The notes beneath the pieces were generated by a model. That model ran no database searches. It was not told where the DNA came from and worked only from the letters and a program-made list of their open reading frames with translations. From NCBI GenBank assembly GCA_946887295.1, contig CAMPKP010000014.1, forward strand, positions 1 through 39,075: DNA of 39,075 bases. Direction: 5' to 3'. This document shows, in pieces, positions 1 through 39,075 of the stretch. The stretch's first letter is position 1, and every line of letters starts with the position of its first letter. Both the position numbers and the translations under genes were made by a program. This stretch comes from an uncultured Gemmatimonadota bacterium (GTDB lineage: Bacteria > Gemmatimonadota > Gemmatimonadetes > Gemmatimonadales > GWC2-71-9).

Positions 1-1361
1 CTGCCCCGCAGCCTCCGCATGGCGCGCTCAAACCTGCTCCGCTCGCGCTCGCCCCAGCGGCGCGCCCTTCGCGCCCTCGCGCCGGCCTCCGGGAGGCCGA
101 GATCGCCCAACCCTCCGGTGCTTCCGCGCCGTGCGACGATGCGAGAGGACGTCGGCGCCCCCAACGACTCGCCCCGCCGGAGAGCCGCCGCCACGTCGCG
201 GTACGCCAGCCGGAACGCAGTCCCCCCCTCGACCCGACGCATCACCTCGTCCGTCGCGAGCGCTCCGCCCGCGAGGGCCGCGGCACAGCGGTCCCGGTCC
301 ACACCGAGTCGCGGCACCGCGGCCGCCAGCGCGGCCAGGATCGCCCCGGTGCGGTCCAGGCCCCGCATCAGCGGCTCCTTCAGCAGCTGAAAATCACGAT
401 GATAGCCGCTCGAAAGCTTCGACTTGATCTGAAGAACGGCAGCGAGATCGCCCTCGAGCGCGGCAGCCCGGCCCCGGGTCAACTCGAAGAGATCGGGGTT
501 CCGCTTGTGGGGCATGATGCTCGAGCCGGTCGCCAGCTCGGCCGGCAGCGTCAGATAGCCGAACTCCTCGGCGCTGTAGAGGATCACGTCCTGCGCCAGC
601 CGGGCCGCCTCGTGCCCCAGCTGGGTGCACCAGAAGAGCACCGCGGCCTCGAGCTTGCCGCGACCGCCCTGCACCGTCGCCACGTTGCGGTCGAGCCCGG
701 CGAAGCCGAGCGACTGCGCCGCGACTTCGCGGCGGAGCGGCAGCGGGACGCCATAGCCCGCGGCGCTTCCGAGCGGCGAGCGATCCACCCGAGTCCACAC
801 CTCCGGCAGCGACTCGATGGTATCGAGCAGCCCCTCGGCGTATGCGCCGGCCCAGAGGCCGACCGACGAGGGCATCGCCCGGCGCTGGTGGGTGTACCCC
901 GGCCAGAGCACGCGCCGGTGCCGTGTGGCGAACGCCAGCAGCGCGCCGGTCAGGTCGAGCGCGGCGCCGTGGAGCCCCAGGAGCCGATCCTTGAGGTAGA
1001 GCCGGAGGTCGCAGGCGACCTGGTCGTTGCGCGACCGGCCGGTGTGCAGCCGCTCGCCGAGTCCCGGCAGCCGGCGGGTGAGCCACTCCTCGACGGCGGT
1101 GTGCACGTCCTCCTGATCCGGCCGCAGCTCCAGCCGCCCGCGCTCGACCGCGACCAATGCCCGGCGCAAGCCCTGGCGCAGCCGCGCGTGCTCGCGAACA
1201 CCGAGGAGTCCCGAGTCGCGAAGGCCATCGATGTGCCCCAGGCTGCCGAGCACGTCCCAGCGCAGCAGGCGAGCGTCCCAGGGGCGGTCGTCGGCCGCGG
1301 TCTGCTCCAGCAGCCCCCGGTCGAGCCCGGTCCCCGATCCCCACAGCGTCCTGGGCGCCAC
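1..1361 (-). CDS. argH: Argininosuccinate lyase, 3' end cut by window edge
   Basis: Cleaves argininosuccinate to arginine and fumarate, the last step of arginine synthesis, in the cytosol. Reading from the GTG at 1361, the protein opens with TLWGSGTGLDRGLLEQ, the counterpart of the KLWGGRF start of ArgH. It carries the HTGRSRNDQV substrate-binding motif around residue 105 and the fumarase/lyase signature GSSIMPHKRNPD around residues 277-288, including the catalytic serine loop. About 453 codons are present, near the family's usual 450-470, so only a short C-terminal tail is missing. The visible tail is unusually rich in Arg and Glu. The GTG lies 5 nt after the argE stop, with GGAG immediately upstream, so translation is probably coupled. 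It is the last visible gene of the arg operon. Longer frames on both strands here do not encode ArgH motifs. Confidence 0.93.
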   Translation of the reverse strand, partial: MAPRTLWGSGTGLDRGLLEQTAADDRPWDARLLRWDVLGSLGHIDGLRDSGLLGVREHARLRQGLRRALVAVERGRLELRPDQEDVHTAVEEWLTRRLPGLGERLHTGRSRNDQVACDLRLYLKDRLLGLHGAALDLTGALLAFATRHRRVLWPGYTHQRRAMPSSVGLWAGAYAEGLLDTIESLPEVWTRVDRSPLGSAAGYGVPLPLRREVAAQSLGFAGLDRNVATVQGGRGKLEAAVLFWCTQLGHEAARLAQDVILYSAEEFGYLTLPAELATGSSIMPHKRNPDLFELTRGRAAALEGDLAAVLQIKSKLSSGYHRDFQLLKEPLMRGLDRTGAILAALAAAVPRLGVDRDRCAAALAGGALATDEVMRRVEGGTAFRLAYRDVAAALRRGESLGAPTSSRIVARRGSTGGLGDLGLPEAGARARRARRWGERERSRFERAMRRLRG

Positions 1362-1366
1362 GGCTC

Positions 1367-2437
1367 CTACCGCCCCGCCAGGTATTCGCGGGCCACGCCG
1401 GCGTAGAAGCCTCGCGCGGCGGTCACCTCCGGAAGGTCCACGTACTCGTCGGGCGTGTGCGACCGGCGGCTGGTGCCGGGCCCGGCCTTGATCGCGTCCA
1501 CGTGGCGGAGGAAGACCCAATCGGAGCAGGTCGGGCTTCCGAACCGCGCCGCCTGCGGGCGGGCGCGCGCCGCCGCCTCGAGCAGGCGGGAGTCCGCCGG
1601 CGTCTCGCAGGGCACCAGGCGGCGAGAGGTGACGACGACCTCGGAATCGAGCCGCTCGCGCAGCAGGGCGGCGATCTCCTCGTGGGTCCAGTCGGGCGTG
1701 CTGCGGACATCGAGGATCGCGGTGGCGACCGGCGGGGTGACGTTCCGGCTCACGCCGGCTTCGAGCATCGTGGGAGTCGCGACCGTGCGGCCGAGCACGG
1801 GATGAGTGCGGTCGCGGAAGAGGTCCTCCAGCCGGAGCAGGTCGCGCGAGAGGACCAGCACGGCATTGACGAAACCGCCGTCCGACGCGGCGTAGCCCGC
1901 GTGGCGCTGGTCGCCGCGGGCCACGAGGTCCACCATCATCAGCCCGCGCTGCGCGGTGGCGATGTCGAGGCTGGTCGGCTCCCCGATCACGGCGGCATCG
2001 ATCGTTCCGGCCCGCTCCACCGCGCGCGGCATCGTGGTGTTCCTGGTCTCCTCCCCGTACCCCAGGATGACGAGCAGCCGGCCGCTCTCGATCTCGTCCG
2101 CCTGCGCGAGGTCGCGCGCTGCAGTGACCATCGCCGCCACCGAGGCCTTTGCGTCGCCCGAGCCGCGGCCGAACAGCCGGTCGCCTTCGATCGATGGGGT
2201 GAACGGGTCGCGGGTCCAGCCGGCGCCCGGCGGCACCACGTCGAGATGGGAGACGAGGGCCAGCGTGGGCCCGGGCCCCGTGCCGCGCACCTCGATCCGT
2301 ACCGAAGTGTCGTCCCGCACCGCGTCGAGGCCCCACCCGCGGGCGGTCTCCTCCACGAAAGCGGCGGCGGCCGCCTCCTCTCCGCTCACGGAGGGGATCG
2401 CGACCAGCCGGCTCAGCAGCTCCAGCTCATCCGGCAA
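1367..2437 (-). CDS. argE: M20 peptidase, N-acyl-ornithine/citrulline deacylase (ArgE-like)
   Basis: A 356-residue M20 metallohydrolase predicted to remove the acyl group from the amino acid carrier. In an operon whose carbamoyltransferase uses acyl-ornithine, the substrate should be N-acylcitrulline rather than N-acylornithine; this is an inference. Visible motifs are SHLDVVPPG (first metal His and Asp, about residue 66), GRGSGDAKA (bridging Asp), GYGEETRN (catalytic and metal Glu pair), IGEPTS, and the late SHTPDEYVDL that supplies the last metal His. The start is TTG at 2437, overlapping the end of argB by 11 nt, with GGGGTGG just upstream; no in-frame ATG fits. Homologs of the LysK type act in lysine synthesis, but argG, argH and a carbamoyltransferase in the same operon favour arginine. 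Confidence 0.88.
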   Translation of the reverse strand: MPDELELLSRLVAIPSVSGEEAAAAAFVEETARGWGLDAVRDDTSVRIEVRGTGPGPTLALVSHLDVVPPGAGWTRDPFTPSIEGDRLFGRGSGDAKASVAAMVTAARDLAQADEIESGRLLVILGYGEETRNTTMPRAVERAGTIDAAVIGEPTSLDIATAQRGLMMVDLVARGDQRHAGYAASDGGFVNAVLVLSRDLLRLEDLFRDRTHPVLGRTVATPTMLEAGVSRNVTPPVATAILDVRSTPDWTHEEIAALLRERLDSEVVVTSRRLVPCETPADSRLLEAAARARPQAARFGSPTCSDWVFLRHVDAIKAGPGTSRRSHTPDEYVDLPEVTAARGFYAGVAREYLAGR

Positions 2438-3362
2438 GATCCACCCCGAGATACGTCGCCTTCTCCTTGCGCCCCACGATCATCGTGCCGCACCCGGCGC
2501 CGGTGAAGACTTCGAGGAGGAGTGCGTCGGGTGTGCGGCCGTCTATGATGTGGGTCCGCTCGACCCCGCCGGTCGCCGCCCGGATGCAGGCCTCGACCTT
2601 GGGACGCATGCCGCCGGTGAGCACGCCGCTGGCCATGAGGCCGGCGAGGTCGTCCGGATCGGCGAAGGTGACGAGGGTGGAGGGGTCGCTCCGGTCGCGA
2701 AGCACGCCCGGCGCGCCGGTGAGGAAGATGAGCTTCTGCGCCCGCATCGCCACGGCGAGCGACTCCGCGACCGTATCCGCGTTGACGTTGAACACCTCGC
2801 CATCCTCTCCGCCGGCGAGGCTCGCGACGACCGGGACGAAGCGCGCCTCGACCAGGGTGGTGAGGACCCGGGGGTCCACGCGGTCCACGTCGCCCACGTG
2901 CCCGTAGTCCACCTTCACGGTCTTCCCGGCATCGTCCACCACCTGCACCGGCGACCGCCGATGCGCGGTGATCAGGTCGGCGTCCACCCCGCTCAATCCG
3001 ACGGCCTGCACCCGGTGCGCGCGGAGCGCCGCGAGCAGGTCCACGTTGAGCTGGCCGGCGTACACCAGCTTCGCCACCTCGAGCGCGGCATCGTCGGTGA
3101 CCCGCCGCCCCGCCACCATCCGCGGCTCGGAGCCGAGCCGGCGGCTCAGCGCCGTGGCCTGCGGTCCGCCGCCGTGCACCACCACGAGCCGGATGCTGAG
3201 CGAGGAGAGGAGCGCGAGCTGCCCGGTGACCTGCTCGAGCACCTCCGGCTCGCCCAGCACCTCGCCGCCGAGCTTGACGACGAAGACCTGGTCGCGATAT
3301 GCGCGGACGTAGCGCAGCGCGCCCTTGAGACCGGCGATGCCCTTGGTGGTGTCGATACTCAC
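2427..3362 (-). CDS. argB: N-acylglutamate kinase
   Basis: Phosphorylates the gamma-carboxylate of N-acetyl- (or N-succinyl-) glutamate, the second step of the pathway. At 311 residues it is slightly longer than the usual 260-300. The amino acid kinase fold is clear: VVKLGGEVLG near residue 28, VVVHGGGPQ near 61 (acyl-glutamate binding), GLSGVDADLITA, a NVNADTVAESLA segment, FLTGAPGVL, and GVLTGGMRPKVEAC near the ATP site. The start is GTG at 3362 with GGGGAG 6 nt upstream. It begins 18 nt after the argF' stop and overlaps argE by 11 nt. Which acyl group is used cannot be read from the sequence; the carbamoyltransferase downstream in the pathway hints at succinyl. Confidence 0.93.
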   Translation of the reverse strand: MSIDTTKGIAGLKGALRYVRAYRDQVFVVKLGGEVLGEPEVLEQVTGQLALLSSLSIRLVVVHGGGPQATALSRRLGSEPRMVAGRRVTDDAALEVAKLVYAGQLNVDLLAALRAHRVQAVGLSGVDADLITAHRRSPVQVVDDAGKTVKVDYGHVGDVDRVDPRVLTTLVEARFVPVVASLAGGEDGEVFNVNADTVAESLAVAMRAQKLIFLTGAPGVLRDRSDPSTLVTFADPDDLAGLMASGVLTGGMRPKVEACIRAATGGVERTHIIDGRTPDALLLEVFTGAGCGTMIVGRKEKATYLGVDLAG

Positions 3363-3380
3363 GCTACGCTCCCCGGTCGT

Positions 3381-4421
3381 TCACGGTTGCCTGCCCGACA
3401 CGTCCCGGCTGCCGCCGAGCAGCTCCAGCAGGAGCGCCCGCTGGGCGTGCAGTCGGTTCTCCGCCTGGTCCACCACGACCGAGTGGGGTCCGTCGAGCAC
3501 GGCGTCGTCGATCTCGACGTTGCGGCGGACCGGGAGGCAGTGCATCACGATCCCCCGCCCGCCGCGGGTGGACTTGAGCCGGGCCGGCGTGAGCCGCCAG
3601 TCCCGGAACGCCGCGCGCTGGTCGGCCTCGGCCGCCGGGTCGCCGTAGAGCTTCACCGAGCCCCACGACTTCACGTACACGGCGTCCGCACCCACCGTGG
3701 CCTCGTCGGGATCGTCGATGATATGGACGAACTCGCCGCCGGACTGCTGGGCGAGCCGCCGGATCAGCGCGGTGTCCTCGGGGTCGAGCTCGTACCCGGG
3801 CGGCCGCGCGATGACGATCTCCATGCCGAGCCGCGCCGCGGCCAGCGCGGCGCTCACCGGGACCGCCGTCGGGAGCGCCTTGGGGTGCCAGGCCCAGGTG
3901 AGGACGAAGCGCTTGCCCGACGTCTCGCCCAGCTTCTCCCGAAGCGTCATCGCGTCGGCCAGCGCCTGGCAGGGGTGCCGCCGCGCGGACTCGAGGTTGA
4001 CGACCGGCTTCTCGCAGTGCCGGGCGAAGCTCCTGAGGATCGCGTCCTGTCTGGCGACCGACCAGTCGCGCCCGCGGGGGAAGGATCGCACGCCCACGGC
4101 GTCGGCATAGCGGCCCAGCACCCGGGCCGCGTCCACGATGTGCTCGACGCTCTCGCCGTCCATGACCGCGCCCGGCTCGGTCTCGAGCGGCCAGCTCCCG
4201 CGGCCGGGCTCGAGCACCACCGCATGCCCGCCGTGGAGGAACATCGCGGTCTCGAAGCTGGTGCGGGTTCGGAGGCTGGGGTCCATGAGCACCATCGCCA
4301 GCACCTTCCGCTCCAGACCCCCGGTGACCGACCCCCGCTTCACTCGCGCGGCCAGCTCGAGCAGCGCATCCACCTCGGCGACGGACCAGTCCTCCAGCGA
4401 CAGGAAGTCCCGCTTGCTCAC
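3381..4421 (-). CDS. argF': N-acylornithine carbamoyltransferase, succinyl-type by residue 92
   Basis: Transfers the carbamoyl group from carbamoyl phosphate to an N-acyl-ornithine. The 346-residue protein has the carbamoyl-phosphate motif SLRTRTSF (about 49-56), GHAVVL, HPCQALAD (about 147), TWAWHP in place of the acyl-ornithine enzymes' TWxxHP, and HCLPVRRN. These features match N-acetylornithine (AOTCase, Xanthomonas) and N-succinylornithine (SOTCase, Bacteroides fragilis) transcarbamylases rather than ordinary ornithine transcarbamylase. The residue reported to set acyl specificity is Glu92 in the Xanthomonas enzyme and Pro90 in the Bacteroides one. Here the aligned stretch is MDGESVEH and that position is Val92. 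E92V was among the mutations reported to convert AOTCase to SOTCase, so the succinyl substrate is favoured. GTG start at 4421 overlaps the argD stop as GTGA, with AAGGAGGTG 5 nt upstream. Confidence 0.9.
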   Translation of the reverse strand: MSKRDFLSLEDWSVAEVDALLELAARVKRGSVTGGLERKVLAMVLMDPSLRTRTSFETAMFLHGGHAVVLEPGRGSWPLETEPGAVMDGESVEHIVDAARVLGRYADAVGVRSFPRGRDWSVARQDAILRSFARHCEKPVVNLESARRHPCQALADAMTLREKLGETSGKRFVLTWAWHPKALPTAVPVSAALAAARLGMEIVIARPPGYELDPEDTALIRRLAQQSGGEFVHIIDDPDEATVGADAVYVKSWGSVKLYGDPAAEADQRAAFRDWRLTPARLKSTRGGRGIVMHCLPVRRNVEIDDAVLDGPHSVVVDQAENRLHAQRALLLELLGGSRDVSGRQP

Positions 4422-5566
4422 GCGAGCACCTCCTTGAGCGCGGCCAGCAGCAGGTCGGCCTCATCGGCGGAGAAGGAGAGCGGCGGCAGCAGCCGGAGCA
4501 CGCGCGGGTCCGACGCCGTCCCGGTGATGACCCGCTTCCCGAAGAGCGCGCGCTGCACCTCGGCCGCGGGCCGGTCGAGGTGCAGGCCCAGCAGCAGCCC
4601 GCGCCCGCTGACGCGCCGGACGCCGAGCGCGCGCGCACCGCGCGCCAGCCGGGCCCCCACCCGGACCGCGTTCTCGATGAGGCCGTCGCGCTCGATCACG
4701 TCGATGGTGGCGAGCGCCGCCGCGCAGGGCACCGGGCCGCCCCCGAAGGTGCTGCCGAGATCGCCCGTCGCGATGGAGGCGGTCACCGCCGGCGTCGCGA
4801 TCACGGCGCCGATCGGCAGCCCCGAAGCGAGGCCCTTCGCGAAGGTCAGCACGTCGGGGACGACGCCGACCGCCTCGGCGGTGCTGAACGCGCCGCAGCG
4901 ACCCACGCCGCACTGCACCTCGTCGAAGATGAGGGCCGCGCCATGCGCGTCACAGCACCGCCGGGCGGCGCGGAGGAAGTCGGTGCCGAGGTCGCGGGCG
5001 CCGGAGAGGCCCTGCACCGGCTCGACGATGACGGCCGCGACCCGGTGGTCCACCGCCGCCTCGAGCGCGGCCACGTCGTCGGCAGGCACCTTCCGCGAGA
5101 GCGGGATACCGCTGCGGGACGCCGCCTCCTCGTATCGTGTACCGTCGGTGCAGGCGAGCGTCGCCGCGGTGCGTCCGTGCCAGCCGCCGAGAATCGAGAC
5201 CACCTGGCTTCTGCCGGTCCACTTCCGGGCGAGGTGCAGCGCGTTCTCGTTGGCCTCCGCGCCGGAGTTGCAGAGGAACACGCGGCTCAGGGGCTCGGGA
5301 CAGAGCGCCACCAGCCGCTCCGCCAGACGCTCGCGCAGCGGATGGGGGACCGCGGTCGAGTAGAAGAGGAGCTCCTCGGCCTGGGCGGCGATGGCCCGCA
5401 CGACATCGGGGTGCGAGTGGCCGGTCGCCGCCACCGCGTGCCCGCCGTAGGCGTCGAGCCAGTCGTTGCCGTCCTCGTCCACCAGCCAGGAGCCGCGGCC
5501 CCGGACCGGGCGGATGGGAAACTGGGCATAGACGGGCAGCAGCGCGTCGGACTTCGTCGTCAGCAC
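4418..5566 (-). CDS. argD: N-acylornithine aminotransferase
   Basis: A PLP-dependent class III aminotransferase that converts N-acylglutamate semialdehyde to N-acylornithine with glutamate as donor. The 382-residue protein has GGHAVAATGHSHP near residue 40, CNSGAEANENALHLAR (PLP phosphate pocket), GGWHGRT, the PLP Asp in IFDEVQCGVGR, and the Schiff-base Lys244 in LTFAKGLASG. Length is typical. The GTG at 5566 is chosen because GGAGG lies 9 nt upstream and the stop of argC (TGA 5562-5560) overlaps it by 7 nt. The open frame continues far upstream to 6166, but that part is only the antisense-like shadow of argC. It also overlaps argF' by 4 nt, so the three genes are tightly coupled. Confidence 0.93.
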   Translation of the reverse strand: MLTTKSDALLPVYAQFPIRPVRGRGSWLVDEDGNDWLDAYGGHAVAATGHSHPDVVRAIAAQAEELLFYSTAVPHPLRERLAERLVALCPEPLSRVFLCNSGAEANENALHLARKWTGRSQVVSILGGWHGRTAATLACTDGTRYEEAASRSGIPLSRKVPADDVAALEAAVDHRVAAVIVEPVQGLSGARDLGTDFLRAARRCCDAHGAALIFDEVQCGVGRCGAFSTAEAVGVVPDVLTFAKGLASGLPIGAVIATPAVTASIATGDLGSTFGGGPVPCAAALATIDVIERDGLIENAVRVGARLARGARALGVRRVSGRGLLLGLHLDRPAAEVQRALFGKRVITGTASDPRVLRLLPPLSFSADEADLLLAALKEVLA

Positions 5567-6609
5567 GGAAAGATTCCTCCCCCCTTGAGGCCCGCCGTCT
5601 CCTCGATGCCGAGCGCCAGGTTCATAGCCTGGATCGCCTGTCCGCCGGCGCCCTTCACCAGATTGTCGATCGCCACGGTGACCTGCACCTCGGAGCCGTC
5701 GTCGCTCTCCGCCGCGTGGATGAGGGCATGGTTGGTGCCCACGGCGTGCGTGAGCTCCGGGGGAGCGTCGAGCACCCGGACGAACGGCCGCCCGGCGTAC
5801 GCCTCCCGGAACCATTGCGCCGCCGCCGTCCCCGGGTCGCCCGCGCTGATGGCGCGCTCGCGGGGCAGGTACGCGTGAAGCGTGAGGTAGATGCCGCGCA
5901 CGAAGGGGCCGGAGTGAGTCATCAGGCGGGCGGTGGCGTCGGGCCGACCGATCCACTCGCGCCATGCCTGGAGCACCTCGGCCTCGTGCCGGTGGCCCAG
6001 CACCGAGTAGGCGAACAGATTGTGCGCCCGCATCGGGTGGTGGGTCGTGGGCTTCGGCTGCACGCCGGCGCCGCTCGAGCCCGTCACCGCGAAGATCGAA
6101 GGCGACAGGTCGAGCCCCGCGCGCGCCAGCGGGTAGAGGGCGAGCTCGGCGGCCGTGGCGAAGCACCCGGGCGCCGCGAGCGCGCCGGCGCCACGGAGTG
6201 CCGGGCCGAGCACGTCCGCCAGGGCGTAGCAGAAGCGGGGAAGGAGCTCGGGCGCCTGGTGGGGTCCGTAGTACCGCTCGTAGAGCGCCCGGTCGCGCAC
6301 CCGGAAGTCGGCGGCGAGGTCCACGACGAGTCCCGGCTTCGCGGCGAACACCTCGCCGGCCACCCGCGAGGACTCACCATGCTCCAGGCAGAGAAAGACG
6401 ACGTCGCGTCCCCGGGCGACCTCGGCGGCGCCCGCGCTGGAGAACCGGGCGTCCGACACCGTCGCCAAGGCAGGATGAGCGTCGGCCAGCGGCGCGCCGC
6501 CCCGGCTCCGGCTGGTGGCGACGACGTCGCGCACCTCGGGGTGCTGGTACAGCAGCCGCAACAGCTCTCCGCCGGCGTACCCGGCGGAGCCGACCACGGC
6601 GACGTTCAC
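5560..6609 (-). CDS. argC: N-acyl-gamma-glutamyl-phosphate reductase
   Basis: NADPH-dependent reduction of N-acylglutamyl phosphate to the semialdehyde. It begins VNVAVVGSAGYAGGELLRLL, a Rossmann nucleotide-binding GxxGYxG motif that marks the true N-terminus. The catalytic cysteine is C149 in APGCFATAAELAL, and the downstream HHPMRAHNLFAYSVLGHRHEAE matches the conserved ArgC segment with its His. At 349 residues it has the usual length. The GTG start at 6609 overlaps the stop of the upstream P-loop gene as GTGA. An upstream start at 6651 is in frame but would add 14 residues before the Rossmann strand, so it was rejected. Confidence 0.93.
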   Translation of the reverse strand: MNVAVVGSAGYAGGELLRLLYQHPEVRDVVATSRSRGGAPLADAHPALATVSDARFSSAGAAEVARGRDVVFLCLEHGESSRVAGEVFAAKPGLVVDLAADFRVRDRALYERYYGPHQAPELLPRFCYALADVLGPALRGAGALAAPGCFATAAELALYPLARAGLDLSPSIFAVTGSSGAGVQPKPTTHHPMRAHNLFAYSVLGHRHEAEVLQAWREWIGRPDATARLMTHSGPFVRGIYLTLHAYLPRERAISAGDPGTAAAQWFREAYAGRPFVRVLDAPPELTHAVGTNHALIHAAESDDGSEVQVTVAIDNLVKGAGGQAIQAMNLALGIEETAGLKGGGIFPC

Positions 6610-7700
6610 GAGGCCGCGGCGACGGCGAGGCTCTCCGAGCGCTCCGCCCACTCCGCCATGGCGGCGCGCACCGTCGCCACCAGGCCCGCCGCATCCCGCC
6701 GGGCGTTGTGCGCCGGCAGGCCGAGGCCGCCGGTGATGTAGACCTGGCCCACCTCGTTGTCGGTGGCCGGTCCGGTGACCGCGGTGATGGGCAGCGCGAA
6801 CTCGCGCTGCATCAGCTCGGCCGCGCCCCAGCAGGCCACCGGATCGGGCGCCGCCATCACGTAGGCGGCGCCGACCGACATCAGCTCGGCGTCGCGGAGG
6901 ATGTCCTGCACGCCGTACTCGCCGAGGATCCCGTCGCCGAGCTCGGCGACGATGACGTCCGGCCTGGCGGCGGCGAGGCGATTGAAGATGCCCTTCGCGG
7001 TCGTGACGGTGACGCCGGCGTGGGTGCTGGCGATCCCCACGTCGTTGAAGGTGAGCGCGGCGACGGCGCCGGCGTCGAGCATCGACAGCGCGTCACGCAT
7101 CAGGGACACGCCGGTGAGCTTCGCCGCGGCCACCTTCAGGCCGGCGCGAGCGAGCCCGCGCACCAGCTCGGTGGCGGCGACCGTCTTGCCCGCGTTCATG
7201 CAGGTGCCGGCGATGTAGACCACGGGGACGCGGCTCTCGAGCAGATCCGAAGGAGGCACGGCGCGGTCGCGGATGTGCGCGGGGCGGCCGACCCGGTCGC
7301 CCAGCTCCGGAAAGGCGAGGATCGCGCCGAGCACCTCGGCGCGGAACGGCGGGCCGATGTCGGGGTTGACCGAGGTGCAGCGCCCGAGGATCCCGCCGAG
7401 GTTGAGCACCTCGATCGAATCGCCGACGGCGAGGTGCGGCGGCACCACGCCGGCGTAGCCCCGCAGGGCCCGGCGGGTGCCGAGCACGCCCGCGAGCACG
7501 TCACCCGCGCGCAGCGAGAGCATCCGGCCGGTGACGTCCTCCACCGTGTTGTAGGTGGACTTGTCCTCCAGGATCCGGACCGCCAGGACGTACCCCTCCG
7601 CCGACATGATCTCGTCCCCCACGATCACCTCGGGCGAGAGCGCGGCGTTGCGGGTGGCGCTGGCCATCCGGTCGAGCCGGACGCGGGTCGTGACTACCAT
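6606..7700 (-). CDS. P-loop protein of unknown function embedded in the arg operon
   Basis: I do not recognise an experimentally defined family. The 364-residue protein has two parts. The N-terminal ~150 residues (IVGDEIMSAEGYVLAVRILE, then GDVLAGVLGTRRALRGYAG) look like a small beta domain. The C-terminal part is a P-loop domain with GTCMNAGKT at about residues 164-172, followed by a KLTG strand, a conserved-looking Asp (FNDVG) and VAELGDGILGEYGVQDIL. The layout resembles SIMIBI-class P-loop proteins such as dethiobiotin synthetase and, more loosely, DUF1611. A DUF1611 protein, DgcN, has been reported as a D-glutamate N-acetyltransferase. Start ATG at 7700 has GAGGAG 6 nt upstream. It sits 30 nt after argG and overlaps argC by 4 nt, so it is co-expressed with arginine synthesis. 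A role in the missing acylation step is possible but unproven. Confidence 0.72.
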   Translation of the reverse strand: MVVTTRVRLDRMASATRNAALSPEVIVGDEIMSAEGYVLAVRILEDKSTYNTVEDVTGRMLSLRAGDVLAGVLGTRRALRGYAGVVPPHLAVGDSIEVLNLGGILGRCTSVNPDIGPPFRAEVLGAILAFPELGDRVGRPAHIRDRAVPPSDLLESRVPVVYIAGTCMNAGKTVAATELVRGLARAGLKVAAAKLTGVSLMRDALSMLDAGAVAALTFNDVGIASTHAGVTVTTAKGIFNRLAAARPDVIVAELGDGILGEYGVQDILRDAELMSVGAAYVMAAPDPVACWGAAELMQREFALPITAVTGPATDNEVGQVYITGGLGLPAHNARRDAAGLVATVRAAMAEWAERSESLAVAAAS

Positions 7701-7730
7701 CGGGTTCTCCTCACAGGCTGGACGCTCGAG

Positions 7731-8921
7731 TCAATGATCTCCGCCCGCACGGGCCGCGAGCAGCGAAGGTACGGCCGAGACCCGGGCGAAGGCCCGCGCC
7801 TCGTCGCCGGTCCAGAGGCGGTTCTCTTCCCCGTAGGTCGCGATCGACGCGTCCATCATGGAGTGGGGGCTCCGGGTGCCGACGACCTGAAAGCGGCCGG
7901 ACGCGAGACGGACCCGGGTCTCGCCGGTGACGCGAGCCTGAGAGCTGGTGATCAGCGCCTCGATGTCGCGCAGCGCCGGATCGAAATAGTGGCCCTCGTG
8001 CAGCCGGTCGCCGTAGAAACGGCCGAGCTGGTCCTTCCAGAAGGTCTGCCACTTGGTGAGCACCAGCTTTTCCAGCTCGCGGTGCGCGCCGATGAGGACC
8101 AGCGCGGCGCCGGCCTCGAATCCGATCCGCCCCTTGATGCCGAGTGCGGTCTCACCGACGTGGATGCTGCGGCCGAGGCCGTAGCTCTCCGCCAGCTCGC
8201 CCAGCCGGGCGACCAGCGTCGGTCCGCCCAGCGGCACGCCGTCGAGCGACACCGGCAGGCCGCGCTCCCAGCCGAGCACGATCTCCGCGGGCGCCGGAGC
8301 ATCTGCGGGGGGATCGATCAGCTCCGCCGGCGGGCCGGCCCAGGTATCGTGGGTCCAGCCACCGCCCCAGGTGGTGCCCCAGAGACCGCGGTTGATGCTG
8401 TAGCTGCCGGCGCGCGAGGGCACCGGCAGCCCGCGCTCCTCGAGATAGGCGATGGCCTGCTCGCGCCTGATCCCGGCGTCGCGGATGGGCGTCACGATCT
8501 CGAGCTCAGGCGCCAGCACGCGGAGCGCGACGTCGAACCGGACCTGGTCGTTGCCGGCCCCGGTGGAGCCGTGCGCCACCGCTGCCGCCCCGATGCCGCG
8601 GGCCACCTCCACCACCGCGAGCACCTGCTGGGTCCGCTCGGCCGCGACGCTCAGCGGGTAGACCTCGCCTCTGAGGACGTTGCCCTGGATCAGGTAGCGC
8701 ACGAACCGCTCGTAGACGCGCTCCCGTGCGTCCACCTCGTGATGCTCCAGGGCGCCCACCGCTTCGGCCTGTCGCCGGATGGCGGCCCGATCCGCCGGGG
8801 TGGCGCCGCCGGTGTCCACGTAGACCGTGTGGACCCTCCACCCGTCGGCGGCGAGGCGGGGCACGCAATAGGAGGTGTCGAGGCCGCCGGAGAAAGCGAG
8901 GGCCACCATTCGGGTCTGCAT
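7731..8921 (-). CDS. argG: Argininosuccinate synthase, Bacteroidota-like type
   Basis: Joins citrulline and aspartate with ATP to argininosuccinate. The N-terminal MVALAFSGGLDTSYC is the ATP pyrophosphatase P-loop of the family. HGSTGAGNDQVRFD (aspartate/citrulline binding) and SINRGLWGTTWGGG follow. The latter segment and NVLRGEVYPLSVAAERTQQ resemble Bacteroidota ArgG proteins as I remember them. At 396 residues the length is normal. Two start codons are close, ATG 8921 (MQTRMVALAF) and ATG 8909 (MVALAF). Neither has a clear Shine-Dalgarno sequence, and a leaderless transcript is possible. It is the first gene of the operon. The open frame extends upstream to 9044, across an operator-like repeat and without homology, so that extension was rejected. 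Confidence 0.94.
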   Translation of the reverse strand: MQTRMVALAFSGGLDTSYCVPRLAADGWRVHTVYVDTGGATPADRAAIRRQAEAVGALEHHEVDARERVYERFVRYLIQGNVLRGEVYPLSVAAERTQQVLAVVEVARGIGAAAVAHGSTGAGNDQVRFDVALRVLAPELEIVTPIRDAGIRREQAIAYLEERGLPVPSRAGSYSINRGLWGTTWGGGWTHDTWAGPPAELIDPPADAPAPAEIVLGWERGLPVSLDGVPLGGPTLVARLGELAESYGLGRSIHVGETALGIKGRIGFEAGAALVLIGAHRELEKLVLTKWQTFWKDQLGRFYGDRLHEGHYFDPALRDIEALITSSQARVTGETRVRLASGRFQVVGTRSPHSMMDASIATYGEENRLWTGDEARAFARVSAVPSLLAARAGGDH

Positions 8922-8940
8922 AATGCATGAATATGCGACA
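8916..8940. promoter_or_regulatory. ARG-box-like operator overlapping the argG start
   Basis: An AT-rich islet in GC-rich sequence contains the imperfect inverted repeat GCATA-N9-TATGC (8918-8936), with extra TGCAT/ATGCAT words. It resembles ArgR binding sites such as the actinobacterial ARG box with its TGCAT/TGCATA halves. A possible minus-strand promoter has TTGTGC as -35 and TATTCA as -10 with about 18 bp between them, which would place the transcript start next to the ATG at 8921. No argR gene lies in the window, so the regulator is inferred. Confidence 0.5.
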
Positions 8941-9018
8941 TGGGGCCGGGCGCACAAGGGGCGGGCCCGACCGGCAGGGCACGGCCGGTCGAGGGAGGCG
9001 CGCGGCGGAATTACCTGC

Positions 9019-9065
9019 GAAACGAGAGGCGGGGCCGCCATCACGCGGGCCCCGCCTCTCGTTTC
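9019..9065. terminator. Perfect 18-bp hairpin upstream of argG
   Basis: Left arm 9019-9036 and right arm 9048-9065 are exact reverse complements (core GAGAGGCGGGGCC), with an 11-nt loop. The arms end in GAAAC/GTTTC, giving a short T run on either strand. It lies 17 nt after the stop of the small gene at 9082-9408 and about 100 nt before argG, so it most likely ends transcription of the former. Because it is symmetrical it could work in both directions. An attenuator role for argG is less likely but not excluded. Confidence 0.7.
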
Positions 9066-9081
9066 CGGGAAGCAGCTGCGA

Positions 9082-9408
9082 TCAGTGCAGCTCGCTGGTG
9101 TCGGCCGTGACCCCGGTGTCGAGGTCGTGGACGTAGAGCGCGGCGCCTCGACCGTCGGCTGACTCGCTGACTACCTCCTGCAGCAGCCGGAGTGAGTCCG
9201 TGAGGCTGGGGGCGAAGGCGTACTCGAGCGAGAGCGGCGCCGGTTCGCCCTCCCGGGCCTCCGGGAGGTATGCGGCAAGAAAGCGGTCGATGATGACGGG
9301 GTGAATCTCGCGGTTGATCGGATGGGGAAGGCCGTGGCGGCGCTCGATCTCGGTGAGGAGACGCTCTGCGAGCAGCAGGCGCTCCTGCTCAAGGGCGACA
9401 GAAAGCAT
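9082..9408 (-). CDS. Unknown small protein (108 aa)
   Basis: I do not recognise this protein. It is predicted soluble, with no signal peptide or membrane segment, and acidic overall. The N-terminal half looks helical (ALEQERLLLAERLLTEIERRHG), followed by a segment with several prolines and a C-terminal YVHDLDTGVTADTSELH. The ATG at 9408 has GAGGGG 7 nt upstream and is preferred to the GTG at 9411. It stands between the esterase gene and the arg operon on the same strand, with 105 nt before it and a strong hairpin after it, so it may be its own transcription unit or the tail of the alpha-2-macroglobulin unit. Good ribosome binding site and placement support it as real. Confidence 0.65.
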   Translation of the reverse strand: MLSVALEQERLLLAERLLTEIERRHGLPHPINREIHPVIIDRFLAAYLPEAREGEPAPLSLEYAFAPSLTDSLRLLQEVVSESADGRGAALYVHDLDTGVTADTSELH

Positions 9409-9513
9409 CACATATCCCCTCGTCTGCGCGTACCGGCCCTCTCTGGCGCGGCCGGCGTGTGATTGGCGTGGGCGGCACCAGCGCCCGAAAGATCCGATGA
9501 AGCGATCGTGGTC

Positions 9514-10164
9514 CTACCATTGCCGTCGGCCGGCATGCGGCGAAAGAGAAGAAAACCCGAACCACTCCCTCCCCGCCTCCAGGTCCTCGCTGGTGAGTGC
9601 GTGCCCACCGTGGATCCACTTGAGCGTGACGTTTGCTCCGGCGTCGGTGAGCAGCGTCGCGAGCGCCTCACTCTCGGGCGGAGGCACCAGCGGATCCACC
9701 TGTCCGGCGTTGATCCGCACGGGGATGCCGCCGAGATCGGGCAATGGGTCCGGCACCAGCGGAACCATCGGCCTGATCAGCAGCGCGCCGCTCAGCGTTC
9801 CCGGACGCAGCAGGAGAAGGGAGGCCGCGATGTTGGCGCCGTTGGAGAATCCGACCGCGACCGGTCGCCGGCCGCTGAAGCCGTAGGTCCGGCCGGCCGC
9901 CTCGACGAAGTCGGCCAGCTCGTCGGTACGGGTGCGGAGGTCGTCCAGGTCGAACACCCCTTCGGCGAGCCGCCGGAAGAAGCGCGGCATGCCGTTCTCC
10001 AGCACCTTGCCCCGCGGACTCAGCCGTGCCGCGCCCGGAAGCAGCGACTCGCCGAGCGGCAGGAGATCGCTCTCGTCGCCGCCGGTGCCGTGCAGCAACA
10101 GCAGCACCGGCAGACCCGGCGCGCCGGGAAGGAAGCGGTGGACGAAGCCGAGGTCACCGCTCAT
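9514..10164 (-). CDS. Alpha/beta-hydrolase carboxylesterase (YpfH/phospholipase-carboxylesterase type)
   Basis: A 216-residue serine hydrolase. LLLLHGTGGDESDL (residues 21-34) supplies the oxyanion-hole loop. The nucleophile elbow is GFSNGA with Ser107, Asp157 lies in NAGQVDPLVP, and His188 in HGGHALTSEDL, completing the triad with the order and spacing of the carboxylesterase/phospholipase family. There is no signal peptide, so it is probably cytosolic. The natural ester substrate cannot be told. The ATG at 10164 follows the aldo/keto reductase stop by 3 nt, so the two are co-translated and may act on related small molecules. No gene symbol is justified. Confidence 0.87.
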   Translation of the reverse strand: MSGDLGFVHRFLPGAPGLPVLLLLHGTGGDESDLLPLGESLLPGAARLSPRGKVLENGMPRFFRRLAEGVFDLDDLRTRTDELADFVEAAGRTYGFSGRRPVAVGFSNGANIAASLLLLRPGTLSGALLIRPMVPLVPDPLPDLGGIPVRINAGQVDPLVPPPESEALATLLTDAGANVTLKWIHGGHALTSEDLEAGREWFGFSSLSPHAGRRQW

Positions 10165-10167
10165 CCG

Positions 10168-11181
10168 CTATCTCGGCATCACCGGACCGGAGCCGGCCCC
10201 GGTGCGCTCGATGGCGGCCGCGATCTCGGCGAGGTCCTCCCGGGTCAGCTCCACCGAGCCGGCGTCGATCCAGCCGTCCACCTGCTCCGGCGTCCGCGCC
10301 CCGACGATGGCTCCGGTGACTCCGGTCCACCTGAGCGTCCAGGCGATCGCGATCTGCGAGACGGTGGCGCCGTGGCGCTCCGCGATGGGGCGCAGCGCAT
10401 CGCGGAGGGCGAGGTTCCGGAGCAGCCTGGGCGCCTGGAAATCCGGAGACCGCCGGCGCCAGTCGTCCTTTGCCAGCGTCCTCACCCGCTCCTCGTCGAA
10501 GCGGTCGGTCAGGAGGCCGGACTGCATGGGGCTGTAGACGATGACGCCGGTGCCGTGGGCGGCGCACCAGGGGATCTCGCGCTCCGCGGCCCGGCGGCGG
10601 ATGAGGGAGAACGGAGGCTGGAGCGAGTCGACGTGACGGATCGCCTCGCATCGCTGGAGCAGCACCACGTCGAAGTTCGAGACGCCTGCCGCGCGCACCT
10701 TGCCCTCCTCCACCAGCCTCGCCATCTCGGCCCAGGAGTCCTCCACCGGGGTGCCGGTCTCGTCGGGCCAGTGGAACTGGTAGAGGTCGATCCGCTCGAC
10801 CCCGAGCCGGCGAAGCGACGCCTCGCACTCGCGCCGGATGGATTCGGGCCGGAGGACCTGTCTCGGCGGGGCCATCCGGTCGGAGTCGTCCCACACCATG
10901 CCGCACTTGGTGAAGACGTACGGCCGCTCCGCGCCGGGGATGTCCTCCAGCGCCTGCCGCACCACTTCCTCCGAGTGGCCCAGACCGTACACCGCGGCGG
11001 TGTCGATCCAGTTAATCCCGCGGCTGACCGCGTGCCGGATGGTGGCGATCGACTGCTCGTCGTCCTGCGGCCCCCAGCCGAAGGACCAGTCGCCACCCCC
11101 GATCGCCCACGCGCCGAATCCGACCGTGGTGAGCTCCATGTCGGTGATGCCGAGCCGCCGGGTGGTCAACGTCGTATGCAT
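10168..11181 (-). CDS. Aldo/keto reductase
   Basis: A 337-residue TIM-barrel oxidoreductase using NAD(P)H. The catalytic tetrad is visible: Asp60 and Tyr65 in DTAAVYGLGHSEE, Lys92 in FTKCG, and His137 in YQFHWPDE. The later VIVYSPMQSGLL and GAIVGARTPEQVD match the cofactor-binding C-terminal half. The ATG at 11181 has GAGGAGG 4 nt upstream. The same frame stays open to 12390, but that upstream part is a shadow of pbpC and has no reductase motifs. It starts 29 nt after pbpC and is followed at 3 nt by the esterase. The substrate is unknown. Confidence 0.9.
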   Translation of the reverse strand: MHTTLTTRRLGITDMELTTVGFGAWAIGGGDWSFGWGPQDDEQSIATIRHAVSRGINWIDTAAVYGLGHSEEVVRQALEDIPGAERPYVFTKCGMVWDDSDRMAPPRQVLRPESIRRECEASLRRLGVERIDLYQFHWPDETGTPVEDSWAEMARLVEEGKVRAAGVSNFDVVLLQRCEAIRHVDSLQPPFSLIRRRAAEREIPWCAAHGTGVIVYSPMQSGLLTDRFDEERVRTLAKDDWRRRSPDFQAPRLLRNLALRDALRPIAERHGATVSQIAIAWTLRWTGVTGAIVGARTPEQVDGWIDAGSVELTREDLAEIAAAIERTGAGSGPVMPR

Positions 11182-11210
11182 CGGTCCTCCTCGTCCCCTC
11201 AATGTATCCC

Positions 11211-13490
11211 TCACTCCACGCGAACGGTCACCTCGGCCGAGTCGCCGGACATGGTGACGGCGCGGAAGCGGTGGAGCCCCGGCCGAAGGCTCCAGCGCCC
11301 CGGAGGGTGGGGACGATCGTCCACCGTCCAGCGGATTCGGTCGTCGCCACCGCGGGCGCCGACCGCCCTGAGCGCGACCGTCGCGTAGCGGGGTTCGACG
11401 CCCGGCGAGAGACGGTATACGTCGCCCTCGCGCGGAGAGAGGATCCGGAAGCCGGGGAATGGTCCGCGCACGGACTCCCCGGCTGGGGCGGCGCGCGTCG
11501 GCGACGGCATCTCCGACCGCTCCGCCCACTCCGCGTACTCGGCCGGCAGCTCCACACCGCCCCGGCCGTCGTGCCAGCCACAGGTGTCCGACGGCACTCG
11601 ATTCGGCGCGAACCATTCCCGCGTGAGCGGACAGGCCGGACCCGGTCGCAGGCCGGACAGGCGGCACACGGTCGCCGACACGGCTCCCGACGCCCCGGGA
11701 TCGGGCAGCGAGCCCGCCGGGTAGCGACGAGCGGTCGCCAGCACCGTGCGATGCAGCAGGGGCCCGGCGCCGCTCACCCCGCTCACCCCGTCCATCGGAC
11801 GGCCGCTGAAGTTGCCGACCCATACCGCGACGGTGAACCCACCGGTGGCGCCGACCGCCCAGTTGTCCGTGAAATGCCGGCTGGTCCCGGTCTTGGCTGC
11901 CACGGGGAAGGGGAAGTCGAGCGGGCTCTCGACCCCGAACCCCGGGATCCGGGCTACGGGATCGGAGAGAATGTCGAGCACCAGGGCGGCGGACCGCTCG
12001 GTCGCGAAGCGGCGACCCGGCTCGGGCGCCCGGTCCGGCGCGGTGGCGCGCCAGGTATACGGCCGCCAGACGCCCGAATTCACCAGGCCCCGAAAGCCAT
12101 TGGCCAGCTCGAGCAGCGTGATGTCGCCGTTGCCGAGCGCCAGCCCCAGTCCGTAGTGATCCGCGCTGCGGCCGAGCGACCCGAAGCCGGCACCGCGAAG
12201 CACATGCAGCAGGCTGCCGACTCCCAGATGGCTGGCCAGCTCCACCGCCGGAACGTTGTACGAGCTGGCGAGCGCCTCGCGGGCGCGGACGGGCCCATGG
12301 AAGCGTCGGTCGTAGTTCCTCGGTCGATACGGGCCGGTCCCGGTCTGGTACACCCTGGCGATGTCGGGAAGGATGGAGGCGGGAGTCCACCCGCGGTCGA
12401 ACGCGAGCGCGTAGAGGAACGGCTTGAGGGCCGAGCCGGGCTGGCGCGGACTGAGCACCATGTCCACCTGGCCGGCGGTGTCGGCCCAGAAATCGGGCGA
12501 GCCGACCCAGGCGAGGATCTCACCGGTATGGTTGTCGAGCACTACGGCGGCCGCGTGGCGCGCACCCCGGTCGGCCAGCGTCTCCACTGCGTGACCCACC
12601 TCGTGCTCCAGCTCGTCCTGGAGAGCGAGATCAAGCGAGGTGCGCCAGGCCCCGTTGGCCGGCGCGCCGGCGCGCTCGGCCCAGCTCAGCACCCGGGTGG
12701 TGAAATGCGGCGCGCGGAACGGCCCGGCGCGCCGCCGCTCGAGCACCGGCTCCGAGCGCGCGCGATCGGCAGCCGGCGGCGGTACGAATCCCAGGTGGAC
12801 CAGCCGGTCGAGCGCCTGGTCGCGCCGCTGCCGTGCGCGGGAGGGTGAGACCAGGGGATTGTCGATCGAGGGTGCGCGTGCCAGCCCGGCGAGCAGCGCC
12901 GCCTGGCCGAGACTCAGGTTGTCGGCGCCGGAACCGAAGTAGAGTGCCGCGGCGGCCTCCACGCCTACGGCACCCTGCCCCAGCGGGACCCGGTTCAGGT
13001 ACTGCTCGAGGATCGCCTGCTTTCCGAGATGCCGCTCCAGCCGCAGCGCCCAGAGCGCCTGTCCCGCCTTGCCGATCCAGGTCCGAGGAGACGGCCGCAG
13101 CATCCGCGCGACCTGCATCGTGATCGTCGAGCCGCCCGACACGACGCGTCCCTTCCGCAGATTTGCCCAGGCCGCGCGCACCACTGCGCGGGGGTCCACG
13201 CCGGGATGCCGGTAGAACCGGCCGTCCTCGGCGGCGACGAACGCCCCGATCAGATCGGCATCCATGTCGTCCAGATCGAGCCAGCCGGCTCGGCTGCCGT
13301 CCGGCGCGCGCGTGGTGCGCAGCTCCCGGCCGAACCGGTCTTCGAGTGTCACCGCCCGGGATCCGACATCGAGCATCCCCGCCGGAAGCGGGCGCCACAG
13401 CCACACCGCCAGAGATGCCAGGCCCGCGGCGAGGGCCGCGCCCGCTCCGACGAGGATCCGTCTCACTCCGCGGCGCGTCACCTCGATCAC
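11211..13490 (-). CDS. pbpC: Penicillin-binding protein 1C
   Basis: Bifunctional peptidoglycan synthase of class A, inner-membrane anchored. One membrane helix lies at residues 12-32. The glycosyltransferase domain has Glu88 in AAEDGRFYRHPGVD, then SGGSTITMQVARML and ILEQYLNRVPLG. The transpeptidase domain has Ser353 in PGSALKP, SYN in ASSYNVPAVE, and KTGTS. The C-terminal ~90 residues form the PBP1C-specific domain (RILSPREGDVYRLSPG). At 759 residues it fits the family. The GTG at 13490 overlaps the alpha-2-macroglobulin stop as GTGA. Pairing with alpha-2-macroglobulin is the known context of PbpC and suggests joint envelope defence or repair. Confidence 0.95.
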   Translation of the reverse strand: MIEVTRRGVRRILVGAGAALAAGLASLAVWLWRPLPAGMLDVGSRAVTLEDRFGRELRTTRAPDGSRAGWLDLDDMDADLIGAFVAAEDGRFYRHPGVDPRAVVRAAWANLRKGRVVSGGSTITMQVARMLRPSPRTWIGKAGQALWALRLERHLGKQAILEQYLNRVPLGQGAVGVEAAAALYFGSGADNLSLGQAALLAGLARAPSIDNPLVSPSRARQRRDQALDRLVHLGFVPPPAADRARSEPVLERRRAGPFRAPHFTTRVLSWAERAGAPANGAWRTSLDLALQDELEHEVGHAVETLADRGARHAAAVVLDNHTGEILAWVGSPDFWADTAGQVDMVLSPRQPGSALKPFLYALAFDRGWTPASILPDIARVYQTGTGPYRPRNYDRRFHGPVRAREALASSYNVPAVELASHLGVGSLLHVLRGAGFGSLGRSADHYGLGLALGNGDITLLELANGFRGLVNSGVWRPYTWRATAPDRAPEPGRRFATERSAALVLDILSDPVARIPGFGVESPLDFPFPVAAKTGTSRHFTDNWAVGATGGFTVAVWVGNFSGRPMDGVSGVSGAGPLLHRTVLATARRYPAGSLPDPGASGAVSATVCRLSGLRPGPACPLTREWFAPNRVPSDTCGWHDGRGGVELPAEYAEWAERSEMPSPTRAAPAGESVRGPFPGFRILSPREGDVYRLSPGVEPRYATVALRAVGARGGDDRIRWTVDDRPHPPGRWSLRPGLHRFRAVTMSGDSAEVTVRVE

Positions 13491-16400
13491 GGTCCGCCTG
13501 CCCGGACGGTGAACACGCCGCCGTCGCTCTCGCCGAACACCGCGGGGTTGTACATCTCCTCGGCGTGCGCCGGCGGACGAACGAAGGTGCCGGGCGTGGT
13601 CGCGCGCGCGAGATATGTCGCCGTGTAACTCCCGGGCCAGAGCCTCGTGGCCGCGAAGACCACCCGGTCGTCCCGCATCTCCCGGTGATCGAACGGCGAC
13701 CACCAGCCGGCGTCCCAGCTGCCGTACACCCAGAGAGGCCCCGACTGGTCGCCCGGCTCGCCCGTCGGCTCCACCGACGCGGAGTCGGCGGCGCCCGGGC
13801 CGGCGACGCCGCCGACGGTCCGGAGGCTCAGGTCCACCGCTTCCAGTCCCGCGGGAAGCGCGTCGTCCAGGATCACGAAATGGCGCTCGGACGGAACCGT
13901 GAGCCGCAGCCTGACGCGGACCAGCTCGCCTTCAGCGACTTCGGTGAGCGGCCGGCCGCTCTCGAAGCTCTCATACCACCGCTCGACCTGGATCCCGCTC
14001 TCCTCCGGCCGGACCGGCGCACGCTCGGGAGCGACGGTCGCGGTGAGGAAGTAGAAGACCGGCGCCGCGCTCCGGGCCGTGTCGCCGGCGGTGAGGGTGA
14101 GTCGAAGCTTTCGACCGCCCGGCCCGCCGCCGAGCAGCCGCTCGAGCGAGACGCTCTTCTCGCTTGCGGGGCCCAGCGAGGCGATCTCGAAAACCGCGCG
14201 CCTGCCCGATGCCACCCGGATCCCGCGGGCCGCGCCGGCTTTCTGCTGTCGCTGGAATTGGGCGAGCGCGGACACCGCTGTGCCCAGATCCTGGGTGTTC
14301 CAGTACCAGTCGGCTCCCCTGCCCTGCTGGACCAGCGTCTCGACCATCGGCCCGACCAGCGGATGCGACGGATTCACCGCGAGCGTGGCGCCGAGCAGCC
14401 AGGCCATGGGCCGCACCGGCGAGAAGAAGTAGAAGTCGCGCCGGGTCGCCTTCGGCAGCGTGGCGGCGCGCCCTTCGACCTTCACGGCTCGCCAGGCCGG
14501 CTCCAGCAGTCGCAGCGCAGCGCTCCGATCTCCGCCGCGCGACAGGACGAGCGCCAGCCGCACGCGATCCTCCCACGCGAGCTGGGCCTGGAGGCGCAGC
14601 AGCTCGTTCTCCGCCGGGCGGTCGCGAAGCCCCGCCCGGCTCAGGTAGTCCACCGCCATCACCCGGTCGCTGAGCCGCACGTGGCTGCTGTCGTACCACG
14701 CGGCAACCGGCGCGGTGATGGGACCGCGCTCCACCAGCGATCGCTGGAGATAGCCGCCGAGCCGGGCGAGCACGGAGTCGTCCACGGCGAAGCCCGCGCC
14801 CTTCGCCTCGAGCAGCACCGCGCCCGCATAGGCGCTCAGCCACGGCGTGGTCCAGTCGCCGGCGCTCCAGAAGCCGATGCCGCCGTCGGGGCGCTGGCGG
14901 CGCGCGAGCGTCGCAATCACCCGCTCGAGATCGCGCCGGGCCTGCCACGCGACCGCGGAGTCAGCGCCGAGCTCCGGCCCGGCCCGGTAGAGCGCGAGCA
15001 ACGGCTCGGCCGCGCTGGTGATCTGCTCGGTGCACCAGTAGGGGTAGATGCGGAGCCGCTCGGCCGCCCCCCGGATCATGGCCAGCGGCGAGGTGCCCAG
15101 GCTGAGCCGGAGCGTCGAGCGTGCGGGATCCACGCCGTCAGGCAGGACCAGCTCGGCGGTGGCGGTGTCGTGAAGCACGCCGGCCACGGTGAGGGACCGC
15201 GGGTGGTGCGAAGGCCGCACCGGCAGCGTGAGCGCCACGGCGTCGGCGTCGCGGCCGGACCTGGCGCTGAATCGGAAGGCCGCCTGCGAAAGGCTGTCGC
15301 CCGCACCCGCCAGGAAATCGAAGCGCACCTCGCGGCCTCGGCCCTGCTCCAGCGCGACCTTCCGGGTGCGACGTCCCTCCAGCCTGGCTCCGCTCGCCCG
15401 CGCCTCGACGGTCGCTTCGGCCTTCCCCCCGTCACGGCGGTTGACGACGACTCCGGCCGCGAATCGGTCTCCGTCGCGCAGGAACCGCGGGAGCGCCGGG
15501 CGAGCCACGAGCGGGCGCGTCACGAGGAGGGACGACTGCCCGCTGCCGTAGCGATCGCCGGCGGTCACGGCGACGGCCATGACTCGGAAAGTCGTCAGGT
15601 TGTCCGGCAGCCGCGCCGAGGCGACGCCGGTGCCGCGCGCGTTGGTGACGAGCGAGCCGAGGAAGAACGCCGTCGTCTGAAAGCGGCTCCGGAGTATGTC
15701 GGCCGCGTCCGTGCCGCCACCGCCGCCGGGCGCGCGCTTCCCCTTCTCGCCCTCGGGAACCTGCGGGGTCACCGTGGTGAGCGTGCTGGCGAGGCGCATC
15801 CCGAGGCCCCGGGGCCGATAGAGCAGGTCCAGCGGATCGGGAGTCGCGTACCCGGTGAGGGAGAGCACCCCTTCGTCCACGGCCCAGAGCGCGACTTCGC
15901 TGCGCTGGCCGGCCCCCGCCTGGTCGCGGACCGCGATCGCGATGCGCGCGGTGTCGCCCGGCCGGTACTCGGCCGCGAGCGGCGCCACCCGGACGGCGAG
16001 GCGCTTTCGCTCGGGGGTCACCCGGAGCTCGGCGTAGCCCACCCGGACGGTCGGCCTCCCGGGATCGTCGAGCGGGCCGGGAGGCGCACTCCGGCCCCGT
16101 GCCACCACGATCGACACGAACACGTTCGGCGCCATGGCCTCGGTGATCGGCAGCGAGAGCGTCGTAGTCCCGCTCGCGATTCGCAGCCGGCGCTGCTCGA
16201 TCAGTCCCTCGCGCTCCACCGTGATCCAGGCCTCCGCGCCCGTGAACGGCGAGGCGAACAGGATGGTGGCCGTGTCGCCCACAGCGTAGCGGGTGCGATC
16301 GGGCACCACGTCCATCTTGAACTGGCTCTCGTCGTTCCACGGCACCCAGTCGCTTCCGACCGCCCACCGGTAGACACTGGTGGTCACCGGGCGTCCGGCG

Positions 16401-19252
16401 CCGTCCTCCGCCCGGAAGCTGGCGATGTAGGAGCCGCCGGCCGGCGGGGTGAAGCTGCAGGAGCGCGGATCGCCCGCGCTGGTGACCGAGCATCGCGCCA
16501 CCGTGTCCGACACCCACTCGCCCACCAGCTCGGCGTATCCCGCCCGCTCGCGCCGCACCTGGTGCCATTCCCGGCGCACTACGACTCCCTGGATCTCGAC
16601 GCCCTTCACCCGCTCGCCGTCCGGCCGGACCGCGATGACCCCGACGCGCGCCGGCTTGCCCGCCGACCAGAAGTAGCTCTCACCCTCGGGCTTGACGCCG
16701 AGGTAGAAAGCCGCCGGATGCACCAGGACCGATGACGACGCCGAGACGGTCTGACGGCTCACGTCGGTGACCGTGACCTCCACCGTGGCGCGGGACGGCC
16801 GGCCGCGCTGGGTCTCGCCCAGCCGGAGTCGCAGCCCGAGCCTCCCGTCGGCATCGAGTGTATCGCTACCGCTGGCCGGGATCTGGACCGGAGCCTGGGG
16901 CTCCGACAGCTCCTCGTACCACCACCCGCTGTCGCCCAGGAAGAAGCCCTCGGTGCCGGGGATCTCCACCCCGCCATAGAGGAGCGACTCCTGGCGCAGC
17001 GTCCAGCGCACCGCAGCGCGGCCCATTGGCGCGCCGAAGAGGTAGCGCGCCTCGACGGCGGCTCCGAGGGAGTCCTGGGCGAAACGGGGGCCGCTGTCGG
17101 TGGCGACGTCCACCAGGAATTCCGGGGGCCGGTACTCGGCGACGCGATAGGTCGTTTCCGCGAGATCGGTCCAGCGACCGTCACGACGGAGCTGCGCGAC
17201 GATCCGATACTGCCCCAGCGCGGCGCCGGCCGGGACCTCGAAGCGCTGCTCGGCGGTCCCGAACGCCGAGAGGGCGACCGTGGTGTCGCGCAGCGTTCCC
17301 GTCTCGCCGGTCTCGTCGGCGCGGTCCTGAAAGAGCCAGCGCAGCGAGTCGCCGGGGCTCGGGCGCTCGAGGGCGCCGAGCGGGCCGGTGCGCACGATCG
17401 CCTTGGCGAAGAGCGGCTCACCGGGGCGGTAGATCCCGCGCTCGGTGAAGACCGCGGCCGCGGCCGGAAGCCGGTCGCTTCCCCAGGCCGACTGGACCTT
17501 GAAACGCCACGGACTCAGATCGGGGTCGTAGTCGCTTATGCCCAGCACCGCGCGGTCGTCGGCCAGAGTGGCCGAGACGTAGCCCTGGAAGCCCGACCAC
17601 CGCTGCTCGGAGTCCGTGGTATCGGGGGACTGGGGCGCGAACCGGTCGAGCCGCGCCAGACCGGTGGAGTCGGTGCGGGTGCGGGCGAGGACGCGCCCCC
17701 TCGCGTCGTGGAGCGTGACCGTGGCGCCGGGGCGAGGGCGCCCGTCTTCGGCACCCGTCACCCAGACGGCGGCGTCCTCCGCGCCTACGCGCGCGTGTAC
17801 GCCGAGGTCGCTGACCTGGACCAGCGCGATCGGCCGGTAGGTGCGGCTCGCCGAATCGAGTCGCGAGCTGGTGATCTGCACTGCCATCAGCGCCGGGCGC
17901 GACCCTTTGCCGGGAGCGGGCGGATCGAGCGGGATACCGTATACCCGCACCCGGTCCCGCTCCCCGCGCACGGCGATCCGGCGTCGGGTCGCGCTTGGAA
18001 GGAGCGCGGGCCAGAGCTCGCGCCAGTTCCACTCGCTCCGGGCGAGAAAGGCCGCCTCGAGCGAGTCGGGGATCGGCGCGACCAGCACCTCGAGCGTGTC
18101 CACGTTGACGAAGGTGAGCCCGAAGGTGTGCGCGCCGTGCCGCTCGACCAGCGCGCGTCCGGACGGATAGTCGATGGCCGGGGCGTATCCGGTCGTAGCC
18201 ATGGTGGCGACGGGGTTGCCGGAAAGGCTCTGGCCGAAGGCGTCCGTCAGCGAGCGGTCGGCCAGCACGGCGTATCCCCTGCGCGGCGCGAGCTCGGTCT
18301 CCAGCACCCAGTCGGCGCGCACGTCGGATGTGTCGGCGATCGTGAACGTCGTGGCGGGCCGCAGCGAGACCTTCCGGAGCACGTCGGCTCCACGCACCGG
18401 CGTGCTGAAGTGCAGGGTCAACGGTCCGGTGGGACAGACGGCGCCACCCCAGCTGCAGCGGGCGCCGACCAGACGGAAAGCTCCGTAGGTGGAGAGGGCC
18501 CAGCGCTCGGGCCTGGCGCGGCCCCGCTCGTCGAACGACGCGGGGACCACCAGGTGGCCCTCGCATCCCCGCGGGAGCGGCGACCGCGGCGCGAGGCGCA
18601 CCACCCGCCGAAGCGGATCGGCGGCGCGGTCGCGGTCCCATCCGCCGGCCTCGCGGAAATCCCAGCGGTCCTCCGCCGTGATCGGCCGCTGCTCGTCGAG
18701 CCGGAGCCTGACGACGCCCGGGGCGCGGCACAGCCGGTCGAGCTCCACATAGACCGAGCGGTTCACCACGGACGAGTCCACCGGCGCGTCCACCACCAGG
18801 TCGAACCGGGTCTCTGGAGTGAGATACCGACCCCGCTCGGACGGACCGACCGGCGACCCGGCGAGCACCCGCGATCCTCGCACCCGGAAGGAGTGGACGA
18901 ACGGCGCGGCGAGCCGGCTGCCGTCCATGGCCTCGAAGCGGTCGGAGACCGTGACGGTGAACGAGCGCCCGGCGGTGAGCGGCGCCGCGGGACGGAAGCG
19001 GAGCGTCACCGGATCCCGCCAGTCCACCGTCCCCGCGAGTGCCGGCTCGATACGGAAGATCGCCTTGGGATCGACCGTCCGATCGAGCGAGCCCGCTACC
19101 GGCCGGTCGAAGGTGATGGTGACAGCGGCGGTCGGGGCGGCGTCTTCCAAGGGGACCACCCGAAGGACCCGCAGCTCACGCGCGGGGTCGGCCACCAACA
19201 GCAGGCCTGCGGCGGCCAGCAGCTTGAGTGACGCCGTCTGTGCGGGGGTCAT
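13487..19252 (-). CDS. Bacterial alpha-2-macroglobulin with thioester (YfhM-like)
   Basis: A 1921-residue periplasmic protease trap. It starts with a hydrophobic signal or anchor (LKLLAAAGLLLVADPA, about residues 9-24), then tandem macroglobulin beta-domains. A Gly/Pro/Lys-rich stretch with EGEKGKRAPGGGGG is the likely bait region. Then comes the thioester motif CTEQ with Cys1407 in IYPYWCTEQ, an alpha-helical thioester domain, and a final receptor-binding-like domain ending GVFTVRAGGP. In such proteins cleavage of the bait triggers covalent capture of the protease. The E. coli YfhM form is a lipoprotein, but here there is no lipobox cysteine, so it may be free in the periplasm or held by an uncleaved helix. 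ATG at 19252 is preferred because the signal follows at once; upstream in-frame codons to 19417 look non-coding. It overlaps pbpC by 4 nt. Confidence 0.95.
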   Translation of the reverse strand: MTPAQTASLKLLAAAGLLLVADPARELRVLRVVPLEDAAPTAAVTITFDRPVAGSLDRTVDPKAIFRIEPALAGTVDWRDPVTLRFRPAAPLTAGRSFTVTVSDRFEAMDGSRLAAPFVHSFRVRGSRVLAGSPVGPSERGRYLTPETRFDLVVDAPVDSSVVNRSVYVELDRLCRAPGVVRLRLDEQRPITAEDRWDFREAGGWDRDRAADPLRRVVRLAPRSPLPRGCEGHLVVPASFDERGRARPERWALSTYGAFRLVGARCSWGGAVCPTGPLTLHFSTPVRGADVLRKVSLRPATTFTIADTSDVRADWVLETELAPRRGYAVLADRSLTDAFGQSLSGNPVATMATTGYAPAIDYPSGRALVERHGAHTFGLTFVNVDTLEVLVAPIPDSLEAAFLARSEWNWRELWPALLPSATRRRIAVRGERDRVRVYGIPLDPPAPGKGSRPALMAVQITSSRLDSASRTYRPIALVQVSDLGVHARVGAEDAAVWVTGAEDGRPRPGATVTLHDARGRVLARTRTDSTGLARLDRFAPQSPDTTDSEQRWSGFQGYVSATLADDRAVLGISDYDPDLSPWRFKVQSAWGSDRLPAAAAVFTERGIYRPGEPLFAKAIVRTGPLGALERPSPGDSLRWLFQDRADETGETGTLRDTTVALSAFGTAEQRFEVPAGAALGQYRIVAQLRRDGRWTDLAETTYRVAEYRPPEFLVDVATDSGPRFAQDSLGAAVEARYLFGAPMGRAAVRWTLRQESLLYGGVEIPGTEGFFLGDSGWWYEELSEPQAPVQIPASGSDTLDADGRLGLRLRLGETQRGRPSRATVEVTVTDVSRQTVSASSSVLVHPAAFYLGVKPEGESYFWSAGKPARVGVIAVRPDGERVKGVEIQGVVVRREWHQVRRERAGYAELVGEWVSDTVARCSVTSAGDPRSCSFTPPAGGSYIASFRAEDGAGRPVTTSVYRWAVGSDWVPWNDESQFKMDVVPDRTRYAVGDTATILFASPFTGAEAWITVEREGLIEQRRLRIASGTTTLSLPITEAMAPNVFVSIVVARGRSAPPGPLDDPGRPTVRVGYAELRVTPERKRLAVRVAPLAAEYRPGDTARIAIAVRDQAGAGQRSEVALWAVDEGVLSLTGYATPDPLDLLYRPRGLGMRLASTLTTVTPQVPEGEKGKRAPGGGGGTDAADILRSRFQTTAFFLGSLVTNARGTGVASARLPDNLTTFRVMAVAVTAGDRYGSGQSSLLVTRPLVARPALPRFLRDGDRFAAGVVVNRRDGGKAEATVEARASGARLEGRRTRKVALEQGRGREVRFDFLAGAGDSLSQAAFRFSARSGRDADAVALTLPVRPSHHPRSLTVAGVLHDTATAELVLPDGVDPARSTLRLSLGTSPLAMIRGAAERLRIYPYWCTEQITSAAEPLLALYRAGPELGADSAVAWQARRDLERVIATLARRQRPDGGIGFWSAGDWTTPWLSAYAGAVLLEAKGAGFAVDDSVLARLGGYLQRSLVERGPITAPVAAWYDSSHVRLSDRVMAVDYLSRAGLRDRPAENELLRLQAQLAWEDRVRLALVLSRGGDRSAALRLLEPAWRAVKVEGRAATLPKATRRDFYFFSPVRPMAWLLGATLAVNPSHPLVGPMVETLVQQGRGADWYWNTQDLGTAVSALAQFQRQQKAGAARGIRVASGRRAVFEIASLGPASEKSVSLERLLGGGPGGRKLRLTLTAGDTARSAAPVFYFLTATVAPERAPVRPEESGIQVERWYESFESGRPLTEVAEGELVRVRLRLTVPSERHFVILDDALPAGLEAVDLSLRTVGGVAGPGAADSASVEPTGEPGDQSGPLWVYGSWDAGWWSPFDHREMRDDRVVFAATRLWPGSYTATYLARATTPGTFVRPPAHAEEMYNPAVFGESDGGVFTVRAGGP

Positions 19253-19368
19253 CCAACGAAGATAGTGTAGATATTTCCGCCGGCTTTTCCTTATATTGTG
19301 GCTCGCGTGCCAGGTTTGTTCCATTCTGCAAAGATGAGCAGCGCCGAATGTCCCACAGAGGAGGCATG
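19253..19368. promoter_or_regulatory. AT-rich divergent promoter region
   Basis: The 116 nt between the divergent alpha-2-macroglobulin and ompA-like genes are far more AT-rich than their surroundings, with TTATATTG at 19291-19298 and ATATTT at 19271-19276. Promoters for both genes must lie here. I cannot pair convincing -35 and -10 boxes for either direction: TATATT (19292-19297) is the best -10 for the plus strand and TACACT the best for the minus strand. The ompA ribosome site AGAGGAGG is at 19357-19364. Confidence 0.45.
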
Positions 19369-20739
19369 ATGCGCAGGTTCGTTCTCGCCCTGGCGGTGGC
19401 CGGCTTGGCTGCCGCACCCGAAGCTCAGGCTCAACGTGCAGGCACCTTCGAGGTGGGACTCTTCCCCACGATCGCCTATTTCGACAAGTCCCTGCACCTG
19501 GATCAGGCCAAGGCCGGTCCGGGGGCGAGAATCGGCTACTTCCTCACGGATCGCCTCGCCATCGAGGCCGAGGGGTCCTGGGTACCGACCAACGGACAGA
19601 ACCAGATCGACGTGAAGTACATGCCGTTGCACGCGCGGCTGGTGCTCAACTTCCCGGCCAGCGAGCACGTCGGCGTGCTCATCGGCGGCGGCTACGCCCA
19701 CAGCCGGATCCGCGAGGGACTGCGCTTCTCCGACCACGGCGTCACCGGCAACGCGGGCGTACGGCTCGGTCTGGGCGACGTGACCTCCATCCGTATCGAC
19801 ACCTACGTGGACTACATCCCGTCGCCGGACAACGGAGTGGGTGACAACTGGAACTGGGGTATTCAGCCCGGGCTCAGCTTCATGCTCGGCGGGCGCTCGG
19901 CCGGCCCCCGCGACCGCGACAGCGACGGCGTGCCGGACGACGTGGACCAGTGCAGGAAGACTCCGGCGGGCGACCGGGTGGACGCGAAGGGCTGCACCGT
20001 GCAGGACGCGGACGGCGACGGCGTGTTCGACGACGCGGACGCCTGTGCCGATACGCCCGCGGGCGACAGGGTGGACGAAAAGGGCTGCTCCGTGCCCAAG
20101 GACGCCGATGGTGACGGCGTGGTCGACGGCTCGGACGCCTGCGCCGACACGCCGAAGGGCGACAAGGTGGACGAGAAGGGCTGCTCACTGCCGAAGGATG
20201 CCGACGGCGACGGGGTCAACGACGATGTCGATGCCTGCGCCGACACCCCGGCGGGCGAGCAGGTCGACGCCAAGGGCTGCCCCCTGCCCAAGGACGGCGA
20301 CGGTGACGGCGTGAACGACCAGGCCGACCGCTGCCCCAGCACCCCGTCGGGCGTCGAGGTCGACGCCGAAGGGTGCCAGGTGCTCTTCCAGCCGACCAAG
20401 AAGACCCTGATTCTGGAGGGTGTGAACTTCGAGACCGGCAAGGCCACGCTGACGCCGGAGTCCGAGGCGATCCTCAACGGCGTCGCCGAGTCGCTGGTCG
20501 CCAACGACTCGATCCGGGTGCAGGTCACGGGTCACACAGACAACACCGGCAGCCTTGCGGTCAACCGGCGGTTGTCGCGAGCCCGTGCCGATGCGGTCAG
20601 ATCGTACCTCATCTCACGCGGTGTGGCCGAGGATCGCCTCACGGCCCGGGGATTCGGACCGGATCAGCCGGTCGCATCGAACAAGACCGCCGAAGGCCGG
20701 GCGCAGAACCGGCGCGTGGAGCTGATGAGACTGAACTGA
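19369..20739 (+). CDS. OmpA-family outer membrane protein with TSP3 calcium repeats
   Basis: A 456-residue envelope protein. A signal peptide ends near AQAQR. Residues ~25-175 form an eight-strand-type beta-barrel (alternating stretches such as RIGYFLTDRLAIEAEGSW, HARLVLNF). Residues 182-336 hold five thrombospondin type-3 repeats of about 32 residues, each DxDxDGxxDxxDxC...TPxGxxVDxxGC. The C-terminal OmpA peptidoglycan-binding domain has VTGHTDNTGS and LSRARADAVRSYLISRGV, including the Asp and Arg used for diaminopimelate binding. It links outer membrane to cell wall; the repeats probably bind Ca2+. ATG 19369 is 4 nt after AGAGGAGG, and ATG 19366 just before is too close. It is monocistronic, ending in a long hairpin. 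Confidence 0.92.
   Translation: MRRFVLALAVAGLAAAPEAQAQRAGTFEVGLFPTIAYFDKSLHLDQAKAGPGARIGYFLTDRLAIEAEGSWVPTNGQNQIDVKYMPLHARLVLNFPASEHVGVLIGGGYAHSRIREGLRFSDHGVTGNAGVRLGLGDVTSIRIDTYVDYIPSPDNGVGDNWNWGIQPGLSFMLGGRSAGPRDRDSDGVPDDVDQCRKTPAGDRVDAKGCTVQDADGDGVFDDADACADTPAGDRVDEKGCSVPKDADGDGVVDGSDACADTPKGDKVDEKGCSLPKDADGDGVNDDVDACADTPAGEQVDAKGCPLPKDGDGDGVNDQADRCPSTPSGVEVDAEGCQVLFQPTKKTLILEGVNFETGKATLTPESEAILNGVAESLVANDSIRVQVTGHTDNTGSLAVNRRLSRARADAVRSYLISRGVAEDRLTARGFGPDQPVASNKTAEGRAQNRRVELMRLN
19912..20376 (+). repeat. Five TSP3 repeats encoded in tandem (about 96 nt each)
   Basis: Within the OmpA-like gene, five units of 28-32 codons repeat the DADGDGVxDDxDACADTPxGDxVDxKGC pattern. Units 2 to 4 are the most alike. 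Each carries the Asp ladder and the Cys pair of calcium-binding TSP3 modules. High DNA similarity between units makes the copy number prone to change by slippage or recombination. Confidence 0.9.
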
Positions 20740-20756
20740 GCCCGGGAAGCAGGACA

Positions 20757-20814
20757 CGATAAAGCGCAAAAGGTGAAAAGGGTCGGCTTCCTTTTCACCT
20801 TTTGCGCTTCATCG
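20757..20814. terminator. Bidirectional terminator hairpin between ompA-like and AI-2E genes
   Basis: Arms 20762-20780 and 20791-20809 are a perfect 19-bp inverted repeat (core GCGCAAAAGGTGAAAAG), extended by a further 4 bp (CGAT/ATCG) after one mismatch. The loop is 10 nt. The A-rich and T-rich arm ends give T runs on both strands. It lies 17 nt after the OmpA-family stop and 23 nt after the permease stop, which converge on it. Confidence 0.85.
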
Positions 20815-20837
20815 TTCACGCTCTCACGTTCCCCGTA

Positions 20838-21908
20838 TCAAGGGGGCAGCGTCCCTCCGGGCGTGAATCGCCGCTGGACCGCGGCCAGCTGCTCCGGCGA
20901 GACCTCGACGTCGGCGTCCTCGCCCAGATACTCCAGCCGGTACATCCGGATCAGCTCGAAGAAGTACGAGATCGCCAGCGGCCCGATCAGAAGTCCCAGC
21001 AGCCCGAAGTACCTGAGGCCCATGAACGCGCCGATCACGGTGACGAAGGGGTGGATCTGGGCCCAGCGGCGGAACACCATCGGCCGGATGACGTTGTCCA
21101 CGTTGCCGACGACGACGATGCCCCAGATGGCCAGTCCGATCCCCGCGCCCCACCGGCCGTCCATCGCCAGGGCGGCGGCTCCCGGTCCCCACACCAGCCC
21201 GCTTCCCACCACTGGCAGAATGGCGAACACCACGGTCACAACGCCCCAGAAGAACGGGTTCGAGAGACCCACCACCCAGAACGCCAGGCCCACCAGGAGT
21301 CCCTGCACGCCCGCGGTGACGCCGGTCCCGACGATGGTGGAGACCGTGACGTCGCCGAACCGCCGGCGCAGGATCTCCGCGCTCGCCGCCGAGAACGGGA
21401 TGAACGGCCGGACCGTCCTCCACGTGGCGGCCGGCTCGACCAGCAGGTAATAGAGGCCGAAGAAGGCGATGGTGAGCTGGATGCCGGCTCGGGTCGCGGT
21501 GCCGATGAGTCCCAGCGCGCTGGTGCCGATGAAGGAGACGATCTGGGACCCGATCTGCTCCAGTTGGGCGCCGATCTGATAGGGACCGACGCGGATCCGG
21601 CTGATCCTGGCGAGGAGCGGGCTCCGGATCACCCCCGTGGCCATGTCCTGGGCCTCTGCGGCGACCAGGCCCACCAGCGACACGCCCGGGCCCAGAATCA
21701 GCACGAGGCCGAGCAGCACGACCAGGCCCGCCGCCACCCTGGCCGGCACCCAGCGGGTGAGCCATCGGTGGACCGGCGCCAGGATGACATAGAGGACTGG
21801 AGCACCGATGAGCCCGGTGCTGAACGGCCACAGGGCATAGAGCAGCGCGAGTCCGAGAACCACCACCAGCCAGACGGCGCGCTGCCTCTCCGTGTCCAGA
21901 AAAGGCAT
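20838..21908 (-). CDS. AI-2E family permease
   Basis: A 356-residue integral membrane protein with the AI-2E (UPF0118, YhhT/TqsA) layout. Two N-terminal helices (VWLVVVLGLALLYALWPF, then VAAGLVVLLGLVLILGPGVSLV) precede a long soluble insert and a C-terminal block of helices with FGLYYLL, GLSNPFFWGVVTVVFAILPVVG and the conserved-looking PxVFRRWAQIHPFVTVIGAFMGL. Family members have been linked to export of signalling molecules, Na+/H+ antiport and other solutes, so no substrate is assigned. ATG 21908 places the first helix near the start; an in-frame start at 21998 would add a basic, low-complexity extension and has no better ribosome site. It is divergent from the kinase cluster and convergent with the OmpA-like gene. 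Confidence 0.88.
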   Translation of the reverse strand: MPFLDTERQRAVWLVVVLGLALLYALWPFSTGLIGAPVLYVILAPVHRWLTRWVPARVAAGLVVLLGLVLILGPGVSLVGLVAAEAQDMATGVIRSPLLARISRIRVGPYQIGAQLEQIGSQIVSFIGTSALGLIGTATRAGIQLTIAFFGLYYLLVEPAATWRTVRPFIPFSAASAEILRRRFGDVTVSTIVGTGVTAGVQGLLVGLAFWVVGLSNPFFWGVVTVVFAILPVVGSGLVWGPGAAALAMDGRWGAGIGLAIWGIVVVGNVDNVIRPMVFRRWAQIHPFVTVIGAFMGLRYFGLLGLLIGPLAISYFFELIRMYRLEYLGEDADVEVSPEQLAAVQRRFTPGGTLPP

Positions 21909-22029
21909 CCGAAAAGAGTATGCCGCAAAGGCTTCCGCCGCCAGCGGCCGTCGGAGGTACGCTCTTGCCCCCGCCGCATCCGGCCGCGAGATTGGCAATC
22001 TCCCCCTTCGCCCTGGCAGGCCGACCGGT

Positions 22030-23549
<1,520 letters not shown>

Positions 23550-23574
<25 letters not shown>

Positions 23575-26222
23575 TCGCCGGCATCCCGCCGGAGCGACTC
23601 GCCCTCGCCGCCGCGGTGGCGGGGCTGCTGGCGATCCTGCTCCTGGTGCTGCTCGGAGTTCAGATCGGCAAGCGCCGCCGGGCGCAGCAGGCCGCGGCGG
23701 AGGCGCGAGGCCACCTCCGCACCGTGACCGCCTCGATGCGCGAGGGCGTGGTGGCCTACGACATGAAGCTCCAGCTCAACTTCGTGAACCCGGCCTTCGA
23801 GCGGCTCACCGGGTATCCCGAGGAGGATCTCCGCGACCAGGAATTCCTCCAGTACGTCCATCCCGACGACCGGCCCGCCCTCGCCGCCGAGTGGGAGCGG
23901 CTGGCGCAAGGCGGCTCGCTGCGCGACCAGGAGTACCGGGTGGTCACCCGCACCGGGCAGGAGCGCTGGTCCTCCAGCTCCTGGGAGCCGCTGCGCGACG
24001 ACACCGGACGCCAGATCGGCTACCTGGGCACCGAGTTCGACATCACCGAGCGCAAGCTGGCCGAGGAGGCCATGCGTCTCGACACCGAGCTGTTCCAGGC
24101 GATGATCGAGGTCCAGCAGGCGGTGGCCGCCGCCGGGCTCGACTCCCAGACGGTGATGCGGGTGATCGCGGATCGCGGCATGCGGCTCACCGGCGCGACC
24201 GGGGCCGTGATCGAGGTCATCGAAGGCGACGAGGTCGTCCCCCAGGTCCACATCGGCGCCAGCGCGCCCCGGCTCCGGCTGGCCGACAGTCTCTCCGGCC
24301 TCTGCGTGCGCACCGGCGAGCTGCAGCGCTCCGACGACGTGTTCACCGATCCCAACATCGGGCACGATGCCTATCGCGAGCTGGGCATCCGCTCGCTGCT
24401 CGCCGTTCCCCTGACGGACGAGCAGCGCATCCTCGGCGTGCTCAAGGTGGTCTCCAACCGGCCCAGTGCCTTCACCGACCGGGACGCCAAAGCGGTTCGG
24501 CTTCTGGGCGGGCTCATGGGCGCGGCGCTGGGTCACGCCGCCGCCTACGAGAGCCGGCAGCTGCGGCTGGAGGAGCGGACCCGCTCCCTTCAGGAGAGCG
24601 AGCAGCGCTTCAAGCAGCTGGTGGACGTCGCGCAGGAAGGGATCTGGGTGGCGGACGACCGCGGCGTGATCACCTATGTGAACCAGCGGATGGCCGAGCT
24701 GCTGGGCTACCAGAACGGCGCCATGCTGGGCCGCCGGGTGTACGACTTCATCGACCCCGCTTCCCGCGCGGGGGCACAGCGGACGCTGGCCCGCCCTTCC
24801 GCATCGGGCGCCCAGAGCCGCGATCTCCGCTTCCTGCGCCGGGACGGCGGCGAGCTGTGGGGACTGGTGTCGGCCAGCCCGATCGTGAGCCGCGACGGCG
24901 GGCTGATGGGCACGGTCGGCATGGTCACCGACATCACCGAGCGGCGGCAGGCGGAGGATCGCCTGCGGCGCTCGGCCGAGCGGCTGGCGATCCTCCATGA
25001 CATGGGCCAGGCGATCCTCGCCGCCCGCTCGCCGGCGGAGATCGGGCGCGCGGCCCTGGGCCGGATCCGGCGGATGGTGCCGTGCCAGCGATGCTCGATC
25101 GTCCTCTTCGATTTCATCAAGGGGCAGGCGCACCCCGTGGCCGGCTTCGCCGGCCCCGCCCCCATGTCCACCGCGCCGATCCCGCTCGACACGCTCTCGC
25201 CGGGCGAGGTGCTCCGCCGCGGTACGGTGCGCTACGTGGAAGACATCGCCACGATGGAGGCGCCCCCGCCGATCTTCCGCCAGCTCCTGGAGGACGGCCT
25301 GCACAGCGTGCTCTCGGTGCCGCTGCTGGCGGACGGCGAGGCCATCGGCGAGGTGAATCTCGGCTCCACCGACGTCGCCGCGTTCGAGTCGGAGCATCGG
25401 GACATCGCGCTCGAGGTCGCGGCCCCGCTCGCCATCGCCATCCAGCATGCCCGCCTGCGCGAGGAGCTGGCCCACAAGAGCACCGAGCTGGAGCGGCGCA
25501 TGGCCGAGCGAGGCGCCGCCCTGCGCGCGGCGACCGCCGAGCTGGAGACGCTGCTCTACTCCGTCTCCCACGACCTGCGCGCGCCGGTCCGGCACATCGG
25601 CGGGTTCGCCGAGCTGCTGCTCGAGGACGGAGGGTCCGGCCTCGACCCGGCGGTGCGCCACTACGCCACGCGCATCCGAGAGGGCGCCTCGCGCATGGGC
25701 GGGATGCTGGACGATCTGGTGCAGCTCAGCCGGCTCGGCCGGCAGGACATGCTCCGCCGGCCCGTGGATTTCAACACGCTGGTCGAGGACGTGGTGAGCC
25801 TGATCCAGTCCGAGAGCGAGGACCGGGTGATCGACTGGGTCATCGAGCCGCTGCCGATGCTGGAGTGCGACCCGGCGCTCGCCAAGGTCGCGATGGTGAA
25901 CCTCGTCTCCAACGCGGTGAAGTTCACCCGCACCCGCGGCCGCGCGACCATCCGGATCAGACCGGTGCGGGCCGACGAACAGGACGGGATCGCGGTCCAG
26001 GACAACGGAGTGGGCTTCAAGATGGCGTACGCCGGGAAGCTTTTCGGCCTCTTCCAGCGGCTGCACCGCTCGGACGAGTTCGAGGGCAGCGGCGCGGGCC
26101 TCACCTTCGTGCAGCGCATCGCGCAGCGGCACGGAGGCAGGGTCTGGGCCGAGTCGGAGCTGGACGAGGGCGCGACCTTCTACATCACCTTCGGCGGTCC
26201 CGACGTGCGCCATGCTTCCTGA
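23550..26222 (+). CDS. Membrane-anchored PAS/GAF/PAS/GAF histidine kinase
   Basis: An 890-residue sensor kinase. One membrane helix (about 14-37, LALAAAVAGLLAILLLVLLG) is followed by a basic stop-transfer segment. Then come PAS (~50-165), GAF (~180-330), PAS (~350-470), GAF (~480-630), a short coiled coil, HisKA with the phospho-acceptor in SVSHDLRAPVRHIGGF, and HATPase with N box NLVSNAVKF, G1 DNGVGF and G2 FEGSGAGLTFVQRIAQRHGG. The catalytic boxes are intact. The kinase core resembles bacteriophytochrome-type kinases, but I see no bilin-binding context in the GAF domains, so the ligand is unknown. ATG 23550 has GAGGA 9 nt upstream and overlaps the hybrid kinase by 25 nt. It overlaps the response regulator by 11 nt. 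Confidence 0.92.
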
Positions 26223-26670
26223 CGAGACCGATGTCCTCCTGGTGCAGGACAATCCGCTCGAGGTGGAGCTCACCCTGCGGCCCCTGCGCGACCTCGATCC
26301 GGCCTGCCGCATCGGCGTGGCCCGGGACGGTGAGGAGGCCCTCGACTACCTGCTGGGCCGCGGCGCCTTTCGCCACCGCCTCGGGGCCGCCCCGCCCCGG
26401 CTCGTGCTGCTCGATCTCAAGCTGCCGCGGGTGGACGGCGTCGAGGTGCTGCGCGCCCTGCGCTCCAGCCCCCGGGCCAGCGCCGCACCCGTCGTGATGC
26501 TGGTGCCCTCGGCCGAGCCGCGGGAGCTGGCCCAGTGCTACCAGGTCGGAGCCAACAGCTGCGTCCAGAAGCCGGTAGATTTCGGCGTCTTCTATCAGAC
26601 CATTCAGATGGTGGGGAGATACTGGCTGGGTCAGAACCTGACGCCGCCGCTGGCAGGGGCGCAGCGCTGA
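26212..26670 (+). CDS. Single-domain response regulator (Rcp1-like)
   Basis: A 152-residue stand-alone receiver with no output domain. The phospho-acceptor is Asp68 in LVLLDLKLPRVDG and the switch Lys is Lys120 in CVQKPVDF. The acidic pocket is altered: the usual ED pair of VLLVEDN is Gln12-Asp13 here, and the Thr/Ser of strand 4 is replaced in VVMLVPSAEP. It resembles the Rcp1 class that pairs with phytochrome-like kinases. Its start lies 11 nt inside the kinase gene, so it is surely the partner of that kinase. Signal output must pass through another protein, possibly the receiver or histidine of the hybrid kinase. Confidence 0.92.
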   Translation: MLPDETDVLLVQDNPLEVELTLRPLRDLDPACRIGVARDGEEALDYLLGRGAFRHRLGAAPPRLVLLDLKLPRVDGVEVLRALRSSPRASAAPVVMLVPSAEPRELAQCYQVGANSCVQKPVDFGVFYQTIQMVGRYWLGQNLTPPLAGAQR

Positions 26671-26746
26671 CACTTTCGACCCCCTCCCGCCGTCCTGCTG
26701 TTCCAATCACCGGCAATGCAGACCCGACCACCACAGGACCCCATCC

Positions 26747-29524
26747 GTGCCCATCCGATTCTCGCGCGTCGCCCCACCACAGCTCCTTCTGATCGCCGCC
26801 CCGCTGCTCGCGGGTGCCGCCGCGCCGGTCGCCGCGCAGGGTGTCTCGCCGGGCGCCGCGATCGACATCCCGTTCGAGCGCCACGTGCTGCCGAACGGGC
26901 TCACGCTCATCATCCACGAGGACCACAAGGCCCCGATCGTCGCGGTGAACGTGTGGTATCACGTCGGATCCAAGAACGAGCGGCCCGGCCGCACCGGGTT
27001 CGCCCACCTCTTCGAGCACCTGATGTTCAACGGCAGCGAAAACCACGACAAGGAGTACTTCGGCCCGCTTCAGCAGGTGGGCGTGACGGACATCAACGGC
27101 ACCACCAACCAGGACCGGACCAACTACTTCCAGAACGTCCCGATCAACGCGCTCGACCTGGTGCTCTGGCTCGAGTCGGACCGAATGGGACACCTGCTCG
27201 GCGCGATCACCCAGGCCAAGCTCGACGAGCAGCGCGGTGTGGTGCAGAACGAGAAGCGCCAAGGGGAGGACGCTCCCTACGGACGGGTGTGGGACTTCCT
27301 CAATCCCCGTCTGTACCCGCCCAACCACCCCTACTCCTGGAGCGTGATCGGCTCCATGGAGGACCTCGACGCCGCGAAGCTGGAGGACGTCAAGGAGTGG
27401 TTCCAGACGCACTACGGCGCAGCGAACGCCGTGCTGGTTGTGGCCGGCGACGTGAAGCCCGCCGACGTGAAAGCCAGGGTCGAGAAGTATTTCGGCGACA
27501 TTCCCGCGGGGCCTCCGACCACGCGCCAGGAGCAGTGGGTGGCCCAGCGCAGCGGGAGCCAGCGCGGCATCATGTACGACCGGGTGCCGCAGCCTCGGGT
27601 GTACAAGGTGTGGAACGTCCCCGGCTGGGGGACGGCGGACGCCGAGCGGCTCGGCCTGGTCGGCGAGCTGCTGTCGACCGGCAAGTCCTCGCGGCTGTAC
27701 AAGCGGCTGGTCTACGACGAGCAGATCGCCACCGACGTGAACGCCTACACCGATCCACGCGAGATCGCGGGCCTCTTCGTCATCCAGGCGACGGTCAGAC
27801 CCGGCGGCGATCCGGCCAAGGTCGAGCGGGCTATCGACCAGGAGCTGGCGCGCTTCCTCGCCGAAGGGCCGACGCCCGCCGAGCTGCAGCGGGTGAAGAC
27901 GGGCTTCCGGGCGAAGTTCGTGCGCGGCGTCGAGCGGATCGGCGGCTTCGGCGGCAAGTCGGACGTGCTCGCGAAGGGCGAGGTCTTCGCGGGCCGGGCG
28001 GACTTCTACAAGACGCGGCTCCAGCGGGTGGCGGGCACGACGGCGGCGCAGATCCGGAGCGTGTCGGACCGGTGGCTCTCCGGCGGCGACTACACGCTGG
28101 AGGTCCTCCCTCATGGCGAGTACCAGGTGGCCGAGCGCGGCGCCGACCGCTCCAGGCTGCCCGAGATCGGCACCCCACCGGAGGCGAGGTTCCCCAGCTT
28201 CGAGCGGGCCACGCTGCCGAACGGCCTCCAGATCGTGCTCGCGAGGGACACCGCGATCCCGCAGGTGCGGCTCAGCCTGCTGCTCGACGCCGGCTACGCC
28301 GCCGACCAGTTCGGCGTTCCCGGCACGGCGAGCCTCACGATGGCGATGCTCGACGAGGGGACCCGGACCCGAACCTCGATCGGCATCAGCGACGAGCTCG
28401 CCGCGCTGGGCGCGAACCTGTATACCGGCTCGGGGCTCGACATGTCGTCGGTGACGCTGGAGGCGCTCGGGGACAAGCTCGACCCCTCCCTCGCGGTCTA
28501 CGCCGACGTGGTGCTCAATCCATCCTTTCCCCGGACCGACTTCGAGCGGCTCAAGCGGCAGCGGCTGGCCCAGATCCAGCAGGAAAAGGCCGATCCGGTA
28601 GGCATGGCGCTGCGCGTCTTCCCCGGCCTCCTCTACGGCGCGGGGCACGCCTACAGCAATCCATGGACCGGGTCGGGCACCGAGGAATCCACCAGCCGCA
28701 TCTCGCGCGACGACCTGATCGAGTTCCATCGCACCTGGTTCAAGCCCAACAACGCGACATTGATCGTGGTTGGCGCCACCACCATGGCGGAGATCCGACC
28801 CAGGCTGCAGCGAGCCTTCGCCGGCTGGACCAGGGGCGACGTGCCGGTGAAGAACATCGGGAAGGTCGAGCAGCAGCCACGCTCCACCGTCTACCTGCTC
28901 GACCGTCCCGAGGCCACCCAGTCGCTGATCCTGGTCGGGAACGTCGCGCCCCCCAAGGCGAATCCCGACGAGCCGGCGATCGAGGTGATGAACCTCGTGC
29001 TCGGCGGCTCGTTCACCTCCAGGGTGAACATGAATCTTCGCGAGGACAAGCACTGGTCGTACGGCGCCTTCACCTTCTTCCGCGACGCGAAGGGACAGCG
29101 GCCGTTCGTCACCTACGCGCCGGTGCAGACCGACAAGACGAAGGAGGCGCTGGTCGAGCTCCAGAAGGAGCTGCGCGGCATACTGACCGACCGGCCGCCC
29201 ACCGCCGAGGAGCTGGCCAGCGCCAAGTCCGAGCTCACCCTCACGCTGCCCGGCACCTGGGAGACGATGGAGGCTGTCGGCGGCACCCTGGCGGACATCG
29301 TCACCTTCGGTCTCGACGACCGCTACTACGACACCTACGGCGACAAGGTGCGGGCGCAGACCGTCGCCTCGGTCGGGGCCGCGGCGAAGGCGGTGATCCA
29401 TCCCGACAACCTGGTCTGGGTCGTGGTGGGCGACCGGTCGAAGATCGAGGCCGGGATCCGGGAGCTGAAGCTGGGAGAGATCAGGCTCATCGATGCCGAT
29501 GGGAAGCCGTTGGGCGCCTCGTGA
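26747..29524 (+). CDS. Secreted M16 zinc metalloprotease, two-domain
   Basis: A 925-residue periplasmic or outer-membrane peptidase of the pitrilysin/insulinase family. A signal peptide ends near VAAQG (about residue 31). The N-terminal M16 unit has the inverted zinc motif HLFEH (His87, Glu90, His91) and the distal Glu169 in VVQNEKRQ, at the spacing seen in pitrilysin. The second half (from about residue 480, SFERATLPNGLQIVL) repeats the fold without a zinc motif, as in PqqL-like tandem M16 proteins. The GTG start at 26747 has AGGA about 9 nt upstream. Its stop overlaps the next gene by 4 nt. Such enzymes degrade peptides or protein fragments; the exact substrate is unknown. Confidence 0.93.
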   Translation: MPIRFSRVAPPQLLLIAAPLLAGAAAPVAAQGVSPGAAIDIPFERHVLPNGLTLIIHEDHKAPIVAVNVWYHVGSKNERPGRTGFAHLFEHLMFNGSENHDKEYFGPLQQVGVTDINGTTNQDRTNYFQNVPINALDLVLWLESDRMGHLLGAITQAKLDEQRGVVQNEKRQGEDAPYGRVWDFLNPRLYPPNHPYSWSVIGSMEDLDAAKLEDVKEWFQTHYGAANAVLVVAGDVKPADVKARVEKYFGDIPAGPPTTRQEQWVAQRSGSQRGIMYDRVPQPRVYKVWNVPGWGTADAERLGLVGELLSTGKSSRLYKRLVYDEQIATDVNAYTDPREIAGLFVIQATVRPGGDPAKVERAIDQELARFLAEGPTPAELQRVKTGFRAKFVRGVERIGGFGGKSDVLAKGEVFAGRADFYKTRLQRVAGTTAAQIRSVSDRWLSGGDYTLEVLPHGEYQVAERGADRSRLPEIGTPPEARFPSFERATLPNGLQIVLARDTAIPQVRLSLLLDAGYAADQFGVPGTASLTMAMLDEGTRTRTSIGISDELAALGANLYTGSGLDMSSVTLEALGDKLDPSLAVYADVVLNPSFPRTDFERLKRQRLAQIQQEKADPVGMALRVFPGLLYGAGHAYSNPWTGSGTEESTSRISRDDLIEFHRTWFKPNNATLIVVGATTMAEIRPRLQRAFAGWTRGDVPVKNIGKVEQQPRSTVYLLDRPEATQSLILVGNVAPPKANPDEPAIEVMNLVLGGSFTSRVNMNLREDKHWSYGAFTFFRDAKGQRPFVTYAPVQTDKTKEALVELQKELRGILTDRPPTAEELASAKSELTLTLPGTWETMEAVGGTLADIVTFGLDDRYYDTYGDKVRAQTVASVGAAAKAVIHPDNLVWVVVGDRSKIEAGIRELKLGEIRLIDADGKPLGAS

Positions 29525-30000
29525 GCGGCCGATGGCCGATGCTGCTGCTGGCCGCGGCGCTCCTGGTTCCCCATGAGGCGGCGGCCCAGCGGCGCGGCCG
29601 CGGCGTGTTCAGCGGACCGCTGCAGGCCGGGCCGCGCGTGGGCCGGGATTTCAAGAACAAGGCCTGGAGCGTGGGAGCACAGCTCGCCGCGCCAGTCGGA
29701 CGCAACCTGGAGCTGCGGCCGAGCGGCGATCTCTTCTTCCCCCGCGACGACGGCATGGGATGGCAGCTCAACGGCGACGCCGCGATCCGGTTCGGAGAGG
29801 GCGGCGGGCTCTATGGCGGCGGCGGGATCGCCCTGGTGCACCCGGATGACTCGGACGTCGAAACCGGCTACAATGTCTTTTTCGGCCTGAGCGCCGCGGC
29901 GCCGGCCCAGCGGACCAAGGGATTCGTGGAGCTCCGCTGGACCTTCGTGAACGACACCAGCCCGTTCCGCCTGGCGCTCGGCTTCCTCTCTCGGCTGTGA
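29521..30000 (+). CDS. Small secreted beta-rich protein, likely outer membrane
   Basis: 159 residues from the GTG at 29521, which overlaps the M16 stop as GTGA. A signal peptide (PMLLLAAALLVPHEAAAQ) ends near residue 23. The mature part is made of short alternating stretches typical of a small beta-barrel (WSVGAQLAAPVGRNLELRP, GGGLYGGGGIALVH, GYNVFFGLSAAAP), ending in FRLALGFLSRL. I do not recognise a named family. Tight coupling with the M16 protease suggests the two act together in the envelope. Confidence 0.78.
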   Translation: MSGRWPMLLLAAALLVPHEAAAQRRGRGVFSGPLQAGPRVGRDFKNKAWSVGAQLAAPVGRNLELRPSGDLFFPRDDGMGWQLNGDAAIRFGEGGGLYGGGGIALVHPDDSDVETGYNVFFGLSAAAPAQRTKGFVELRWTFVNDTSPFRLALGFLSRL

Positions 30001-30013
30001 CTAGGAGTCTCTC

Positions 30014-30442
30014 ATGAATACCAGCAGCGCCACTGCGACCTGGGAAGGTGGGCTTCGGGCCGGCCAGGGCCAGTTCAAGGGCAAGTCGGGGATGATCCAG
30101 GGCACCTATTCCTTCCCCACCCGGTTCGAGGGGGCGAAAGGCACCAATCCCGAGGAGCTGATCGCGGCGGCACACGCCTCCTGCCTGAGCATGGCGCTCA
30201 GCGCCGGACTGGAGCAGGCGGGCACACCGCCCACCCGCATCACCACCACCGCCTCCGCCACGATCGACAAGGTGGGTGACGGATTCAGGATCACCCGCAT
30301 GCGGCTCGAGGTGCGCGGCGAGGTCCCGGGGATGGACCAGGCGTCGTTCGCCAAGGCAGCGGAAGCGGCCAAGGAGGGCTGCCCCGTCTCCCAGGCGCTG
30401 AAGGGGAACGTGCCCTTCGAGCTCGACGCGAGGCTGGCATAG
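30014..30442 (+). CDS. osmC: OsmC-family peroxiredoxin-like protein
   Basis: A 142-residue thiol peroxidase of the OsmC/Ohr family, reducing organic or fatty-acid hydroperoxides. The peroxidatic cysteine is Cys57 in AAAHASCLSMAL and the second is Cys123 in EGCPVSQAL, at the family spacing. The N-terminus with ATWEGGLRAGQG and PEELIAAAHASC fits OsmC rather than Ohr. The ATG at 30014 has AGGAG 6 nt upstream. Its stop codon (TAG, 30440-30442) overlaps the start of the next gene. Confidence 0.94.
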   Translation: MNTSSATATWEGGLRAGQGQFKGKSGMIQGTYSFPTRFEGAKGTNPEELIAAAHASCLSMALSAGLEQAGTPPTRITTTASATIDKVGDGFRITRMRLEVRGEVPGMDQASFAKAAEAAKEGCPVSQALKGNVPFELDARLA

Positions 30443-31410
30443 ATCCGATCTGCCACACGCTGGTCGGCGCCGGGCTGGCCCGCAGCGGGCTGGCCAGGCG
30501 GACGGCGCTGGGCACCGCGACGCTGCTGATCGGGGCCAACCTGCCCGACGTGGACGCAGCGGCGTACTTCTGGGGACCGGCGGCGGATCTCGCCTTCCGC
30601 CGCGGCTGGACCCACGGAATCCTGGCGCTGGCGCTCTGGCCGTTCGCACTCACCGGGGGCATGGTGCTGCTCGACCGCGCGGTCCGGCGAGCCCGCCGCT
30701 CGGCGTTCCCCTCGGCCGTCTCGCCGCCGCAGCTGCTGCTCCTCTCGTCCATCGCCATCCTGTCGCACCCGCTCCTCGACACCCTGAACACCTATGGCGT
30801 GCGATGGCTCATGCCGTTCAGCGGGCGCTGGTTCTACGGCGACACGCTGTTCATCGTCGACCCCTGGCTGTGGCTCGCGCTGGGCCTCGGCGTGGCCCTC
30901 GGTCGGGGCCCGCGTGGCAGCCCCCGGCCGGCCCGGATGGCGCTCATGGTCTCGGTGGCATACGTCGTGGCCATGGCGGCTTCGACGCTCGCGGCCCGCC
31001 GCATCGCCGGTGCCGAGCTCGCCCGGATCTCGGGCCAGCCGGTGGGAAGACTCATGGTCTCACCGCTTCCGGTGAGCCCGCTGGTGCGAAGGGTGGTGGC
31101 CCGGCAGGGCGAGGGCTATCGGACGGCGGAGTTTCGCTGGCTTTCGGTGCCGCACCTGAGCCCGGCGTCGGTCCGGCCATTTCCCTCGGGCCCGACGGAC
31201 CATCCGGCCGTTCGCCGGGCGGCGGCGACGACGCCCGGACGGCGATTTCTCGGCTGGGCTCGATTTCCCGTCTATCGCGTGGAGCCGGACGGCGCCGGGG
31301 GATTCGTGGTTCACATCATCGATCTGCGCTACGCGGACCGGCCGGGTGCGCGGTTCGGCTCCGTGTCCATCCCGGTGTCCGGCGAACCTCAGTTCGAGGT
31401 CACCGAATAG
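30439..31410 (+). CDS. Membrane-bound metal-dependent hydrolase (DUF457/YdjM-like), apparent ATA start
   Basis: Protein related to inner-membrane metal-dependent hydrolases (DUF457). In the family the N-terminus reads MDPxTHTLVGAxLA. Here the frame gives DPICHTLVGAGLARSG directly after an ATA codon at 30439, so translation seems to start at ATA, overlapping the osmC TAG as ATAG. No ATG, GTG or TTG lies in frame until 30550, which would remove the conserved HTLVG and NLPDVD motifs. A CTG at 30460 is the other option. Later features are RRGWTHGILAL and ILSHPLLDTLNTYG (probable metal His/Asp), at least four membrane helices, and a C-terminal soluble domain. About 323 residues. It ends in a 22-nt convergent overlap with the next gene. 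The reaction is unknown. Confidence 0.75.
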   Translation: MDPICHTLVGAGLARSGLARRTALGTATLLIGANLPDVDAAAYFWGPAADLAFRRGWTHGILALALWPFALTGGMVLLDRAVRRARRSAFPSAVSPPQLLLLSSIAILSHPLLDTLNTYGVRWLMPFSGRWFYGDTLFIVDPWLWLALGLGVALGRGPRGSPRPARMALMVSVAYVVAMAASTLAARRIAGAELARISGQPVGRLMVSPLPVSPLVRRVVARQGEGYRTAEFRWLSVPHLSPASVRPFPSGPTDHPAVRRAAATTPGRRFLGWARFPVYRVEPDGAGGFVVHIIDLRYADRPGARFGSVSIPVSGEPQFEVTE

Positions 31411-32306
31411 CGGAACAGCACGTCCTCCACGAACTCCGCGGTCACCTGGCCGTCCCCGAACCGGTAGGTGCGGGTGATGACCTGCAGCTTCCCTTCCGCG
31501 CGCTCGGAGCTCTGGAGCGGCTCGCCGAGCTCCCCTTCGACTTCCGTGAGGGTCATGCCCTTCCGCGGCAGGCCGCGGCCCGGCGCCGGGGCCGCACCGA
31601 CATTCCGGCTCGTGCCCGCACCGGGGGTGTTGCTCACGGTCGCATCGACCGGCAGCGCGGCGAACGTGACGTATTCGGCGAGGCTCGCCTCGAGGCCCTT
31701 GGGGGTGAGGGCATGATCGGGGAGACGGTCGCGGAACCGCACGTTGAATCGTGAGCCGCCTTCCAGTCGCCGCTGCCGTATGTTCTGCTTCTTCTGCTCT
31801 TCGGCATCGGCCACCTCGGCGCGGTTCCGGGAGTCCTCCCGCTCGCGGGCGTTCTGGAGATCGTCCAGCTCCTCCTTGAGCGCGCGGCGCTTCACAGGGT
31901 CTTTCTCGCCCTTGAGCTCGGCTTCGAGGTTCTTCTCCCGCTTGCTCTTTGCGGCAGCGGGCACGCTCACGGTACTGGAAGTCTCGTCACTCATCGTGCC
32001 GTATCCGCCCCCGTCGAGCTGGAACTCGATGTGCTTCGACTTGACCCGGATCTTGGTGATCATCGCGTCGTCGCCCGCTCGGATGGCCGTGCCGTGGTCC
32101 TTCAGCCGGGAGGCGTAGCGGGGATAGTCCAGCGGCCGATCGGTGCCGGGGTAGATGTCGACACCCTCCTCGGTCCCGGGCATCGCGATCTTGAGTGTCA
32201 CCCGCTTGCCCTCGAAGTACTGCTTCAGCTCGGCCTCGGACTGGGCCGAGAGCGGCGCTGCCGTCACCGCGAGCGCGAGCAGCGCCATACGCCAGGAGGC
32301 GATCAT
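31389..32306 (-). CDS. Secreted protein with charged coiled coil and BamE/SmpA-like C-terminus
   Basis: A 305-residue protein of unknown function. A signal peptide ends near APLSAQ (about residue 22). Residues ~125-190 are a highly charged, Lys/Glu/Arg-rich coiled coil (KREKNLEAELKGEKDPVKRR). The last ~55 residues, with KGMTLTEVEGELGEP and YRFGDGQVTAEFVEDVLFRYSV, resemble the SmpA/OmlA (BamE-like) repeat, in which a GMT..EV...LG.P turn precedes a beta hairpin. ATG 32306 has GGAGG 5 nt upstream. The longer frame to 32549 crosses the repeat region and has no ribosome site. The 3' end overlaps the hydrolase gene by 22 nt on the other strand. A role in envelope structure is a guess. Confidence 0.8.
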   Translation of the reverse strand: MIASWRMALLALAVTAAPLSAQSEAELKQYFEGKRVTLKIAMPGTEEGVDIYPGTDRPLDYPRYASRLKDHGTAIRAGDDAMITKIRVKSKHIEFQLDGGGYGTMSDETSSTVSVPAAAKSKREKNLEAELKGEKDPVKRRALKEELDDLQNAREREDSRNRAEVADAEEQKKQNIRQRRLEGGSRFNVRFRDRLPDHALTPKGLEASLAEYVTFAALPVDATVSNTPGAGTSRNVGAAPAPGRGLPRKGMTLTEVEGELGEPLQSSERAEGKLQVITRTYRFGDGQVTAEFVEDVLFRYSVTSN

Positions 32307-32406
32307 CGAATCCTCCGCCGGTAACCGGCGGCTCGGGGTTGCAGGTTGGTAGGACCGCAAAGGTATCGTGGCATCGCCAGCCATGGGAGGGATCCGCTGG
32401 GTGAGC

Positions 32407-32478
32407 GGTGGCGGCATCGTATTGTCATGAGGTGGCGGCACCATTGTCACGAGGGGTGGCGGCACCGCATTGCCATGC
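32407..32478. repeat. Three tandem 24-bp repeats upstream of gntR
   Basis: Copies begin at 32407, 32431 and 32455, exactly 24 bp apart. Each starts with GGTGGCGGCA and continues with a variable ATTGTCATGA-like half (ATTGTCATGA, CATTGTCACGA, CATTGCCATGC). The third copy overlaps the proposed gntR -35 box. Phased repeats at this place look like operator sites for a regulator, possibly GntR itself. Confidence 0.7.
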
Positions 32479-32498
32479 CGGGAGGAATGGGATACTGT
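32470..32498 (+). promoter_or_regulatory. Candidate gntR promoter
   Basis: TTGCCA (32470-32475) matches the -35 consensus at five of six positions. A 17-bp spacer follows, then TACTGT (32493-32498) as a weak -10. The transcript would start near 32505, leaving a leader of about 20 nt before the ATG at 32527. The sequence just downstream (32496-32522) is AT-rich. Confidence 0.4.
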
Positions 32499-32526
32499 AT
32501 TCAACATCTCAAATATTGGATTCTGA

Positions 32527-33168
32527 ATGCGGACAGCCATCGAGCGCACACCCTTGGGCGAGCAGGTGTACCGGCAGATACTGCAACGGATTCAGGCCGG
32601 CGCTATTCCCGCCGGCTCCAAGGTCCAGGACGCCGCGATTGCCGCCGAGCTCGGTGTCAGTCGCACCCCGGTACGGGAAGCCATGCTTCGCCTCTCGAGA
32701 GAAGGCCTCCTTTCGGCCGATGCCGGACGAGGATTCCGGCTGGCGCCGCTCGACCGGGCGGAGCTGCGGGACATCGGCTCCATCCTGGCGGCGCTGGAGC
32801 CTCTCGCTCTGGACCAGTCGTCCGCTCCTGCCCCTGAAAGGCTCGACCGCCTGGCCGGTGTCGTCCGGCGACTGGAGCAGACCCGGGGCGACATAGCCGG
32901 CTGCGTAGAGCTCGACTATGAGTTCCATCGGGTCCTCCTGGAGGGCTGCCCCAACCGCCGTCTGCTCGACCTGGTGGACACCCTGCGCCGCGGGCTGAGG
33001 CGCTACCTGCACCACTACCTCGAGCGAGGCGGGCGCGTGAGTCTCTCGAGTGTGCAGCATTCCAGGATCGCCGAGGCGCTTCGGAAGGGAGACGGGCCCG
33101 CCGCCCGGGAGCTCCTCGAGCGAAAGTGGCGTCGCGGCATCACGGAGATCGAGAGCACGCTCCAATGA
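32527..33168 (+). CDS. GntR-family transcription regulator with FCD domain
   Basis: A 213-residue repressor or activator. The N-terminal winged helix (about 12-72) includes AAIAAELGVSRTPVREAMLRLS, the hallmark GntR recognition helix, and the wing GRGFRLAPL. The C-terminal all-helical FCD domain (~85-205) has DYEFHRVLLEG and VQHSRIAEAL, whose Asp and His residues commonly bind a metal and a carboxylate effector. The stop overlaps the start of the next gene as ATGA, so the aminotransferase-fold enzyme is its likely target pathway and its substrate or product the likely effector. The ATG at 32527 has only a weak GGA upstream. Confidence 0.93.
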   Translation: MRTAIERTPLGEQVYRQILQRIQAGAIPAGSKVQDAAIAAELGVSRTPVREAMLRLSREGLLSADAGRGFRLAPLDRAELRDIGSILAALEPLALDQSSAPAPERLDRLAGVVRRLEQTRGDIAGCVELDYEFHRVLLEGCPNRRLLDLVDTLRRGLRRYLHHYLERGGRVSLSSVQHSRIAEALRKGDGPAARELLERKWRRGITEIESTLQ

Positions 33169-34388
33169 GCCGGCCCCCCGATCCAGCAGCGCTCGCCCGC
33201 TGGCGGGCCGACACGCCGGGCTGCGAGCGCCTGGTTCATCTCAACAACGCCGGTGCGGCGCTGACTCCCTCTGCGGTGCGTGAGGCCATTGCCGGGCACC
33301 TCGCACTCGAGAGCGAGATCGGCGGCTACGAGGCGGCGGATGCCCGCGCGGAGGCGCTGCACGAAGCCTACGCCGCGCTGGCGCGGCTGCTCGGGACGTC
33401 TCCGGCGAACGTGGCGCTGCAGCAGAACTCCACCGTGGCCTTTACCCAGGCCTTCGCGGCCTTCGACCTGGGCCCGGGTGACGTCATCCTCACGAGCCGG
33501 GCGGATTACGCCTCCAACCAGATCCTGTACCTGTCCCTCGCACGCCGGCGGGGCGTCGAGATCGTGCGCGCCCCGGACGCTCCGGAGGGCGGGATCGATC
33601 TCCAGGCGGTGCGTGAGCTGGCGACCAGGCGTCGTCCCACCCTGCTCGCTCTCACCTGGGTTCCCACCAACTCCGGACTGGTGCAGCCCGCGGAGGCCGT
33701 CGGCGAGATCTGCCGCGACGCGGCGGTGCCGTACATCCTGGATGCCTGCCAGGCAGTGGGGCAGATGCCGGTGGATGTGGGCCGGCTTCACTGCGACTAC
33801 CTCGCCGGCACGGGGCGGAAGTTTCTCCGGGGGCCTCGCGGCATGGGATTTCTCTACGTCTCGGACCGCGAGCTCGCCCGGGGCGCGTACCCGCTGACGG
33901 TGGACATGCACGGCGCGACCTGGAGCGACCCCGACGAGTTCGAGCTCACGCCCGACGCACGGCGCTTCGAGAGCTGGGAGCTCGGGCACGCGCTGGCGCT
34001 GGGACTGGGCGCCGCGGCCGCGTACGCCCTGGACGTGGGCGACGAGATCGCCCGGGAGCGGAGCTGGGCGCTGGCGCGCTACGCCCGCGAGCGGCTGGCG
34101 GCCATCGATGGCGTGAGGGTGCTGGATCGCGGACCTGCGCTCTGCGCGATCGCGACGGCGGAGCTGGCGGGACGACCGGCGGACGCGGTCAAGCTGGCGC
34201 TGCGCGAGCGGAGGATCAACACCAGCTCCTCCGGGCGTGAGGACGCCGTGATCGACATGGACCAGAAGCGGGCTGCCTCCGCCCTGCGCATCTCACCGCA
34301 CTACTACAACACCGCGGAGGAGATCGACCGCGCCATCGCCGCGCTGGCCGACGTGCTGGAGCGCATCGAGCCTACCCGCGACGTTTGA
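33165..34388 (+). CDS. PLP-dependent class V aminotransferase-fold enzyme
   Basis: A 407-residue PLP enzyme of the cysteine desulfurase/selenocysteine lyase/isopenicillin N epimerase group. HLNNAGAALTP (about 25-35), LQQNSTVAFTQAF (cofactor phosphate), the PLP-ring Asp193 in ILDACQAVGQMPVDV, and Lys219 in AGTGRKFLRGPRGMGFL are visible. The C-terminal ISPHYYNTAEEIDRAI is typical. I see no obvious active-site cysteine loop of a scaffold-type cysteine desulfurase, so a lyase, racemase or epimerase acting on an amino compound is more likely. The ATG at 33165 overlaps gntR by 4 nt. The 3' end overlaps the convergent esterase gene by 17 nt. Confidence 0.87.
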   Translation: MSRPPDPAALARWRADTPGCERLVHLNNAGAALTPSAVREAIAGHLALESEIGGYEAADARAEALHEAYAALARLLGTSPANVALQQNSTVAFTQAFAAFDLGPGDVILTSRADYASNQILYLSLARRRGVEIVRAPDAPEGGIDLQAVRELATRRRPTLLALTWVPTNSGLVQPAEAVGEICRDAAVPYILDACQAVGQMPVDVGRLHCDYLAGTGRKFLRGPRGMGFLYVSDRELARGAYPLTVDMHGATWSDPDEFELTPDARRFESWELGHALALGLGAAAAYALDVGDEIARERSWALARYARERLAAIDGVRVLDRGPALCAIATAELAGRPADAVKLALRERRINTSSSGREDAVIDMDQKRAASALRISPHYYNTAEEIDRAIAALADVLERIEPTRDV

Positions 34389-35046
34389 GCAGCGGCTCGA
34401 GCACCTCCCAGACGGTTTCGGCCATGCGCTTCTGCCCCTCGGCCGTCGGGTGGATCATGTCGGCCTGGTTGAGCGCCGGGCGCCCGGCCACGCCGTCGAG
34501 GAGAAAGGGCACCAGCGGCAGATCGTTCTTCCGCGCCAGCTCGGGGTAGACCCGATCGAAGCGGCGCGCATAGTCGGAGCCGAGGTTCGGTGGAGCCCGC
34601 ATGCCCACCAGCACGATGGCCGGCTTCGGCGAGAGCCGTTCGGCCTCGTCGATGATCGCCTGGATGTTGGAGCGGAGGGAGTCCACCTCGAGTCCTCGAA
34701 GGCCGTCGTTGGCTCCGGTCTCGACCACCAGCACCGCCGCCGGCTCGCGCAGCACCCAATCGATCCTCCGGCGCGCGCCCGCCGACGTCTCGCCGCTCAC
34801 GCCGACGTTCACCGTCTCGAAGGGCAGTCCCTCGGCATCGAGCCTCCGCTGAATGAGCGCGGGGTAGGCCTGGGACGGATCGAGGCCGAGACCCGCAGTG
34901 AGACTGGTGCCGAGGAACACGATCCGGCCGCGCTCGCCCGCGGGGGGCGGCGGCGCGTCGCCGGTCGCCGGCGCCCGCTGCTCCACGCCGCAGCTCGCGA
35001 GCGCCAGCGCGAGCAGCGGACCTCGCCATCCGTACCTTGATATCAT
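34372..35046 (-). CDS. tesA: SGNH/GDSL lipoprotein esterase, TesA-like
   Basis: A 224-residue lysophospholipase/arylesterase. The N-terminus is a lipoprotein signal with lipobox LASC (Cys19), so the mature enzyme is membrane-anchored in the periplasm. Block I reads LGTSLTAG with the nucleophile Ser48; the usual Asp before it (GDSL) is Thr here. Block II is GVSGETSAG, block III ETGANDGLRG, and block V DMIHPTAEGQ with the catalytic Asp and His. It is divergent from the ATPase and permease genes, as tesA is from ybbA-ybbP in E. coli. GGAG lies 10 nt before the ATG. Confidence 0.9.
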   Translation of the reverse strand: MISRYGWRGPLLALALASCGVEQRAPATGDAPPPPAGERGRIVFLGTSLTAGLGLDPSQAYPALIQRRLDAEGLPFETVNVGVSGETSAGARRRIDWVLREPAAVLVVETGANDGLRGLEVDSLRSNIQAIIDEAERLSPKPAIVLVGMRAPPNLGSDYARRFDRVYPELARKNDLPLVPFLLDGVAGRPALNQADMIHPTAEGQKRMAETVWEVLEPLLKRRG

Positions 35047-35053
35047 TCAGACC

Positions 35054-35722
35054 ATGCTCCGATGCGAATCGCTGACCAAGACCTACCGCTCCGCGGGCCG
35101 TGAGCTCACGGTGCTGAACGATATCACCTTCTCGGTGGAGCAAGGCGGCTTCGCCGCCATCGTGGGGCCCTCGGGAAGCGGCAAGACGACGCTCCTCGGC
35201 CTGCTGGCCGGACTGGATCTTCCGACGGCCGGCACCGTGCACCTGGACGGGCAGGAGCTGGGCGCGCTCGGCGAGGACGCCCGGGCCCGGATGCGGGGCG
35301 AGAAGATCGGGTTCGTCTTCCAGTCCTTTCAGCTCATTCCGACGCTCACGGCCAGAGAAAACGTCCAGGTGCCGCTGGAGCTCCGGGGCGAGGACGCCGA
35401 CGGCCGGGCCGCCGAGCTGCTGGCTCGAGTCGGCCTGGCCGATCGGGGACACCACTACCCGGCCCAGCTCTCGGGCGGCGAGCAGCAGCGCGTCGCGCTG
35501 GCGCGTGCCTTCAGCACCCGTCCCAGCGTCCTCTTCGCCGACGAGCCCACCGGCAATCTCGACGCCGCCACCGGCGCAGGGATCATCGATCTGATGGTGG
35601 AGCTCAACCGCGACCTCGGCACCACCCTGGTTCTGGTGACCCACGATCTCGATCTGGCCGCCCGGGCCCGGCGCACCATCCGGCTGGCCGATGGGCGCCT
35701 CGCGGCCGACAGCGCCGCGTGA
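35054..35722 (+). CDS. ybbA: ABC transporter ATPase, YbbA-like
   Basis: A 222-residue ATPase of the LolD/MacB/YbbA group. Walker A is GPSGSGKTT (about residues 38-46), the Q loop is FVFQSFQLIPTLTARENV, the signature LSGGEQQRVALARAF, Walker B VLFADEPTGNLD, and the H loop VTHD. It energises the permease encoded next, which it overlaps as GTGA. The ATG at 35054 has no Shine-Dalgarno sequence. It stands only 7 nt from the divergent tesA ATG, so the promoter must overlap that gene, and a leaderless message is possible. Confidence 0.92.
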   Translation: MLRCESLTKTYRSAGRELTVLNDITFSVEQGGFAAIVGPSGSGKTTLLGLLAGLDLPTAGTVHLDGQELGALGEDARARMRGEKIGFVFQSFQLIPTLTARENVQVPLELRGEDADGRAAELLARVGLADRGHHYPAQLSGGEQQRVALARAFSTRPSVLFADEPTGNLDAATGAGIIDLMVELNRDLGTTLVLVTHDLDLAARARRTIRLADGRLAADSAA

Positions 35723-38253
35723 CCTCGCTCGGCTTCGTCGCTCGGATGGCGGCGCGCGAGGTGCGCGCCGCTCCCCGGCGCCTGCTGCTCCTCACGACTT
35801 CCGTGGCGGTGGGGGTCGCCGCCCTGGTGGCGATCAACTCCTTCACCGCGAACCTGCGCGACTCGGTGCGGCGGCAGGCCCAGGCGCTGCTCGGCGCCGA
35901 TCTCTCGCTGGAGAGCCGTCAACCCCTGCCGGCGAGCGCCGGAAGGCTGATCGACTCGCTGGTCGCCCGGGGCGCGCGCGAGGCCAGGGTCACCAACTTC
36001 TCCGCCATGGCGTACGTGCCGCGCACCGACGGGACCCGGCTGGTTCAGGTCGCGGCGATACGAGGCGGGTACCCTTTCTATGGCGAGATCCGCACCGAGC
36101 CGGCGGGGGCGTGGAGCGAGCTGCAGCAGGGGCGCCACGTGGTGGCGGATCCTTCGCTGCTCACCGCGCTCCGCGCCCGGGTGGGGGACACCCTCGCCCT
36201 CGGCGAGGCGCGCTTCGTCATCAGCGGCACGGTGGCCAGCGCGCCCGGCAACGTCGGGCTTCGCGCCGCGTTCGGACCCCGCGTCTTCCTTCCCGCGCGG
36301 TACCTCGAGGAGACTCGGCTGCTCGGCTTCGGCGCCCGTGCTGAGTACGAGGCATATCTGCGATTGCCCGAGGGCGTCTCCGCGCAGGCGGTCGCCGAGC
36401 GGCACCGGATCGGACTGCAGGGCGAGCGGGTGCGGCTCCGCACCGTCGCGGACGACCGCGAGCGGCTCAACGAGACGCTCTCGCGCCTCACCGGATATCT
36501 CGGACTGGTGGCGCTGGTCGCCCTCTTGCTCGGCGGCATAGGCGTGGCGAGCGCGGTCGTGGTGTTCGTGCGGCAGCGGATGGAAAGTATCGCCGTGCTC
36601 CGCTGCCTCGGCGCGACCGGCGGGCGGGTGCTGGCGGTCTACGGCCTGGAGGCGGCCGCGATGGCGCTGGCCGGAAGCGTGGCGGGCGCCGTGGCGGGCG
36701 TCGGGTTTCAGCAGGCGCTGCCCGGCCTGCTGGCCGATCTGCTGCCGGTGGACGTGGAGACCTCGGTGGCGTGGCCCGCCATCCTCCTGGGCGTCGGGAT
36801 GGGTCTCTGGGTGGCGATGGTGTTCGCGCTCTTTCCACTCCTCTCGGTCCGCCGGGTCCCGCCGCTCGCGGCACTGCGGCGCGACTACGAGGTCGAGTCT
36901 CGCCCGCGGGATCCCTGGCGCTGGGTCGTCGCCGCCGCGCTCGCCGCCAGTACCGTTGCCCTGGCGGCGCTCCAGGTGGGGAGCCTGCGCCAGGGCGGCG
37001 TGTTCGCGGCAGGCGTGGGAGCGGCCCTGCTCGTGCTCTGGGGTGCGTCGTGGACACTGGTGCGCGCCGTGCGCCGCTGGCTCCCGGACCAATGGCCCTA
37101 TCTCTGGCGTCAGGGTCTCTCGAATCTGCATCGGCCGGCGAACCAGACGGTGACAGTGGTGCTGGCGATCGGATTCGGCGCCTTCCTCCTCGGGACGCTG
37201 GTGCTGGTGCAGCTCAATCTGCTCCAGCAGCTCAGGGTCTCCGGCGGTCCGGCACGGCCCAATCTGGTGCTGTTCGACATCCAGCCGGACCAGGTCGCCG
37301 CGGTGGAGCGGGAGCTTCGCGACGCCGGCCTCTCCTACTCCGCCCCCATCCCCATCGTGCCGATGCGCGTCGCCTCGGTGAAGGGCCGCGAGGTCGGCGG
37401 CATCCTGTCCGACACCAGTGCGGCCGGAGCCGGCACGGCGTCCTGGGCGTTCCGGCGGGAGTACCGCTCCACCTATCGCGACACGCTGGTCGCGTCGGAG
37501 CGACTGGTGGCGGGCACGTGGTGGAAGCGCGGCCTGCAGTCGGGCATCTCGCTCGAGACCGGCCTGGCGCAGGAGCTCGGGGTCACCGTGGGCGACGAGA
37601 TCGTCTGGGACGTCCAGGGGGTCAGGATTCCCACGCGGGTGACGAGTCTCCGCGAAGTGGACTGGGCACGGTTCGAGCCCAACTTCTTCGTGGTCTTCCA
37701 GCCCGGCTCGCTGCAAGGCGCGCCCCACACGCTGGTGACGCTGACGCGCATCGCGCAGCCGGCTGCGCGCGGGACGTTCCAGCGCGGCCTGGCGGAACGG
37801 CTCCCCAACGTCACCACGCTCGACCTCTCGGTGGTCCAGGAGGCGCTCGAGCGGCTGGTGGACCGCGTCGTGCTCGCGATCCGCTTCATGGCGGCGTTCT
37901 CCCTGGCGACCGGAACCCTGGTCCTCGTCGGCGCGCTCGCCACCAACCGCTTCCAGCGGATCCGCGAGGGCGCGCTGCTCCGCACCCTCGGCGCCACCCG
38001 CTCGCAGCTGTTCCGGATCGTGCTCACGGAGTACCTGGCGCTCGGCGCGATGGCCGCGGCCGTGGCGGCGCTGCTCTCGGTGGCGGCGGCGTGGGCGCTG
38101 GCGCGCTGGGTCTTCGAGGGGCGGTTCTCTCCCCAGCCGATGCCCCTGGCGCTGCTCGGGCTCGGCGTCGTGGGTCTGACCGTGCTGGTCGGGTTGCTCA
38201 ACAGCCGGGAGGTGATCCGCCGGACGCCGCTGGAGGTGTTGCGAGGGGAGTGA
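35719..38253 (+). CDS. ybbP: ABC transporter permease, YbbP-like (two FtsX units)
   Basis: An 844-residue inner-membrane protein with about ten helices arranged as two FtsX-type permease units. The first runs from RRLLLLTTSVAVGVAALVAIN through a periplasmic MacB-like domain to three helices around 250-380 (LGLVALVALLLGGIGVASAVVVFVR). The second has a first helix near residue 475 (TVTVVLAIGFGAFLLGTLVLVQ) and three C-terminal helices with ALLRTLGATRSQLFRIVLTEY. The LRCLGATGGRV and LRTLGATRSQL segments are the coupling helices seen in FtsX permeases. The GTG at 35719 overlaps ybbA. Its cargo is unknown; the neighbouring lipoprotein esterase points to lipids or lipoproteins. Confidence 0.92.
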   Translation: MTSLGFVARMAAREVRAAPRRLLLLTTSVAVGVAALVAINSFTANLRDSVRRQAQALLGADLSLESRQPLPASAGRLIDSLVARGAREARVTNFSAMAYVPRTDGTRLVQVAAIRGGYPFYGEIRTEPAGAWSELQQGRHVVADPSLLTALRARVGDTLALGEARFVISGTVASAPGNVGLRAAFGPRVFLPARYLEETRLLGFGARAEYEAYLRLPEGVSAQAVAERHRIGLQGERVRLRTVADDRERLNETLSRLTGYLGLVALVALLLGGIGVASAVVVFVRQRMESIAVLRCLGATGGRVLAVYGLEAAAMALAGSVAGAVAGVGFQQALPGLLADLLPVDVETSVAWPAILLGVGMGLWVAMVFALFPLLSVRRVPPLAALRRDYEVESRPRDPWRWVVAAALAASTVALAALQVGSLRQGGVFAAGVGAALLVLWGASWTLVRAVRRWLPDQWPYLWRQGLSNLHRPANQTVTVVLAIGFGAFLLGTLVLVQLNLLQQLRVSGGPARPNLVLFDIQPDQVAAVERELRDAGLSYSAPIPIVPMRVASVKGREVGGILSDTSAAGAGTASWAFRREYRSTYRDTLVASERLVAGTWWKRGLQSGISLETGLAQELGVTVGDEIVWDVQGVRIPTRVTSLREVDWARFEPNFFVVFQPGSLQGAPHTLVTLTRIAQPAARGTFQRGLAERLPNVTTLDLSVVQEALERLVDRVVLAIRFMAAFSLATGTLVLVGALATNRFQRIREGALLRTLGATRSQLFRIVLTEYLALGAMAAAVAALLSVAAAWALARWVFEGRFSPQPMPLALLGLGVVGLTVLVGLLNSREVIRRTPLEVLRGE

Positions 38254-38268
38254 GGCCCCCGAGCTCCT

Positions 38269-39075
38269 TCAGTGACAGAGCCCCTCACCCTGGTCGGTAA
38301 AGGTCTCGCCCTCGACGGGCACGAACTCCCACGTGTATCGGTCCGGGAACAGCTCGAGTCTCAGTAACCCGTACGCCAGCGCCCGAACCTCGCTGTTGGG
38401 CTTGATCCGCTTGAACGGGTGGAATGGTGCCCCGCCGGTCCCCACCACGAAGTGCCGCATTCCATGCGCCTCATCCGGCTCCCCATCCGGGGTCTGGGGC
38501 GCGAAGCGCTCGTAGCCGTGGGCGTGCCCGGTCAACACCACGTCGGCCCCGGCCTCGTCGAGGATTTCGACGAAGCGCTGTACCTCCTCCTGCCCCTGGT
38601 ATGCACTCGAGGTGAACCACGGGTGGTGCCAGTACGCCAACGTGCACTGGCGCGGGCTCGCGGCGAGGTCCGATGCGAGCCACTCGTTCTGCTCGTCGAA
38701 CAGGATGTTGCTGTTGAGCACCACGATGTGCCAGGCACCCAGATCGTAGCTGTAATAGCCCTTGCCGGCCGGGCCCGCGCGCTCACCCCAGTACTCGAAG
38801 TGAGGCCCCGCGCCGGGGACGTTGTACTCGTGATTGCCCACCGCGGGCCAGGTACGGGCCTTGTGCCGTCCCCAGCCGGGCTCGTAACAGTCGGTGAAGT
38901 CCGCCGTGGTGCCGGGTCCCTGCACGTTGTCGCCGAGGGCGAAGACCGTGCCCTCGATCCGGTCGAGCAGATCGGCGGTGGCCTCGTCGTGGAAACGGGT
39001 CGTGCACCCGGCGATGTCGCCGGCACCCACGAAGACTTCGGCTTCGGCGGGCGGCGGCTCGGGAGGCGGCGGTTC
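38269..39075 (-). CDS. Secreted metallophosphoesterase, 5' end cut by window edge
   Basis: Calcineurin-like phosphoesterase with two-metal motifs: VGAGDIAGC (Asp), FALGDNVQG (GDN), AVGNHEYN (GNHE), WHHPWFTSS and LTGHAHGYER (GHxH). The order and the HAHGYER end match purple-acid-phosphatase-like alkaline phosphatases and phosphodiesterases. The frame stays open to the right edge and begins there with a Pro/Glu-rich linker (EPPPPEPPPAE), so a secretion signal and perhaps another domain lie outside the window. GTG 39030 is not taken as the start because VFVGAGD is the conserved first strand. The stop is 15 nt from the ybbP stop, convergent. Confidence 0.9.
   Translation of the reverse strand, partial: EPPPPEPPPAEAEVFVGAGDIAGCTTRFHDEATADLLDRIEGTVFALGDNVQGPGTTADFTDCYEPGWGRHKARTWPAVGNHEYNVPGAGPHFEYWGERAGPAGKGYYSYDLGAWHIVVLNSNILFDEQNEWLASDLAASPRQCTLAYWHHPWFTSSAYQGQEEVQRFVEILDEAGADVVLTGHAHGYERFAPQTPDGEPDEAHGMRHFVVGTGGAPFHPFKRIKPNSEVRALAYGLLRLELFPDRYTWEFVPVEGETFTDQGEGLCH

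Follow-up and report, generated by a model that had tools for sequence, protein, structure and literature searches.

The window analysed here, a 39,075-nucleotide stretch from an uncultured Gemmatimonadota bacterium, displayed 122 open reading frames (ORFs) of at least 100 aa, most of which overlapped real genes on the wrong strand. Its minus strand harbored an arginine operon in the order argG-X-argC-argD-argF'-argB-argE-argH (Table 1), in which X is an ATG-initiated frame of 364 codons encoding the motif GTCMNAGKT. The tight coupling announced in the original prediction was confirmed by the ORF itself, by the HMM matches of its neighbours and by the gene junctions. The GTG start of argC overlapped the stop of X (GTGA, 6609-6606), stop/start overlaps were also encountered at argC/argD and argD/argF', and 30 bp separated argG from X, whose ATG was preceded at six bp by GAGGAG. 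The N-acylated route to arginine comprises eight steps and the cluster eight genes; N-acylation of glutamate was the sole step left without a gene, and X the sole gene left without a step. As first reported, GNAT and ArgJ domains were both absent: a Pfam scan of 34 window ORFs, a set that did not include ORF 13487-19417, detected neither.

Two further frames were recorded in the window. A small ORF of 109 aa without Pfam match was located upstream of argG (9082-9411, minus strand), and an open frame of 1806 aa with PAS, GAF, HisKA and HATPase domains according to Pfam (20802-26222, plus strand) corresponded to a large multi-sensor histidine kinase.

Table 1. Features of the arginine operon and of protein X in window coordinates, with the positions of divergent X2 homologues in their own loci
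Feature	Position	Strand	Basis
argG, argininosuccinate synthase	7731..8921	-	TIGR00032, 271.3 bits (cut-off 268.2); start taken as ATG 8921
X, candidate N-acyl(succinyl)glutamate synthase, 364 aa	6606..7700	-	ORF; argG/argC context; sub-threshold PF07755; AF2 model
X N-terminal domain, mainly beta, about residues 1-150	7251..7700	-	AF2 model
X C-terminal P-loop domain, about residues 156-364	6609..7235	-	Predicted fold
Walker A GTCMNAGKT, X residues 165-173	7182..7208	-	Sequence motif
argC, N-acyl-gamma-glutamyl-phosphate reductase	5560..6609	-	TIGR01850, 305.6 bits (cut-off 233.6); GTG start
argD, N-acylornithine aminotransferase, class-III aminotransferase	4418..5569	-	PF00202, 305.5 bits
argF', transcarbamylase with succinylornithine signature V/P/E	3381..4421	-	PF02729, PF00185; alignment to AOTCase chain; published residue rule
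argB, N-acylglutamate kinase	2427..3362	-	PF00696 (AA_kinase), 170.7 bits
argE, M20 deacylase, candidate N-succinylcitrulline desuccinylase	1367..2437	-	PF01546, PF07687
argH, argininosuccinate lyase, continues past window base 1	1..1361	-	PF00206; open frame
X2 loci	L184:7591-8610, L187:8069-9091, L190:7765-8787, L186:4513-5538		

Protein X reached no Pfam or NCBIfam cut-off, in agreement with the earlier view that it belongs to no recognisable arginine family. Its best match was PF07755 (20.2 bits for a cut-off of 25). This cut-off was passed by two Myxococcota homologues (P0131 and P0133), and 31 of the 39 members of the X alignment A2 matched the family at E 0.1 or better. Matches were found in X neither to PF17396 (DUF1611_N, up to E 1) nor to PF01960 (ArgJ), a GNAT domain (Pfam, NCBIfam) or a DNA-binding family (Pfam), and the BioD model TIGR00347 yielded 16.2 bits for a cut-off of 83.3. 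The 39 aligned members likewise lacked GNAT and DNA-binding matches, and PF17396 was absent from the seven families found for them. Conservation was high, with 80 invariant columns across these 39 sequences at identities down to 46 %, which suggests an enzyme. Invariant polar residues of the N-terminal domain included K47, Y50, N51, E54, R59, R76, N100, C108, S110 and N112. The motif GTCMNAGKT was encountered in 77 of the 78 X proteins read from 80 loci, two of which yielded no protein; the remaining protein displayed GTCMSAGKT.

In the AF2 model (pLDDT 93.5), residues 1-152 were mainly beta and a clear structural match to them was not found. The predicted fold of the C-terminal half gave matches led by DUF1611 chains, with 2g0t, 2obn and 7xrj, the latter titled N-acetyltransferase DgcN, within the top 12; DgcN ranked twelfth. 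CTP synthase, ApbC and BioD folds scored about as well as DgcN, and HypB was, like BioD, a close fold. DgcN reportedly displays D-glutamate N-acetyltransferase activity. A structural match to acyltransferase-type P-loop proteins does exist, and the DgcN-like P-loop supposed initially was retained for the C-terminal half; the profile-profile comparison with DUF1611/DgcN proposed alongside it gave an E-value of 5e-4 at a probability of 31 %. The likeness did not extend to the whole protein. X is not a full member of the DUF1611/DgcN family, because it has a different N-terminal domain and, in the case of the window protein, a score under the Pfam cut-off: DgcN and DUF1611 proteins combine PF17396 with PF07755, whereas the N-terminus of X is mainly beta in the model and does not match PF17396. 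X also keeps the canonical Thr after the Lys of Walker A, whereas 12 local DUF1611 proteins displayed G[TS]DxxxGK with R, M or K as the next residue. Unlike DgcN/DUF1611, X lies in an arginine gene context. Compared with BioD and the amidoligase domain of CTP synthase, it possesses an extra N-terminal beta domain and occupies a different operon.

A profile of close X homologues (A1) recovered 183 relatives from public genomes, and the set was narrowed to the best 80; loci were selected by X sequence alone. These best 80 spanned about eight phylum-level groups. According to record titles, they belonged to Gemmatimonadota, Acidobacteriota (Geothrix, Holophaga and others), Myxococcota (Corallococcus), Elusimicrobiota, Planctomycetota, Armatimonadota, Eisenbacteria, proteobacterial and deltaproteobacterial MAGs, and one Woesearchaeota. 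On the same strand, argG was located at most 400 bp upstream of X in 69 of the 78 loci with more than 400 bp of upstream sequence (exceptions L040, L042, L043, L051-L054, L059 and L066), and argC at most 400 bp downstream in 69 of the 73 with more than 400 bp of downstream sequence (exceptions L037, L041, L053 and L059). Most exceptions retained the other neighbour of X or had argG some kb away; no other arg gene was seen with X in L043, and only argG, at 2 to 4 kb from X, in L053 and L059. X was encoded with argB, argC and argD across phyla. Nine more divergent loci (L145-L153) displayed X-argC-argD-argB clusters without recognised argF'; X leads argC-argD-argB even there and therefore follows the N-acyl branch. 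Two records titled Klebsiella pneumoniae (L048 and L051) contained an X arg cluster closest to those of proteobacterial/deltaproteobacterial MAGs and are probably misnamed MAGs.

The presence of other first enzymes was assessed in the genomes of relatives rather than in that of the window, using samples composed mostly of MAGs for which 90 % completeness was requested, the value per genome not being displayed. Among 150 Gemmatimonadota genomes, 21 contained X, 63 contained ArgJ and none contained both; the corresponding numbers among 197 Acidobacteriota were 50, 73 and none. ArgJ was thus found in 0 of 21 X genomes against 63 of 129 X-less ones in the first sample and in 0 of 50 against 73 of 147 in the second (Fisher p 4e-6 and 1e-12, respectively, both ignoring relatedness), that is, in none of 71 X genomes over both samples; nor was it found in 49 X genomes. 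The Gemmatimonadota survey put forward in the original prediction lent it support as regards ArgJ. The exclusion may follow clades, and about half of the X-less genomes also lacked ArgJ (66 of 129 Gemmatimonadota and 74 of 147 Acidobacteriota); its absence is therefore not specific to X. Classical ArgA (TIGR01890) exceeded the cut-off in none of the 49 X genomes, with a model that sees the classical type only and passed in one of 14 controls. Sub-threshold matches to it were encountered in all 49; the best corresponded to the kinase part, and among the weak ones were several generic GNATs. Holophagaceae outside one streamlined genus are reported without N-acetylglutamate synthase, while that genus is credited with a complete arginine pathway, which implies that a synthase of some kind is annotated in it (PMC11561045). 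Loci of Geothrix, a member of Holophagaceae, carry X.

The nature of the acyl group was approached through ArgF'. According to a review (PMC4581275), N-acetylornithine transcarbamylases display E92, N185 and K302 (X. campestris AOTCase numbering), and N-succinylornithine transcarbamylases A/S/P/V/Q, P and V/I/E at the same three sites. By alignment, the window ArgF' displayed V, P and E at residues 92, 184 and 303 (equivalent to 92/185/302 of X. campestris AOTCase), the combination of an N-succinylornithine transcarbamylase; V likewise occupies the first site in its best PDB match, AOTCase chain 3l06. The full SOTCase signature was present in 58 of 60 ArgF' from the 80 X loci, the other two being T/P/E and T/P/K. 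In Acidobacteriota, SOTCase-like ArgF', as delimited by a self-chosen E limit of 1e-70, was found in 42 of the 50 genomes containing X and in 8 of the 147 lacking it. In Gemmatimonadota, 15 of the 16 genomes with ArgF' (E 1e-60) contained X and the sixteenth was cut at a contig end. By search alone, no SOTCase-like ArgF' was found in six of 21 Gemmatimonadota and eight of 50 Acidobacteriota X genomes, among them G136 and G281, where X lies at a contig edge and the gene could have fallen beyond the contig. As a contrast, genome G241 of the Acidobacteriota sample lacked X and encoded an ArgF' bearing E/N/K, the residues of the acetyl type, beside an ArgB fused to an N-acetyltransferase NAT domain (L136, 6068-7384; PF04768, E 1e-37) in the Xanthomonas-type NAGS-kinase layout. 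Since the ArgF' residues beside X are of the succinyl type, X is predicted to make N-succinylglutamate; judged by these residues, the acyl group is probably succinyl, which sharpens the acylation first proposed.

Six Acidobacteriota genomes without X also displayed ArgF', of the succinyl type in G307 (P/P/E) and of a similar T/P/[IV] type in G315, G323, G346, G354 and G377. Their clusters (L138-L143) consisted of an ArgR-like gene followed by (argG-)argC-argD-argF'-argB; ArgJ was absent from the genomes and a recognised GNAT from the clusters. Another N-acylglutamate synthase may operate in these six.

The supposition that X fills the gap at glutamate acylation gained support from the argG-X-argC context, the ArgJ exclusion in the two phylum samples, the lack of classical ArgA over its cut-off in 49 genomes and the DUF1611/DgcN fold matches of the C-terminal half; its catalysis is what we infer. 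We regard it as rather likely that X acts as a non-orthologous N-acylglutamate synthase, with N-succinylglutamate as the most probable product, and so performs the committed step that opens arginine synthesis; this role would apply to Gemmatimonadota, Holophagae, Myxococcota, Elusimicrobiota and others. X would supply N-succinyl-L-glutamate to ArgB-ArgC-ArgD, the resulting N-succinylornithine would be carbamoylated by ArgF', and the succinyl group would be taken off by ArgE. The active site probably lies between the conserved N-terminal beta domain, which would face glutamate, and the P-loop domain; the latter would hold either ATP or, as has been supposed for the DgcN type, the ADP moiety of acyl-CoA. 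The pathway position proposed for X is that of ArgA2 (BT3761/Cabys_1732), an N-succinyl/N-acetylglutamate synthase found in Bacteroidota and Caldithrix, which is arg-operon-coded like X but has a GNAT fold, to which X shows no match; ArgJ, an ornithine acetyltransferase, can also perform this step, and X lacks its family PF01960.

A variant of this chemistry, to which we give limited credence, is that X acts as an ATP-dependent N-succinylglutamate synthetase instead of an acyl-CoA transferase. The P-loop would then phosphorylate the carboxylate of free succinate, as BioD and CTP synthase do with a substrate oxygen, and the acyl phosphate would be handed to the amino group of glutamate. The intact GKT of X, with its Mg-binding Thr, is compatible with this reading and contrasts with the 12 DUF1611 proteins, in which R, M or K comes after GK; if the reading is true, arginine synthesis would begin with a new chemistry.

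Other explanations dispense with X as the synthase. N-acylglutamate could be made by an unlinked GNAT, X performing another pathway task such as metabolite repair or assembly. Each of the ten X genomes searched did contain unlinked GNAT genes (PF00583), between 3 and 24 per genome, and studies on Bacteroidota assign the step to the GNAT ArgA2/BT3761 (PMC7311316, PMC9026213). The ArgA2 gene belongs to arg operons and, in Bacteroidota, has a succinyl-type carbamoyltransferase gene as its neighbour (PMC7311316, PMC9026213, PMC5317091). However, genome G047 (0.9 Mb), whose X cluster L077 holds all eight genes, contained just three PF00583 matches (a 164-aa protein, a protein that looks RimI-like by eye and a 211-aa protein), none of them a convincing synthase; the 211-aa protein had clear relatives in four of 49 X genomes, G047 included, and in 11 of 49 at E 1e-3. 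A home-made profile of weak sensitivity (control L136 reached only E 0.011) was applied to 100 arg clusters and detected no GNAT in the 91 that contained X, and this explanation leaves the ArgJ exclusion unaccounted for. Neither ArgJ nor a classical ArgA over its cut-off emerged in the X genomes searched; a synthase of the short, unlinked GNAT type is a possibility that we consider unlikely.

X could also regulate the operon in response to ATP or arginine, given its P-loop and its position, and control by protein-protein contact would require no DNA-binding domain. This option, mentioned in the original prediction, lost ground and appears very unlikely: genes that look ArgR-like by eye adjoin X in four operons (L145, L154, L155 and L066), X matches no DNA-binding family, the invariance described above suggests an enzyme, and a regulator does not predict the ArgJ exclusion. 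Hardly credible, finally, is a service in another activation step, such as providing ArgF' with carbamoyl phosphate or handling this substrate for it. BioD-like folds do handle carbamates, and BioD and HypB are close folds to X, but X adjoins argC in the nine clusters devoid of recognised argF' and is present in the 14 genomes, some with contig-edge loci, where SOTCase-like ArgF' was not found.

Assignment of X as an acylglutamate synthase would close an arginine-synthesis gap in several large, mostly uncultured groups with incomplete pathway annotation, as published for Holophagaceae (PMC11561045), and genome-based auxotrophy calls in these groups would need revising. A P-loop enzyme would join GNAT and ArgJ as routes to N-acylglutamate, the succinylated pathway would reach well beyond Bacteroidota, and DUF1611-like proteins would gain a biosynthetic role. 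A search of the open-access literature revealed no paper assigning a function to X, which probably constitutes a new N-succinylglutamate synthase family of the P-loop glutamate N-acyltransferase kind.

More distant homologues, about 32 % identical to X and designated X2, were found in X-less and in some X genomes. They co-occurred with ArgJ in five of nine Gemmatimonadota and three of nine Acidobacteriota X2 genomes, and with X in three of the latter nine; X2 is therefore not the arginine enzyme. Fourteen X2 loci were fetched and neighbours were read in six. An M20 deacylase gene (Pfam) directly preceded X2 in three of these (L184, L187 and L190), an M20-like match lay near X2 in L186, and none was seen in L188 and L193. 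In L190, X2 was followed by GNAT-like and enolase-superfamily (MR_MLE) genes. Such gene sets presumably resemble N-succinylamino-acid racemase clusters, which convert D- to L-amino acids. The X2 cluster, P-loop protein included, may possibly serve racemisation or salvage of N-acyl-amino acids and, if this likeness is right, the wider X/X2 family would act on N-acylated amino acids.
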